From positions 26,995,317 to 27,059,316 of the forward strand of contig JASXTE010000011.1 in NCBI GenBank assembly GCA_030280995.1: a DNA stretch of 64,000 nucleotides. The letters are read 5' to 3'. The stretch's first letter is position 1. Each line of letters opens with the position of its first letter. Shown here piece after piece: positions 1-64,000 of this stretch. Under the pieces are notes generated by a model. That model had not been told where the DNA came from. It did no database searches and saw only the letters and a list, made by a program, of their open reading frames with translations. The translations under genes were made by a program, and so were the position numbers. The stretch comes from Hemileia vastatrix. Taxonomy: Eukaryota > Basidiomycota > Pucciniomycetes > Pucciniales > Zaghouaniaceae.

Positions 1-1175
1 TATATATATTTTTTTTAATTGAGTAACAGAAGATTTCATTTTCAATAGGCTGTAGGTCTTGTATTTTAGGTAAAATAAATAAAATTATACAAAATTTAGT
101 TTTACAAAGACTTAATAGATTTGAAGTGAGAAGTGACTATATTCTTTTTAAAATTTGAAAATAGGAATGGCATTAGTTATTTAAATCCCTATAGTTATTA
201 ATAATTGTGATCAAAAAATTTGCTAAATTTATCTATTATTGCAATTATGTAGTAAAATATATCAATATTGTAAATTTAATTTACTTTCATAATTTTATGG
301 TTTATCTTTTTGATGCAAATAAATGCTTAGGTATTTTAAGGAATAATTTTCATCCTCTAAATTGATAATCATATTGGATACTCAAAAGCTTATTTTGGAT
401 CAATATGTGCTCAATGTGTGCTCAATGAAGTAAAAAATTATGGTTATAGTTGATCAACTTATGCATAAGTTGAGATCAATTCAGGTTCATTTTTGAACCA
501 ATCTGAGAATAAATGAAAATCTAACTCTAATTTAGTTATATTTATAAAGTATTCATAAACCTGAAATAATGAAGGGACACTCTAAAGTTTAGGAGAGGGT
601 ATTTCTAGCAGTTCAACCCTAGATTCCCCATGATGAATGACCAAATTTTGCCACAGTGACAGAATTTTTCCACCACACTTCACTTTTGCACTGGAAAATC
701 ACCAGAGAAAACCGGAGCACACCGGAGCAAAGTGGTCATTCCTTGAGCACACTTAATCCACCAAATACTGAAAAACACCAAATCAACTAATACACTGAGA
801 AAACAGAAAAATATGAAAAATAAAAAAAACATCAAGACATAAAATATTGGAAATTATCAGGGTTATTTATTGATAGTAATAACCTTCTGAAATTCCAAAT
901 ATCCAGCTAGAAAATCAAGGAAATATCTAATAAATTTCCTAAAATAACCCTGAGAAAGCCCTAGAAAATACCCAAAATCTAGTGAAATCATTACCAAATC
1001 CTTAAAAGCATCAAATAACAATAGAAATACCACCATATAACCATTCAAAAATGCCACAAATCAATGCAAAAGCTGTAATACCCCAAATTAACACCTAGTA
1101 ACACCATAATTCCCTTACAACAAATATTCAATCAAATTTTCACCTAAGTGGCCTACCCAGATGTGGAACTCCACA
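1..1175 (-). repeat. Probable 3' LTR of degenerate gypsy element D (left limit not defined)
   Basis: The right limit is well supported: the stretch ends in CCACA at 1,171-1,175 and is followed by the pyrimidine run TCCTCCCTCC, the same junction that ends the family 1 LTRs at 11,381, 23,718 and 49,406. Read on the minus strand this is a polypurine tract abutting a TG start. I could not find the left end or a convincing matching LTR near 5.7 kb, so the true LTR may be only part of this interval. AT-rich, no gene seen. It holds a perfect 20-bp palindrome at 454-473. Confidence 0.5.
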
Positions 1176-1189
1176 TCCTCCCTCCAATA
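1176..1189 (-). other. Polypurine tract of element D
   Basis: On the minus strand the sequence reads ATTGGAGGGAGGA directly upstream of the LTR start, matching the tract of family 1 copies A, B and C almost exactly. It would prime plus-strand DNA synthesis. Confidence 0.6.
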
Positions 1190-1255
1190 TGGAATGTCCT
1201 CATTTCCAACAATTATGCATTCAACATTTATTCATCAACTACCATCATCTTCATC

Positions 1256-1733
1256 ATGAACTCTTCATCACCAACTGGCTTATACAGCATAGACTCTGAA
1301 GAAATTAATCATGTTTATCAACTTGCTGAACAAGAGAGTAATGAAGGCAACAGCATGTCCTTAGCTTCAACTCCCAAAAACTTGTCTGTTCAAACTCCAT
1401 CTCCTACATCTCCTTTAACCTTTAACAACTCTATCTCTTCAATCTTTGGGACCTCCTATTCTATTCCAGCCCCAATCAACTCTTCTGATTCCCCTAGTTC
1501 TCCTCGTGGATCTTCTAATTCTTCAAGAATTTCTTCATTGGCCATTCAACAAAACATAACCAGTTCTCTTGCAACAGAAGGTGAGCTCTCTTAACCATAA
1601 ATTTTCCCAATTTTAACAAATTTTAACCCATATAGATAATCCTAAGCCCCCTGAGGCTTCTTCTTCCAACCAGTTAGATGATGAAGATAACTATGTTGGC
1701 CTTATTCTTCCAAAAAACAATTCCAAACTTTAG
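1256..1733 (+). CDS. Antisense accessory gene of element D (Ser/Pro-rich, no zinc cluster)
   Basis: This plus-strand gene lies inside minus-strand element D, in the slot between the 3' LTR and integrase where family 1 elements carry zinc-cluster genes. The start chosen is the ATG at 1,256. Exon 1 runs to 1,580, a 55-bp intron (donor GTGAGC, acceptor TATAG) ends at 1,635, and exon 2 continues in phase to a TAG at 1,731-1,733, giving about 140 residues. The product is rich in Ser, Pro, Thr and Asn, has an acidic patch late, and shows no Cys pattern. An out-of-frame continuation to about 1,830 suggests further decay. Function unknown; the shared position is the main reason to call it a gene. Confidence 0.45.
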
Positions 1734-3681
1734 ATCACACCAGGCTTCTTCTCCATCTGACCTTGAGGAACTTTGGGCTATCATTCAAAACTTTAATAAG
1801 AGTGCTGAGAAATTTTCTAATGATCCAAATTAGATACTCTTGATATAAACTTTTAACAAAAATGATTAGTTTCATATAATTGAATTTTGAAGTTTTAGTT
1901 GGTGCTGAAATATTAAAAATAATTATCTGATTCTGATTTTTCTATCACTAAGAATAAGAGAGTAGGCTTCCACCCCTACTGAGCTAGAACTGCAATGATC
2001 TAGACATCACCATTAGGTCCTCCAATTCTTCTCTACAAAACTTTACATCCCCAATTAAATTAAGCGAGTGGGCTTCCACCCCTACTGAGCTAGAACTGCA
2101 ATGATCTTGACACTTCCATAAGGTCCTCCAATTTCCACAACTTCATCCATCATACTAATTTTCCTACATCACAAAATCAGATCTACAACCAAAAATCTCC
2201 ACAAAGAAAAATTTTGACCAACTAAGTCACCTATTCCCAACATAATTCCATTCCTTTTCTAAAATAAATCTTGAAGATAATCAAAACCAAAAGTCCACAA
2301 TCCAAATTTTTCTGCATAATTGTAAATTGAGAAGGTAGATTCCATAGAATCCTTTAAATGAGTGATTGATATAAAAATGACCGTAAACTTTGAAATATTC
2401 CAACTTCTTCCCACATCTTTCCACACTTCGTAATGAATTTAACAAACAAATGATTAACAAAATCTCCAGTTTAAGGTCTTAGAAGACTAAAAATAAAATT
2501 TTCTTGAAAAATTTGAATCTTCAAGTGCAAAAGACATCCAGTTTATAGTCTTAGAGGACTATCACCTGCATCACAAAACTAATACCAGAGATTGACCTAG
2601 AAACAAATAAGCAAATAAACAAGCTTTGTGGGGTAAATTTTGATAGATCAGCTAGCCCATCAGTTACCCCCACACTTGCTAATATTAAATATAGAAGGTT
2701 CCACTGTGAACACTTCTAACTAAAAAATCCTTCTCACAAATTGACCATTATAAATCACAACAATTTTGACACCTTTAGTTTTCCTTAGTCTTGAAGTTTA
2801 GGACCAATTGTAAAAATGACTTTAAGAGATTTTCAGTTTTAAATATTAAAGGACTAAAAGAATCTTGTAGAGAATTTCAGTTTTAAGTCTTGAAGGACTA
2901 ACAGGGAAAAAGGTAAAATGAAATAGACTAAAAATAAATAAAATAAAACAAAAGATGTCCCCCAGCCATTTGGATGAGCTGAACCCCTGACAACATACCC
3001 ACATCCAAGTGCATGTTGATTGTGGATACACAAGAAAGAAAAATTAAAAATACAACATAAAATAAATTTTTTGAAAATAATCTTTTTGAAAATTAAATTT
3101 TGAAAATTTCAAAATTTGAAAAATGACAATTTAATGAAAATCAAGAAAATAAACTAATGATCACTGGATGTGCTCCCTCCAATTTGTAAAAATGATTGGA
3201 GAACACCAGTGATAATCAACCACAATATAACAACTTTTTTTTTAAAAAAAAAATAAAAATTAAAAAAAAATAAACCAAAAAACACAACAAAACAGAAAAA
3301 CAAATAAAATGAAATAAAACAAAACTCTTGAATCCAGAATTCCAAAAGATTTTGCTGCGTTGGCCTAAGGTTTCAGTTTATAGTCATAGAGGACTACCTA
3401 TATAACAAAAACAAAGCCAGGATTCAACTAAAAACAGAGAAGGGTTGGAAAAAAACATTGTGGAGTAATTGTGTATAGAGCTTCCAACTCATCAATTACC
3501 CCCAAACTTGCCAATATTAAATCTAGAAGGTTCCCCTGTGAACACTCCTAACAAAATTTGATTCCATCTCAAATTTTCACCATAAAATAAAATTTTAAAA
3601 TCAAAGTAATGAGTGATTCCTTGAAAGACTGTGAGATTTCCTAAAAGATTGATTTTGTAGTTTATCCTTATTTCAGAGTCA
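1734..3681. repeat. Non-coding region of element D with repeated hairpin motifs
   Basis: There is no convincing gene here. The region holds diverged copies of the CAGTTTA-(GTC..GAC) motif (for example near 2,468, 2,538, 2,835, 2,878 and 3,371), a 75-bp direct duplication near 1,965-2,030 and 2,066-2,135, and conserved hairpins that match family 1: a CAGC/GCTG and CCACA/TGTGG pair at 2,963-3,025, a long stem-loop at 3,158-3,218, and two versions of the GGGGTAAT/ATTACCCC hairpin at 2,630-2,670 and 3,462-3,502. Confidence 0.6.
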
Positions 3682-4440
3682 AACTTCAGCACTCTTTGTG
3701 CCCCTAGGGTAAAACTTCTTCACTTGATCAGTGGCTACCCTCTATTTCAATACAACACCATCCAGCTCTTCAAAAACATATGAACCACCAGAAACCTGTT
3801 CTCTAATCCTATATGGTCCATTCAATCTATCAGAAAACATTTTCCCCACTGACTTTCTAAACTTCTATTTTACACCAACACCATATCACCAGGCCTCAAA
3901 GGCTTCCTGAGTCTATGAGCCAACCTTTGATCCCAATACCTGAAAGACTGATCCCTGATCTTGATCATTCTAGCATATGCCCTCTCCAGTTATTCTTCCT
4001 TCTTCTCTAACTGTTGCATCCTTACACAGAGTAAATATTAAGTAAATTTGAAAACATCCCAAACAACACCAAAATATGATTCATATTATAGATCAACCAG
4101 TAAAACAGCTTTCTGACCAGAAACTAATTCAAAAGGAGAGTAACCAGTTGTCCTCTTGGCAGTAATCCTGTCAGCAAATAAAACAAGGGGTAAATAATGC
4201 CTCCATTTTTCAGCACTTTTTCCACACATTTTAACCAAAACATACTTAATGACTTGATGCCCCCTTTCAACAATTCCTTCTACTTCAGGATAATATAAGG
4301 TTACCACCCTAACCTTTGAGCTAATTTTTGAAACAGCTTCCTTGAAGTCTGCACCAAATTTGGAGCCACCATCAACAGTTACTAACTTCATAACACCATA
4401 CCTATACACCCATTCCTTCATCAAAAATTCTGCTACATTT
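3682..4440 (-). pseudogene. Integrase fragment of element D
   Basis: The minus strand encodes an integrase core piece: the VTVDGGSKFG block with the second catalytic Asp, a YYPEVEG..ERGHQ block with the catalytic Glu, and a downstream chromodomain-like or GPY-type tail with a RYWD..LAHRLRKP stretch. The longest open piece is 4,086-4,424. It is closely similar to the family 1 integrase at 14,951-15,799 but has stops and shifts, for example in the GDMVLV region. The zinc-binding N-terminus and the first catalytic Asp are missing. Upstream it runs directly into gag sequence, so RT and RNase H have been deleted. Confidence 0.8.
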
Positions 4441-5338
4441 TTAGCAGTTTAACTAATAAGAGGTACAGTATAAACCCAACCAGAAAAATCATCCAATGCC
4501 ACAATCTTAAAAAAATATTCTTAGATAGAGAAAAAGTTTCAGGAATTACCAAGTCCAAAATTTCAACACAATCTACCTCTTCTTCACCATCAAAGCATTT
4601 TTTCACAACATTATCATCAGGTTGGCCATATTCATCAGGTATTTCTGAGTCCAAAATTTTAACAGTAAAAAAAACTTCTACCTCTTGAGTCACCAAAGCA
4701 TCTTTTTCAGGGTCCAATTCAACATCAGTAAGTGAATCTAAATACTCCAAAACAGCCTTCATTACCAACTCCATAGTTGGAATCCTACTTTCTCCATTTC
4801 TACTAGTCTTCATTAAATTAGCATTTAAAAGAAATTCCAAAACAACCTCTATAACCTTATCCCCCATAGCATTCCAAAAATTGTACTTTACATCATCTTC
4901 ATGATATATAATATCACAATACAACAGATATTCCATAACCACCTGAAATTCAACCATAAACTGATAATACTGACAGAGAAAGTTGACACCACCTTTAGAT
5001 TCCCATCTCCTAAAAATATTCTTAAGATCCTTTAATGAATAAAGCATTGACAATCTCACAATCATCCCCACCTTTAGCTTCTCCCAATTTTGATCTTTGT
5101 AGCCATTCATAGAAATAACTTCTTCTTCCACCTCTCTGTATCCTATAAAAAACTTTATCTGCCTCACCATATTCAAAGGTAAATCTCCATCTAATCCAGA
5201 AGCATTTTCATACTGATGTTAAAATCCTTCTAAACCCTCACCAGTAATCTTAGGCCCATCCCAAGATACAATCTTTACTGAAGGCCTGAGACCAACAGCA
5301 GCAGCAGCACTAACACAAGCACCAGATGGAGAAGACAT
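4433..5338 (-). pseudogene. Truncated gag of element D
   Basis: The ATG at 5,336-5,338 begins MSSPSG, followed after a low-complexity run by a block matching the family 1 gag N-terminus (VKIVSWDGPK against VRIVSWDGPK). A stop near residue 40 separates this from the larger open piece 4,433-5,176, which matches family 1 gag through the VRQIKFFIGYREVEEEV block. After roughly 200 residues it turns into an acidic segment and then integrase sequence. No zinc knuckle or protease remains. It is a dead, internally deleted copy of an older relative of family 1. Confidence 0.75.
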
Positions 5339-5700
5339 CCCAAATAGCACCAAAAACCAATAAGAATCTGTAAGGGATCAGCCTTTTACCAGATAACCAA
5401 CAATATCCTACAAGGGTTAAGCCCTTTACTAGGATAAACCAACAAAAAACAACAAAAGCAACAGATCTAGCAAGGGTTCAGCCCTATACGTAGATCCCTA
5501 CAACAACAGATCCTGTACTGGCTTGACCAGTTACCAGAATCACCAAAACACCAACCAATCAAAATCCAACAACCAGAAAACAAAATTCTAGATGTCCAAC
5601 AAGTAAGTTTCTTCAGCAGATAGATAATTTGAACCACACTTTGCACCACAGGAAATCAGAGGGTGAACTGCTAGCAGTTCCCTCTCTTTGAAACTTTCAG
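5339..5700 (-). other. Leader of element D with repeated small hairpins
   Basis: Between gag and the presumed 5' LTR there are three repeated pieces of the type AGGG-5 nt-CCCT, near 5,369, 5,415 and 5,477, each able to fold. A 16-bp perfect palindrome, GAACTGCTAGCAGTTC, lies at 5,665-5,680. I could not identify a clean primer-binding site. Confidence 0.4.
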
Positions 5701-6413
5701 AAAGAGGTTGTGAAATCATTATGGAAATGTTTTGAAAGAATTAGGAAACTGTTTTTAAACTATATGAAATAAATTTGAAAAAAAAGTTGGCCCTAAATTG
5801 AGCCTCAATTTATCCCTTCTTGAGCAGAGCTTTGGATTAAAGTTGAGCATCAGTTAGACCAAATTTGAGCAATGGTTGAGCCACAACACTTAACATACCA
5901 TAATATTCAACTTTATATCTAGATCCATTTAATGTTGGGAGGTCAGGTTTGATATTAGTAGAAATATCTTAAATGACACATAGTATACTAGGTCTGGAAT
6001 ATTATTTCAATTATCAATTTTATTTCCGCAAATATATAAAAAAGAATACTATTTAAGTCCTTTTTAGATATTTCATTAATAAAAATATAACTCTGTAAAA
6101 ATATTTGCACATAATTTAAAATTTTCTAGACAAAAGTTGATATTGAGCCCTTATCAATAGAAATTTCTCATTGTTACTTGGAATAAAAAAGTATAAGACA
6201 ATGTTCAAAAAATTTAATGTAGGAGAAAAAATATATATATATTTTATAAGGGGAAAAAATAGTAATGTATTTTTTTAAAAATTTACACTATTAAAGAAAA
6301 TAATTTTAATATATTGGCACAAAAATTAGGCTCTAAAATAATGCACTTTTTTTAATTATTTATCTGTATTTAGTTATTATTAAAATGTGAGTCAACATTA
6401 ATTATAAACATAC
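5701..6413. other. AT-rich stretch, nothing recognised
   Basis: I see no open reading frame of note, RNA gene or element terminus. It may include the remains of the 5' LTR of element D and the promoter of the helicase gene that follows. Confidence 0.5.
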
Positions 6414-7632
6414 ATGAAAAATTCAATTTTGAATATTCATCCAATATTATATATATTCTCTACTTTATTCTCTTTCAAAACTTTGCTCTCACCCTCTCTT
6501 TCTTTAAACTACCACCATCACCATAAAATTCATTTAAATAAAATGTCAAATTTAAGATGCATTGGACAATTCTCTTTAAATTTTAAACCTATTTTTGCAA
6601 AAGAAAGATCTGTATTTGATGAAGTATCCACTCCAGTTATTAGGAAAAAAGGAAGATCTTTAGTTCATGTTTTTGGATTATTCAAAGAAGTAGAAGCAAA
6701 ACCTATTGGTGATCTTTCTAACAAACAGAGAAGCCAAATTGGACAACTACTTGGAGAAATTGGATCTGGATCTCAAATTTTAACTGAGGAAAGGGCTTTA
6801 AATCCCCAAATACCTTATTATTTTTGCTCTTACTTAGTTCTACTTTTAAACAGGCAGTATAGAATTTGTGGCCTCCTTTTTTGTTTGACTGATTTTATTA
6901 GTCAGGCTAAAGAAGTATTTCTAAATGCTCAAATTGATTTGACACCAATTCCACACTAAAATCCAACCGTCTTCTTCAATATTCCTCATTCCTGTATTCA
7001 CACAACTTCTGAAATTTCTGGGACAAGGGATAATCAAATGGCAAATCTATCTATACGTGGTATCAAAACAACTCTGAAAATGCATCAGATTCAAGCTATC
7101 AATTTTATGATAGAAAATGAAAATAACTTATCCGAAAAGTTAGAAAACCTGTGGAGGCATGCAGACAAAAGCTGGCTGAGAGTAGGTTCTAATAATTATT
7201 ATGAAAAATTTCTTGAAGAAGAGTTATCCTCTGCAGGAATTGGTTCAATTCTAGCTGATGATATGGGCTTGGGAAAGACCCTCTCAACTCTTGGCCTAAT
7301 TACTGCAACTAAAATTGAAGCCAGGCAATTCCAACTCTTGGGTGGTGGACAAGAGAAAGATAGGACATCTGAAACTCTCATCATTTGCCCACTTGCAACA
7401 TTATCAAACTGGGTCAATGAAATAAGAATTCACTTTGAAGATAATGCACTACCTTTCAAGGTTCTTTATGGGAAGGATTCAAAGAAAATTGATTTTGAGG
7501 AGCTTCAGAACCAACTAGTTGTATGACTACCTATGAGACAGCAAGTCCATCTTCTTCAAAGAAAACTCCTCAACATATTCAGCCAGTAAATCATAAACTC
7601 ATTTGGTACAGAATAGTTTTAGATGAGGCTCA

Positions 7633-7711
7633 GTAAGCATTCATTTGAATTACTAAAATTTTTGAACATAATATTATAAAAGCTGATGAAATGTTTAACA
7701 TAATTTAAAAG
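7633..7711 (+). other. Intron splitting the DEAH codons of the helicase gene
   Basis: The donor GTAAGC follows GATGAGGCTCA and the acceptor is TTAAAAG. Joining the flanks gives the DEAH box followed by LIKNPQSHK, the expected SNF2 motif II context, which supports both borders. Confidence 0.75.
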
Positions 7712-7979
7712 TTTAATCAAGAATCCCCAGTCGCACAAGAATCAGAATATATTGGCCTTGGAGGCTGAGTATCAACTATGCTTGACAGGGACACCACTTC
7801 AGAACCGTACAACTGATCTTCAAAGCCTTACATCATTCCTCAGAATCGAAAGATGGCAAGAAAACTGGTTTTGGATTAATTTTCTTATGAATTGCTTAAA
7901 CAGAGGAAGCTCTAGCTCAATAAAATCAATAAATACTCTCATGAATGTCATATGCCTGTGGAGAACTAAAGAAGCAATC

Positions 7980-8150
7980 ATGCCAAGCCCATTATATACT
8001 GGGACGGCTGACTCATAGAGTCACATGTGGATGGATTTTTAGTGGGTATTAGTGCTTTGGCACTGGAGCCCCACACTGTTGAAGGTCATGTCTTCCCTTG
8101 TAAAATGAGTTTTCCCATCCTTAAAAAAATAAATAAATAAAGAAGCAATC
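7980..8150. mobile_element. SINE-like retroposon inserted in a helicase exon
   Basis: The 13-bp direct repeat TAAAGAAGCAATC occurs at 7,967-7,979 and 8,138-8,150. Between them lie 158 bp ending in a simple A-rich tail of AAAT units. Removing the insert and one repeat restores the helicase reading frame through TKEAILSLPQK. A long target duplication plus A-rich tail is the mark of LINE-driven retroposition. I do not see clear pol III A and B boxes, so the SINE assignment rests on size, tail and duplication. Confidence 0.7.
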
Positions 8151-9124
8151 TTATCACTTCCTCAAAAAATTGAGCAAGGAATATCTGTAGAATTATCAGA
8201 ACCTTGGCAATCAAAACTTACGAAGCTTCAAGAATGTTTTTCTGAGTATTATGGGCCTTCTAGAAACACCAACCTCCCTTGGGACTCAGCTGAGTTTCTC
8301 CGAGAACTGTCAATTTTACGGCAATTTTGTAACCACCCTGTCTACAAAAACCTAGACCAACCTCCAACATTTCCTTTCACATGGAAACATTCGGCAAATA
8401 TTATACATCTAATCAGTCATTTAGAAATTTTCTTAAGTGGAGAAAGGGGGAAAATTTGTCCCAAGGCTGTTATATTTTCAGAATATGCGGACTTTTAGGA
8501 AATGTAAGTATAATTCTATTAATTATCTCAATAACGTATTTTTAGCTTAAACGACATTTCAATATTCTATCCATTGAAACAGTATAAAAAAGGCTTTAGA
8601 TGACCATGGAATTAGCTACATAAAGCTTGTAGGAAAGTTGAGCATGAAAAAAAGGGATGAAAATCTAGACAAATTCAAAAATGATGAAAGATGTCAAGTT
8701 TTGCTTGGTACAATCAAGGCTGCAGGAGTTGGAATAGACTTGAGGTGTGCACAAAATGTATATATAATGGTAAGTCAAAGATTCTTATATTGAAATAAAA
8801 AAGGTTGAAAAGAGAATTTGTTTAAAATATTGAAACAGGAGCCTAATTAGATTCCAGAAGCTGAACAGCAAGCAGTTGATTGTCTGTATAGAATGGGCCA
8901 ACAAAATAAAATTCATGTACTCAAGTATTTTGTAAGGAGAAGTATTGAATTCAGAATTTATAAGATACAAAGAAAAAAGATTGAGCTATCAATGTATGTG
9001 AGATTTTCTTTAAATAAAGTTGCATCATAGCTAAAAAAATTTGACTGTTCTAATTTTTTAAGGCTAAGTGTCCCAAACATTGGAAACAAGGAATATGAGT
9101 CTGCTAGATTATTGATTAGGGAAT

Positions 9125-9304
9125 TCATAAATAACTCACATTAAAATTTAAAATTTGTTCAAGTATGTAGGAAATGTTTATTGGGGCTTGACAATTAAGA
9201 CGTCTTAATTGTTGAGGATTAAGAGAAGCAAGATATAATGAAGAATAGAAGTCACTTGGAAAACCCCTGGGGACTGAAAAAGAATTAAAGTGAGTCTCAA
9301 TTGA
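9125..9304 (-). pseudogene. Unknown gene, 3' fragment (C-terminus)
   Basis: The C-terminal part of an unrecognised protein, ending in a TGA at 9,125-9,127. Its frame runs without break into the next piece at 9,566 once the MITE at 9,305-9,565 and one TGA target copy are removed. The 3' end overlaps the last exon of the convergent helicase gene by about 20 bp. No motif or domain is recognised; the segment is rich in Asn, Ser and Leu. Confidence 0.6.
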
Positions 9305-9565
9305 CACCACACAATATGGGGGGCGGACTTGCTAGCGAGTCCGCAACCTTGGACCCAAACTCACCACAGGTTGAACACACATTGAGCTATTGATAAAGGA
9401 ACCATTCAATCAGGGATTAACACCACTCAGCAGAACAGTTTTAGGTGGGTGTTCAAGTAGAGTTCAGTATGGGTTCAGTATGAGTTCAGTCTGAGTTCCA
9501 TCTGAGTTCCATCTGAGTTCAGGTTGAGGACTTGCTAGCAAGTCCACCCCCTATATTGCGTAGTG
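9305..9565. mobile_element. CACTA-type MITE, 261 bp
   Basis: The left end begins CACCACACAATAT and the right end is the inverse of CACTACGCAATAT, so the terminal inverted repeats begin with (diverged) CACTA. They continue through a G-run into GGACTTGCTAGC. The flanking trinucleotide is TGA on both sides (9,302-9,304 and 9,566-9,568), as expected for CACTA/CMC transposons. The interior holds five to six 11-bp tandem units of the GTTCAGTATGA kind. No coding capacity. Confidence 0.85.
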
Positions 9566-10242
9566 TGAGGATACCAAATTTAATCTATCATATAATGCTA
9601 AGTTCTGAAGTATTTCTCCTGAATAAGAGGAATTTTCTTGGATTTGAATGTCTTTCTGGTCAAGATTTTGTGCAAGTCTTGACAAATTCTTCAGATCTCC
9701 ATGGCAAAAAATCTGCTTAAAAGAACCTTCATCATCAATTTTGGTGTCTGAGCAACATTTGATGTTTTTGAAAAGATTCTCATAGGTTTCACCACTTGAA
9801 AGTTGTTTAAGAAGGTGAGTTCGGTTAAAAGAATTCTGAAAAAGATTTTCAAATTTAAATAAGCTTGTGTAAAAATAAGATAAAAATATTAGTTCTTACT
9901 TTCTTTTTTATTTTATATTTATACTTTCTTATTTTAACTATTTCACAGAAACTATCAGAATCTTTTCCGAGTTGTAATTTATCAGCATAACCTATAAACC
10001 AGTGGTGAAGAACACCCATTTGATTTAGGTAGGAAATATGAGTAGAGTCCATTGAATAAGAAACCAAATAATTAGCTTCCAAAGCTTTATCCCAGTGCTT
10101 AATGATAATTTTTGCCAAAACTTGATTCCACTTGTGAAACCAATCAAGATTCCAAGCAAACTTTTTTCCAGGAAAGTTGCATTGATGAAGAAAGTGGATA
10201 AAAGCATCGTGGAATATAGTAGGGATTTGTTCAGAAACACGG
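9566..10242 (-). pseudogene. Unknown gene, middle fragment
   Basis: Two exons are visible on the minus strand, joined by a 64-bp intron at 9,836-9,899 (donor GTAAGA, acceptor TTTCAG) that keeps phase. The upstream exon contains a His/Trp-rich stretch around WNLDWFHKWNQVLAK and HWFIGYADKLQ. At 10,242 the frame is cut by the solo LTR, whose far side is at 37,115; joining across the 4-bp duplication ACGG continues the frame into 37,119-37,414. I do not recognise the family. It could be a lineage-specific host gene or part of an unfamiliar element. Confidence 0.65.
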
Positions 10243-10247
10243 TGTGG
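10239..10247. repeat. Left target duplication (ACGG) plus first 5 bp of the family 2 solo LTR
   Basis: ACGG at 10,239-10,242 matches ACGG at 37,115-37,118 beyond the far end of the solo LTR. The next bases TGTGG at 10,243-10,247 are the start of that LTR, and GTGG at 10,244-10,247 is repeated at 36,044-36,047 as the target duplication of the tandem gypsy array. Confidence 0.85.
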
Positions 10248-10648
10248 TATGGTAAGGTAAACTCTTACAGTCGTCTTGCTGTAAGTAGAATCCGGAGGAG
10301 ATATGTGGATTTAGCTGAAAACCCCGTCCTTCCAACAAAAAAAAATATCAAAATGGGAATTCTAAATCACTAAGCTAACCAATCTACTTGGATCTGATTT
10401 ATAAAATAATGAAACTCTAAAATAATTAACGCTTATTGAGATTAAAAGAAAGTGGCTGTTGAGAAAAGAAATACTGATAACAACAATTAAGGTGTACCAG
10501 TGAAAGATCTGTAAAGATTGACTTTTATGTTTTTATAATATTTTAAATTTATATGAGACAGCAATAATCAAGTCCCAGCAATGAAGACCTTTCTAAAGAT
10601 ACCCTGTATGAAGTGTGATTTAAATTGTTGAGTAGTATTTCTAAAATG

Positions 10649-10659
10649 TTATATATAAA
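10649..10659 (-). promoter_or_regulatory. TATA-like box in LTR-1
   Basis: The minus strand reads TTTATATATAA about 190 bp downstream, in element orientation, of the CCG/CGG array. It is the best core-promoter candidate for the gag-pol transcript, though the surroundings are AT-rich. The same sequence is in the other family 1 LTRs. Confidence 0.4.
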
Positions 10660-10840
10660 ATATAATGTTATAAGGGTATTACAATTTATTTAATTTGTTG
10701 AGTAATAAAAAATGAGACTGTGGTAGTTAATGATTAAGCTGAATGATGTGTCCCCCCTCTCAATTTCGAGTTTGAGAGTCGCTTAAGTATTCCTAGTCAC
10801 GTGCCTAAGTTTTCCCCTCCAGAGCTCTTCCAGAGTCAAT

Positions 10841-10919
10841 CCGGAGCCCGTACGGAGTCCATACGGAGTCCGTACGGAGTCAAAGCGGAGTCCGTACGGA
10901 GTCCGTCCGGACTTCCGGA
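10841..10919. promoter_or_regulatory. 11-bp-period array of CCGTACGG-like sites in LTR-1
   Basis: Repeated units of the form TCC(G/A)TACGGAG, six in a row with variants, give closely packed everted CCG..CGG triplets in otherwise AT-rich DNA. The 11-bp period is near one helical turn. Zn2Cys6 proteins are known to bind paired CGG triplets. The array is also present at 23,178-23,256, 35,513-35,581, about 48,838-48,950 and 61,136-61,204, with varying unit number. Binding by the element's own protein is inference. Confidence 0.6.
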
Positions 10920-11381
10920 CTCAATTTAGAACCTTAAAACCATAATAAAAAATCTAGAAAAATTACACATAATAGAGCTACTTCCCCTTTACATACCAAA
11001 CTAATTTTCGTAGTCTGCGCAGCTCTAATTACCCCGTGAAAATTCATCGAATTTAAGTAATTTCTGAAAACGTAAATATTTCTATAAAACTTTAAAATTC
11101 ATTTAAAAATATAAGAAAAATAGTAAAAATTCTGGGAAAATTTCCCAAGGTTCTTGAGTGACTCAACTTAATACTTATAAATTTTTCAGACCATAAAAAT
11201 AAGTTTTCTCCGTAAAATAAATTGTTTTCGTGTAGGCATTTGCTCGTGACCAATTTCTTCATATTTAAAACTCCAATAAATTAAATAAAACCCTTTTATA
11301 AAAAATAATAACGCCAATCTTGCACGCCGTAATAACTCCATTTACGTACTTAGGTGCCGTACTAAACTTTAGGCTACCACA

Positions 11382-11391
11382 TCCTCCCTCC
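11382..11391 (-). other. Polypurine tract of copy A
   Basis: The minus strand reads GGAGGGAGGA directly before the TGTGG start of the 3' LTR. It is identical at 23,719 (copy B) and 49,407 (copy C). Confidence 0.8.
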
Positions 11392-11504
11392 AATCGAGAA
11401 TGTCCCCATTCTTAAAACTTTGCATAAGTGGTTGAACACAATATTCATCTTTAACCTTCAACCACCATCTTCTTTAATCAACTATAAAATTCATCTTCAT
11501 CAAT

Positions 11505-12198
11505 ATGTCTTCCAAAGAACTTGTCGCTCCATGTGAACTCTGCGCTCGATACCAGGTACCTTGTTTAATGTCCAACCCTAATCTTCCTGGCAGAACAGCT
11601 TGCGACTTATGCCATGTGAAAAAAGTCAAATGCAACCGGCCAATAGTTCCTTCTAAAAAAAACGTATATTTAGGACCAGCAGCTCTCCCTGATCCCTCAA
11701 CTTCTAAAAAGTGATCCAAAATTCCTGTCTTCTTAAAACAAATAAGATCAAAAACAGCTTCAAAAGTTCAATCTTCATCAACGGATCCCGGCCTAATTTT
11801 GCCTTCACAAGATCCTAATCCTATAACGCCAGTACCCCCAACTAACTTTGCTGGGACTATGTTTCCTGGCTCTAAATGTAAGATGCTATTTATCTTACTA
11901 AAAAAAAACTTTTAATCAAAATTGACTAAACCTATGACTTAATAACATATTTGAACTTCTAGCTGTCGAAATAACCAACACTGATGATGTTGGTAGAGTG
12001 AAGACGGACTATATCAATCATTACCCAAATTTTCATCGCTATCTTTTTCTTGACTTTACTAATGAGTTGAAACGAAAAATGCTGGCCTATTTTCAAGAAA
12101 CTCCAGCTAATAACCATGAAGACCTCATGAAAAGAAGAATTTTAATGCAAAGCTTTGATAATGATGTTGAACAATTTCAAAGAAATTATCTTTTCTAA
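11505..12198 (+). CDS. Antisense zinc-cluster protein gene of copy A
   Basis: It runs opposite to gag-pol, between the 3' LTR and integrase, and starts 124 bp inside the LTR. Cysteines 10, 13, 20, 33, 36 and 43 give C-X2-C-X6-C-X12-C-X2-C-X6-C, the spacing of fungal Zn2Cys6 DNA-binding domains; the basic half (CDLCHVKKVKC) comes second, whereas in Gal4 it comes first. A TGA at 11,712-11,714 ends the first frame after 69 codons, but the frame stays open beyond it to a GTAAGA donor at 11,878. An intron to 11,962 joins in phase to a second exon ending in TAA at 12,198, about 200 codons in all. The C-terminal part is charged and helix-prone. It may regulate the element through the LTR array; this is untested. 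It may be made as a 69-residue peptide only. Confidence 0.65.
11878..11962 (+). other. Intron of the antisense gene, copy A
   Basis: Donor GTAAGA and acceptor CTTCTAG, 85 bp. Splicing keeps the frame from the post-TGA segment into the exon beginning SVEITNTDD. Matching introns lie at 24,215-24,299 and 49,909-49,990. Confidence 0.7.
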
Positions 12199-12780
12199 CA
12201 GTATAACTTGATAAAATTTTGTTTTTGCTTGGTCTTCTTAAACTTTCAACATAAATGATGTTTTCTTTCTTCTCTGGCTTGATATAACATAAAATAAAAT
12301 AAAATAAATCTTGTGATGATTCCACTACTGAGAGCAAGGTTTGAATCCCTTTAGACTCCCATATACCAGTCTTCCTTCTTGTCACAGCATTGAGAGAGTG
12401 GATCTTCCTATGAGCCAAATACTCCTGATTCCAACCTCATAGGGCCCCCCACTGAGCCGAATTCTATGATTCCAATCTCGCCATAAGGTCCTCCAAGCTT
12501 CACACCAAAAAAAATGGCCTAACTATGAGGCACTAAAAAATCATTCCCTAAAATCCAACTACCATCCTAACTTCTGATTCCTTCATCACAATTTTCAAAC
12601 TTTGCTATAAAGCAAACCCATAAAATACTTTTGCCAGGATTCCAATAATAATATTAACTTTAGACCATGTTAAAGCACAACAAATTTTACCTGATTAACC
12701 ATTATGCTTTCCTTAGCATCATCACCACCTAAAATTTTAGCCTCCTAAAGCTTATCAACACCCAATTCCAGAAATAATTG
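12199..12780. other. Non-coding part of copy A after the antisense gene
   Basis: No gene seen. A block at about 12,390-12,505, with CTGAGCCGAATTC and a CCATAAGGTCCTCCAA end, is also recognisable, twice, in element D near 1,965-2,135, so it is conserved across distant elements. Confidence 0.5.
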
Positions 12781-13640
12781 AATAACCAGTTTAGAGTCTT
12801 AGTGGACAGTGATAAATTAAAAGATTGAATTGAGTTATCCAAACAAGATTGACATTCCAGTTTAAAGTCTTGGTGGACCAAACATATAATCGATTACCAG
12901 TTTATTGTCTTGGTGGACCAAAGATCGTTTAGGTGCATAAATAACTTGATAAATTCCTAAGTAAGGCCTAGGCTTGACCAAAGATTGAATAAATTTGATA
13001 ATCCAGTTTAATGTCATAGTGGACCAAACATTTGATCGACAAGTAATCCAGCATAAGGCCATAGTGGTCCAATGAATGTTGAATTATCCTGCAGATATTA
13101 ATTTTCCAGTTTAAAGTCATAGTGGACTAAACAATGAATGAACTACCAGTTTAAAGTCATGGTGGACCAAACATTTAATCGATAAGAAATCCAGTTTAAG
13201 GTCATGGTGGACCCAACAGCTTGATAACAGTCCAGTTTAAGGTCTTGGTGGACCTCCGAAATTTGTATATAAAAAAAAACCTTAAAGAACGTCTTGAACA
13301 GTAGCCAGTTTAAAGTCTTGGAGGACTAACAGCTCCAAAATTCGTATAAAAACCTTAAGGAAAGTCTTGAACAGTAGCCAGTTTAAAGTCTTGGAGGACT
13401 AACAGATGTCAAGATAAAGAAAATTATCCTTAATGAAAGTCTTGAAAAATAGCCAGTTTAAAGTCTTGGAGGACTAACAGCTCCGAAATTCGTATAAAAC
13501 CCTTAAGGAAAGTCTTGAACAGTAGCCAGTTTGAAGTCTTGGAGGACTAACAGATCCAAAATACATATATAAAAAAAAACCTTAAAGATCGTCTTGAACA
13601 GTAGCCAGTTTAAAGTCTTGGAGGACTAACAGATGTCTTG
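12781..13640. repeat. Array of CAGTTTAAAGTCTTGGTGGAC hairpin motifs, copy A
   Basis: About fifteen copies of a motif of roughly 22 bp, CCAGTTTA followed by AGTC-6 nt-GACT or GTC-6 nt-GAC, are spaced 40-85 bp apart. The last five lie in longer 70-75 bp tandem units ending in GGAGGACTAACAG. Each motif can form a short hairpin. Confidence 0.8.
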
Positions 13641-13768
13641 AAGTAAAATCCCATAGATATTGAGTTCCCCTAGACCCTGTTTCCTGTCTAAACTATATGA
13701 ATAAACTAAAAAGAATAGTGACTGAAAAATAAAACTAAGAAATATAATAATAATTTTGATTTAATTAA

Positions 13769-13946
13769 TTAATATTTTTTTTTATTTTTTTGTTTTTTTA
13801 TTTTATTTTATTTATTATTTTTTTATTTATTTATTTTTTATTATTTATATATTTTTTTTTTTTTTATTTATTTATTTTTTTTTTATTTTTTTTTTTTTTT
13901 AATTTAATTTTTTTTTTTTTTTTTTTTAATTTTATTTTAATAAAAG
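13769..13946. repeat. T-rich low-complexity tract, copy A
   Basis: About 180 bp, almost all T with A every few bases. Long frames across it encode only Phe, Leu, Ile and Tyr and are not genes. The counterpart in copy B differs in length by about one base; copy C has a different version at 52,565-52,716. Confidence 0.85.
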
Positions 13947-14063
13947 ATTTTAGAAAAGATAGGTTTGAAATAAAAGTTAAAATTTAATTTTAAAGAAAGA
14001 TAAATGAACGTGAAAAGAAAGATAAAAAAAGGTAAAAAGAATTATCAAAATTTAAAATTTAAA

Positions 14064-14580
14064 AGATGCCCCCCGGCCATTTGATGAGCCGTACCCTCGA
14101 CATCATACCCACATCCAAGTGCAACTTGATGTGGTTACACAATTTTGAGAAATTGAAAAGAAAAGAAAATAAATGAAAGTTTTTAGAAGATAATTTTTAT
14201 AATGATGATCACTGGGTGGGCTCCCTCCAATTTATAAAAATGATTAGAGACCACCAGTGAGCATCACCTTTACATTAATTCATAATATATATTAAAGAAA
14301 AGAAATCACAATCTAACATAAAAAATCAAAAACAAAAAAAATAAAAAAAAATAAAAAAATAAAAAAAATCTTGAATCCGGCGTTGAGAGCGGTGTCTCTT
14401 GATTCGTTCCAGTTTATAGTCTTAGTGGACTTCCTAAAATTAAAAGACAAAGCCAGGATTCAACTAGAAACAGGGAAAAATTTTGGAAACAAACATTATG
14501 GGGTAATTGTGTATAGAGCAGCCAGCCCATCAATTACCCCCACACTTGCCAATATTAAATTAAGAAGGTTCCCCGGTGAA
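14064..14580. ncRNA. Cluster of conserved stem-loops, copy A
   Basis: Three structures are visible: CGGC/GCCG at 14,073-14,091 with CCACATC/GATGTGG at 14,109-14,134; a long stem at 14,203-14,266 pairing TGATGATCACTGG with CCAGTGAGCATCA; and GGGGTAATTG (14,500-14,509) with CAATTACCCC (14,531-14,540). All recur in copies B and C and, with paired base changes, in element D. They would lie in the 3' untranslated part of pol RNA or of the antisense RNA. No known RNA family is recognised. Confidence 0.55.
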
Positions 14581-14739
14581 CACTTCTTCCAATAAATTTT
14601 AAAAAAATTTCCAACACTATCTTCACCCATATTTTTAAGAATTTTAAGTTTTCGAAAATTTCAAAGAAGGTCTTCTTGCATTTCGTTAAGTTTCATCATA
14701 GTTTCGTCGCCCATATGCAGTGTAACGACAGTAAATTAT

Positions 14740-14970
14740 TTGATAAAAAAAAAAGATGATAGTTTATCCTCGTTGCGGAGGTATCCATAAAATTTCGTAG
14801 ATATCATAGTTTATCCTCGTTGCGGAGGTATAAAATTTGATAAATGTCATTAAAATTGTAGTTTATCCTCATTCCGGAGTTCGTCCATATAATTTCATAA
14901 ATGTCATAGTTTATCCTCATTGCGGAGGAATCCGTAAAGTTTCATTGATATCATAGTTTATCCTCATTGC
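14740..14970 (-). repeat. Ladder of TTTATCCTC-ATTGCG-GAGG motifs at the pol 3' end
   Basis: Five spaced copies of AGTTTATCCTC followed by a 6-nt loop and GAGG (one with the second half altered). The last supplies the pol stop codon: the integrase frame ends FLRNEDKL-stop inside it. Same motif family as in the pol N-terminal repeats. Confidence 0.75.
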
Positions 14971-15799
14971 GGAGGAAGACTTCGGCACTCCTGGTGCCTC
15001 TAGGATAGAACCGTTTCACTTGATCGGCCGCTACCCTCTTCTTCAATACTACTCCATCCAACTCTTCTAGCACATATGAACCGCCGGAAACTTGCTCCTT
15101 GATTTTATACGGTCCATTCCACCTATCTGCAAACATCTTTCCCCACTGACTTTCCAAACTCCTATTATACACCAGGACCATATCACCTGGGTTCAAAGGT
15201 TTCCTTAATCGATGTGCCAACCGCTCATCCCAATATCTGACTGATTGATTTCGGATCTTCATCATCCGCGAATATGCCTTTTCTAAATATTCTTCTTTCT
15301 TTTCTAGCTGCATCATTCTTGCACACAATAATTCTTCAGTAGTTTTGACCGTGTCCCAGTCAACTCCAAGATATGATTCAGCTTCTAAATCAACCGGTAA
15401 AACTGCTTTCTGTCCAAAAACAAGTTCATAAGGTGAAAATCCGGTCGTCCTTTTGGCAGTGATTCGATCAGCAAATAAAACTAAAGGTAAATAGTGCCTC
15501 CACTTTTCGGCACTTGTCCCACACATTTTAACTAAAGCATCCTTAATAACTTGATGCCCTCTTTCAACCATGCCTTCAGCTTCAGGATAATATGGGGTTG
15601 CTACCCTAACCTTTGATCCAACTTTCAATACGGCCTCTTTAAACTCTGTCCCAAATTCAGAACCTCCATCTACCGTCACCAACTTCATCACCCCATACCT
15701 ATATACCCAATTATTCAAAAAAAATTCTGCCACATTTTTGGCAGTTAAATTAATAAGAGGCGCTGCCTCTACCCAACCAGATAAATCATCTCTGGCCAC
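14951..15799 (-). CDS. Integrase C-terminal part of pol, copy A
   Basis: This is the catalytic and C-terminal part of a Ty3/gypsy integrase. It shows ARDDLSGW, the VTVDGGSEFG block with the second catalytic Asp, YYPEAEGMVERGHQ with the catalytic Glu, and a C-terminal GDMVLVYN..WNGPYKI region like the GPY/F module. The first catalytic Asp and the zinc-binding domain lie upstream, in or near the frame at 15,901-19,821. A one-base loss near 15,950 puts the two parts out of frame, so this is pol interrupted by a frameshift, not a separate gene. The start given is only the first Met. Confidence 0.85.
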   Translation of the reverse strand: MARDDLSGWVEAAPLINLTAKNVAEFFLNNWVYRYGVMKLVTVDGGSEFGTEFKEAVLKVGSKVRVATPYYPEAEGMVERGHQVIKDALVKMCGTSAEKWRHYLPLVLFADRITAKRTTGFSPYELVFGQKAVLPVDLEAESYLGVDWDTVKTTEELLCARMMQLEKKEEYLEKAYSRMMKIRNQSVRYWDERLAHRLRKPLNPGDMVLVYNRSLESQWGKMFADRWNGPYKIKEQVSGGSYVLEELDGVVLKKRVAADQVKRFYPRGTRSAEVFLRNEDKL

Positions 15800-15900
15800 A
15801 ATTAAATATTTATACCGTCCCTCTTTTATATGAACGGCATCTAAACTAACTCTTCCAAAGAGCGTATATTCACCGGTCGCGCGTCCAGGTTCTTTTGGCC

Positions 15901-18900
15901 TTAAATAACTTTGTCTTTGACATTCTTCGCATGACTGAACCCATGTTTAACAGCCATCTTCATGCCAGGCCACCAAAATCGATCAGAAATTCTTCTAAAC
16001 GTTTCTCCAACGCCTCTATGCCCGAGATCTTCATGCAGTGATTTCAAAACTAATTCTTGCCCCTTCTCTTGAGTTATAACTACTTGAGGATTTGGATACC
16101 TCCTCCTCATTAAACGTCGACCAGATAGGTAAAACGTAGATGACTTCCTCTTGATAGCCACCCATTCATCGTCTTCACAATCTTCTGGCCTCTCTAAAGT
16201 CAACAAATATTTGACTAACAAAAAATAAAAACCAGTCTGACCCCAGACTTCATCTTGAAAATCAATTAATTTAACATCAATAGGGACTTCTCTATCACCA
16301 ATATCACCTGCACATGAATGAGCCAATAATCGTTGACCCCTAAATAAATCTTTAATCGAGCTATGTCGATGTTTTTCTTCTGAACCTTTGGATCCTTCGA
16401 AAACCGCATTTGAAAATACCTCTTTCTCTTTATCCACCCTTTTATTTAAATTCTCTAATTCTCCAACATATACACCATTCCTTAATTTACTACTATCCCA
16501 CACTACCAATCCATTTTCCTCTACATACACCACATCTTCTTCTACCTCCTCTCTGCCGAATTTATCTACACCTTTTTCAACACCTTTTTTAACATAAAAA
16601 CTATTTTCCAGTTTATCCTCTTGGTGGAGGTCATCATCATCATAATCTAAACACAATAGTCCTGCCAGTTTAACCTCATGGGGGAGGTATGGAAAGTCTT
16701 CAGCTCCTTTAGTGCTGGCTTTGATAATAGGTATATCTTCATCGAACTCTTCTGAGTCTGAATCTTCTTCAGTGGGTGGTATCCTTGATAAACCATCTGG
16801 CATAGTAAAAGTTTTTCCAGGCTTATGAACCAAATCAAACGAAAAATGTTGAATAAAAGCTACCCATCTCGTCATGGGTGCGTTCGGTAAACTTGGGGAA
16901 TTAATCATCTGGATTAATGATTTAGCATCCACTTGCAACTCAAAATGTTGCCCCCACAAAATATGCTGAAGTTTCTTCAGTATTTTTGCCACACCACATA
17001 ATTCCAATTTTGGTTGTGAATATCTTGATTCGACCTCAGTAAATACTACAGATTCATACCTAACTGGCCTGATGTAACCAGCTTTATCCATCTGAGACAA
17101 AACCGCCCCAGCTGCAACCTGACTTGAATCGACTGCTAAATAAATTCTGCCAGCTTCTTTTCCATAATCCAACTTGTGCAGGACTAAATCCTTCCCCACA
17201 ACCTCCTTCAACTTCACAAACGCCTTCTCACACTCTTCATCCCACTCCCAGTCTGCATCCTTTCTCGTTAACCGTCTCAATGGAGCTGCCAATGAAGAAA
17301 AGTCCTTGATAAACATTCTAACATATACGCAAACGCCTAAAAACCCTCTAACTTCGGTCGTATTCTTGGGTCTTGGCCAGGACTGAATTTTGTTAACTTT
17401 CATCTTGGACATAATCCTACCCTCTCTACATACCACATGGCCTAATATTTCTAAGGCTGGCACACAACATGAAAATTTTGAACCTGAAATAGTTAAACCA
17501 GCCTCTTCAATTCGAAACAAGATTCTTTCTAAAGTAATTGCAAACTCCCAAATGAATTTGCGTATCCCGGGATTCTCTTCCAACACCTGGTTATCATAGT
17601 CGGTTGTTGGTCCCTTAATTCCTCCATCATCTATAAAGATTCCAGCGTATTGTGGAATTTCATCTTGAAGGATCCAAGCCATCTGAGCTTGATAAACTGC
17701 AACCGAATTTGTTGCTCCTTGAGGTAATCTTGTTAACTGTAAACGTCCAAGTGGTGTATCGAATGTAGTGAGAGGCCTTGAGTCCGGATGTAACTCTCTC
17801 TCATTGTATCCACCCATAATATCTCCCATACCATAACACACTCTCCCTGCAAACGCTTCAACAAACTCCTCAGCACTAGGCCGTATCCCAGCATCCTTTA
17901 TTGTAACCCTATTTAATTCCCTAAGATCATGAACAACTCTAAGCTTGCCATTCGGTTTCTTGATACAAAATACCGGACTAGAATAACTTGACGTTGATTG
18001 CTCATACAGTCCAGTGCGTATCCGTTCTCTGACAACTTCGATATAAGCTTCTTTCAATGCAGCTGGAATAGGAATCGGTTTCTGCTGCCACGGTTCATGA
18101 CATACCACAGGAATCTTGTAAGGCTCCCCATAGGAATGCTTCAACACACCCCTCTCCTCTTCTACAAAAGCAATGGCCTTCTCTCGCTTGACCATCACAT
18201 CCAACAACAACTTCTTCTCTTCTCCAGACAACCAACCATCAGGTTCAAAATTAACAACACCCAGTCTCTCAAAAGTGATTCTTGACGTCTCAGAAAATTC
18301 AGGCGGATTCTTTACCAAGGGACTTTCATAAGGATCTCTTGATAAACTTGGTCTTCTCAAGGGTGGATTTAATTTGGCAGGTAGCAGTTCATTAATAGGT
18401 CGAACTTTATTTGCTACTTTCTTATATTTGGCTGCCTCCACATCTAAATAAACTTGAGGTAAAACATTTACTTTTGTATCGCCATTAAAAATTTCATCAA
18501 ATGAATCTTCTTCATTGTCAGAATCGGAATAAGAAAAATTAGAAAAATATTTTATTTCATTTTTAAATTTTACCCTTTTCTCCTTTCCCTCGTCTAATTT
18601 ATAAACAGATTTTCCAACACCTTTTCTTCCCTTATCCAACAGTAAATTGCCCGTAAAGAAAGTTGGCAGTTTACCCTCTTGCTGGAGGACCGGAATTGAA
18701 TTTTCACAAAAATTATTTTTTTGGGTTTTAATTATACTGAGATTTTTTATCGAGTTTTGATGTAATTTTTGCAGTTCACCCTCTTGCTGGAGGTCCCTAA
18801 TAGAAGGAGATAATTGCAGTTTAACCTCTTGCTGGAGGTCTGGAAACGAATTTTCACAAAAATTATTTTTTTGTGTTTTACTTATACTGAGATTTTTAAT

Positions 18901-19821
18901 CGAGTTTTGATGTAATTTTTGCAGTTTACCCTCTTGCTGGAGGTCCGTAATAGAAGGAGATAATTGCAGTTTAACCTCTTGCTGGAGGACCGGAATTGAA
19001 TTTTCACAAAAATTATTTTTTTGGGTTTTAATTATACTGAGATTTTTTATCGAGTTTTGATGTAATTTTCGCAGTTTACCCTCTTGCTGGAGGTCCAAAA
19101 TAGAAGGAGATAATTGCAGTTTAACCTCTTGCTGGAGGTCCCGAATAACATTTTCACATAAGTTATTTTTTTGTGTTTTACTTATACTGAGATTTTTAAT
19201 CGAGTTTTGATGTAATTTTTGCAGTTTACCCTCTTGCTGGAGGTCCGTAATAGAAGGAGATAATTGCAGTTTAACCTCTTGCTGGAGGTCCGGAAACGAA
19301 TTTTCACAAAAATTATTTTTTTGTGTTTTAATTATACTAAGATTTTTAATTGGATTTTGATAAGATTTTCGCAGTTTACCCTCTTGCTGGAGGTCCAAAA
19401 TAGAAGGAGATAATTGCAGTTTAACCTCTTGCTGGAGGTCCCGAATAACATTTTCACATAAGTTATTTTTTTGTGTTTTACTTATACTGAGATTTTTAAT
19501 CGAGTTTTGATGTAATTTTTGCAGTTTACCCTCTTGCTGGAGGTCCATAAACATACCCTTCCAATTTTTATCCAACCTAATTTGGCCCATTTTGCCCTTT
19601 TCACCGTTTTTAAATTTAATAGAAAAACAGGGTAAACCCAATAAACATATAGAAAAGTCCATAACATATTTGCACTCCAAAGTAATATTAACAGAAAATA
19701 ATTGAGAATCCACTTGAATTATCTCCAAGTGAGCTGACCTATTGCAATCCGGGATCTCATCCTGAGGAGAGATTACAACATTTGAGCGATCAGCCCCTGC
19801 TACCCCAAAAAATGAGGGCAT
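15901..19821 (-). CDS. Pol polyprotein (repeat region, RT, RNase H, integrase start), copy A
   Basis: Residues ~90-395 are twelve LQQE(G/V)KL units in a 50-residue alternating repeat; each is the translation of a CAGTTTA-type hairpin motif. RT follows at ~600-740: fingers SPVFCIKKPNGKLRVVHDL, motif A GDIMGGY, motif B LPQGATNS, and catalytic FIDD at ~729 in place of the usual YxDD. RNase H is at ~890-1010 (AVDSS, KLELCG, VDAKS, MPDGLSR). An HEDLGHRG..FWWPG integrase start ends in a frameshift near 15,950. Pol overlaps the protease frame by 22 bp and lies -1 to it, with a TTTTTTG slip site. Two more motif copies are translated between RNase H and integrase. Confidence 0.9.
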   Translation of the reverse strand: MPSFFGVAGADRSNVVISPQDEIPDCNRSAHLEIIQVDSQLFSVNITLECKYVMDFSICLLGLPCFSIKFKNGEKGKMGQIRLDKNWKGMFMDLQQEGKLQKLHQNSIKNLSISKTQKNNLCENVIRDLQQEVKLQLSPSILDLQQEGKLRKSYQNPIKNLSIIKTQKNNFCENSFPDLQQEVKLQLSPSITDLQQEGKLQKLHQNSIKNLSISKTQKNNLCENVIRDLQQEVKLQLSPSILDLQQEGKLRKLHQNSIKNLSIIKTQKNNFCENSIPVLQQEVKLQLSPSITDLQQEGKLQKLHQNSIKNLSISKTQKNNFCENSFPDLQQEVKLQLSPSIRDLQQEGELQKLHQNSIKNLSIIKTQKNNFCENSIPVLQQEGKLPTFFTGNLLLDKGRKGVGKSVYKLDEGKEKRVKFKNEIKYFSNFSYSDSDNEEDSFDEIFNGDTKVNVLPQVYLDVEAAKYKKVANKVRPINELLPAKLNPPLRRPSLSRDPYESPLVKNPPEFSETSRITFERLGVVNFEPDGWLSGEEKKLLLDVMVKREKAIAFVEEERGVLKHSYGEPYKIPVVCHEPWQQKPIPIPAALKEAYIEVVRERIRTGLYEQSTSSYSSPVFCIKKPNGKLRVVHDLRELNRVTIKDAGIRPSAEEFVEAFAGRVCYGMGDIMGGYNERELHPDSRPLTTFDTPLGRLQLTRLPQGATNSVAVYQAQMAWILQDEIPQYAGIFIDDGGIKGPTTDYDNQVLEENPGIRKFIWEFAITLERILFRIEEAGLTISGSKFSCCVPALEILGHVVCREGRIMSKMKVNKIQSWPRPKNTTEVRGFLGVCVYVRMFIKDFSSLAAPLRRLTRKDADWEWDEECEKAFVKLKEVVGKDLVLHKLDYGKEAGRIYLAVDSSQVAAGAVLSQMDKAGYIRPVRYESVVFTEVESRYSQPKLELCGVAKILKKLQHILWGQHFELQVDAKSLIQMINSPSLPNAPMTRWVAFIQHFSFDLVHKPGKTFTMPDGLSRIPPTEEDSDSEEFDEDIPIIKASTKGAEDFPYLPHEVKLAGLLCLDYDDDDLHQEDKLENSFYVKKGVEKGVDKFGREEVEEDVVYVEENGLVVWDSSKLRNGVYVGELENLNKRVDKEKEVFSNAVFEGSKGSEEKHRHSSIKDLFRGQRLLAHSCAGDIGDREVPIDVKLIDFQDEVWGQTGFYFLLVKYLLTLERPEDCEDDEWVAIKRKSSTFYLSGRRLMRRRYPNPQVVITQEKGQELVLKSLHEDLGHRGVGETFRRISDRFWWPGMKMAVKHGFSHAKNVKDKVI
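18661..19545 (-). repeat. 150-bp tandem repeats with 12 hairpin motifs inside pol, copy A
   Basis: Twelve copies of GCAGTTTA(C/A)CCTCTTGCTGGAGG alternate at 45 and 105 bp, making a 150-bp higher-order unit that keeps frame. CCTC and GAGG can pair around a 6-nt loop. Copy C has only three motifs here (57,332-57,510), so the array has expanded or contracted by whole units. Confidence 0.9.
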
Positions 19822-20153
19822 TCATCCCTTTCCAACAAACATAATTCACCAGAAGCCGTCCGTTTTATATGCCGCTTCTTGGTGCAAACACAACACTGGC
19901 ACAGAGTAGTAATCCCTGGCCGTGTTTCCCAACCTTCATCTCCAGGAGGTGCTAGCCGCATATGTAACCTCCGCATATCTTCACCAGTGATCTCCAAACT
20001 AATCCCCATGCCAGCTTGATACCCTATCCTGGCCTCAAAATCCATCAAAAAAGGACCACCAAGAACAGTTTTGACTGCTCCTCGGGCCACATAAAAGTGA
20101 ACCTTACCAACAGATCCACCAATGCCTAACCTGACATGCTCAGCAGTACCCAT
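19800..20153 (-). CDS. Protease C-terminal part, copy A
   Basis: This frame holds the end of the retropepsin-like domain (KTVLGGPFLMDF, matching the family ILG-type C-terminal block) and a Cys/His-rich tail (CQCCVC). In copy C the same sequence is continuous with the VDSGSQINLIS active site in one frame. In copies A and B a one-base loss near 20,192 separates them. The frame stops at the TAG at 19,800-19,802, two codons after the frameshift site. Confidence 0.75.
   Translation of the reverse strand: MGTAEHVRLGIGGSVGKVHFYVARGAVKTVLGGPFLMDFEARIGYQAGMGISLEITGEDMRRLHMRLAPPGDEGWETRPGITTLCQCCVCTKKRHIKRTASGELCLLERDECPHFLG
19806..19812 (-). other. Candidate -1 ribosomal frameshift heptamer (T TTT TTG), copy A
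   Basis: In the protease frame the codons read CAT TTT TTG GGG TAG; slipping back one base enters the pol frame (TTT TTT GGG GTA). The heptamer fits X XXY YYZ and the stop follows two codons on. The same sequence is present at 32,142-32,148 and 57,768-57,774. Confidence 0.65.
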
Positions 20154-22408
20154 CAGCTCTGTTGCATGCCCTCCAATACCTCTGAGGTTTCCCCCGTTCC
20201 ACTTTTAATTGGCAAGCCTATACTCGTCGCTTGCTCCAATGAAATTAAATTAATTTGAGACCCTGAATCTACCAAGGCCTTTACTTCTTTACCATTAAGA
20301 GTTACCACCAGGTAACCCAGGGGAGCGGAAAAATGTGTATCTACATCTTCCCCAAACTTTTCAGCATTTTCACAAATATATTCCACCTCTCCAGTGGAAA
20401 CCCGACGCCTCGTCAAATGCTTCTTTTGCTTTTCAGCAAGCGCCGGACTAATCGTAAATAACTCCCCCAAAGATAAGGGAATCTGCAGTTGATTCACCCT
20501 ATTCAAAACTGCGTCCATCGCATTAGCTTGACCAGAAGCTACTGGCCGCTCATACTGGACCTTTGATTTAACAACCTTGGCCCTGGGTACCTCTTGAGGT
20601 CCAACCGAGCCATCTTCACCCCCCATTATAACATCTTCACTTTCTATAACCCTAACTCCGTCACCAGCTTCTTGCACTAATCCTGATCCATCGCTAGTCC
20701 TTCTTACACCCTCCATTGGGATGGGACCGCTAAAACTTGGTCTGGGTAGAGACGCCAACGGTACGTCCTCCTCAGAATCCAAATCATCCTCTGGCATAGG
20801 CTCACCATTTAAATCAAACTTGCCATAACTAGGGGGCCCCATATCAGCAATCCCCTTCTGCATTTTATATAATTTGTCCTTAGAGTAAGGGTTCAATTTG
20901 TTGACGGCCGTTTGAGCACTAGAATTCTTGTCCTTAGAGTAAGGGTTCACTTTTTTATTGGCCTTGCCAGGATTAGCCCTCAATTGGCTCTGAATGCTAC
21001 TTTTCGCCTTAGTAGCGGCTGCTCTTCTAGCAGCATTAACATCGTATTTGCCAGCCATACAGCTACCCTCCACCTGGGCAACCGTCGCCAGCTCTAAACC
21101 TCCAAAAGAAGTAGAAAATGTGGCTTTACTGACCTCTTTCTCCTTGCCCTTGTCAGCTTTACCACCATTACCATTACCATTTTTGCCACTCTTGGAATTA
21201 ACATCTTCATCCGTCACCTCTTCAAATCTGGCTCTCCTTTCAGCCGTTAAACTTCTTCTGACCAAATCAGAAGGAGACTGTCCATCACTGGGCTTGAGGA
21301 ACGAACCATCGGGAAATTTATAAACTTTACCATCGAATAAAACTCGCCCAGCATCCATATCCTTATCAAGAGCAAAACAAACTGTTGCTCTGTGCCCTCT
21401 CCTATTACAATAGGAGCACACCTTTGGCTCATCATAGCCACCTCTATAACTACTACCACCATTCCCACCATTTCTCCCATTGCCTGGGAAGCGGTTACCG
21501 TTGTTATTGCCATTATAATTTCGACGTTCATAACCTCTAGACTGATAAGAAGTCGACGTCGACGAAGAAGCGATTGGGGCCTTATTGGCCTTCTGGGTTT
21601 CTTGAACAAATATTTTTAATTGTTTAGTTAAATCGGCCAGGTGATCGACCATCTTATTATCTACATTACCCTCAACTTTAGCAGCAGGTAATCCCATTTG
21701 AGCCTTCTTAGCCTCCTGGGCTTTGACCATAATATCATTGTTTTCGGCCAAAACTTCGCTAACCTTGCTAACATATTGAGTGAATGACTCTTGATATTTG
21801 TCCAACGCCAATAACTTTAGATGGGATTGAATGTTGTCCTTGATAACCTCCAGAGCCGGCAGTTTCTGCTCACCATTAGGCAGTTCCTTCATCAAATCTT
21901 TTCTTGAAAGATCCTTCAAGACGTCCATACGAATATCCCTGCTGCATGCTGACCAAAACAAATCTTTTGCTTGGTTCTCATGCACTAACTCGTCCACCAG
22001 TATGAGATATTCCACCACTTCATCAAACTGAACACAGAGCTTTTTGAAGTCAGCCATAGAAGAAACACCACCTTTTGCTTGCCAGTCTCCAACGATTTTA
22101 TTGAGGTCCATCATAGTAAACCTAACACCCCATCTATCAACCATAGCTTTAGAAAGCTTAACCCAATCCTTGTCCTTGAATGCCTGCATAGCAATAACCT
22201 CTTTTTCCACCTCCCTATCGGCAATAAAAAATCTAACTTGCTTCACCATATCCACATGGGAAGCACCATCAACAGCAGCAGCAGCTTCATACCTGCTAAT
22301 GAACCATTTAACCTCCTCCCCATCAAACTTTGGGCCATCCCAAGAAACAATTCTAACTGAGAGAGTAAGAGGGTTAGAAGATCCAGAAGCAACAGCAGAA
22401 GAAGACAT
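20153..22408 (-). CDS. Gag-protease polyprotein, copy A
   Basis: Gag forms the particle and binds element RNA. The start MSSSAV lies about 160 bp after the primer site. The N-terminal ~250 residues are helical capsid-like sequence with VRFFIADREVEKEV. A Gly/Asn/Arg-rich basic stretch precedes one CCHC zinc knuckle (CSYCNRRGHRATVC, near residues 328-341). A long acidic, low-complexity linker follows with two NPYSKDK repeats. Near residue 713 the retropepsin active site appears as LVDSGSQINLIS. A frameshift near 20,192, absent from copy C, cuts the protease before its C-terminal block, so the true gag-pro product would extend to 19,800. Confidence 0.9.
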   Translation of the reverse strand: MSSSAVASGSSNPLTLSVRIVSWDGPKFDGEEVKWFISRYEAAAAVDGASHVDMVKQVRFFIADREVEKEVIAMQAFKDKDWVKLSKAMVDRWGVRFTMMDLNKIVGDWQAKGGVSSMADFKKLCVQFDEVVEYLILVDELVHENQAKDLFWSACSRDIRMDVLKDLSRKDLMKELPNGEQKLPALEVIKDNIQSHLKLLALDKYQESFTQYVSKVSEVLAENNDIMVKAQEAKKAQMGLPAAKVEGNVDNKMVDHLADLTKQLKIFVQETQKANKAPIASSSTSTSYQSRGYERRNYNGNNNGNRFPGNGRNGGNGGSSYRGGYDEPKVCSYCNRRGHRATVCFALDKDMDAGRVLFDGKVYKFPDGSFLKPSDGQSPSDLVRRSLTAERRARFEEVTDEDVNSKSGKNGNGNGGKADKGKEKEVSKATFSTSFGGLELATVAQVEGSCMAGKYDVNAARRAAATKAKSSIQSQLRANPGKANKKVNPYSKDKNSSAQTAVNKLNPYSKDKLYKMQKGIADMGPPSYGKFDLNGEPMPEDDLDSEEDVPLASLPRPSFSGPIPMEGVRRTSDGSGLVQEAGDGVRVIESEDVIMGGEDGSVGPQEVPRAKVVKSKVQYERPVASGQANAMDAVLNRVNQLQIPLSLGELFTISPALAEKQKKHLTRRRVSTGEVEYICENAEKFGEDVDTHFSAPLGYLVVTLNGKEVKALVDSGSQINLISLEQATSIGLPIKSGTGETSEVLEGMQQS

Positions 22409-22565
22409 CCCAATAAGTAATGAAAAGCGTTAACAATCGATAAAATAACAAGCCTCTTGCAGGCCAATAACAAAAATCCAATTAGAGTTCCAGAAAATAA
22501 GCCTCTTGCAGGCTAATAACGTTCTTGATCCAAGTAAGTCTTTAAAGAAAGCTAGAGAAATCGAA
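22409..22565 (-). other. Leader of copy A with two hairpin repeats
   Basis: Two copies of AAGCCTCTTGCAGGC(C/T)AATAAC, each able to fold as AGCCT/AGGCT around CTTGC, sit between the primer site and gag. Their core CCTCTTGC is also the core of the motif repeated inside pol. A role in RNA packaging or dimerisation is possible but only inferred. Confidence 0.5.
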
Positions 22566-22582
22566 CCCCATGTTGGGCGCCA
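22566..22582 (-). other. Primer-binding site, tRNA-Lys type, copy A
   Basis: The minus strand reads TGGCGCCCAACATGGGG three bases after the 5' LTR. This matches, with one change, the primer site complementary to tRNA-Lys(1,2); copy C at 60,527-60,543 has the unchanged form. Confidence 0.8.
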
Positions 22583-22584
22583 AC

Positions 22585-23718
22585 TATGGTAAGGTAAACT
22601 CTTACAGTCACCTTGCTGTAAGCAGAATCCGGAGGAGATATGTGGATTTAGCTGAAAACCCCGTCCTTCCAACAAAAAAAAATATCAAAATGGGAATTCT
22701 AAATCACTAAGCTAACCAATCTACTTGGATCTGATTTATAAAATAATGAAACTCTAAAATAATTAACGCTTATTGAGATTAAAAGAAAGTGGCTGTTGAG
22801 AAAAGAAATACTGATAACAACAATTAAGGTGTACCAGTGAAAGATCTGTAAAGATTGACTTTTATGTTTTTATAATATTTTAAATTTATATGAGACAGCA
22901 ATAATCAAGTCCCAGCAATGAAGACCTTTCTAAAGATACCCTGTATGAAGTGTGATTTAAATTGTTGAGTAGTATTTCTAAAATGTTATATATAAAATAT
23001 AATGTTATAAGGGTATTACAATTTATTTAATTTGTTGAGTAATAAAAAATGAGACTGTGGTAGTTAATGATTAAGCTGAATGATGTGTCCCCCCTCTCAA
23101 TTTCGAGTTTGAGAGTCGCTTAAGTATTCCTAGTCACGTGCCTAAGTTTTCCCCTCCAGAGCTCTTCCAGAGTCAATCCGGAGCCCGTACGGAGTCCATA
23201 CGGAGTCCGTACGGAGTCAAAGCGGAGTCCGTACGGAGTCCGTCCGGACTTCCGGACTCAATTTAGAACCTTAAAACCATAATAAAAAATCTAGAAAAAT
23301 TACACATAATAGAGCTACTTCCCCTTTACATACCAAACTAATTTTCGTAGTCTGCGCAGCTCTAATTACCCCGTGAAAATTCATCGAATTTAAGTAATTT
23401 CTGAAAACGTAAATATTTCTATAAAACTTTAAAATTCATTTAAAAATATAAGAAAAATAGTAAAAATTCTGGGAAAATTTCCCAAGGTTCTTGAGTGACT
23501 CAACTTAATACTTATAAATTTTTCAGACCATAAAAATAAGTTTTCTCCGTAAAATAAATTGTTTTCGTGTAGGCATTTGCTCGTGACCAATTTCTTCATA
23601 TTTAAAACTCCAATAAATTAAATAAAACCCTTTTATAAAAAATAATAACGCCAATCTTGCACGCCGTAATAACTCCATTTACGTACTTAGGTGCCGTACT
23701 AAACTTTAGGCTACCACA
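22585..23718 (-). repeat. Family 1 LTR-2 (shared middle LTR), 1,134 bp, chimeric
   Basis: It acts as 5' LTR of copy A and 3' LTR of copy B. Its left part matches LTR-3 (22,610, 22,611 and 22,623 differ from LTR-1), while its right part matches LTR-1 (six array units, the CCATACGG variant at 23,198, and a G in ATTCATCGAAT). This is the pattern left by unequal crossing-over between outer LTRs. Confidence 0.9.
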
Positions 23719-23841
23719 TCCTCCCTCCAATCGAGAATGTCCCCATTCTTAAAACTTTGCATAAGTGGTTGAACACAATATTCATCTTTAACCTTCAACC
23801 ACCATCTTCTTTAATCAACTATAAAATTCATCTTCATCAAT

Positions 23842-24535
23842 ATGTCTTCCAAAGAACTTGTCGCTCCATGTGAACTCTGCGCTCGATACCAGGTACCTTG
23901 TTTAATGTCCAACCCTAATCTTCCTGGCAGAACAGCTTGCGACTTATGCCATGTGAAAAAAGTCAAATGCAACCGGCCAATAGTTCCTTCTAAAACAAAC
24001 GTATATTTAGGACCAGCAGCTCTCCCTGATCCCTCAACTTCTAAAAAGTGATCCAAAATTCCTGTCTTCTTAAAACAAATAAGATCAAAAACAGCTTCAA
24101 AAGTTCAATCTTCATCAACGGATCCCGGCCTAATTTTGCCTTCACAAGATCCTAATCCTATAACGCCAGTACCCCCAACTAACTTTGCTGGGACTATGTT
24201 TCCTGGCTCTAAATGTAAGATGCTATTTATCTTACTAAAAAAAAACTTTTAATCAAAATTGACTAAACCTATGACTTAATAACATATTTGAACTTCTAGC
24301 TGTCGAAATAACCAACACTGATGATGTTGGTAGAGTGAAGACGGACTATATCAATCATTACCCAAATTTTCATCGCTATCTTTTTCTTGACTTTACTAAT
24401 GAGTTGAAACGAAAAATGCTGGCCTATTTTCAAGAAACTCCAGCTAATAACCATGAAGACCTCATGAAAAGAAGAATTTTAATGCAAAGCTTTGATAATG
24501 ATGTTGAACAATTTCAAAGAAATTATCTTTTCTAA
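23842..24535 (+). CDS. Antisense zinc-cluster protein gene of copy B
   Basis: Same gene as at 11,505 with one residue change in exon 1 (a codon for Thr where copy A has Lys after PSK). The six-Cys cluster, the TGA at 24,049-24,051, the open frame after it, the intron at 24,215-24,299 and the second exon to 24,535 are all retained. Copy C shares the Thr codon, so copy A carries the newer change. Its upstream flank is the end of the chimeric LTR-2, so any LTR-driven antisense transcription of this copy would come from LTR-2. Confidence 0.65.
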
Positions 24536-25117
24536 CAGTATAACTTGATAAAATTTTGTTTTTGCTTGGTCTTCTTAAACTTTCAACATAAATGATGTTT
24601 TCTTTCTTCTCTGGCTTGATATAACATAAAATAAAATAAAATAAATCTTGTGATGATTCCACTACTGAGAGCAAGGTTTGAATCCCTTTAGACTCCCATA
24701 TACCAGTCTTCCTTCTTGTCACAGCATTGAGAGAGTGGATCTTCCTATGAGCCAAATACTCCTGATTCCAACCTCATAGGGCCCCCCACTGAGCCGAATT
24801 CTATGATTCCAATCTCGCCATAAGGTCCTCCAAGCTTCACACCAAAAAAAATGGCCTAACTATGAGGCACTAAAAAATCATTCCCTAAAATCCAACTACC
24901 ATCCTAACTTCTGATTCCTTCATCACAATTTTCAAACTTTGCTATAAAGCAAACCCATAAAATACTTTTGCCAGGATTCCAATAATAATATTAACTTTAG
25001 ACCATGTTAAAGCACAACAAATTTTACCTGATTAACCATTATGCTTTCCTTAGCATCATCACCACCTAAAATTTTAGCCTCCTAAAGCTTATCAACACCC
25101 AATTCCAGAAATAATTG

Positions 25118-25977
25118 AATAACCAGTTTAGAGTCTTAGTGGACAGTGATAAATTAAAAGATTGAATTGAGTTATCCAAACAAGATTGACATTCCAGTTT
25201 AAAGTCTTGGTGGACCAAACATATAATCGATTACCAGTTTATTGTCTTGGTGGACCAAAGATCGTTTAGGTGCATAAATAACTTGATAAATTCCTAAGTA
25301 AGGCCTAGGCTTGACCAAAGATTGAATAAATTTGATAATCCAGTTTAATGTCATAGTGGACCAAACATTTGATCGACAAGTAATCCAGCATAAGGCCATA
25401 GTGGTCCAATGAATGTTGAATTATCCTGCAGATATTAATTTTCCAGTTTAAAGTCATAGTGGACTAAACAATGAATGAACTACCAGTTTAAAGTCATGGT
25501 GGACCAAACATTTAATCGATAAGAAATCCAGTTTAAGGTCATGGTGGACCCAACAGCTTGATAACAGTCCAGTTTAAGGTCTTGGTGGACCTCCGAAATT
25601 CGTATATAAAAAAAAACCTTAAAGAACGTCTTGAACAGTAGCCAGTTTAAAGTCTTGGAGGACTAACAGCTCCAAAATTCGTATAAAAACCTTAAGGAAA
25701 GTCTTGAACAGTAGCCAGTTTAAAGTCTTGGAGGACTAACAGATGTCAAGATAAAGAAAATTATCCTTAATGAAAGTCTTGAAAAATAGCCAGTTTAAAG
25801 TCTTGGAGGACTAACAGCTCCGAAATTCGTATAAAACCCTTAAGGAAAGTCTTGAACAGTAGCCAGTTTGAAGTCTTGGAGGACTAACAGATCCAAAATA
25901 CATATATAAAAAAAAACCTTAAAGATCGTCTTGAACAGTAGCCAGTTTAAAGTCTTGGAGGACTAACAGATGTCTTG
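25118..25977. repeat. Hairpin-motif array, copy B
   Basis: Counterpart of 12,781-13,640, with the same copy number and only scattered base differences (for example a C for T in CCGAAATTCG near 25,596). Confidence 0.8.
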
Positions 25978-26105
25978 AAGTAAAATCCCATAGATATTGA
26001 GTTCCCCTAGACCCTGTTTCCTGTCTAAACTATATGAATAAACTAAAAAGAATAGTGACTGAAAAATAAAACTAAGAAATATAATAATAATTTTGATTTA
26101 ATTAA

Positions 26106-26282
26106 TTAATATTTTTTTTTATTTTTTTGTTTTTTTATTTTATTTTATTTATTATTTTTTTATTTATTTATTTTTTATTATTTATATATTTTTTTTTTTT
26201 TTTATTTATTTATTTTTTTTTTATTTTTTTTTTTTTTTAATTTAATTTTTTTTTTTTTTTTTTAATTTTATTTTAATAAAAG
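26106..26282. repeat. T-rich tract, copy B
   Basis: Counterpart of 13,769-13,946, about one base shorter; the offset between the two copies changes from 12,337 to 12,336 here. Confidence 0.8.
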
Positions 26283-26399
26283 ATTTTAGAAAAGATAGGT
26301 TTGAAATAAAAGTTAAAATTTAATTTTAAAGAAAGATAAATGAACGTGAAAAGAAAGATAAAAAAAGGTAAAAAGAATTATCAAAATTTAAAATTTAAA

Positions 26400-26916
26400 A
26401 GATGCCCCCCGGCCATTTGATGAGCCGTACCCTCGACATCATACCCACATCCAAGTGCAACTTGATGTGGTTACACAATTTTGAGAAATTGAAAAGAAAA
26501 GAAAATAAATGAAAGTTTTTAGAAGATAATTTTTATAATGATGATCACTGGGTGGGCTCCCTCCAATTTATAAAAATGATTAGAGACCACCAGTGAGCAT
26601 CACCTTTACATTAATTCATAATATATATTAAAGAAAAGAAATCACAATCTAACATAAAAAATCAAAAACAAAAAAAATAAAAAAAAATAAAAAAATAAAA
26701 AAAATCTTGAATCCGGCGTTGAGAGCGGTGTCTCTTGATTCGTTCCAGTTTATAGTCTTAGTGGACTTCCTAAAATTAAAAGACAAAGCCAGGATTCAAC
26801 TAGAAACAGGGAAAAATTTTGGAAACAAACATTATGGGGTAATTGTGTATAGAGCAGCCAGCCCATCAATTACCCCCACACTTGCCAATATTAAATTAAG
26901 AAGGTTCCCCGGTGAA
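26400..26916. ncRNA. Conserved stem-loop cluster, copy B
   Basis: Same three hairpins as at 14,064-14,580, base for base as far as I compared them. Confidence 0.5.
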
Positions 26917-27286
26917 CACTTCTTCCAATAAATTTTAAAAAAATTTCCAACACTATCTTCACCCATATTTTTAAGAATTTTAAGTTTTCGAAAATTTCAA
27001 AGAAGGTCTTCTTGCATTTCGTTAAGTTTCATCATAGTTTCGTCGCCCATATGCAGTGTAACGACAGTAAATTATTTGATAAAAAAAAAAGATGATAGTT
27101 TATCCTCGTTGCGGAGGTATCCATAAAATTTCGTAGATATCATAGTTTATCCTCGTTGCGGAGGTATAAAATTTGATAAATGTCATTAAAATTGTAGTTT
27201 ATCCTCATTCCGGAGTTCGTCCATATAATTTCATAAATGTCATAGTTTATCCTCATTGCGGAGGAATCCGTAAAGTTTCATTGATA

Positions 27287-28135
27287 TCATAGTTTATCCT
27301 CATTGCGGAGGAAGACTTCGGCACTCCTGGTGCCTCTAGGATAGAACCGTTTCACTTGATCGGCCGCTACCCTCTTCTTCAATACTACTCCATCCAACTC
27401 TTCTAGCACATATGAACCGCCGGAAACTTGCTCCTTGATTTTATACGGTCCATTCCACCTATCTGCAAACATCTTTCCCCACTGACTTTCCAAACTCCTA
27501 TTATACACCAGGACCATATCACCTGGGTTCAAAGGTTTCCTTAATCGATGTGCCAACCGCTCATCCCAATATCTGACTGATTGATTTCGGATCTTCATCA
27601 TCCGCGAATATGCCTTTTCTAAATATTCTTCTTTCTTTTCTAGCTGCATCATTCTTGCACACAATAATTCTTCAGTAGTTTTGACCGTGTCCCAGTCAAC
27701 TCCAAGATATGATTCAGCTTCTAAATCAACCGGTAAAACTGCTTTCTGTCCAAAAACAAGTTCATAAGGTGAAAATCCGGTCGTCCTTTTGGCAGTGATT
27801 CGATCAGCAAATAAAACTAAAGGTAAATAGTGCCTCCACTTTTCGGCACTTGTCCCACACATTTTAACTAAAGCATCCTTAATAACTTGATGCCCTCTTT
27901 CAACCATGCCTTCAGCTTCAGGATAATATGGGGTTGCTACCCTAACCTTTGATCCAACTTTCAATACGGCCTCTTTAAACTCTGTCCCAAATTCAGAACC
28001 TCCATCTACCGTCACCAACTTCATCACCCCATACCTATATACCCAATTATTCAAAAAAAATTCTGCCACATTTTTGGCAGTTAAATTAATAAGAGGCGCT
28101 GCCTCTACCCAACCAGATAAATCATCTCTGGCCAC
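27287..28135 (-). CDS. Integrase C-terminal part of pol, copy B
   Basis: The predicted protein is identical to that of 14,951-15,799, with the same DDE-type blocks and the same stop inside a hairpin motif. The frameshift that separates it from the upstream pol frame is also shared, so the lesion predates the duplication that made copies A and B. Confidence 0.85.
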   Translation of the reverse strand: MARDDLSGWVEAAPLINLTAKNVAEFFLNNWVYRYGVMKLVTVDGGSEFGTEFKEAVLKVGSKVRVATPYYPEAEGMVERGHQVIKDALVKMCGTSAEKWRHYLPLVLFADRITAKRTTGFSPYELVFGQKAVLPVDLEAESYLGVDWDTVKTTEELLCARMMQLEKKEEYLEKAYSRMMKIRNQSVRYWDERLAHRLRKPLNPGDMVLVYNRSLESQWGKMFADRWNGPYKIKEQVSGGSYVLEELDGVVLKKRVAADQVKRFYPRGTRSAEVFLRNEDKL

Positions 28136-28236
28136 AATTAAATATTTATACCGTCCCTCTTTTATATGAACGGCATCTAAACTAACTCTTCCAAAGAGCG
28201 TATATTCACCGGTCGCGCGTCCAGGTTCTTTTGGCC

Positions 28237-31200
28237 TTAAATAACTTTGTCTTTGACATTCTTCGCATGACTGAACCCATGTTTAACAGCCATCTTCATG
28301 CCAGGCCACCAAAATCGATCAGAAATTCTTCTAAACGTTTCTCCAACGCCTCTATGCCCGAGATCTTCATGCAGTGATTTCAAAACTAATTCTTGCCCCT
28401 TCTCTTGAGTTATAACTACTTGAGGATTTGGATACCTCCTCCTCATTAAACGTCGACCAGATAGGTAAAACGTAGATGACTTCCTCTTGATAGCCACCCA
28501 TTCATCGTCTTCACAATCTTCTGGCCTCTCTAAAGTCAACAAATATTTGACTAACAAAAAATAAAAACCAGTCTGACCCCAGACTTCATCTTGAAAATCA
28601 ATTAATTTAACATCAATAGGGACTTCTCTATCACCAATATCACCTGCACATGAATGAGCCAATAATCGTTGACCCCTAAATAAATCTTTAATCGAGCTAT
28701 GTCGATGTTTTTCTTCTGAACCTTTGGATCCTTCGAAAACCGCATTTGAAAATACCTCTTTCTCTTTATCCACCCTTTTATTTAAATTCTCTAATTCTCC
28801 AACATATACACCATTCCTTAATTTACTACTATCCCACACTACCAATCCATTTTCCTCTACATACACCACATCTTCTTCTACCTCCTCTCTGCCGAATTTA
28901 TCTACACCTTTTTCAACACCTTTTTTAACATAAAAACTATTTTCCAGTTTATCCTCTTGGTGGAGGTCATCATCATCATAATCTAAACACAATAGTCCTG
29001 CCAGTTTAACCTCATGGGGGAGGTATGGAAAGTCTTCAGCTCCTTTAGTGCTGGCTTTGATAATAGGTATATCTTCATCGAACTCTTCTGAGTCTGAATC
29101 TTCTTCAGTGGGTGGTATCCTTGATAAACCATCTGGCATAGTAAAAGTTTTTCCAGGCTTATGAACCAAATCAAACGAAAAATGTTGAATAAAAGCTACC
29201 CATCTCGTCATGGGTGCGTTCGGTAAACTTGGGGAATTAATCATCTGGATTAATGATTTAGCATCCACTTGCAACTCAAAATGTTGCCCCCACAAAATAT
29301 GCTGAAGTTTCTTCAGTATTTTTGCCACACCACATAATTCCAATTTTGGTTGTGAATATCTTGATTCGACCTCAGTAAATACTACAGATTCATACCTAAC
29401 TGGCCTGATGTAACCAGCTTTATCCATCTGAGACAAAACCGCCCCAGCTGCAACCTGACTTGAATCGACTGCTAAATAAATTCTGCCAGCTTCTTTTCCA
29501 TAATCCAACTTGTGCAGGACTAAATCCTTCCCCACAACCTCCTTCAACTTCACAAACGCCTTCTCACACTCTTCATCCCACTCCCAGTCTGCATCCTTTC
29601 TCGTTAACCGTCTCAATGGAGCTGCCAATGAAGAAAAGTCCTTGATAAACATTCTAACATATACGCAAACGCCTAAAAACCCTCTAACTTCGGTCGTATT
29701 CTTGGGTCTTGGCCAGGACTGAATTTTGTTAACTTTCATCTTGGACATAATCCTACCCTCTCTACATACCACATGGCCTAATATTTCTAAGGCTGGCACA
29801 CAACATGAAAATTTTGAACCTGAAATAGTTAAACCAGCCTCTTCAATTCGAAACAAGATTCTTTCTAAAGTAATTGCAAACTCCCAAATGAATTTGCGTA
29901 TCCCGGGATTCTCTTCCAACACCTGGTTATCATAGTCGGTTGTTGGTCCCTTAATTCCTCCATCATCTATAAAGATTCCAGCGTATTGTGGAATTTCATC
30001 TTGAAGGATCCAAGCCATCTGAGCTTGATAAACTGCAACCGAATTTGTTGCTCCTTGAGGTAATCTTGTTAACTGTAAACGTCCAAGTGGTGTATCGAAT
30101 GTAGTGAGAGGCCTTGAGTCCGGATGTAACTCTCTCTCATTGTATCCACCCATAATATCTCCCATACCATAACACACTCTCCCTGCAAACGCTTCAACAA
30201 ACTCCTCAGCACTAGGCCGTATCCCAGCATCCTTTATTGTAACCCTATTTAATTCCCTAAGATCATGAACAACTCTAAGCTTGCCATTCGGTTTCTTGAT
30301 ACAAAATACCGGACTAGAATAACTTGACGTTGATTGCTCATACAGTCCAGTGCGTATCCGTTCTCTGACAACTTCGATATAAGCTTCTTTCAATGCAGCT
30401 GGAATAGGAATCGGTTTCTGCTGCCACGGTTCATGACATACCACAGGAATCTTGTAAGGCTCCCCATAGGAATGCTTCAACACACCCCTCTCCTCTTCTA
30501 CAAAAGCAATGGCCTTCTCTCGCTTGACCATCACATCCAACAACAACTTCTTCTCTTCTCCAGACAACCAACCATCAGGTTCAAAATTAACAACACCCAG
30601 TCTCTCAAAAGTGATTCTTGACGTCTCAGAAAATTCAGGCGGATTCTTTACCAAGGGACTTTCATAAGGATCTCTTGATAAACTTGGTCTTCTCAAGGGT
30701 GGATTTAATTTGGCAGGTAGCAGTTCATTAATAGGTCGAACTTTATTTGCTACTTTCTTATATTTGGCTGCCTCCACATCTAAATAAACTTGAGGTAAAA
30801 CATTTACTTTTGTATCGCCATTAAAAATTTCATCAAATGAATCTTCTTCATTGTCAGAATCGGAATAAGAAAAATTAGAAAAATATTTTATTTCATTTTT
30901 AAATTTTACCCTTTTCTCCTTTCCCTCGTCTAATTTATAAACAGATTTTCCAACACCTTTTCTTCCCTTATCCAACAGTAAATTGCCCGTAAAGAAAGTT
31001 GGCAGTTTACCCTCTTGCTGGAGGACCGGAATTGAATTTTCACAAAAATTATTTTTTTGGGTTTTAATTATACTGAGATTTTTTATCGAGTTTTGATGTA
31101 ATTTTTGCAGTTCACCCTCTTGCTGGAGGTCCCTAATAGAAGGAGATAATTGCAGTTTAACCTCTTGCTGGAGGTCTGGAAACGAATTTTCACAAAAATT

Positions 31201-32157
31201 ATTTTTTTGTGTTTTACTTATACTGAGATTTTTAATCGAGTTTTGATGTAATTTTTGCAGTTTACCCTCTTGCTGGAGGTCCGTAATAGAAGGAGATAAT
31301 TGCAGTTTAACCTCTTGCTGGAGGACCGGAATTGAATTTTCACAAAAATTATTTTTTTGGGTTTTAATTATACTGAGATTTTTTATCGAGTTTTGATGTA
31401 ATTTTCGCAGTTTACCCTCTTGCTGGAGGTCCAAAATAGAAGGAGATAATTGCAGTTTAACCTCTTGCTGGAGGTCCCGAATAACATTTTCACATAAGTT
31501 ATTTTTTTGTGTTTTACTTATACTGAGATTTTTAATCGAGTTTTGATGTAATTTTTGCAGTTTACCCTCTTGCTGGAGGTCCGTAATAGAAGGAGATAAT
31601 TGCAGTTTAACCTCTTGCTGGAGGTCCGGAAACGAATTTTCACAAAAATTATTTTTTTGTGTTTTAATTATACTAAGATTTTTAATTGGATTTTGATAAG
31701 ATTTTCGCAGTTTACCCTCTTGCTGGAGGTCCAAAATAGAAGGAGATAATTGCAGTTTAACCTCTTGCTGGAGGTCCCGAATAACATTTTCACATAAGTT
31801 ATTTTTTTGTGTTTTACTTATACTGAGATTTTTAATCGAGTTTTGATGTAATTTTTGCAGTTTACCCTCTTGCTGGAGGTCCATAAACATACCCTTCCAA
31901 TTTTTATCCAACCTAATTTGGCCCATTTTGCCCTTTTCACCGTTTTTAAATTTAATAGAAAAACAGGGTAAACCCAATAAACATATAGAAAAGTCCATAA
32001 CATATTTGCACTCCAAAGTAATATTAACAGAAAATAATTGAGAATCCACTTGAATTATCTCCAAGTGAGCTGACCTATTGCAATCCGGGATCTCATCCTG
32101 AGGAGAGATTACAACATTTGAGCGATCAGCCCCTGCTACCCCAAAAAATGAGGGCAT
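28237..32157 (-). CDS. Pol polyprotein, copy B
   Basis: Predicted protein of 1,306 residues, identical to copy A, with all twelve LQQE repeats, the FIDD reverse transcriptase, RNase H and the frameshifted integrase start. The lack of any residue difference over 1,306 codons points to a very recent duplication or to ongoing gene conversion between the copies. Confidence 0.9.
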   Translation of the reverse strand: MPSFFGVAGADRSNVVISPQDEIPDCNRSAHLEIIQVDSQLFSVNITLECKYVMDFSICLLGLPCFSIKFKNGEKGKMGQIRLDKNWKGMFMDLQQEGKLQKLHQNSIKNLSISKTQKNNLCENVIRDLQQEVKLQLSPSILDLQQEGKLRKSYQNPIKNLSIIKTQKNNFCENSFPDLQQEVKLQLSPSITDLQQEGKLQKLHQNSIKNLSISKTQKNNLCENVIRDLQQEVKLQLSPSILDLQQEGKLRKLHQNSIKNLSIIKTQKNNFCENSIPVLQQEVKLQLSPSITDLQQEGKLQKLHQNSIKNLSISKTQKNNFCENSFPDLQQEVKLQLSPSIRDLQQEGELQKLHQNSIKNLSIIKTQKNNFCENSIPVLQQEGKLPTFFTGNLLLDKGRKGVGKSVYKLDEGKEKRVKFKNEIKYFSNFSYSDSDNEEDSFDEIFNGDTKVNVLPQVYLDVEAAKYKKVANKVRPINELLPAKLNPPLRRPSLSRDPYESPLVKNPPEFSETSRITFERLGVVNFEPDGWLSGEEKKLLLDVMVKREKAIAFVEEERGVLKHSYGEPYKIPVVCHEPWQQKPIPIPAALKEAYIEVVRERIRTGLYEQSTSSYSSPVFCIKKPNGKLRVVHDLRELNRVTIKDAGIRPSAEEFVEAFAGRVCYGMGDIMGGYNERELHPDSRPLTTFDTPLGRLQLTRLPQGATNSVAVYQAQMAWILQDEIPQYAGIFIDDGGIKGPTTDYDNQVLEENPGIRKFIWEFAITLERILFRIEEAGLTISGSKFSCCVPALEILGHVVCREGRIMSKMKVNKIQSWPRPKNTTEVRGFLGVCVYVRMFIKDFSSLAAPLRRLTRKDADWEWDEECEKAFVKLKEVVGKDLVLHKLDYGKEAGRIYLAVDSSQVAAGAVLSQMDKAGYIRPVRYESVVFTEVESRYSQPKLELCGVAKILKKLQHILWGQHFELQVDAKSLIQMINSPSLPNAPMTRWVAFIQHFSFDLVHKPGKTFTMPDGLSRIPPTEEDSDSEEFDEDIPIIKASTKGAEDFPYLPHEVKLAGLLCLDYDDDDLHQEDKLENSFYVKKGVEKGVDKFGREEVEEDVVYVEENGLVVWDSSKLRNGVYVGELENLNKRVDKEKEVFSNAVFEGSKGSEEKHRHSSIKDLFRGQRLLAHSCAGDIGDREVPIDVKLIDFQDEVWGQTGFYFLLVKYLLTLERPEDCEDDEWVAIKRKSSTFYLSGRRLMRRRYPNPQVVITQEKGQELVLKSLHEDLGHRGVGETFRRISDRFWWPGMKMAVKHGFSHAKNVKDKVI

Positions 32158-32489
32158 TCATCCCTTTCCAACAAACATAATTCACCAGAAGCCGTCCGTT
32201 TTATATGCCGCTTCTTGGTGCAAACACAACACTGGCACAGAGTAGTAATCCCTGGCCGTGTTTCCCAACCTTCATCTCCAGGAGGTGCTAGCCGCATATG
32301 TAACCTCCGCATATCTTCACCAGTGATCTCCAAACTAATCCCCATGCCAGCTTGATACCCTATCCTGGCCTCAAAATCCATCAAAAAAGGACCACCAAGA
32401 ACAGTTTTGACTGCTCCTCGGGCCACATAAAAGTGAACCTTACCAACAGATCCACCAATGCCTAACCTGACATGCTCAGCAGTACCCAT
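32136..32489 (-). CDS. Protease C-terminal part, copy B
   Basis: Identical to 19,800-20,153, including its separation from the active-site half by a one-base loss and the TTTTTTG slip site at 32,142-32,148 just before its stop. Confidence 0.75.
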   Translation of the reverse strand: MGTAEHVRLGIGGSVGKVHFYVARGAVKTVLGGPFLMDFEARIGYQAGMGISLEITGEDMRRLHMRLAPPGDEGWETRPGITTLCQCCVCTKKRHIKRTASGELCLLERDECPHFLG

Positions 32490-34744
32490 CAGCTCTGTTG
32501 CATGCCCTCCAATACCTCTGAGGTTTCCCCCGTTCCACTTTTAATTGGCAAGCCTATACTCGTCGCTTGCTCCAATGAAATTAAATTAATTTGAGACCCT
32601 GAATCTACCAAGGCCTTTACTTCTTTACCATTAAGAGTTACCACCAGGTAACCCAGGGGAGCGGAAAAATGTGTATCTACATCTTCCCCAAACTTTTCAG
32701 CATTTTCACAAATATATTCCACCTCTCCAGTGGAAACCCGACGCCTCGTCAAATGCTTCTTTTGCTTTTCAGCAAGCGCCGGACTAATCGTAAATAACTC
32801 CCCCAAAGATAAGGGAATCTGCAGTTGATTCACCCTATTCAAAACTGCGTCCATCGCATTAGCTTGACCAGAAGCTACTGGCCGCTCATACTGGACCTTT
32901 GATTTAACAACCTTGGCCCTGGGTACCTCTTGAGGTCCAACCGAGCCATCTTCACCCCCCATTATAACATCTTCACTTTCTATAACCCTAACTCCGTCAC
33001 CAGCTTCTTGCACTAATCCTGATCCATCGCTAGTCCTTCTTACACCCTCCATTGGGATGGGACCGCTAAAACTTGGTCTGGGTAGAGACGCCAACGGTAC
33101 GTCCTCCTCAGAATCCAAATCATCCTCTGGCATAGGCTCACCATTTAAATCAAACTTGCCATAACTAGGGGGCCCCATATCAGCAATCCCCTTCTGCATT
33201 TTATATAATTTGTCCTTAGAGTAAGGGTTCAATTTGTTGACGGCCGTTTGAGCACTAGAATTCTTGTCCTTAGAGTAAGGGTTCACTTTTTTATTGGCCT
33301 TGCCAGGATTAGCCCTCAATTGGCTCTGAATGCTACTTTTCGCCTTAGTAGCGGCTGCTCTTCTAGCAGCATTAACATCGTATTTGCCAGCCATACAGCT
33401 ACCCTCCACCTGGGCAACCGTCGCCAGCTCTAAACCTCCAAAAGAAGTAGAAAATGTGGCTTTACTGACCTCTTTCTCCTTGCCCTTGTCAGCTTTACCA
33501 CCATTACCATTACCATTTTTGCCACTCTTGGAATTAACATCTTCATCCGTCACCTCTTCAAATCTGGCTCTCCTTTCAGCCGTTAAACTTCTTCTGACCA
33601 AATCAGAAGGAGACTGTCCATCACTGGGCTTGATGAACGAACCATCGGGAAATTTATAAACTTTACCATCGAATAAAACTCGCCCAGCATCCATATCCTT
33701 ATCAAGAGCAAAACAAACTGTTGCTCTGTGCCCTCTCCTATTACAATAGGAGCACACCTTTGGCTCATCATAGCCACCTCTATAACTACTACCACCATTC
33801 CCACCGTTTCTCCCATTGCCTGGGAAGCGGTTACCGTTGTTATTGCCATTATAATTTCGACGTTCATAACCTCTAGACTGATAAGAAGTCGACGTCGACG
33901 AAGAAGCGATTGGGGCCTTATTGGCCTTCTGGGTTTCTTGAACAAATATTTTTAATTGTTTAGTTAAATCGGCCAGGTGATCGACCATCTTATTATCTAC
34001 ATTACCCTCAACTTTAGCAGCAGGTAATCCCATTTGAGCCTTCTTAGCCTCCTGGGCTTTGACCATAATATCATTGTTTTCGGCCAAAACTTCGCTAACC
34101 TTGCTAACATATTGAGTGAATGACTCTTGATATTTGTCCAACGCCAATAACTTTAGATGGGATTGAATGTTGTCCTTGATAACCTCCAGAGCCGGCAGTT
34201 TCTGCTCACCATTAGGCAGTTCCTTCATCAAATCTTTTCTTGAAAGATCCTTCAAGACGTCCATACGAATATCCCTGCTGCATGCTGACCAAAACAAATC
34301 TTTTGCTTGGTTCTCATGCACTAACTCGTCCACCAGTATGAGATATTCCACCACTTCATCAAACTGAACACAGAGCTTTTTGAAGTCAGCCATAGAAGAA
34401 ACACCACCTTTTGCTTGCCAGTCTCCAACGATTTTATTGAGGTCCATCATAGTAAACCTAACACCCCATCTATCAACCATAGCTTTAGAAAGCTTAACCC
34501 AATCCTTGTCCTTGAATGCCTGCATAGCAATAACCTCTTTTTCCACCTCCCTATCGGCAATAAAAAATCTAACTTGCTTCACCATATCCACATGGGAAGC
34601 ACCATCAACAGCAGCAGCAGCTTCATACCTGCTAATGAACCATTTAACCTCCTCCCCATCAAACTTTGGGCCATCCCAAGAAACAATTCTAACTGAGAGA
34701 GTAAGAGGGTTAGAAGATCCAGAAGCAACAGCAGAAGAAGACAT
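32489..34744 (-). CDS. Gag-protease polyprotein, copy B
   Basis: Same 751-residue frame as copy A. I see one residue change: Ile where copy A has Leu in the GSF(I/L)KPSDG stretch. Copy C has Ile, so copy A carries the derived base. There is also a silent change in the Asn/Gly-rich region near 33,805. The zinc knuckle and VDSG active site are intact. Confidence 0.9.
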   Translation of the reverse strand: MSSSAVASGSSNPLTLSVRIVSWDGPKFDGEEVKWFISRYEAAAAVDGASHVDMVKQVRFFIADREVEKEVIAMQAFKDKDWVKLSKAMVDRWGVRFTMMDLNKIVGDWQAKGGVSSMADFKKLCVQFDEVVEYLILVDELVHENQAKDLFWSACSRDIRMDVLKDLSRKDLMKELPNGEQKLPALEVIKDNIQSHLKLLALDKYQESFTQYVSKVSEVLAENNDIMVKAQEAKKAQMGLPAAKVEGNVDNKMVDHLADLTKQLKIFVQETQKANKAPIASSSTSTSYQSRGYERRNYNGNNNGNRFPGNGRNGGNGGSSYRGGYDEPKVCSYCNRRGHRATVCFALDKDMDAGRVLFDGKVYKFPDGSFIKPSDGQSPSDLVRRSLTAERRARFEEVTDEDVNSKSGKNGNGNGGKADKGKEKEVSKATFSTSFGGLELATVAQVEGSCMAGKYDVNAARRAAATKAKSSIQSQLRANPGKANKKVNPYSKDKNSSAQTAVNKLNPYSKDKLYKMQKGIADMGPPSYGKFDLNGEPMPEDDLDSEEDVPLASLPRPSFSGPIPMEGVRRTSDGSGLVQEAGDGVRVIESEDVIMGGEDGSVGPQEVPRAKVVKSKVQYERPVASGQANAMDAVLNRVNQLQIPLSLGELFTISPALAEKQKKHLTRRRVSTGEVEYICENAEKFGEDVDTHFSAPLGYLVVTLNGKEVKALVDSGSQINLISLEQATSIGLPIKSGTGETSEVLEGMQQS

Positions 34745-34901
34745 CCCAATAAGTAATGAAAAGCGTTAACAATCGATAAAATAACAAGCCTCTTGCAGGC
34801 CAATAACAAAAATCCAATTAGAGTTCCAGAAAATAAGCCTCTTGCAGGCTAATAACGTTCTTGATCCAAGTAAGTCTTTAAAGAAAGCTAGAGAAATCGA
34901 A

Positions 34902-34918
34902 CCCCATGTTGGGCGCCA
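34902..34918 (-). other. Primer-binding site, copy B
   Basis: Same TGGCGCCCAACATGGGG as copy A, including the one base that differs from the copy C site. Confidence 0.8.
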
Positions 34919-34920
34919 AC

Positions 34921-36043
34921 TATGGTAAGGTAAACTCTTACAGTCACCTTGCTGTAAGCAGAATCCGGAGGAGATATGTGGATTTAGCTGAAAACCCCGT
35001 CCTTCCAACAAAAAAAAATATCAAAATGGGAATTCTAAATCACTAAGCTAACCAATCTACTTGGATCTGATTTATAAAATAATGAAACTCTAAAATAATT
35101 AACGCTTATTGAGATTAAAAGAAAGTGGCTGTTGAGAAAAGAAATACTGATAACAACAATTAAGGTGTACCAGTGAAAGATCTGTAAAGATTGACTTTTA
35201 TGTTTTTATAATATTTTAAATTTATATGAGACAGCAATAATCAAGTCCCAGCAATGAAGACCTTTCTAAAGATACCCTGTATGAAGTGTGATTTAAATTG
35301 TTGAGTAGTATTTCTAAAATGTTATATATAAAATATAATGTTATAAGGGTATTACAATTTATTTAATTTGTTGAGTAATAAAAAATGAGACTGTGGTAGT
35401 TAATGATTAAGCTGAATGATGTGTCCCCCCTCTCAATTTCGAGTTTGAGAGTCGCTTAAGTATTCCTAGTCACGTGCCTAAGTTTTCCCCTCCAGAGCTC
35501 TTCCAGAGTCAATCCGGAGCCCGTACGGAGTCCGTACGGAGTCGAAACGGAGTCCGTACGGAGTCCGTCCGGACTTCCGGACTCAATTTAGAACCTTAAA
35601 ACCATAATAAAAAATCTAGAAAAATTACACATAATAGAGCTACTTCCCCTTTACATACCAAACTAATTTTCGTAGTCTGCGCAGCTCTAATTACCCCGTG
35701 AAAATTCATCAAATTTAAGTAATTTCTGAAAACGTAAATATTTCTATAAAACTTTAAAATTCATTTAAAAATATAAGAAAAATAGTAAAAATTCTGGGAA
35801 AATTTCCCAAGGTTCTTGAGTGACTCAACTTAATACTTATAAATTTTTCAGACCATAAAAATAAGTTTTCTCCGTAAAATAAATTGTTTTCGTGTAGGCA
35901 TTTGCTCGTGACCAATTTCTTCATATTTAAAACTCCAATAAATTAAATAAAACCCTTTTATAAAAAATAATAACGCCAATCTTGCACGCCGTAATAACTC
36001 CATTTACGTACTTAGGTGCCGTACTAAACTTTAGGCTACCACA
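34921..36043 (-). repeat. Family 1 LTR-3 (5' LTR of copy B), 1,123 bp
   Basis: Eleven bases shorter than LTR-1 and LTR-2 because its CCG/CGG array (35,513-35,581) has one unit fewer, with GAAACGG where the others have CAAAGCGG. It ends ACCACA and is followed by GTGG, the target duplication that also precedes LTR-1. Confidence 0.95.
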
Positions 36044-37114
36044 GTGGTCCTCTAAAATTAAAAGGGGCCTTTGTTGTGCGGTTTGGTGCTGTTTGTGCAT
36101 GTCTTAATTGACATTGTTTGAAGAATAGGCCGTTTTTCTGGATTTATTCCATGAATATTTAGACTGCGGGTATGTGGGTACTACCATTGGATAGCCCCAA
36201 TTTTACTCTATATTTCATGTCTTGAGGAAATTTTTCATATTCTAAGTTTTAAGGGGTCATTTCCTCATATTTCATTATAAAAGATAGCTGTTTAATTTTG
36301 TTTTTTGTGCTTTGCGGGCTAACCTTAAGTCTTAGGGTTAAGTGCTTAGTACCAGTAGATAGGGCTAATTTGGCTTTACGTTTTATGTCTCAATGTTGTC
36401 ATAGCTTAATTTCATGTTTTAAGGGTTTTAGTAGTGGTAGTGCATTTTTCTAAGTAGATTTGATGTTTTTAGTGGATTTCTGGCTTCAGGGAGGCGGGGC
36501 CGCTTCAGGAGGCACAGCCGCCTCTGTTTTGGGAGGTTGGGGAGCGCTTCTGAAGGGTTTTTTATGCAATTTGGCTGGTACAGGTGCCAAAGGTGTTGCT
36601 GTGCATTGATTTTAGAGGGTGGTCCGTGTGTATTTACAATGTAGGAAAGTTTGGGGAATATCTATTTTATTATACAACCATCTGGAGGTGATATCCTTGT
36701 TCCTCACTCAGTTTTCCTCTGTTGTTGGCCACAATTTGGCTGTGTCTTGTTGCAAGTAAGTTCTTCATTTAACTCCACTAGCAGCTGTTTTCTCTGTTAT
36801 AGTCTTGCAAGCTATAGCAAGTATCATTGCTGTCTCTGGTGTGGATTTGCAACCTAAATCAAGTATCATTGCTTTCTCTGGTGTGGACATTGGTCTACAT
36901 TTCAGTACTTTGGTCTGGCAGTCTGTCTGGGGACTACTTTCTTGGCTTATCAACCAGTCTAGTGTTTGGAAAAGAGGCTTTTGGTAAACAGGAACCAATT
37001 TACTGTAGCAGGTAAATCTCACTTGTTTTTCTAAAGGGACAGGGGTTTTTCTTTCTGGGTTTTCTCCAACTCCCTTGGTCAAGGCCTATAGCTAGTACTA
37101 TAGGATTGTCTACA
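36044..37114 (+). repeat. Family 2 solo LTR (rest of it), about 1,072 bp
   Basis: With its first 5 bp at 10,243-10,247 it reads TGTGGTCC to TTGTCTACA and is flanked by ACGG on both sides. It matches, in inverse orientation, the LTR at 46,151-47,237. No internal element sequence is present, so it is a solo LTR left by recombination. It sits in an exon of the unknown minus-strand gene and was later hit by the tandem family 1 array. Confidence 0.9.
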
Positions 37115-37118
37115 ACGG

Positions 37119-37414
37119 TAATTTTGTTCAGGATATGGCAAATTAATATCAATGTTGAGAGAGCTTATATTGAACAATGAAAACCTATGTAGTTGTTCTT
37201 TGGTGGTGTTCAGCTTCCATTCATTTGACTGAGGTGAAATATTCAAAAGCACACAACAGAAATTGTAAATAGACCTGCAAAAATGAGAAGTTGATTGAGG
37301 GAGTATCTCATTGAATCTTTTACTAAGTACATGTGTATTAGTAGGTATTTTTCCCTGAGGAAAATAATAACAACTAAAGCTCATCATATATGTTATGAAA
37401 AGCAAAATGAACAA
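37119..37414 (-). pseudogene. Unknown gene, 5' fragment
   Basis: Open on the minus strand from an ATG at 37,414 until it enters the solo LTR. Across the ACGG duplication the frame continues into the fragment ending at 10,242. A pyrimidine-rich TTTTCCTCAG near 37,360 and a TTTTTGCAG near 37,276 could be intron acceptors, so the 5' structure is uncertain. Not recognised. Confidence 0.5.
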
Positions 37415-38462
37415 AAATATAAAATTTTGAAAGGATATGGCAACAAAAACACTACTATAAAAATTATTTATTTTGAAAATAATTAATAATGAAGAGTTGA
37501 GTGGACGGACAGATGGGCTTTCTCATGAATATCTTTCTCTAAAAAATATGGATTTCTATGTATGTTTAAAATTAATTCAAAAGGAAATAAGTCAGCTGTA
37601 ATAGGAAATTATTGCATGATAAACAGGTAAAAATATAATGCAGAATCATTTGGATTTTCCAACTTATTTTGATAATATTTTAATGCAAATAATGACCTTA
37701 TTTGAGATTGTTGATTTTGCTGACAAAATTATTTTAAAATTTTATATTAACACCTTATTAGTATGTATATAGTTTATTTACCAAGATTACTTGGAAACCA
37801 TACCAATTTTTCAGAGTTTGGAATAAGCAACTTAATGTAAAAATTTTGTTTTTTGGATTCTGGAAGCTTTACTTTGATGACCTCTTAGATTTGAAAATTT
37901 TAAAATAATATATTTTGTTGAAAAAATATTTATTTTTCAGACTGTAATTCTATATTTTGAAAAATAAATATTATAAATTTTTTTATATCTTATAGTGATT
38001 ATTAGTGAAAACCTTTCTGTTACTTGGCAGAATATTATTAATGCAGGTAATTGTAGAAAAAAAAACCGCAACACTTAAATAACTTTATTATTATAGATTA
38101 AATGTTATTTTTTTGATTCAAGTTATATCATAGTCTCTCCTATATTAAAAAATGCAATCAATTTGTATTCTCTTATAGTATTATGCTTTGTGCAAAATAA
38201 GCTGTTTGATAAACTTGTATGCAACATTGTAAAATGTAGTGAGTCTCAAATATTTTGCTGATGCACAGTATGGATACCTACTTAATGCATGGTTGATATG
38301 CATGAAACAAACATTCAAAGAAATCCATGGTAACAAACTTGTTGATAAACTTCTTGAGACGTAAAAATTAGATTATTTTAGTAAGTGATTCACAATAAAT
38401 AAATAGTTTGTTCAATTGCTACCATCCAGTAACATATTTCTTATATCCAGAAGTCTCAAAAT
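37415..38462. other. AT-rich stretch, nothing recognised
   Basis: No gene, element end or RNA gene seen. It may hold 5' exons of the unknown minus-strand gene and the terminal region of the Plavaka-type element that follows; I could not find inverted terminal repeats. Confidence 0.4.
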
Positions 38463-41400
38463 GCCACCATTTATTTACGTTTTAAATGTGAAGAGCTTGG
38501 ATGTTCATCAAGAAAGCATCAGACCTCATTTGGAAGCTTTGAAGTTGGTGTAGCTTTCAAAACATCTCAGTCATACTCCAAACATGAAGAGGAAAGAAAT
38601 CGCAAAGCACAGATGGTTGGTAAATCCAGCGCTTCACCTAACTTAGGATCCAACATCCAAGATCTTGTAAGACATAAATATTTGGTAAATAAAGAGAAAT
38701 TATGTTTCAATTAATCTCTATTATTTTTCTTTGCTTAGGGGCATCCTGTTTTGGAAACAATTCAATCTCTACCACGGTCAAACAATTTGAATTTGGAAGA
38801 GCTTTATAGCCAAACGATTATGTGGCAAGCAGCGAAACTTTCTCTTATCCATCATTTAAGCAAAGAAGGTTGTTCTGAATTTTTGCATGATGAGGTCAAA
38901 AAACTCAAACTTCTTAGTGACATAGGTAAACTAGATGCTAGAAGAATCATCAGCCTGATTTCCCTTTCTATAGAGACAGTTTTTAGTCAATTGCAACTCA
39001 ATCCATTATTTGTCACCAAGACATGCTGTGATAAGTGCTTTGCTCTTTATGAGTATATCCCCAAACACCAACCATTGATCTTATCTTGTACTTAACCTTT
39101 TTATTCATCCTCAAAGTGCTATTTGAAAGATTTAGGACAGAGAGAAGAAACTGTCAATTGTGATGAAAGTTTGCATTTGGCTAAGTACAAACAAGAAGAA
39201 GAAATCTACCATCCTTGTAAAACATTTCATCACAACAGTTTGGTTGAATGGCTTTCAGGAAAGTTTAAACTAATCAAATTCGAGACGCTGATTAAGAAAA
39301 AAAATGATTTTCTGGAAAAAATGGAAAGGGATGTCATGAAAGATGTATATGATGGTTTTGTATGGAAAAATTTTCCAGATATTTCTATGACTTGAAATAG
39401 AAGTGTGGATGGATATACAAAAACACGAGGTAATTTAATGTTTAGTTTATATGTTGACTGGTTTAGGCCGGGTGGCAATCGTATTGGAGGTCATCAGAAA
39501 TCTGTGGGTAATATCTTGTTGGTGTGTATGAACTTGCCTACAGAAGATCAATACAAAACCAAAAATCTATTTTTGTATGCTATTATTCCCGGTCCAACTG
39601 AGCCAACGAGTGAACAAATAAATCATCTTCTGAAGCCTCTTGTCGATGAACTAAAGACTCTATGGGATGGAATATTTATTGAAAAAACACCTCAATATCC
39701 ACAGGGCCGAAAAATAAGGGCTGCATTATTCTCTTTAATAGGAGACATTCCAGCAATGCGAAAGATTGCTGGTTTTGCAAGTCACTCAGCCACTAAGTTC
39801 TGCTCTGCCTGTCATATTTCAAAAGATGAAATTGGTGAGAATCAAGTCAAAAAATTTTCCTTACGTACTCATGAGGATCATATGCACTGGGCAGAGAAGT
39901 GGAAAAAGTGTCAGTCACATTGGGAGCAGGTATCTATTGTTAGGAGTCATGGGGTTCGATGGAGCAAGCTGAATAACCTTGTATATTGGTATCCTATGGA
40001 ATATTTCTCAATTGACTTGATGCATTCACACATGCTTGGAAATCTTAAAGAGCACAGTCTAACTTTTATCTAATACAAAATGCAGCAATTGACCTAGAAA
40101 AAAAGCTGACAAAGGAGAAAAATTGGCATGTAAGAAAAGAAAATGATGATGTACGTTCTGATATATTTCTAAATAAGCAATATAAAAAACGTATAAGCAG
40201 CTTAATCAGCACTGATGCCAATAGTATTGAACCAGTGGGACGGCATAAAAGACTACAATATACAAGTACAACAAGACCGTCACAAACATATCTTAGAATG
40301 GATAGTGGAGGAGCTGAATCAGAAGGATCAAACAGCAGGACAAAGTCATTAAGTTCTGAACATCAGTTTCAAACCTTAGAGTTTGGCTCCGAACATGCTT
40401 CTGAAAGTGGAAGTCAAAATTCAACCTATAACTTAAGGCAAACAAGTATTAGTATATCCAAAAGTGAAAGATCTAATTCATCCCTTGAGACTATTAGAAC
40501 TAAGGAAGATAAAAATAAAGGCAAAGAGAAAGAAAGCAAAAGAACTAGAAATCCACGATTGTCAGCCACTGAGCTAGAGGCAGTGTGGAATGTGATTGAG
40601 CAAACAAAAAAACCTTCCTGGATTTCACGAGTGCCAAAACAAAGAGGATATAAAAAGTCAGGTTCCCTCAAAGCTGTGGAAAGGCATGTACTTTATACTG
40701 TTTACTTTCCTTTGTCACTTATCCCCCTTTGGGTAGAAAAATTAAATCAAGCCGAGACATCAGTGACATCAGACCACAAACCTAGAGAATATTATCTTCT
40801 CAAATCACTCACCACTTTATGTTTAATTACCAACTTTTTGACTTTAAAAAATGTGTCTGCCAATTGAGTTGATGAATTAAAACAACTGTTATTGGATTAT
40901 CATAACTTCTTGGAAGAAGGTTGGAAAAATATCTGCTTTAAGCCAAATCAGCATTTCACTCAACATTTTCCAGAAATGATTAAACGTTTTGGTCCATCTG
41001 TAAGTATGGCTACTTGGGCTGCTGAAACAGTTAATGGTATATTATTTGAAATTCCAAGCAATCATCATCCAGGTATTTAGTTTGGTAATTGGGTGCTTAA
41101 AAATGCAAATGAGCTAATTTATTTTTATTGAACATAGAAGAAATACCACAGACCATGCTCAAGCACTGGCATTGGAAGTCTAGGGTATTGGAACTAGGTG
41201 AAGCTGAAGATGATGCTCAGTATGGATCTAATATTAAAAAATTGAGCACAATACAAAAAAAAGACATTTCCATTTAAATGAGGCATTATTTACAAAATGG
41301 GTAATGGCACACTTAAGAAAAGAGACATCTAAACGGGCTTTGTTACCATCAGAGAAGGTAGGAGACCGGGTAGTTGAAAATATAGCAAGCATATTGGTCC

Positions 41401-41786
41401 ATGGAAAGCATTATACGACTCATGACCAGAATCCTGGGAATTCTATCATTTAATTCTACTTTGGAAAAGATAGTCAGTTTGGGCATATTTATCAGATTTT
41501 TAGTTCAAAGGATGATAATGAAAAAGTCTCTCTAATTGTTAGTCCATTTAAAGAGCTTATACCAGAAGATAAAAAAAAGGATCCCTATGAGGCATTTCCA
41601 CAAGTGAATTCCCGTTCAGTAAGAGTAGAAAAAGTGACACAAATTGTGATTAATCAAGATTCAAATATTGGACATGCCTCCACTTTATGGCACCAAAGGG
41701 GAATGTTTGGAATAAAGTACAATGTTATCACTGCTGTTGGACTTCAGAAACTAGTAAGTAAAAAATTAAACAAAATGGACATTTAA
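38463..41786 (+). pseudogene. Plavaka/Tnp2-type transposase, broken
   Basis: Cut-and-paste transposase of the CACTA-related (CMC/KDZ) group. The strongest piece, 39,405-40,073, has the familiar NILLVCMNLPTEDQYKTKN, IIPGPTEPTSEQINHLLKPL, IRAALFSLIGDIPAMRKIAGFASHSATKFCSACH (zinc pair) and GVRWSKLNNLVYW..SIDLMHSHMLGN blocks. Upstream are an intron near 38,668 and frames at 38,751-39,095 and 39,123-39,395. Downstream, 40,235-40,867 (Ser-rich insert, then ATELEAVWNVI) and 40,892-41,080 carry the family's C-terminal MIKRFGPSVSMATWAAETVNGIL region, and 41,280-41,786 a late YGxVxxIF-like domain. Stops at 39,093, 39,393, 40,071, 40,865 and near 41,452 break it. Intact catalytic residues were not all traced. 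Confidence 0.85.
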
Positions 41787-42249
41787 TTTTTGTTAATATG
41801 TTTTAAATTATTTAGGAATGGTAAGAATATGAAGGATTTGGAAAGTTTTTAATAGATCTTTAAAACAGCTAGATGCAAGATTAATAAATAAAACTTATTG
41901 AGATTTTGCCTAAATGTTTAAGCAAACAATAACAAGGGAATTATTTAGGGTTTAGAAACCCTGCTATTAATGAGTGACATTTTATTGTAAATGTAATTCC
42001 AACTAAAAGGAATTCAATGTACTATATAAAGTTTACCTATACTTGAAAAATAGTATAAATAGTTCAGAACCAGGATTGAAAAATCTAAGGACCATATTTT
42101 TCAAGCCAATAAAACTGAGTTTCCAAATAATTTTTTCACTTGAGTATTTTATTCATTAAACTCACAATTAAAATGTATAACTAATTTATATTTAATATTA
42201 TCTTTTCTATATTCTGAAAGTTAATAATTTTTGTTTTATTTTTTATAAA
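41787..42249. other. AT-rich stretch between transposase and next exons
   Basis: No gene seen. A TTATTTAG acceptor near 41,815 and a TTATAAAG acceptor at 42,249 allow it to be intronic sequence of a longer Plavaka-associated transcript, but this cannot be decided from sequence. Confidence 0.35.
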
Positions 42250-42940
42250 GCACAGAATACCTAATACTGGTGATGCCATGCAGGTTGATCCTCTATTAGC
42301 AAGTAATGTTGGAGGGCAAAATAATCCTCCCCCTCAAAATCCTAGAATGCCTCAATTGGGTCCTGCTCCCCCTTAAAATCCTAATGAAAATTCAGGTAAA
42401 CCCTAACCTCCTCCTCAGTCTTCATCAGATCCCCAAATTTGATCAACTGATTGCTCTTCTAATATCACAAATACAGGTGGTCAAACCACACCTCGTAATC
42501 TTCTGCAGGAAGCAGAAAGTATAGGGAATGATTGGGATAGTATGTTGTTGAATCAGTTTCTTGGAAGCAGTGGGGGATCTGCTTCTACTAACCCAGCAGC
42601 CAGTACCAGTGGACCTGGTGAGTAAACTTTTTCAACATGATTTTATGTTTTAAAATAGGTATACCAATTTTTATTTTCAAAAATTTGCAGTTAATCCCTC
42701 TCTTATAATTCGAGCTACTGATCAGCACAGAATACTTGATGCTGAGTTACTTCAAAATGACCAAAACATGAGAATGGTTAGAAGCATAGTTACGAGGTGT
42801 GATGTACCAAGGAGCTCAGATTCTATTAACCAAAATATCTATCACTTTTTGAAGTTCTGTCTTGGTGGACCCATTAATGTATCTGAGTTTCCTATAGGCC
42901 CAAAAAATGAAGAGCTTACAGATTGGAAAAGGCACCTTCC
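42250..42940 (+). pseudogene. Unknown gene fragment cut by the LINE
   Basis: Exon-like sequence with a Pro/Asn/Gln-rich start (MQVDPLLASNVGG), an acidic segment (EAESIGNDWDSMLLNQFLG), a clean 73-bp intron at 42,618-42,690 (GTGAGT..TTTGCAG) and then VNPSLIIRATDQHRILDAE through to DWKR at 42,940, where LINE sequence begins. One in-frame TAA lies near 42,374. I do not recognise it. It may be the C-terminal part or a second gene of the Plavaka-type element, or a host gene. The remainder was not found downstream of the LINE. Confidence 0.45.
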
Positions 42941-45104
42941 CCCCCCTTTACACCCCTCTCCAATCTGATGCTGTTTCTATGTCAACAAGACACTTCCAAT
43001 CCACCTCTTCTCCCCCTCCCTAGTCCGTGCGTGGGCATCTCTCTTCTCCAATACAACAGCTCCTCTTCTCCATTCCTCTTTGTTAGTATTAGTAATCCCC
43101 CTGTCTCTTTTTACTCTCTCCCACACATTGTTCCTTCCCTCCTAAATCCAAAAGCCTCCCAAGTCTTCTCTTTACAGATAGTAATATCCACCATGATTTG
43201 TGGGCAGATTCCGCTTGCCACACTTCTAATCACCCAGAGGCCACCCTACTCCTGAGCTTCATGTCCACCCTTGGTCTGCATCTCATCTCACAACCTAAAA
43301 TCATCATGTTCTACAGTTCCAGAAATTTCACCTCTGTGATTGACATGGTTTTTGCAAGTGTAGGGATGTACAACCTGGCTGTTAAATGTCATACAGACCT
43401 TGATGGTTCTTCCTCCTTCCTATCTGATTATCAATGGATTTAGACAATCCTCCATCTCCCCTCTCCCCTCTCCCCTCTCCCATAGTTTCCTCCCCTGTAC
43501 CCTTTTGGAGCTGGAAGCATCTCAATAAGTCTTTCCTCATCTCTTCTCTCTCCTCCTCTCTCCTCCTCTCTCCTCCTCTCTCCCCCCCATTTTCTCCCCT
43601 TCCCAAATATATTAGGCTGCAGAACAGGTCTCCACATTCCTAGTTGAGCTTATAGATCATTTTGTCCCACTGCAGCAGCCCAGTTTGTCATGTCAGGCCT
43701 GGTGGAACCAAAGCATCTTGGACCCCCTCAAACAATCCTGTTACAGGGCTCAGAGGTGTTCACTTTCCTTCCCATCCCACCAAAATACAACTGAGTTTCT
43801 GGAAGCGTGAAAAAACTTCTGTATGAAATTCAACTACCTTTTCAAACAACACTGGCAAAACAAGTTAGCCAGCCTCACCCCAACAACCCTTTTCAAAGCA
43901 GCCAAGTCCTCACATCCCAACCCCTGATCTACTTCTCCTCTCAATGATCACTCAGAAAACTCTATCCTTGACAACATGGAAAAAGCCACATGCATTTTTG
44001 AAGGAACTTCAGTAGCAACTTCCCCATGCTTACTGGATGACATTTCCCCTCCTCCTCCCTCACCCTACCCTCCCTCCCCTCCTTTCTCAAAATCTGAACT
44101 TGTCTCAGCAATCCTCAAAACTAAAAAGGGAAGAGCCCCCGGAACGGATGGAATTCCTGATTCCCTTTTCAACTTAGTCCACCCCTAACAGCTGACCTTC
44201 TTCTGCCTCTTTTCCAGGCCTGCCTGAATCAGGGCTATTACCCACAAGTATGGAAAGGCGCAAGGACAGTGATTATCCCCAAGCCAGGCAGATCTGATTA
44301 CTCCACCCCCAACTCCTACTGTCCCATTGCAGTGCTTATCACAATAGGAAAGTTACTTGACTTGTTGCTCACTAAAAGACTCTCCTTTTGTGTAGAGTCC
44401 GCCAAACTCCTCCCTGTAACTCATTATGGGGGACCCTCTCTCTGCTCCACTTCTGATGCCTTTCTCCATCTGGTCACCTGGAATAAAGATCAATGTTGCA
44501 AGGGCAACTTTGTGGGCACTCTGTCACTTGATGTTAAAAGTTACTTCCCCACAGTCAACCTAGACTACCTTTCATCCAATCTTCTCCCTCTCCCAGTCCC
44601 TAGGAACCTTTCCTCCCTCAAAAACAATTTTACCAGAATTTCCTTCTCTTCTTTTGTCTCACCTCCCAACTTTTCCCCAAAAAGCCTCCCACAGGGTTCC
44701 CCCCTCTTCCCAATCCTATACATCATCTACAACTCCAAAATCCTTTCCCTCCCATCCATCTTGCCCAGTTCCCTGGCCCTTGGATGCATTGAAATATCTT
44801 ACACCTAGTGACAGGTAAAATCCCATTAATTATTGTTGAGAAGCTGTCCAAATTGAGTGAAGAGGCGCAGGATTGGGGCTCCAGACATGGAGCCATTTTT
44901 GATTGCACAAATTCCAAATGGCTCCCATTGACTAAGCATTCCCTCTCCATTAATTCTCTCCCAAAATTAAATTTAACTCACTTACATTCAATGCCTCTTC
45001 TAATCTTAAATGGTTTGGAATGATACTTGACTCATCCCTCTCTTTCAAAGCCAATGGGACCAATCTTACCTCCAAAGGCCTTCTGACAATGGGATCTGTA
45101 AGAC
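42941..45104 (+). pseudogene. LINE, endonuclease and reverse transcriptase part
   Basis: Non-LTR retrotransposon, degenerate. Endonuclease traces: DSNIHHDLWADS near 43,180 and a late SVIDMVFASVGM..SFLSDYQWI block. Reverse transcriptase: KKGRAPGTDGIPDSLFN at 44,130, VIIPKPGR, LSLDVKSYFPTV (motif A) near 44,530, and LPQGSPLFPILY (motif B) near 44,690. The motif C acidic pair has been lost or altered at 44,780-44,800 (GCIEI). Several frameshifts and a stop at 44,186. Base composition is strongly C/T-rich, unlike everything around it. RNase H lies far downstream, after two later insertions. A Tad1/I-like clade is likely. Confidence 0.8.
43455..43610 (+). repeat. CT-rich microsatellites in the LINE
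   Basis: Runs of CCCCTCT and CTCCTCTCT units. These give long but meaningless Pro/Ser or Glu/Arg frames on the two strands. Confidence 0.8.
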
Positions 45105-45146
45105 TTTTAAATAAAAAATGACAATTTTTTCAGTTACAATAATCGT
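45105..45146. repeat. Unclassified repeat (family 3), first copy, left part
   Basis: TTTTAAATAAA..GACAATTTT..CAGTTACAATAAT closely matches 47,449-47,493. It is cut by the family 2 element; its right part resumes at 47,238. Confidence 0.6.
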
Positions 45147-47237
45147 TGTAGACAATCCTATAGTACTAGCTATATGCCTTGACCAAGAAAGTTGGAGTAA
45201 AACTGGAGAGAAAACCTCTGTCCCTTTGAGAAATACCAGGTGAGATTTATTTGCTACAGCAAATCAGAGACTTTTACAATACCCCTTCAAAAACACTTCT
45301 TGAATGCTTTACAAGTCAAGACAGTAGCCTAGATATACTACAGACCAAAGAAAACCTGAAATGCTGAAAAATTCACACCAGAAAAACAAACACTGTGCAC
45401 TTGTTGCACAGGAAAAAGAAATAATACTTGATGCAGGTTGCAAAGCTACACCAGAGAAAACAGTTGCCAAATTTGAGTTAAATAAAGAACTAACTTTGCA
45501 ACAAACACAGCCAATTGTGGCCAAAAATCAGTGAAATCTGAGTGAGGAACAAGGATATCACCTCCGGATGGTTGTATGATAAATAAGGTTACCTCAAACT
45601 GTCTTATTCAGTATGTACACACAGACCACCATCTAAAAAGCCCATGCACAGCAATTAATAGATCATCCATTGAAAACACAGTGGGCCAACTCCTGATCAT
45701 TTCCATCTTTAACTTTCCCCAATCCTGAATCCCTCTATCCTAAGAATTTCCTTCACCACCTCTCTATCATCAATGAAGAAGATCACCTGCTTCACCCTAT
45801 ACAAATCAGAAGCCCCATCCACATCAGCAGCAGCTTCAAAGATCTTCAAAAAAAACCTTGCCTCCTCTCCAAAAAATTTTTTCCCTTTCCATGACTTGAT
45901 TCTGATCATCCTAACTGTTTCCAATTACACCTCCCCTACTTTCCACCACAGATAGCCAAAGTCCCCCCAATAGCCTTCAGAAAACTAGGAGTCACCAAAT
46001 CTAACTAGTGAGAAGACCCCCTAGAACAATCACAGGGAGATACAGCACCAAAAATCCAAAATCCACAAAGGGTCCACAAAAGAAGAGAGTCCAACAGTAA
46101 CAGAGATTCCAAAAGCTAGAAAATCCTCACCCCACGTTGGGTTCCAGAAATGTAAAAAATCCTATAGTACTAGCTATAGGCCTTGACCAAGGGAGTTGGA
46201 GTAAAACTGGAGAGAAAACCCCTGTCCCTTTGAGAAATACCAGGTGAGATTTATTTGCTACAGCAAATCAGAGAGTGTTACAATACCCCTTCCAAAACAC
46301 TTCTTGACTGCTTTACAAGTCAGGACAGTGGCCTAGATAGACTACAGACCAAAGAGAACCTGAAATGCAGAAAAATCCACACCAGAAAAACAAACACTGT
46401 GCACTTGTTGCACAGGAAAAAGCAATAATACTTGATGGAGGTTGCAAAGCTACACCAGAGAAAACAGTTGCCAAAGTTGAGTTAAATGAAGAACTAACTT
46501 TGCAGCAAACATAGCCAAATGTGGCCAAAAAACAGCAAAAACTGAGTGAGGAACAAGGATATCACCTCCGGATGGTTTTATGATAAATAAGGTTGCCCCA
46601 AACTGTCTTATTCAGTATGTACATGCATACCATCATCTAAAAAGCCTATGCACAGCAATGAATTTGGCGCTTTTGACAGTCAAATTGAATAAAAACCCTC
46701 TAGAAACGCTTCCCAGCCTTCTAGCAACTAGGTGGGTGGTCTGCCTAACTCTGGGAGGCCCGTCTAGAGGCTGCTGGACCACCCTAAAGCCAGAAAACCA
46801 CCAAAAACCTCCAAAAAAGCCCAATATACTTAGTAAAATCCACCATGACAACTAAATTCCTTAAAACACAAAATTAAGCTATAACATTGTGACATAAAAT
46901 ATAGAGCCAAATTAGCTCTACCTAATGGTACTAAGAACTTAACCCTAAGACTTAGGGTTAGCCCATAAAACACAAAAAAAGAAATTAAACAGCTATCTTT
47001 AGAAATGAAAAATGAGGAAATGACCCCTTAAAACTTAGAATATGAAAAGTGTCATCAAGACATAAATATAGACAAAAACCAGAGCTATCCAATGGTAGTA
47101 TCCAAATACCAATAGTCCCAATATACACTGAATTTAAACTAAAAATAAACCCAATTCTTCAACCAATGTCAATTAAGACATACAAAAACCGCACCAAACA
47201 GACCAACAAAGGCCTCTGCCAATTTTGGAAGACCACA
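45147..47237 (-). mobile_element. Family 2 gypsy remnant with two LTRs and a gag fragment
   Basis: Truncated 3' LTR at 45,147-45,659 and a full 5' LTR at 46,151-47,237 (1,087 bp). Only about 490 bp of internal sequence remain. A primer site variant (TGGAACCCAACGTGGGG) lies just inside the 5' LTR. Flanking TCGT (45,143-45,146) and TTGT (47,238-47,241) form a 4-bp duplication with one later change: the second copy of the host repeat reads TTGT. Confidence 0.85.
45709..45924 (-). pseudogene. Gag N-terminal fragment of family 2
   Basis: MIRIKSWKGKKFFGEEARF and VKQVIFFIDDREVVKEI align with the family 1 gag N-terminus (VRIVSWDGPKFDGEE; VKQVRFFIADREVEKEV). It is cut at the junction with the truncated LTR after 71 codons, so families 1 and 2 are related gypsy lineages with very different LTRs. 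Confidence 0.8.
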
Positions 47238-47874
47238 TTGTTGATGGTTGGTGGAACTCAATGTAGCCAACCTTAGCACAAGTGTAACATGGCAAGTCAA
47301 TGTAGTGAATGGGGAGTAGCAAAATTGATTTGTATAATTGATTGATTAATTAAGATAGCAATAGGAAATCAATAAGGAAAACAAAGAACACTAAAGAGTT
47401 GTGAGATAACGTAGAAATGTTAGAGGAAATTATTAGTCATATCCAACCTTTTAAATAAACAATGACAATTTTCTTAGTTACAATAATTGTTGATGGTTGG
47501 AGGAACTCAATGGAGCCAACCTATGAATAGAAAAGATCAGAAGAGGATTATATGGGGATATGACTAAATGATAATACCTAAGCACAAGTGTAACAAGGTG
47601 TGTCAATGTAGCGAGTGGCAAGTAGCGCAATAGATTTAGATAATTCATTGATTTATTAAGATAGCAATAGGAAATCAATGAGGAATAAGAAAGCAGATAA
47701 TGCTCATAAATATTTTACGGTAATATCACTATTATAAACCTATGTTTAACCTATTGGCTACAGTTGTGAAACAGACAACCTAGAATTGTACATCTTAGAG
47801 TTTTTATAAAAAAAGAGGGGCTGAGATGGCGCATTGTCATAAGTTATGAGGTATCAGTTGTGAAACCTGACAGG
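47238..47874. repeat. Unclassified repeat (family 3): rest of first copy and second copy
   Basis: Two direct, imperfect copies (47,238-47,448 and 47,449 to about 47,720) share TTGTTGATGGTTGG, GCACAAGTGTAACA and AGATAGCAATAGGAAATCAAT. The second has about 45 bp extra. The remainder to 47,874 is unclassified and carries CAGTTGTGAAAC twice. No coding capacity and no TG..CA ends; not assigned to a class. It is inserted in the LINE. Confidence 0.5.
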
Positions 47875-48240
47875 ATCCATCCATTTCCTGGGCTTGTCAG
47901 GTTGGGGTATCCCTCTCAAACAATATAAACAGCTAATCTCCTCCCTTATTCACTCACACACTGATTATGCTGCAATAGTCTGGTGCACCACAAAAAAGCC
48001 CCCAAGAACAGACAGATTACTCCAAAAAGTTGACAACAAGGCAATTTGAAGGGCTTTGGGGTGTTTTGGGACCACACCAGTGAGTACTCTACTTCATGAT
48101 TCAGCCTCTCTACCCTGTAAGCAGCATCTAGACCTTACAGTGTACAAGGCATGGGCCTGCCTCCTGACCATTCCAGATACAAACCCAATGGCCCGGTTAG
48201 CCAAAAACCTTTCATATTTGGCACCTACTAAATCACACGT
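47875..48240 (+). pseudogene. LINE, segment between RT and RNase H
   Basis: Encodes the post-RT region: LSGWGIPLKQYKQLISSLIHSHTDYAAIVW, a one-frame gap, then RALGCFGTTPVSTLLHDSASLP up to LAPTKSHV, where copy C of the gypsy element interrupts. The frame continues at 61,673 once the element and one ACGT are removed. One stop is present near 48,048. Confidence 0.75.
48237..48240. repeat. Target duplication ACGT of gypsy copy C
   Basis: ACGT here and at 61,669-61,672, directly beyond the two LTR ends. Confidence 0.85.
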
Positions 48241-49406
48241 TATGGTAAGGTAAACTCTTACAGTCGCCTTGCTGTAAGCAGAATCCAGAGGAGATGTGTG
48301 GATTTAGTGGAAAACCCCGTCCTTCCAATAAAAATAACAAAATGGGAATTCTAAATCACTAAGCTAACCAGTCTACTTGGATCTGATTGATAAAAATAAT
48401 GAAACTCTAAAATATTTAACACTTATTGAGATTTAAATAAAAGTGGCTGTTGAGAAAGAAATACTGATTACAACAATTAAGGTGTACCAGTGAAAGATCT
48501 GAAAAGATTGACTTTTATATTTTTATAATAATTTGAATTTTTATGAGACAGCAATAATCAAGTCCCAGTGATGAAGACCTTTCTAAAGATACCCTGTATG
48601 AAGTGTGATTTAAATTGTTGAGTAGTATTTCTAAAATGTTATATATAAAATATAAAGTTATAAGGGTATTACAATTTTATTTAATTTGTTGAGTAATAAA
48701 ATATGAGACCGTGGTGGTTAAAGATTAAGCTGTATGATGTCTGATGATTGTAAGATGATGCCCAATTTCAAGTCTGAGAGGCTCTTAAGTATTCCTAGTC
48801 ACGTGCCTAAGTTTTCCCCTCCAGAGCTAACCCAGAGTCAATCCAGAGCCGGTATGGGGCTCATACGGAGTCCAAGTGAGGTCCGTCCAGAGTCCAAGCG
48901 GAGTCCGTATGGAGTCCAAACGGAGTCAGTCCGGACCTCCAGACTCAATTAGAACCTTTAAAACTATAATAAAAAATCAAGAAACATTACACATGATAGA
49001 GCCACTTCCCCTTTACATTCCCAACTAATTTTTGTAGCCTGCGCAGCTCTAATCACCCTGTGAAAATTCATCAAAGTTAAGTATTTTTCTAAAAACGTAA
49101 ATATTTCTATAAAACTTTAAAATTCATTTAAAAAAATAAGAAAAATAGTAAAAAATCTGGGAAAATTTCCCAAGGTTCTTGAGTGACTTGACTTGATACT
49201 CATAAATTTTTCCGACCGTAAAAATAAGTATTCTCCGTAAAATATATTGTTTTTGCATAGGCATTCGCTTTTAACCAATTTCTTTATATTTAAAACTCAA
49301 ATAAATTAAATAAAACCCTCTTATAAAAATAATAGCACTAATCTTGCATGCCGTAATAACTCCATTTTAAGTAAATAGGTGCCATACTAAACTTTAGGCT
49401 ACCACA
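48241..49406 (-). repeat. Family 1 3' LTR of copy C, 1,166 bp
   Basis: Starts TATGGTAAGG and ends GCTACCACA like the other family 1 LTRs but is more diverged. Its CCG/CGG array (about 48,838-48,950) has about four more 11-bp units than its partner at 60,546, which accounts for the 43-bp length difference. Several CGG triplets are mutated (TATGG, CAGAG). Confidence 0.95.
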
Positions 49407-49529
49407 TCCTCCCTCCAATTGAGAATGTCCCCATTCTTAAAACTTTGCATAAGTGGTCAAACACAATATTCATCTTTTAACCTTCAACCACCATCTTCTT
49501 TAATCAACTTAAAATTCATCTTCATCAAT

Positions 49530-50226
49530 ATGTCTTTCAAAGAACTTGTCGCTCCATGTAAACTCTGCGCTTGCTACCAGGTACCTTGTTTAATGTCCAA
49601 CCCTAATCTTCCTGGTAGGACAGCTTGCGACTTATGCCATGTGAAAAAAGTCAAATGTAACCGGCCAATAGTTCCTTCTAAAACAAGCGTATATTTAGGA
49701 CCAGCAGCTCTCCCTGATCTCACAACTTCTAAAAAATGATCAAAAATTACTGTCTTCTTAAAACGAATAAGATCAAAAACAGCTTCAAAATCAAAAGTTC
49801 AATCTTCATCAGCCGATCCCGGCGTAATTTTGCCTTCACAAGATCCTAATCCTATAACGCCAGTGCCCCCAACCAACTTTGCTGAGACTATGTTTCCTGG
49901 CTCTAAATGTAAGGCCCTATTATCTTACTAAAAAAACTTTTAATCCAAATTGACTAAAACTATAACTTAATAACATATTTGAACTTCTAGCTGTCAAAAT
50001 AACCAACACTGATGACGTTGGCAAAGTGAAGACGGACTATATCAATCATTATCCAAATTTTCATTGCTATCATTTTCTTGACTTTACAAATGAGTTGAAA
50101 CAAAAAATGCTGGCCTATTTTCAAGAAACTCCAGCTAATAACCATGAAGACCTCATGAAAAGAAGAATTTTAATGCAAAGCTTTGATAATGATGTTGAAC
50201 AATTTCAAAGAAATTATCTTTTCTAA
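49530..50226 (+). CDS. Antisense zinc-cluster gene 1 of copy C
   Basis: Ortholog of the gene at 11,505, starting MSFKELVAPCK, with all six cysteines kept in C-X2-C-X6-C-X12-C-X2-C-X6-C. Exon 1 runs to 49,908, the intron is 49,909-49,990 (GTAAGG..CTTCTAG) and exon 2 ends in TAA at 50,226. The in-frame TGA after codon 69 is at 49,737-49,739, the same place as in copies A and B. Beyond it a 6-bp insertion relative to copy A keeps the frame. The frame on both sides of the stop is therefore maintained in two diverged copies. Confidence 0.65.
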
Positions 50227-50809
50227 CAGTATAACTTGATAAAATTTTGTTTTTGCTTGGTCTTCTTTAACTTTAAAATAAATGTTGTTTTCTTTCTTCT
50301 CTGGCTTAACATAACATAAAATAATAAATAATATAAATCTTGTGATGATTCCACTACTGAGAGCAAGGTTTGAATCCCTTCAGACTCCCATATACCAGTC
50401 TTCCTTCTTGTCACAGCATTGAGAGAGTGGATCTTCCTATGAGCCGAATACTCCTGATTCTAACCTCATAGGGCCCCCAACTGAGCCGAATTCTATGATT
50501 CCAATCTCGCCATAAGGTCCTCCAAGCTTCACACCAAAAATGGCCTAACACTGAGGCACTAAAAAAATCATTCCCTTAAATCCAACTACCATCCTAACTT
50601 CTGATTCCTTCATCACAATGTTCAAACTTTGCTATACAGCAAACCCATAAAATACTTTTGCCAGGCTTCCAGTAAAAATATTAACTTTAGACCATGTTAA
50701 AGCGCCACAAATTTCACCTAATTAACCATTATGCTTTCCTTAGCATCATCACCACCTAAAATTTTAACCTCCTCAAGCTTATCAGCACCCGATTCCAGAA
50801 ATGATTGAA

Positions 50810-51385
50810 TAACCAGTTTAGAGTCTTAGTTGACAGTGATAAATTAAAAGATTGAATTGAGTTATCCAAACAAGATTGAAATTCCAGTTTAAAGTCTTGG
50901 TGGACCAAACATATAATCGATTGCCAGTTTAAGGTCTTGGTGGACTAAAGATTGTTTAAGTGCATAAATAACTTGAAATATTCCTAAATAAGGCCTAGGC
51001 TTGACCAAAGATTGAATAAACTTGATAATCCAGTTTAATGTCATAGTGGACCAAACATTTGATCGACAAGTAATCCAGTATACGGCCATAGTGGACCAAT
51101 GAATGTTGAATTATCCTGCAGATATTGATTTTCCAGTTTAAAGTCATAGTGGACTAAACATTTGATTGACAAGTAATCCAGTATAAGGCCATAGTGGACC
51201 AATGAATGTTGAATTATCCTGCAGATATTAATTTTCCAGTTTAAAGTCATAGTGGAATAAACAATGAATGAACTACCAGTTTAAAGTCATGGTGGACCAA
51301 ACATTTGATCGATAAGAAATCCAGTTTAAGGTCATGGTGGACCCAACAGCTTGATAATAGTCCAGTTTAGGGTCTTGGTGGACCT
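50810..51385. repeat. Hairpin-motif array, copy C
   Basis: About a dozen CCAGTTTA-(GTC..GAC) motifs. A block of about 115 bp (51,041-51,155 and 51,151-51,265) is tandemly duplicated relative to copies A and B. The array ends where the second zinc-cluster gene begins. Confidence 0.75.
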
Positions 51386-51478
51386 AGCAACTTCTCTATC
51401 CTTAAACCCAGATTTTGCCACCAGCTTTCTTCATCCTTGTTTCAAGTTTTCTTCTTCAAAAAAATATCTCCTAACAAG

Positions 51479-52494
51479 ATGAAACCTACTGACTTCATTG
51501 CTTCAGCTGATCAATCTTGCAAATATTGTGCTTTATCCCATAGGGAATGTATCTTCACTTTCAACTGGCAAAAGTACACTTATAAAAGGGCCTGTTTATC
51601 CTGTTATGAGAAGAAAAGAAAATGTTCTGGCTTGAATTGTGGTTCTTTCCCCATTACTGCTACTAGCTTTGCCTCCTTCTGCAAACCTCCTCCTTCTTCT
51701 TCACCTTCTACTCCACCCCCTATTCCATCAACTTCTAAAGATCCCATCCCTTTTTCTCCATCAGCCTATTTAAATCTTTCTTCATCACCTAATCCTCTGG
51801 GTCCTTCTCTCCAATCTAGACTTGCTGCTACTCCCCCAAGAACTCTTACTGCTCCCAGGTCCATGCTTCAACCTTCAAACAATTCTTCTCCTACTTCCAA
51901 CATCTTGAAGCACAAAAGGTCCTATAATAGCCAGCAATCTTCATCTTCTCTTGTTTCATCCAAAAATCCCAGAACATTTACTTCAAACACCAAATCCAAC
52001 ACCAGTCCTCCTCATCTATCAAAAATTAAAAATCCTTTTTTAAACATAAAAAATCCCACTCCATTACCAAGTAAGCCATTTATCTATGATCTTGATAGTG
52101 TTGACACAGGCTAGTTGTCCCTTTTTATTTTCCTTAATCTTCAGGCTTTAATATTGCTGATATTTTAATTTGATAAGCGTCCACCGGTTCTCCAATTCCA
52201 TATTCAGCTTATGAACTACCAGAACCTAATACAAGCTTCCCTAGAGTTCCAATTCACCTAGTGTCTGAAAAGCTCTTTGCTAATTTTAATAACCTTATTG
52301 CTTATTTCCAACAATACCTGCCCTCTGATAGATCAGAATCTTGGATGAGAGAACAACTGTTAAGAGACCTTTTCAAAATAGCCAGCTGGCTTCAACACTA
52401 TCGTGACTGGGAAATAAGATTCGAATCCCAGGAAATCAATCAAGGTCCTCCTAAATTTTCTAATTTCGATTCTTCAAAAGATAACAACCCTTGA
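51479..52494 (+). CDS. Antisense zinc-cluster gene 2 of copy C, apparently intact
   Basis: Cysteines 14, 17, 24, 39, 42 and 49 give C-X2-C-X6-C-X14-C-X2-C-X6-C, again with the basic half (CLSCYEKKRKC) second. A long Ser/Pro/Asn linker follows, typical of regulator linkers. Exon 1 ends at 52,070 (donor GTAAGC), and an intron to 52,177 joins in phase to an exon with YELPEPNTSFPRVPIHLVSEKL and a helical C-terminus (LIAYFQQYLPSDRSESW), ending at the TGA at 52,492-52,494. The product is about 302 residues with no internal stop. It is a paralog, not a copy, of gene 1: the layout is alike but residue identity is low. Absent from copies A and B, where tandem motifs occupy the slot. The ATG at 51,437 would add 14 residues. 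Confidence 0.65.
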
Positions 52495-52564
52495 TGGTGT
52501 TCTTCCTGGTACATAGCTTTCTTGAATAATGTTTGAAAAATAATAATATAAACATCTAAACTAC

Positions 52565-52641
52565 CTTTTATTTATTTTTTTATTTTTTTAGTTATTTTAT
52601 TATTTATTTATTTATTTATTTTTATTTTTATTTTTTTTATT

Positions 52642-52674
<33 letters not shown>

Positions 52675-52716
52675 ATTATTATTATTTTTTTTATTCTTTT
52701 TTTTTTTTTTTTTTTA
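52565..52716. repeat. T-rich tract, copy C
   Basis: Low-complexity TTTTA/TTTAT sequence, counterpart of 13,769-13,946 but rearranged. Confidence 0.8.
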
Positions 52717-52835
52717 AATAAAAGATTTTTTAAAAAAAGATAGTTTTGAAATAAAAGTTAAAATTTAATTTTTAAACAAAGATAAACGAATGTGAAAAGA
52801 AAGATAAAAAAAAGTAATAAAAAAATTTTAAAAGA

Positions 52836-53335
52836 TGCCCCCCAGCCATTTGATGAGCCGCACCCTTGACATCATACCCACATCCAAGTGCAACTTGATG
52901 TGGTTACACAATTTTGAGAAATTGAAAAGAAAAGAAATGAAATGAAAGTTTTTAGAAGATAATTTTTATAATGATGATCACTGGGTGGGCTCCCTCCAAT
53001 TTATAAAAATGATTAGAGACCACCAGTGAGCATCACCTTTACAATAATTCATAATATATATTAAAGAAAAGAAATCACAATCTAACATAAAAAAAATAAA
53101 AAAACAAAATAAAATAAAAATAATCTTGAATCCGGCGTTGAGAGCGGTGTCTCTTGATTTGTTCCAGTTTATAGTCTTAGTGGACTTCCTATAATTAAAA
53201 GACAAAGCCAGGATTCAACTAGAAACAGGGAAAATTTTGGAAACAAACATTATGGGGTAATTGTGTACAGAGCAGCCAGCCCATCAATTACCCCCACACT
53301 TGCCAATATTAAATTAAGAGGGTTCCCCTGTGAAC
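52836..53335. ncRNA. Conserved stem-loop cluster, copy C
   Basis: Same order of three hairpins as in copy A. In the first, the left arm reads CAGC while the right arm remains GCCG, an intermediate between the pairs seen in element D (CAGC/GCTG) and copy A (CGGC/GCCG). Confidence 0.5.
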
Positions 53336-53699
53336 ACTTCTTTCAATAAATTTTTAAAATTTTCCAACACTATCTTCACCCATATTTTAAGAATTTTAAA
53401 TTTTGAAAATTTCAAAGAAGGTTTTCTTGCATTTCGTTAAGTTTCATCACAGTTTTGTCACCCATATGCAGTGTAACAAGAGTAAAGTATTTTGATAAAA
53501 AGAAGATAGTTTATCCTTATTGCGGAGGTCAATAAAATTTGATAAATAACATAGTTTATCTCATTGCGGAGGTCAATAAAATTTGATAAATGTCATAGTT
53601 TATCCTCATTGCGGAGGGTTCCATAAAATTTTGTTGATATTATAGTTTATCCTCGTTGCGGAGGTAGACTTCGGCACTCCTGGTGCCTCTAGGATAAAA

Positions 53700-54488
53700 C
53701 TATTTTACTTTATCGGCCGCTACCCTCTTCTTTAATTCAACTCCATCCAACTCTTCTAACACATATGAACCGCCGGAAACTTGCTCCTTGATTTTATACG
53801 GTCCATTCCACCTATCTGCAAACATCTTTCCCCACTGACTTTCCAAACTACTATTATACACCAAGACCATATCTCCTGGGTTCAAGGGTTTCCTTAATCG
53901 ATGTGCCAACCGCTCATCCCAATATGTAACTGATTGATTTCGGATCTTCATCCTCCGTGAATATGTCTTTTCTAAATATTCTTCTTTCTTTTCTAGCTGC
54001 ATCATTCTTGCACACAATAGATCATCAGTAGTTTTGACTGTGTCCCAGTCAACTCCAAGATATTATTCAGCTTCTAAATCAACCGGTAAAACTGCTTTCT
54101 GTCCAAAAATAAGTTCATAAGGTGAAAATTCGGTCGTCCTTTTGGCAGTGATTTGATCAGCAAATAAAACTAAAGGTAAATAGTGCCTCCACTTTTCGGC
54201 ACTTGTCCCACACATTTTAACTAAAGCATCCTTGATAACTTGATGCCCTTTTTCAACCATGCCTTCAGCTTCAGGATAATATGGGGTTGCTACCCTAACC
54301 TTTGATCCAACTTTCAATACGGCCTCTTTAAACTCTGTCCCAAATTCAGGACCTCCATCTACCGTCACCAACTTCATCACCCCATACCTATATACCCAAT
54401 TGTTCAACAAAAATTCTGCCACATTTTTGGCATCTAAATTAATAAGAGGCGCTTCCTCTAACCAACCAGATAAATCATCTCTGGCCAC
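53700..54488 (-). pseudogene. Integrase C-terminal part, copy C
   Basis: Two open pieces, 54,063-54,488 (ARDDLSGW, VTVDGGPEFG, YYPEAEGMVEKGHQ) and 53,700-54,017 (C-terminal GDMVLVYN region), split by a stop near 54,061 and followed by a stop at about 53,699. About a dozen residue changes from copy A. Confidence 0.85.
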
Positions 54489-54616
54489 AATTAAATATTT
54501 ATACCATCCCTCTTTTATATGAACTGCATCTAAACTCTCCCAAAGAGCGTATATTCACCGGTCACGCATCCAGGTTCTTTTGGCCTTAAATAACTTCGTC
54601 TTTGACATTCTTTGCA

Positions 54617-55561
54617 TCACTGAACCCACTGTTTAACAGCCATATTCATGCCAGGCCACCAGAATTGATCAGAAATTCTTCTAAACGTTTCTCCAACGCC
54701 TCTATGCCCGAGATCTTCATGCAGTGATTTCAAAACTAATTCTTGCCCCTTCTGTTGAGTTATAACTACTTGAGGATTTGGATACCTTCTCCTCATTAAA
54801 CGTCGACCAGATAGGTAAAACGTAGATGACTTCCTCTTGATAGCCACCCATTCATCGTCTTCACAATCTTCTGGCCTCTCTAAAGTCAACAAATATTTGA
54901 CTAACAAAAAATAAAATCCAGTCTGACCCCAGACTTCATCTTGAAAATCGATTAATATAACATCAATAGGGACTTCTCTATCACCAATATCACCTGCACA
55001 TGAATGAGCCAATAATCGTTGACCCCTAAATAAATCTTTAATTGAGCTATGTCAACGTTTTTTTTCTGAACCTTTGGATCCTTCGTAAACCGTATTCGAA
55101 AATACCTCTTTCTCTTTATCCTCCTTTTTGTTTAAATTCTCTAATTCTCCAACATATACACCATTCCTTAACTTACTACTATCCCACACTACCAATCCAT
55201 CTTCCTCTACATACACCACATCTTCTTCTACCTCCTTTCTACCAAATTTATCTACACCTTTTCCAACACCTTTATTAACATAAAAACTATTTTCCAGTTT
55301 ATCCTCTTGGTGGAGGTCATCATCACCATAATCTAAACACAATAATCCTTCCAGTTTAACCTCATGGGGGAGGTATGGAAAGTCTTCAGCTCCTTTAGTG
55401 CTGGCTTTGATAATAGGTGTATCTTCATCGAACTCTTCTGAGTCTGAATCTTCTTCAGTGGGTGGTCTCCTTGATAAACCATCTGTTATAGTAAAAGTTT
55501 TGCCAGGCTTATGAACTAAATCAAACAAAAAATGTTGAATAAAAGCTACCCATCTTGTCAT
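54617..55561 (-). pseudogene. Pol, integrase zinc-domain start and linker, copy C
   Basis: Piece 54,617-55,012 carries the HEDLGHRG..FWWPG start of the HHCC domain. Unlike copies A and B it keeps the pol frame past VKQWVQ but then meets a TGA. Piece 55,052-55,561 is the RNase H end and acidic linker, with two translated hairpin motifs (DLHQEDKLE, YLPHEVKLEG). Confidence 0.8.
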
Positions 55562-57306
55562 GGGTGCATTCGGTAAACTTGGGAATTAATCATCTGGATT
55601 AACGATTTCGCATCCACTTGCAACTCAAAATGTTGCCCCCACAAAATATGCTGAAGTTTCTTCAGTATTTTTGCCACACTACATAATTCCAATTTTGGTT
55701 GAGAATATCTTGATTCTACCTCAGTAAATACTACAGATTCATACCTAACTGGCCTGATGTAACCAGCTTTATCCATCTGAGACAAAACCGCCCCTGCTGC
55801 AACCTGACTTGAATCAACTGCTAAATAAATTCTGCCAGCATCTTTTCCATAATCCAACTTGTGCAGGACTAAATCCTTCCCTATGACCTCCTTCAACTTC
55901 ACAAATGCCTTCTCACACTCTTCATCCATTCTTTTTAACCGTCTCAATGGAGCTGCCAATGAAGAAAAGTCCTTAATAAACATTCTAACATATACGCAAA
56001 CACCTAAAAACCCTCTGACTTTGGTTGTATTCTTGGGTCTTGGCCAGGACTGAATTTTGTTAACTTTCTTCTTTGACATAATCCTACCCTCTCTACATAC
56101 CACATGGCCTAATATTTCTAAGTCTGGCACACAACATGAAAATTTTGAACCTGAAATAGTTAAACCAGCCTCTTCAATTTGAAACAAGATTCTTTCTAAT
56201 GTAATTGAAAACTCCCAAATGAATTTGCGTATCCCAGGATTCTCTTCCAAAACCTGGTTATCATAGTTGGTTGTTGGTCCCTTAATTCCTCCATCATCTA
56301 TAAAGATTCCAGAATATTGTGGAATTTTGTCTTGAAGGATCCAAGCCATCTGAGCTTGATAAACTGCAACCAAATTTGTTGCTCCTTGAGGTAATCTTGT
56401 TAACTGTAAATGTCCTAGTGGTGTATCGAATGTAGTGAGAGGCCTTGAGTCCGGATGTAACTCTCTCTCATTGTATCCACCCATAATATCTCCCATGCCA
56501 TAACACACTCTCCCTGCAAACGCTTCAACAAACTCCTCAGCACTAGGCCGTATCCCAGCATCCTTTATTGTAACCCTATTTAATTCCCTAAGACCATGAA
56601 CAACTCTAAGCTTGACATTTGTTTTCTTGATACAAAATACCGGACTAGAATAACTTGGCGTTGATTGCTCATACAGTCCAGTGCGTATCCATTCTCTGAC
56701 AACTTCAATATAGGCTTCTTTTAATGAAGCCGGAATAGGAATCGGTTTCTGCTGCCACGGTTCATGACATACCACAGGAATCTTGTAAGGCTCACCATAG
56801 GAATGCTTCAACACACCCCTCTCCTCTTCTAAAAAAGCAATGGCCTTCTCTTGCTTGACCATCACATCCAACAACAACTTCTTCTCTTCTCCAGACAACC
56901 AACCATCAGGTTCAAAATTAACAACACCCAGTCTCTCAAAAGTGATTCTTGACGTCTCAGAAAATTCAGGCGGATTCTTTACCAAGGGACTTTCATAAGG
57001 ATCTCTTGATAAACTTGGTCTTCTCAAGGGTGGATTTAATTTGGCAGGTAGCAGTTCATTAATAGGTCGAACTTTATTTGCTACTTTCTTATATTTGGCT
57101 GCCTCCACATCTAAATAAACTTGAGGTAAAACATTTACTTTTGTATCGCCATTAAAAATTTTATCAAATGAATCTTCTTCATTGTCAGAATCGGAATAAG
57201 AAAAATTAAAAAAATATTTTATTTCATTTTTAAATTTTACCCTTTTCTCCTTTCCCTCGTTTAATTTATAAACAGATTTTCCAACACCTTTACTTCCCTT
57301 ATCCAA
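55558..57306 (-). pseudogene. Pol, RT and RNase H, copy C
   Basis: RT with FIDDGG, motif B LPQGATNL and RNase H, about 95% like copy A by eye. A short deletion removes part of the LTRKDADWEW block, and a frameshift at MINS ends the frame near RNase H. Still clearly family 1, older than the A/B pair. Confidence 0.85.
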
Positions 57307-57387
57307 CAGTAAATTGCCCGTAAAGAAAGTTGGCAGTTTAACCTCTTGCTGGAGGACCGGAATTGAATTTTCACAAAAATTATTTTT

Positions 57388-57690
57388 TTACGTTTTAATT
57401 ATACCGAGATTTTTTATTGGATTTTGATGTGATATTTTCAGTTTACCCTCTTGCTGGAGGTCCAAAATAGAAGGAGATACTTGCAGTTTAACCTCTTGCT
57501 GGAGGTCATAAAACATACCCTTCCAATTTTTATCCAACCTAATTTGGCCCATTTTTCCTTTTTTACCATTTTTTAATTTAATAGAAAAACAGGGTAAATC
57601 CAATAAACATATAGAAAAGTCAAAAACGTACTTGCACTCCAAAGTAATATTAACAGAAAATAATTGAGAATCAACTTGAATTATCTCCAA
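57388..57690 (-). pseudogene. Pol N-terminal region, copy C
   Basis: Matches the start of pol in copy A (EIIQVDSQLFSVNITLECKY) and two LQQE repeat units, then a TAA at about 57,387; a third unit lies beyond it. With three units against twelve in copies A and B it marks the other end of the repeat-number range. Confidence 0.8.
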
Positions 57691-57761
57691 GTGAGCTGAC
57701 CTATTGCAATCCAGGATCTCATGCTGAGTAGAGATTACAACATTAGAGTGATCAGTCCCTG

Positions 57762-58826
57762 CTACCCCAAAAAATGAGGGCCTTCATTCCTTTCCAACAG
57801 ACATAATTCACCAGAAGCCATCCATTTTATATGCCGCTTATTGGTGCAAACACAACACTGGCACAGAGTAGTAATCCCTGGCCGTGTTTCCCAACCTTCA
57901 TCTCCAGGAGGCGCTAACCGCATATGTAACCTCCGCATATCTTCACCAGTGATCTCCAAACTAATCCCCATGCCAGCTTGATACCCTATCCTGGCCTCAA
58001 AATCCATCAAAAAAGGACCACCAAGAACAGTTTTGACTGCTCCTCTGGCCACATAAAAGTGAACCTTACCAACAGATCCACCAATGCCTAACCTGACATG
58101 CTCAGCTGTGCCCATCAGCTCTGTTGCATGCCCTCCAATGCCTCTGAGGTTTCCCCCAGTTCCACTTTTAATTGGCAAGCCTATACTTGTCGCTTGCTCC
58201 AATGAAATTAAATTAATTTGAGACCCTGAATCAACCAAGGCCTTTACTTCTTTACCATTAAGAGTTACCACCAGGTAACCCAGGGGAGCGGCAAAATGTG
58301 CATCTACATCTTCCCCAAACTTTTCAGCATTTTCACAAATATATTCCACCTCTCCAGTGGAAACCCGACGCCTCGTCAAATGCTTCTTTTGCTTTTCAGC
58401 AAGCGCCATACTATTCGTAAATAACTCCCCCAAAGATAAGGGAATCTGCAGTTGATTCACCCTATTCAAAACTACGTCCATTGCATTAGCTTGACCAGAA
58501 GCTACTGGCCGCTCATACTGGACCTTTGATTTAACAACCTTGGTCCTGGGTACCTCTTGAGGTCCAACCAAGCCATATTCACCCCCCATAATAACATCTT
58601 CACTTTCTATAACCCTAACTCTGCCACCAGCTTCTTGCACTAATCCTGATCCATTGCTAGTCCTTCTTACACCCTCCATTGGGATGGGACGGCTAAAACT
58701 TGGTCTGGGTAGAGACGCCAACAGTACGTCCTCCTCAGAATCCGGAACATCCTCTGGCATAGGCTCACCATTTATATCAAACTTGCCATAACTAGGGGGC
58801 CCCATATCAGCAATCCCCTTCTGCAT
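57762..58826 (-). CDS. Gag linker and complete protease, copy C
   Basis: In this copy the retropepsin active site (ALVDSGSQINLIS) and the C-terminal KTVLGGPFL block are in one frame, showing the ancestral gag-protease layout that is frameshifted in copies A and B. The frame ends at a TAG directly after the TTTTTTG slip site at 57,768-57,774. Upstream it is separated from the rest of gag by a TAA at about 58,829. Confidence 0.8.
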   Translation of the reverse strand: MQKGIADMGPPSYGKFDINGEPMPEDVPDSEEDVLLASLPRPSFSRPIPMEGVRRTSNGSGLVQEAGGRVRVIESEDVIMGGEYGLVGPQEVPRTKVVKSKVQYERPVASGQANAMDVVLNRVNQLQIPLSLGELFTNSMALAEKQKKHLTRRRVSTGEVEYICENAEKFGEDVDAHFAAPLGYLVVTLNGKEVKALVDSGSQINLISLEQATSIGLPIKSGTGGNLRGIGGHATELMGTAEHVRLGIGGSVGKVHFYVARGAVKTVLGGPFLMDFEARIGYQAGMGISLEITGEDMRRLHMRLAPPGDEGWETRPGITTLCQCCVCTNKRHIKWMASGELCLLERNEGPHFLG

Positions 58827-58832
58827 TTTATA

Positions 58833-60368
58833 TTATTCCTCCTTAGAGTAAGGGTTCAATTTGTTGGCGGCAGTTTGAGCACTAGAATTTTTGTCCTTAG
58901 AGTAAGGGTTCACTTTTTTATTGGCCTTGCCAGGATTAGCCCTCAATTGGCTCTGAATGCTACTCTTCGCCTTAGTAGCAGCTGCTCTTCTAGCAGCATT
59001 AACATCATATTCGCCGGCCATACAACTACCCTCCACTTGGGCAACCGTTGCCAGCTCTAAACCTCCAAAAGAAGTTGAAAATGTGGCTTTACTGACCTCT
59101 TTCTCTTTACATTTGTCAGCTTTTCCACCATTACCATTACCATTTTTGCCAACCTTGGCATTAACATCTTCATCATTTATCTCTTCAAATCTGGCTCTCC
59201 TTTCAGCCATAAAATTTCTTCTGACCAAATCAGAAGGAGACTGTCCATCACTGGGCTTGATGAATGAACCATCAGGAAATTTATAAACTTTACCATCAAA
59301 TAAAACTTGCCCAGAATCCGTATCCTTATCAAGAGCAAAACAAACTGTTGCTCTGTGTCCCCTCCTATTACAATAGGAGCATACCTTTGGCTCATCATAG
59401 CCACCTCTATAACTACTACCACCATTCCCACCATTTCTCCCATTGCCTGGGAAGCGTTTACCGTTATTATTGCCATTATAATTTCGACGTTTATACCCTC
59501 TAGACTGATAAGAAGTTGACGTCGACAAAGAAGCGATTGGGGCCTTTTTGGCCTTCTGAGTCTCTTGAACAAATATTTTTAATTGTTTCGTTAAATCGGC
59601 CAGGTGATCGACCATCTTATTATCCACATTACCCTCAACTTTTGCATCCGGTAGTCCCATTTAAGTCTTATTGGACTCCTGGGCTTTGACCATGATATCG
59701 TTATTCTCAGCCAAAACTTCACTAACCTTGCTAACATATTGAGTGCATGACTCTTGATATATGTCCAATGCTAAAAACTTGAGATGGGCCTGAATGTTCT
59801 CTTTGATAACCTCCAGAGCCGGCAGTTTCTGCTCACCATTAGGCAGTTCCTTCATCAAATCTTTTCTTGAAAGATCCTTCAAGACGTCCATACAAATATC
59901 CCTGCTGCATGCTGTCCAGAACAAATCTTTTGCTTGGTTCTCATGCACTAACTCGTCCACCAGAATAAGATATTCAACTACTTCATCAAACTGAACACAC
60001 AGCTTTTTGAAGTCTGCCATAGAAGAAACACCACCTTTTGCTTGCCAGTCTCCAACAATTTTATTGAGGTCCATCATAGTAAACCTAACACCCCATCTAT
60101 CAACCATAGCTTTAGAAAGCTTAACCCAATCCTTGTCCTTGAATGCCTGCATAGCAATAACATCTTTTTCCACCTCCCTATCAGCAATAAAAAATCTAAC
60201 TTGCTTCACCATGTCCACATGAGAAGCACCATCAACAGCAGCAGCAGCTTCATACCTGCTAATGAACCATTTAACCTCCTCCCCATCAAACTTTGGGCCA
60301 TCCCAAGAAACAATTCTAACTGAGGGAGTAAGAGGGGTAGAAGATCCAGAAGCAACAGCAGAAGACAT
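58833..60368 (-). pseudogene. Gag, copy C
   Basis: N-terminal capsid part from MSSAVASG (start at 60,366-60,368) to a TAA near 59,659, then the zinc-knuckle part 58,833-59,660 (CSYCNRRGHRATVC). Otherwise collinear with copy A gag. Confidence 0.85.
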
Positions 60369-60526
60369 CCCAATAAGCAAAGAAAAGCGTTTATCAATCA
60401 ATAAAATAACAAGCCTCTTGCAGGCCAATAACAAAAATCCAATTAGAGTTCCAGAAAATAAGCCTCTTGCAGGCTAAGAACGTTCTTGATCCAAGTAAGT
60501 CTTTAAAGAAAGCTAGAGAAATCAAA

Positions 60527-60543
60527 CCCCACGTTGGGCGCCA
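60527..60543 (-). other. Primer-binding site, copy C
   Basis: The minus strand reads TGGCGCCCAACGTGGGG, which I recognise as the form complementary to the 3' end of tRNA-Lys(1,2). Confidence 0.85.
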
Positions 60544-60545
60544 AC

Positions 60546-61668
60546 TATGGTAAGGTAAAATCTTACAGTCGCGTTGCTGTAAGCAGAATACGGAGGAGAT
60601 GTGTGGATTTAGTGGAAAACCCCGTCCTTCCAATAAAAATAACAAAATGGGAATTCTAAATCACTAAGCTAACCAGTCTACTTGGATCTGATTGATAAAA
60701 ATAATGAAACTCTAAAATATTTAACACTTATTGAGATTTAAATAAAAGTGGCTGCTGAGAAAGAAATACTGATTACAACAATTAAGGTGTACCAGTGAAA
60801 GATCTGAAAAGATTGACTTTTATATTTTTATGATAATTTAAATTTTTATGAGACAGCAATAATCAAGTCCCAGTGATGAAGACCTTTCTAAAGATACCCT
60901 GTATGAAGTGTGATTTAAATTGTTGAGTAGTATTTCTAAAATGTTATATATAAAATATAAAGTTATAAGGGTATTACAATTTTATTTAATTTGTTGAGTA
61001 ATAAAATATGAGACCATGGTGGTTAAAGATTAAGCTGTATGATGTCTGATGATTGTAAGATGATGCCCAATTTCGAGTCTGAGAGGCTCTTAAGTATTCC
61101 TAGTCACGTGACTAAGTTTTCCCCTCCAGAGCTCACCCAGAGTCAATCCAGAGCCGGTACGGAGCTCGTACGGAGTCCGTCTGGAGTCCGTCCGGACCTC
61201 CGGACTCAATTAGAACCTTTAAAACTATAATAAAAAATCTAGAAACATTACAAATGATAGAGCCACTTCCCCTTTACATTCCCAACTAATTTTCGTAGCC
61301 TGAGCAGCTCTAATCACCCTGTAAAAATTCATCAAAGGTAAGTATTTTTCTAAAAACATAAATATTTTTATAAAACTTTAAAATTCATTTAAAAAAATAA
61401 GAAAAATAGTAAAAAATCTGGGAAAACTTCCCAAGGTTCTTGAGTGACTCGACTTGATACTCATAAATTTTTCCGACCGTAAAAATAAGTCTTCTCCGTA
61501 AAATATATTGTTTTTGCGTAGGCATTTGCTTTTAACCAATTTCTTTATATTTAAAACTCAAATAAATTAAATAAAACCCTTTTATAAAAAATAATAGCAC
61601 TAATCTTGCATGCCGTAATAACTCCATTTTACGTACTTAGGTGCCATACTAAACTTTAGGCTACCACA
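60546..61668 (-). repeat. Family 1 5' LTR of copy C, 1,123 bp
   Basis: Ends GGCTACCACA at 61,668, followed by target duplication ACGT. Its CCG/CGG array (61,136-61,204) has about four units. CACGTG is kept at about 61,105. Confidence 0.95.
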
Positions 61669-62396
61669 ACGTGCGCCCTCTCCACTTGATTGGATCATCA
61701 AACTTCTTTCCTCCTTCACTCCCCCTCAATCAGCTAGATACGCGCTTCCTCTTCCTATTCCCCCCCTGGAATCCCCCACTATTTGAAGCTAAAATTGGGG
61801 AATCCAAGGAAAAGGCTCTAGGCAAGGTATCTCTTTCCCTATCTAAGTACCCACTACACTCATATTTCATTTACACAGATGGGTCAAGATCAGCGGAAGG
61901 TACCTTCAGCACAGATTTTGACCCAGGTTTGAACTCCCCATATGTGGTACACCTAGGGGACTCTCACCAGTACTCTGTCTTTGAGGCAGAACTGGTAGGA
62001 ATCCTTATAGGAAATTACCTTTTCCTCACCAACCCATGCCATCCTTTCTCTAGCTCCCTCACTCTCGTGGTGGACAATCAGTCCACAATCCGCCTTCCCT
62101 CCTCTCCCTCTCCCTCCCTGGCTAAATCCTCATTAGTAGCCAGAATCTATCAAGCAGTTGCCCTCCTCCGTGAAGCCAACCCCCTCATTATCCTCACTCT
62201 GTGTTGGTGCCCTGGCCACTCAGGTGTGGGCGGCAATGAGATTGTGGACAGCCTGGCCAATGGATCTCACCCCCTAGCTGAATTAACCTGCTCCATCCTG
62301 AACTTCATTCCTCTCCCTCCCTCAATCTCCCCCTCAAATCACACATCCATTCCCACTCCCAATCCCTCCTCCTCTCACACCCATCCAAGGATGTAA
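61669..62396 (+). pseudogene. LINE, RNase H domain
   Basis: All four RNase H acidic positions are visible: YTDGS, FEAELVGI, VVDNQSTI and the CPGHSGVGGNEIVDSLAN block. The frame joins the LINE segment ending at 48,240 without a gap. It has an open frame of 241 codons and looks less damaged than the RT part. Confidence 0.85.
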
Positions 62397-62909
62397 TCAG
62401 AAAACTACAGGGAATATTTACCCCAAGGGAAACCTTTTCCCAAGTCTGATGCCTCCCTAGTACACTGGCTAATTCCTTTGCTTAACTTCTCTTGGGTCAC
62501 TTGCCCTTGCATATCTACCTCTTTAGATTCAAATCAGCTGATTCCCCTATCTGCATTCATTGTGATGGGAATCACTGTGACACCCCTGAGCAGTTCCCCC
62601 TTTTCTGCAAGGCTCACTCATACCTAAGAATTGGGCTGAGGAAGGAAGCTCAAAAACACAAAATTCCTTTCTGCACTTCCACACGTTTGTCCCCATCTCC
62701 CATTATGTTCCTTGTTGCGTCATTTATAGTTAACACTGTAAGACTCCCTAATAATTTGCCTCTCTCTATTCAGCCTAGCCCTTAGCATCCTCACTTTAAA
62801 CTGCCATTAGTTTTCTGTTTTCTTGTCACCTAGTCCCCTCTACTGTATCTACTACCTGTCTACTTATCCTTCATGCCCCTATGTTGGGTGAGATTGTCTG
62901 AAAAAAAAA
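62397..62909 (+). pseudogene. LINE, C-terminal zinc motif and 3' end
   Basis: The 62,492-62,785 frame has CIHCDGNHCDTPEQFPLFC, the Cys/His block typical after RNase H in Tad/I-like LINEs. The element ends near an A-run at 62,901-62,909. I could not match a target duplication with the 5' end at 42,941. Confidence 0.7.
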
Positions 62910-63000
62910 CTTTTTAATTTAAGAAAGTAATGGTACATACCAATCTAAAAGGTATACATGTGTCAAAACTACCAAAATTATGAAGATAGAAAAAAATTGA

Positions 63001-63422
63001 CACTACGCACCAAGTAAGATATCCCTGATGTGGATATCCAGCACAAGTTAGGGATATTTTAGGGAGGGACATAAGGTCAGAAAAATAAATGTAAGAAAAG
63101 TAAGTGCAAGAAATACAAGTGCAAGAAAAATAAGTGCGAGAAACGTAAGTGTAAAAAAAAAATCATTTGCAACCATGAGAATTTTTTTTTTCAAAAAAAA
63201 AAAAATTGTGAAAAAACAGAAAATGAAATAAAAAAAAATTTTTTTTGGAGGAAAAAATAAATAAATAAAAAAATATTCCCATGTTTACAAAATATTTTTT
63301 TTACACTTATTTTTCTCACATATTTTTCTTGCACATATTTTCCTATCCTTATTTCCCTCCCTAACATATCCCCAACTCGCGCTGGATATCCCCATCAAGG
63401 ATATCTCACTTGGTGCGTAGTG
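63001..63422. mobile_element. CACTA-type foldback MITE, 422 bp
   Basis: Begins CACTACGCACCAAGT and ends with its inverse; inverted repeats extend with mismatches for about 80 bp and, through (A)AGTGCAAGAAAAAT-like units, nearly to the centre. TGA precedes (62,998-63,000) and follows (63,423-63,425). No coding capacity. Shares CACTACGCA termini with the MITE at 9,305-9,565. Confidence 0.9.
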
Positions 63423-63425
63423 TGA

Positions 63426-64000
63426 GTCACTTAATTCAGTGTTGGGTATTGAAAGATAAAATTTCAGGTACAGGTCAATGGAAGGATGGGTGAATGCTGG
63501 AAAAAGAAGTTGACAAATCAAATCTCAGTTGTGCTGACCAACTTCAACGTATCTTCTTTTCCACTTGTTTGTATTTATTTACTTTATATAATTAATGAAA
63601 TATAGGGAATGAAACAATATAACAAGTGTCACACAATCTTGAAGACTACCCGGAATAGGTCACATACAAGCACAGGTAATGAAGGTATGTATGAGCTTGT
63701 TCTATTGCATCCTCATACCTGATGTATCACATACCATCAATTTCTAAGCCTCTGCCTGCTGTTCACTAGCATTCAATTTTTATAACCTGCTTCACCTCAC
63801 CAATAAAAATCATACAATTCTACTCCAAGTTTCAAACTTCATGCTTTTAGTGAAGAGTGAACTCACTCCAAGATATATCTTGAAAAAACATAATTTAAAA
63901 TTTAGTCTATAGAAGACCCTAATAATTGAAAGAGACCACAAGCGCATGGAAAAGTTCAGGAGGTTCACATTTAATTGATGACCAACCGATTTTATATTAT
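63426..64000. other. AT-rich stretch, nothing recognised
   Basis: No gene, element end or RNA gene seen. Confidence 0.4.

What the first reader, a model, noticed from the sequence alone, without database searches (positions are those of the whole stretch)
10841..12198. Gypsy element that encodes an antisense zinc-cluster protein and carries a matching CGG-triplet array in its LTR
Seen: a plus-strand spliced gene with a six-Cys cluster of Zn2Cys6 spacing inside a minus-strand gypsy element, and an 11-bp-period array of CCGTACGG-like sequences in the LTR of the same element, about 190 bp upstream of a TATA-like box. Known: Gal4-type Zn2Cys6 proteins bind paired CGG triplets, and antisense accessory ORFs in the integrase-LTR interval occur in some plant gypsy elements. 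Inference: the protein binds the array and controls its own element, as activator or silencer. The array stands out because the rest of the LTR is AT-rich.
Basis: partly seen in the sequence, partly recalled or inferred. Interest (0 to 1): 0.88.

Follow-up and report, generated by a model that had tools for sequence, protein, structure and literature searches.

The report
Antisense zinc-cluster genes in fungal retrotransposons
A probably fungal gypsy-type retrotransposon carries, backwards to its own genes, one or two genes for proteins that look like DNA-binding zinc-cluster regulators but with the two half-clusters in reversed order, beside a promoter array of the CGG triplets such proteins usually read; one of the two genes is interrupted and no binding has been shown.

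Summary
The window holds three copies of one ~13.4-kb minus-strand gypsy element: a tandem pair sharing LTRs (10248-36043) and a third copy (48241-61668). All three carry the plus-strand six-Cys gene between integrase and 3' LTR. Three LTRs carry a regular 11-bp CGG array; the two LTRs of the third copy carry a degraded one.

Two corrections. Gene 1 has an in-frame TGA at codon 70 in all three copies, so by the standard code it ends after 69 aa; only one weak GC-AG splice could bypass it and keep six Cys in all copies. The cluster is not Gal4-like in order: its N-terminal half matches only second half-clusters of solved Zn2Cys6 proteins, its C-terminal half only first ones.

New here: the third copy has a second, uninterrupted antisense gene (302 aa) with the same swapped order. 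A decayed relative has an antisense gene at the same place without a cluster, while its LTR keeps two CCGGAG sites.

Self-regulation through the array is plausible but unproven. Plant Retand elements have a similar layout with unrelated proteins. The searches made found no relatives, and the own-genome search did not complete.

The parts
10248..11381 (-). LTR a (3' LTR of first tandem unit); TSD GTGG at 10244-10247
10842..10918 (.). CGG array of LTR a: seven CGG at exact 11-bp spacing (10842-10908) plus one at 10916
10649..10660 (-). TATA-like stretch, about 185 bp downstream of the array in element sense
11505..11877 (+). antisense gene 1, exon 1 (copy a); phase-1 end; contains the TGA
11532..11633 (+). 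six-Cys cluster with swapped half-clusters (copy a)
11712..11714 (+). in-frame TGA (also 24049-24051 and 49737-49739)
11878..11962 (+). predicted GT-AG intron of gene 1, 85 nt
11963..12198 (+). gene 1, exon 2
14951..15946 (-). integrase core ORF (PF00665)
15901..19821 (-). pol ORF: RT, RNaseH, integrase zinc domain
20153..22429 (-). gag plus start of protease
22585..23718 (-). LTR b, shared by the two tandem units; array 23170-23248
23842..24535 (+). gene 1, copy b (intron 24215-24299)
34921..36043 (-). LTR c; six CGG at 11-bp spacing 35515-35570; TSD GTGG at 36044-36047
48241..49406 (-). LTR d (3' LTR of third copy), degraded array; TSD ACGT
49530..50226 (+). gene 1, copy d (intron 49909-49990), same TGA, six Cys kept
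51479..52070 (+). antisense gene 2, exon 1 (third copy only); six Cys at 51518-51625
52071..52177 (+). predicted intron of gene 2, 107 nt; later acceptors also keep the frame
52178..52494 (+). gene 2, exon 2
60546..61668 (-). LTR e, degraded array; TSD ACGT
1256..1735 (+). antisense gene 3 of a decayed relative, no cluster; predicted intron 1581-1635 (phase 1); next stop near 1735

Best explanation
A gypsy lineage, probably of a fungus, carries a small family of antisense accessory genes in the interval between integrase and 3' LTR. The genes share their place and orientation and one predicted phase-1 intron; genes 1 and 2 begin with a Zn2Cys6-type cluster whose half-clusters are in reverse of the Gal4 order. 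Shown: genes, place, orientation, Cys pattern, swapped sequence order, array, shared TGA. Inferred: a plus-strand transcript starting in or near the 3' LTR makes the protein; the cluster folds around two zinc ions, reads CGG through its Lys-Lys helix, and binds the 11-bp-spaced sites in the U3 on one face of the helix, changing sense transcription of its own element. Whether it activates or represses is open. The 69-aa product of gene 1 would be a bare cluster that can at most occupy sites; gene 2 would supply a longer form.
For: Six-Cys pattern 4 in the window, 0 in 60 null windows. PF00172 25.5 bits (copy a) and 21.7 (copy d), cut-off 21. Half-cluster searches of PDB sequences: N half 3 of 3 hits are second triads, C half 6 of 6 hits are first triads (E 0.17-4, so it is the pattern, not any one hit, that counts). 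Whole-cluster searches show the same crossing with PPR1 and LEU3. Swapping the halves gives one continuous PF00172 match in both genes. Invariant K39, K40, K42 and six Cys in gene 1 and gene 2. Foldseek with a weak gene 1 model: 24 of 28 chains are Zn2Cys6 regulators, best E 0.49. Gene 1, b against d: synonymous fraction 0.431 against 0.247 expected, P 0.014; spacer frames P 0.42-0.84; gag and pol 0 of 5000. Three of four CGG spacing layouts exceed 2000 of 2000 array-composition draws. C-terminal similarity: gene 1 and gene 2 E 3e-4, gene 3 and gene 1 E 0.001, each for one comparison.
Confidence: 0.38

Rival explanations
1. The antisense genes are real element genes, but the array is a CpG-rich minisatellite or a binding site of host factors; protein and array lie in one element without acting on each other. 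The protein acts elsewhere, for example on host genes or on the other internal repeats.
For: The relative keeps CCGGAG sites without a cluster gene. 11-bp arrays without CGG occur in a MITE-like repeat at 9451-9522 and a short one at 400-427. Copy number varies between LTRs of one element (LTR a against c, 11 bp; d against e, a 44-bp gap), as in slippage. GCGGAG also recurs in 47-bp internal repeats, 5 in copies a and b, 3 in copy d.
Against: The array is exactly phased and rich in paired CGG beyond its own composition, and sits upstream of the TATA-like stretch in the U3.
Confidence: 0.36
2. Gene 1 is a dying passenger: a captured Zn2Cys6-type gene, already stopped by TGA, now carried along, with only gene 2 still meaningful or neither.
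For: TGA shared by 3 of 3 copies, including the nearly identical tandem pair.
Against: Excess of synonymous changes in gene 1 (P 0.014), also after the stop (P 0.04); all six Cys kept in copy d; a second antisense gene and a third related one at the same place.
Confidence: 0.17
3. The useful product is the antisense RNA, not the protein: it pairs with element RNA and feeds or blocks small-RNA silencing.
For: Antisense position next to the 3' LTR; such a role is discussed for plant elements.
Against: Synonymous bias and conserved Cys argue for a protein.
Confidence: 0.09

Closest known systems
Retand, plant Ty3/gypsy, antisense ORFs (PMC11963269; passages read)
   Same: Long pol-3'LTR interval with antisense ORFs, a protein domain predicted to bind DNA, tandem repeats in that interval, and a suggested regulatory role
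   Different: TRP28 (PF04195) there; not reported in the Pfam scans of genes 1-3 here. Plant host. In the passages seen the arrays lie in the internal region; a U3 array was not mentioned. The terms zinc and intron do not occur in its main text
Plant aORF-3R elements Grande, RIRE2, PvRetro13 (review PMC7264820; passages read)
   Same: Antisense gene between pol and 3' LTR; nuclear protein and own promoter reported for Grande
   Different: The review says no clear similarity to known proteins for these; no zinc cluster mentioned (term zinc 0 times)
brtn, antisense gene of Boty-like elements of Botrytis cinerea (Zhao 2011; title in reference lists and a methods passage only; paper not held)
   Same: Additional antisense gene in a fungal LTR retrotransposon
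   Different: Its protein was not seen, so no comparison could be made; it shows that antisense genes in fungal gypsy elements as such are not new
Zn2Cys6 regulators GAL4, PPR1, LEU3 (PF00172)
   Same: Six Cys, basic KKxKC triad, both half-clusters recognisable
   Different: Half-clusters in reverse order along the chain
HTLV-1 HBZ (recalled; the HTLV antisense promoter in the 3' LTR is mentioned in PMC7264820)
   Same: Regulator encoded antisense from the 3' LTR side of a retroelement
   Different: bZIP protein of a retrovirus (recalled); no relation implied

Membership tests
Ty3/gypsy LTR retrotransposon | paired LTRs, target duplication, PBS and PPT | tested here: met
   TSD GTGG and ACGT, LTR pairs; PBS-like and PPT-like stretches read by eye, primer tRNA not tested
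Ty3/gypsy LTR retrotransposon | RT, RNaseH, integrase order | tested here: met
   PF00078 620-796, PF17919/PF17917 860-993, PF17921 1253-1292, PF00665 in next ORF
Zn2Cys6 regulators (PF00172) | six Cys with CX2CX6C half-clusters | tested here: met
   gene 1 with 12 and gene 2 with 14 residues between halves; the usual range of 5-12 is recalled
Zn2Cys6 regulators (PF00172) | profile score above curated cut-off 21 | tested here: inconclusive
   gene 1: 25.5 and 21.7 bits, met; gene 2: 9.0, or 15.5 as fragment, not met
Zn2Cys6 regulators (PF00172) | basic half-cluster first, other half second | tested here: not met
   reversed in genes 1 and 2
Zn2Cys6 regulators (PF00172) | zinc-cluster fold | tested here: inconclusive
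Zn2Cys6 regulators (PF00172) | binds paired CGG | not testable with these tools
   needs a binding assay
Antisense aORF elements (Retand type) | antisense gene between pol and 3' LTR | tested here: met
   genes 1 and 2, gene 3
Antisense aORF elements (Retand type) | TRP28 domain (PF04195) | tested here: not met
   not among matches in Pfam scans
Antisense aORF elements (Retand type) | tandem repeats in the same interval | tested here: met
   45-, 73/148- and 47-bp repeats

The most novel reading that the evidence does not exclude
A fungal gypsy lineage carries, as exchangeable antisense cassettes, a family of regulators built on a Zn2Cys6 cluster with circularly swapped halves that binds an 11-bp-phased CGG array in its own LTR: an LTR retrotransposon that encodes its own sequence-specific transcription factor on the opposite strand, with copies bearing one, two or no cluster genes as regulatory variants.
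Probability: 0.27. Interest if true: 0.83.

Novelty: new variant of a known kind. Interest (0 to 1): 0.6.

Why it matters
What antisense genes of LTR retrotransposons do is stated to be unknown in the plant literature seen. Here the gene product has a recognisable DNA-binding type and a candidate target in the same element, so the question becomes directly testable with one binding assay and one reporter. Separately, a Zn2Cys6-type cluster with reversed half-clusters would show that this fungal DNA-binding unit tolerates circular rearrangement, and would explain why simple profile searches report only half of it.

Tried and rejected
Protein homologues: gene 2 (1655 candidates, none at E 0.001 or better), gene 1 (17 candidates, none at E 10 or better), gene 1 residues 1-60 (no candidate sharing three words). 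The search needs shared 5-residue words and a similar length, and it is not known whether close fungal genomes are held, so this is weak evidence of absence. Related loci: pol in viral contigs and in the prokaryote genome contigs, gag, gene 2 exon 1, cluster alignment, array pattern: none. Own genome: 14 requests, 0 answered; so co-occurrence of array and gene over many copies remains untested, and the host is not identified. A fungus is inferred from PF00172 and Plavaka matches; a rust fungus was suspected from recall only.

Splicing past the TGA: scanned donors from 60 nt after the ATG, introns of 35-260 nt, intron 2 kept. Copies a and b have a 36-nt GT-AG pair that copy d lacks. The only GT-AG pair common to 3 of 3 (donor GTCCAA) would cut out the second Cys triad. 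One GC-AG pair common to 3 of 3 (GCCAAT...AATAAG, 108 nt) keeps six Cys; its donor is poor, so I hold it unlikely but not excluded. Other GC-AG pairs listed cut into the cluster or are not shared. Read-through of the TGA is also not excluded.

Decay argument: one search gave 17 disruptions and P 0.010, but with pol in a wrong frame; one search corrects it to 10 in 5634 nt and P 0.068, so the argument is dropped. Fold: gene 2 model failed. Permutation literature: (0 papers each); zinc-cluster genes in LTR retrotransposons: 0 papers each; listings only, nothing matching in the 15, 15 and 10 rows shown. These cover open-licence papers only. I have an unverified recollection that basidiomycete proteomes hold proteins with the basic triad second; no call tests it. 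Integrase frame overlap in copy d: the alignment missed the region, so unresolved.

Full report
Setting. The window is 36.5% GC and holds three copies of one minus-strand gypsy element. Copies a and b form a tandem LTR-internal-LTR-internal-LTR array at 10248-36043 with GTGG on both sides; their internal regions differ by 4 substitutions. A third copy at 48241-61668 has ACGT on both sides and LTRs differing at 37 of 1122 aligned sites. Copies of the two groups are about 90-93% identical in the longer aligned blocks. The pol ORF has RT, RNaseH and the integrase zinc domain, the integrase core follows in another frame, and gag with the start of protease precedes. Frames are interrupted around protease and integrase even in copies a and b, so these copies may be defective.

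Gene 1. In all three copies a plus-strand gene starts 124 bp from the LTR edge (ATG 11505 in copy a) and, with one 82- to 85-nt intron, runs to 12198. It holds CX2CX6CX12CX2CX6C. An in-frame TGA follows 69 codons in 3 of 3 copies. Between copies b and d the gene has 12.5 synonymous and 16.5 non-synonymous changes. Using the mutation spectrum of the LTR and the spacer, the synonymous fraction is 0.431 against 0.247 expected (P 0.014 for the whole, 0.13 before the stop, 0.04 after it), while three frames of the spacer give P 0.42-0.84 and gag and pol exceed all 5000 draws. So the gene has probably been under constraint, weaker than gag, and perhaps also beyond the stop. This fits recent interruption, read-through or an unrecognised splice; the data do not decide. 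The scan for splices is described under Tried and rejected.

Gene 2. Where copies a and b have 73/148-bp repeats, the third copy has a second plus-strand gene, 51479-52494, 302 aa with a 107-nt intron. Later acceptors also keep the frame, giving shorter products. It starts with CX2CX6CX14CX2CX6C. Genes 1 and 2 share the Cys, K39, K40 and K42, a phase-1 intron (373 and 592 nt of exon 1, coordinates), and a weakly similar C-terminal part (E 3e-4 for one comparison).

Gene 3. A decayed relative lies at the left end of the window. A 34-bp stretch over its LTR edge matches copy a (88%), which puts the edge near 1175; the second LTR was not found by BLAST. Its antisense gene starts at 1256, has a predicted 55-nt phase-1 intron, and has no six-Cys pattern. 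A piece in another frame behind a stop aligns with the C-terminus of gene 1 (E 0.001) but poorly with gene 2 (E 0.079). So an antisense gene at this place is older than these copies, and the cluster is not a constant part of it.

Array. LTRs a and b have seven and LTR c six CGG at exact 11-bp spacing; LTRs d and e keep few. Within the array of LTR a, CGG-N3-CCG (4), CCG-N2-CGG (4) and CGG-N8-CGG (6) exceed all 2000 draws of array composition; CCG-N8-CCG (1) does not. The array lies 463-540 bp from the LTR start in element sense, upstream of a TATA-like stretch. The relative has two CCGGAG at about 447-463 bp from its LTR edge. Array length differs between LTRs of one element, as expected of slippage. 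A MITE-like repeat (9304-9566) has an 11-bp array without CGG.

Reading. The layout, an antisense gene next to the 3' LTR plus tandem repeats in the interval, parallels plant Retand elements, whose antisense TRP28 proteins are also thought to bind DNA. Fungal precedent for an antisense gene exists in Boty-like elements. What is not covered by what I saw is a zinc-cluster protein, the swapped order, two such genes in one element, and a candidate target in the U3. I favour self-regulation at 0.38, barely above the rival that protein and array do not act on each other (0.36).

Limits. The host is unidentified, the genome search did not complete in 14 requests, and no collection searched held a relative. 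All claims on function are inference.

Noticed in passing
10248-36043: Tandem gypsy array LTR-int-LTR-int-LTR with one pair of 4-bp target duplications (GTGG); internal regions differ by 4 substitutions.
   Followed up: partly
12788-13627, 25125-25964, 50886-51384, 2468-3394: Module AGTTTAAAGTCTTGGWGGAC: 11 copies each in a and b, 8 in the third copy, 3 in the decayed relative by one regular expression; it could favour exchange of gene cassettes.
   Followed up: partly
14752-14975, 53506-53665: 47-bp repeats with TTTATCCTCATTGCGGAG, 5 in copies a and b, 3 in the third copy: a second set of CGGAG sites inside the element.
   Followed up: no
9304-9566: MITE-like repeat with 46-bp inverted ends (87%) around an 11-bp-period GAGTTCAGTCT array.
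   Followed up: partly
18666-19550 and 31002-31886: Six in-frame copies of a 150-bp repeat (DLQQEGKL...) inside pol upstream of RT.
   Followed up: no
36044-47236: Inverted arms 36044-37114 and 46151-47236 (75%) around a tnp2/Plavaka-type transposase; the tandem gypsy array ends exactly at its edge.
   Followed up: no
LTRs a-e: By the target duplications the LTR reads TG...TA, not TG...CA.
   Followed up: no
6960-7526: Part of a SNF2-type gene (PF00176), apparently interrupted or intron-bearing.
   Followed up: no
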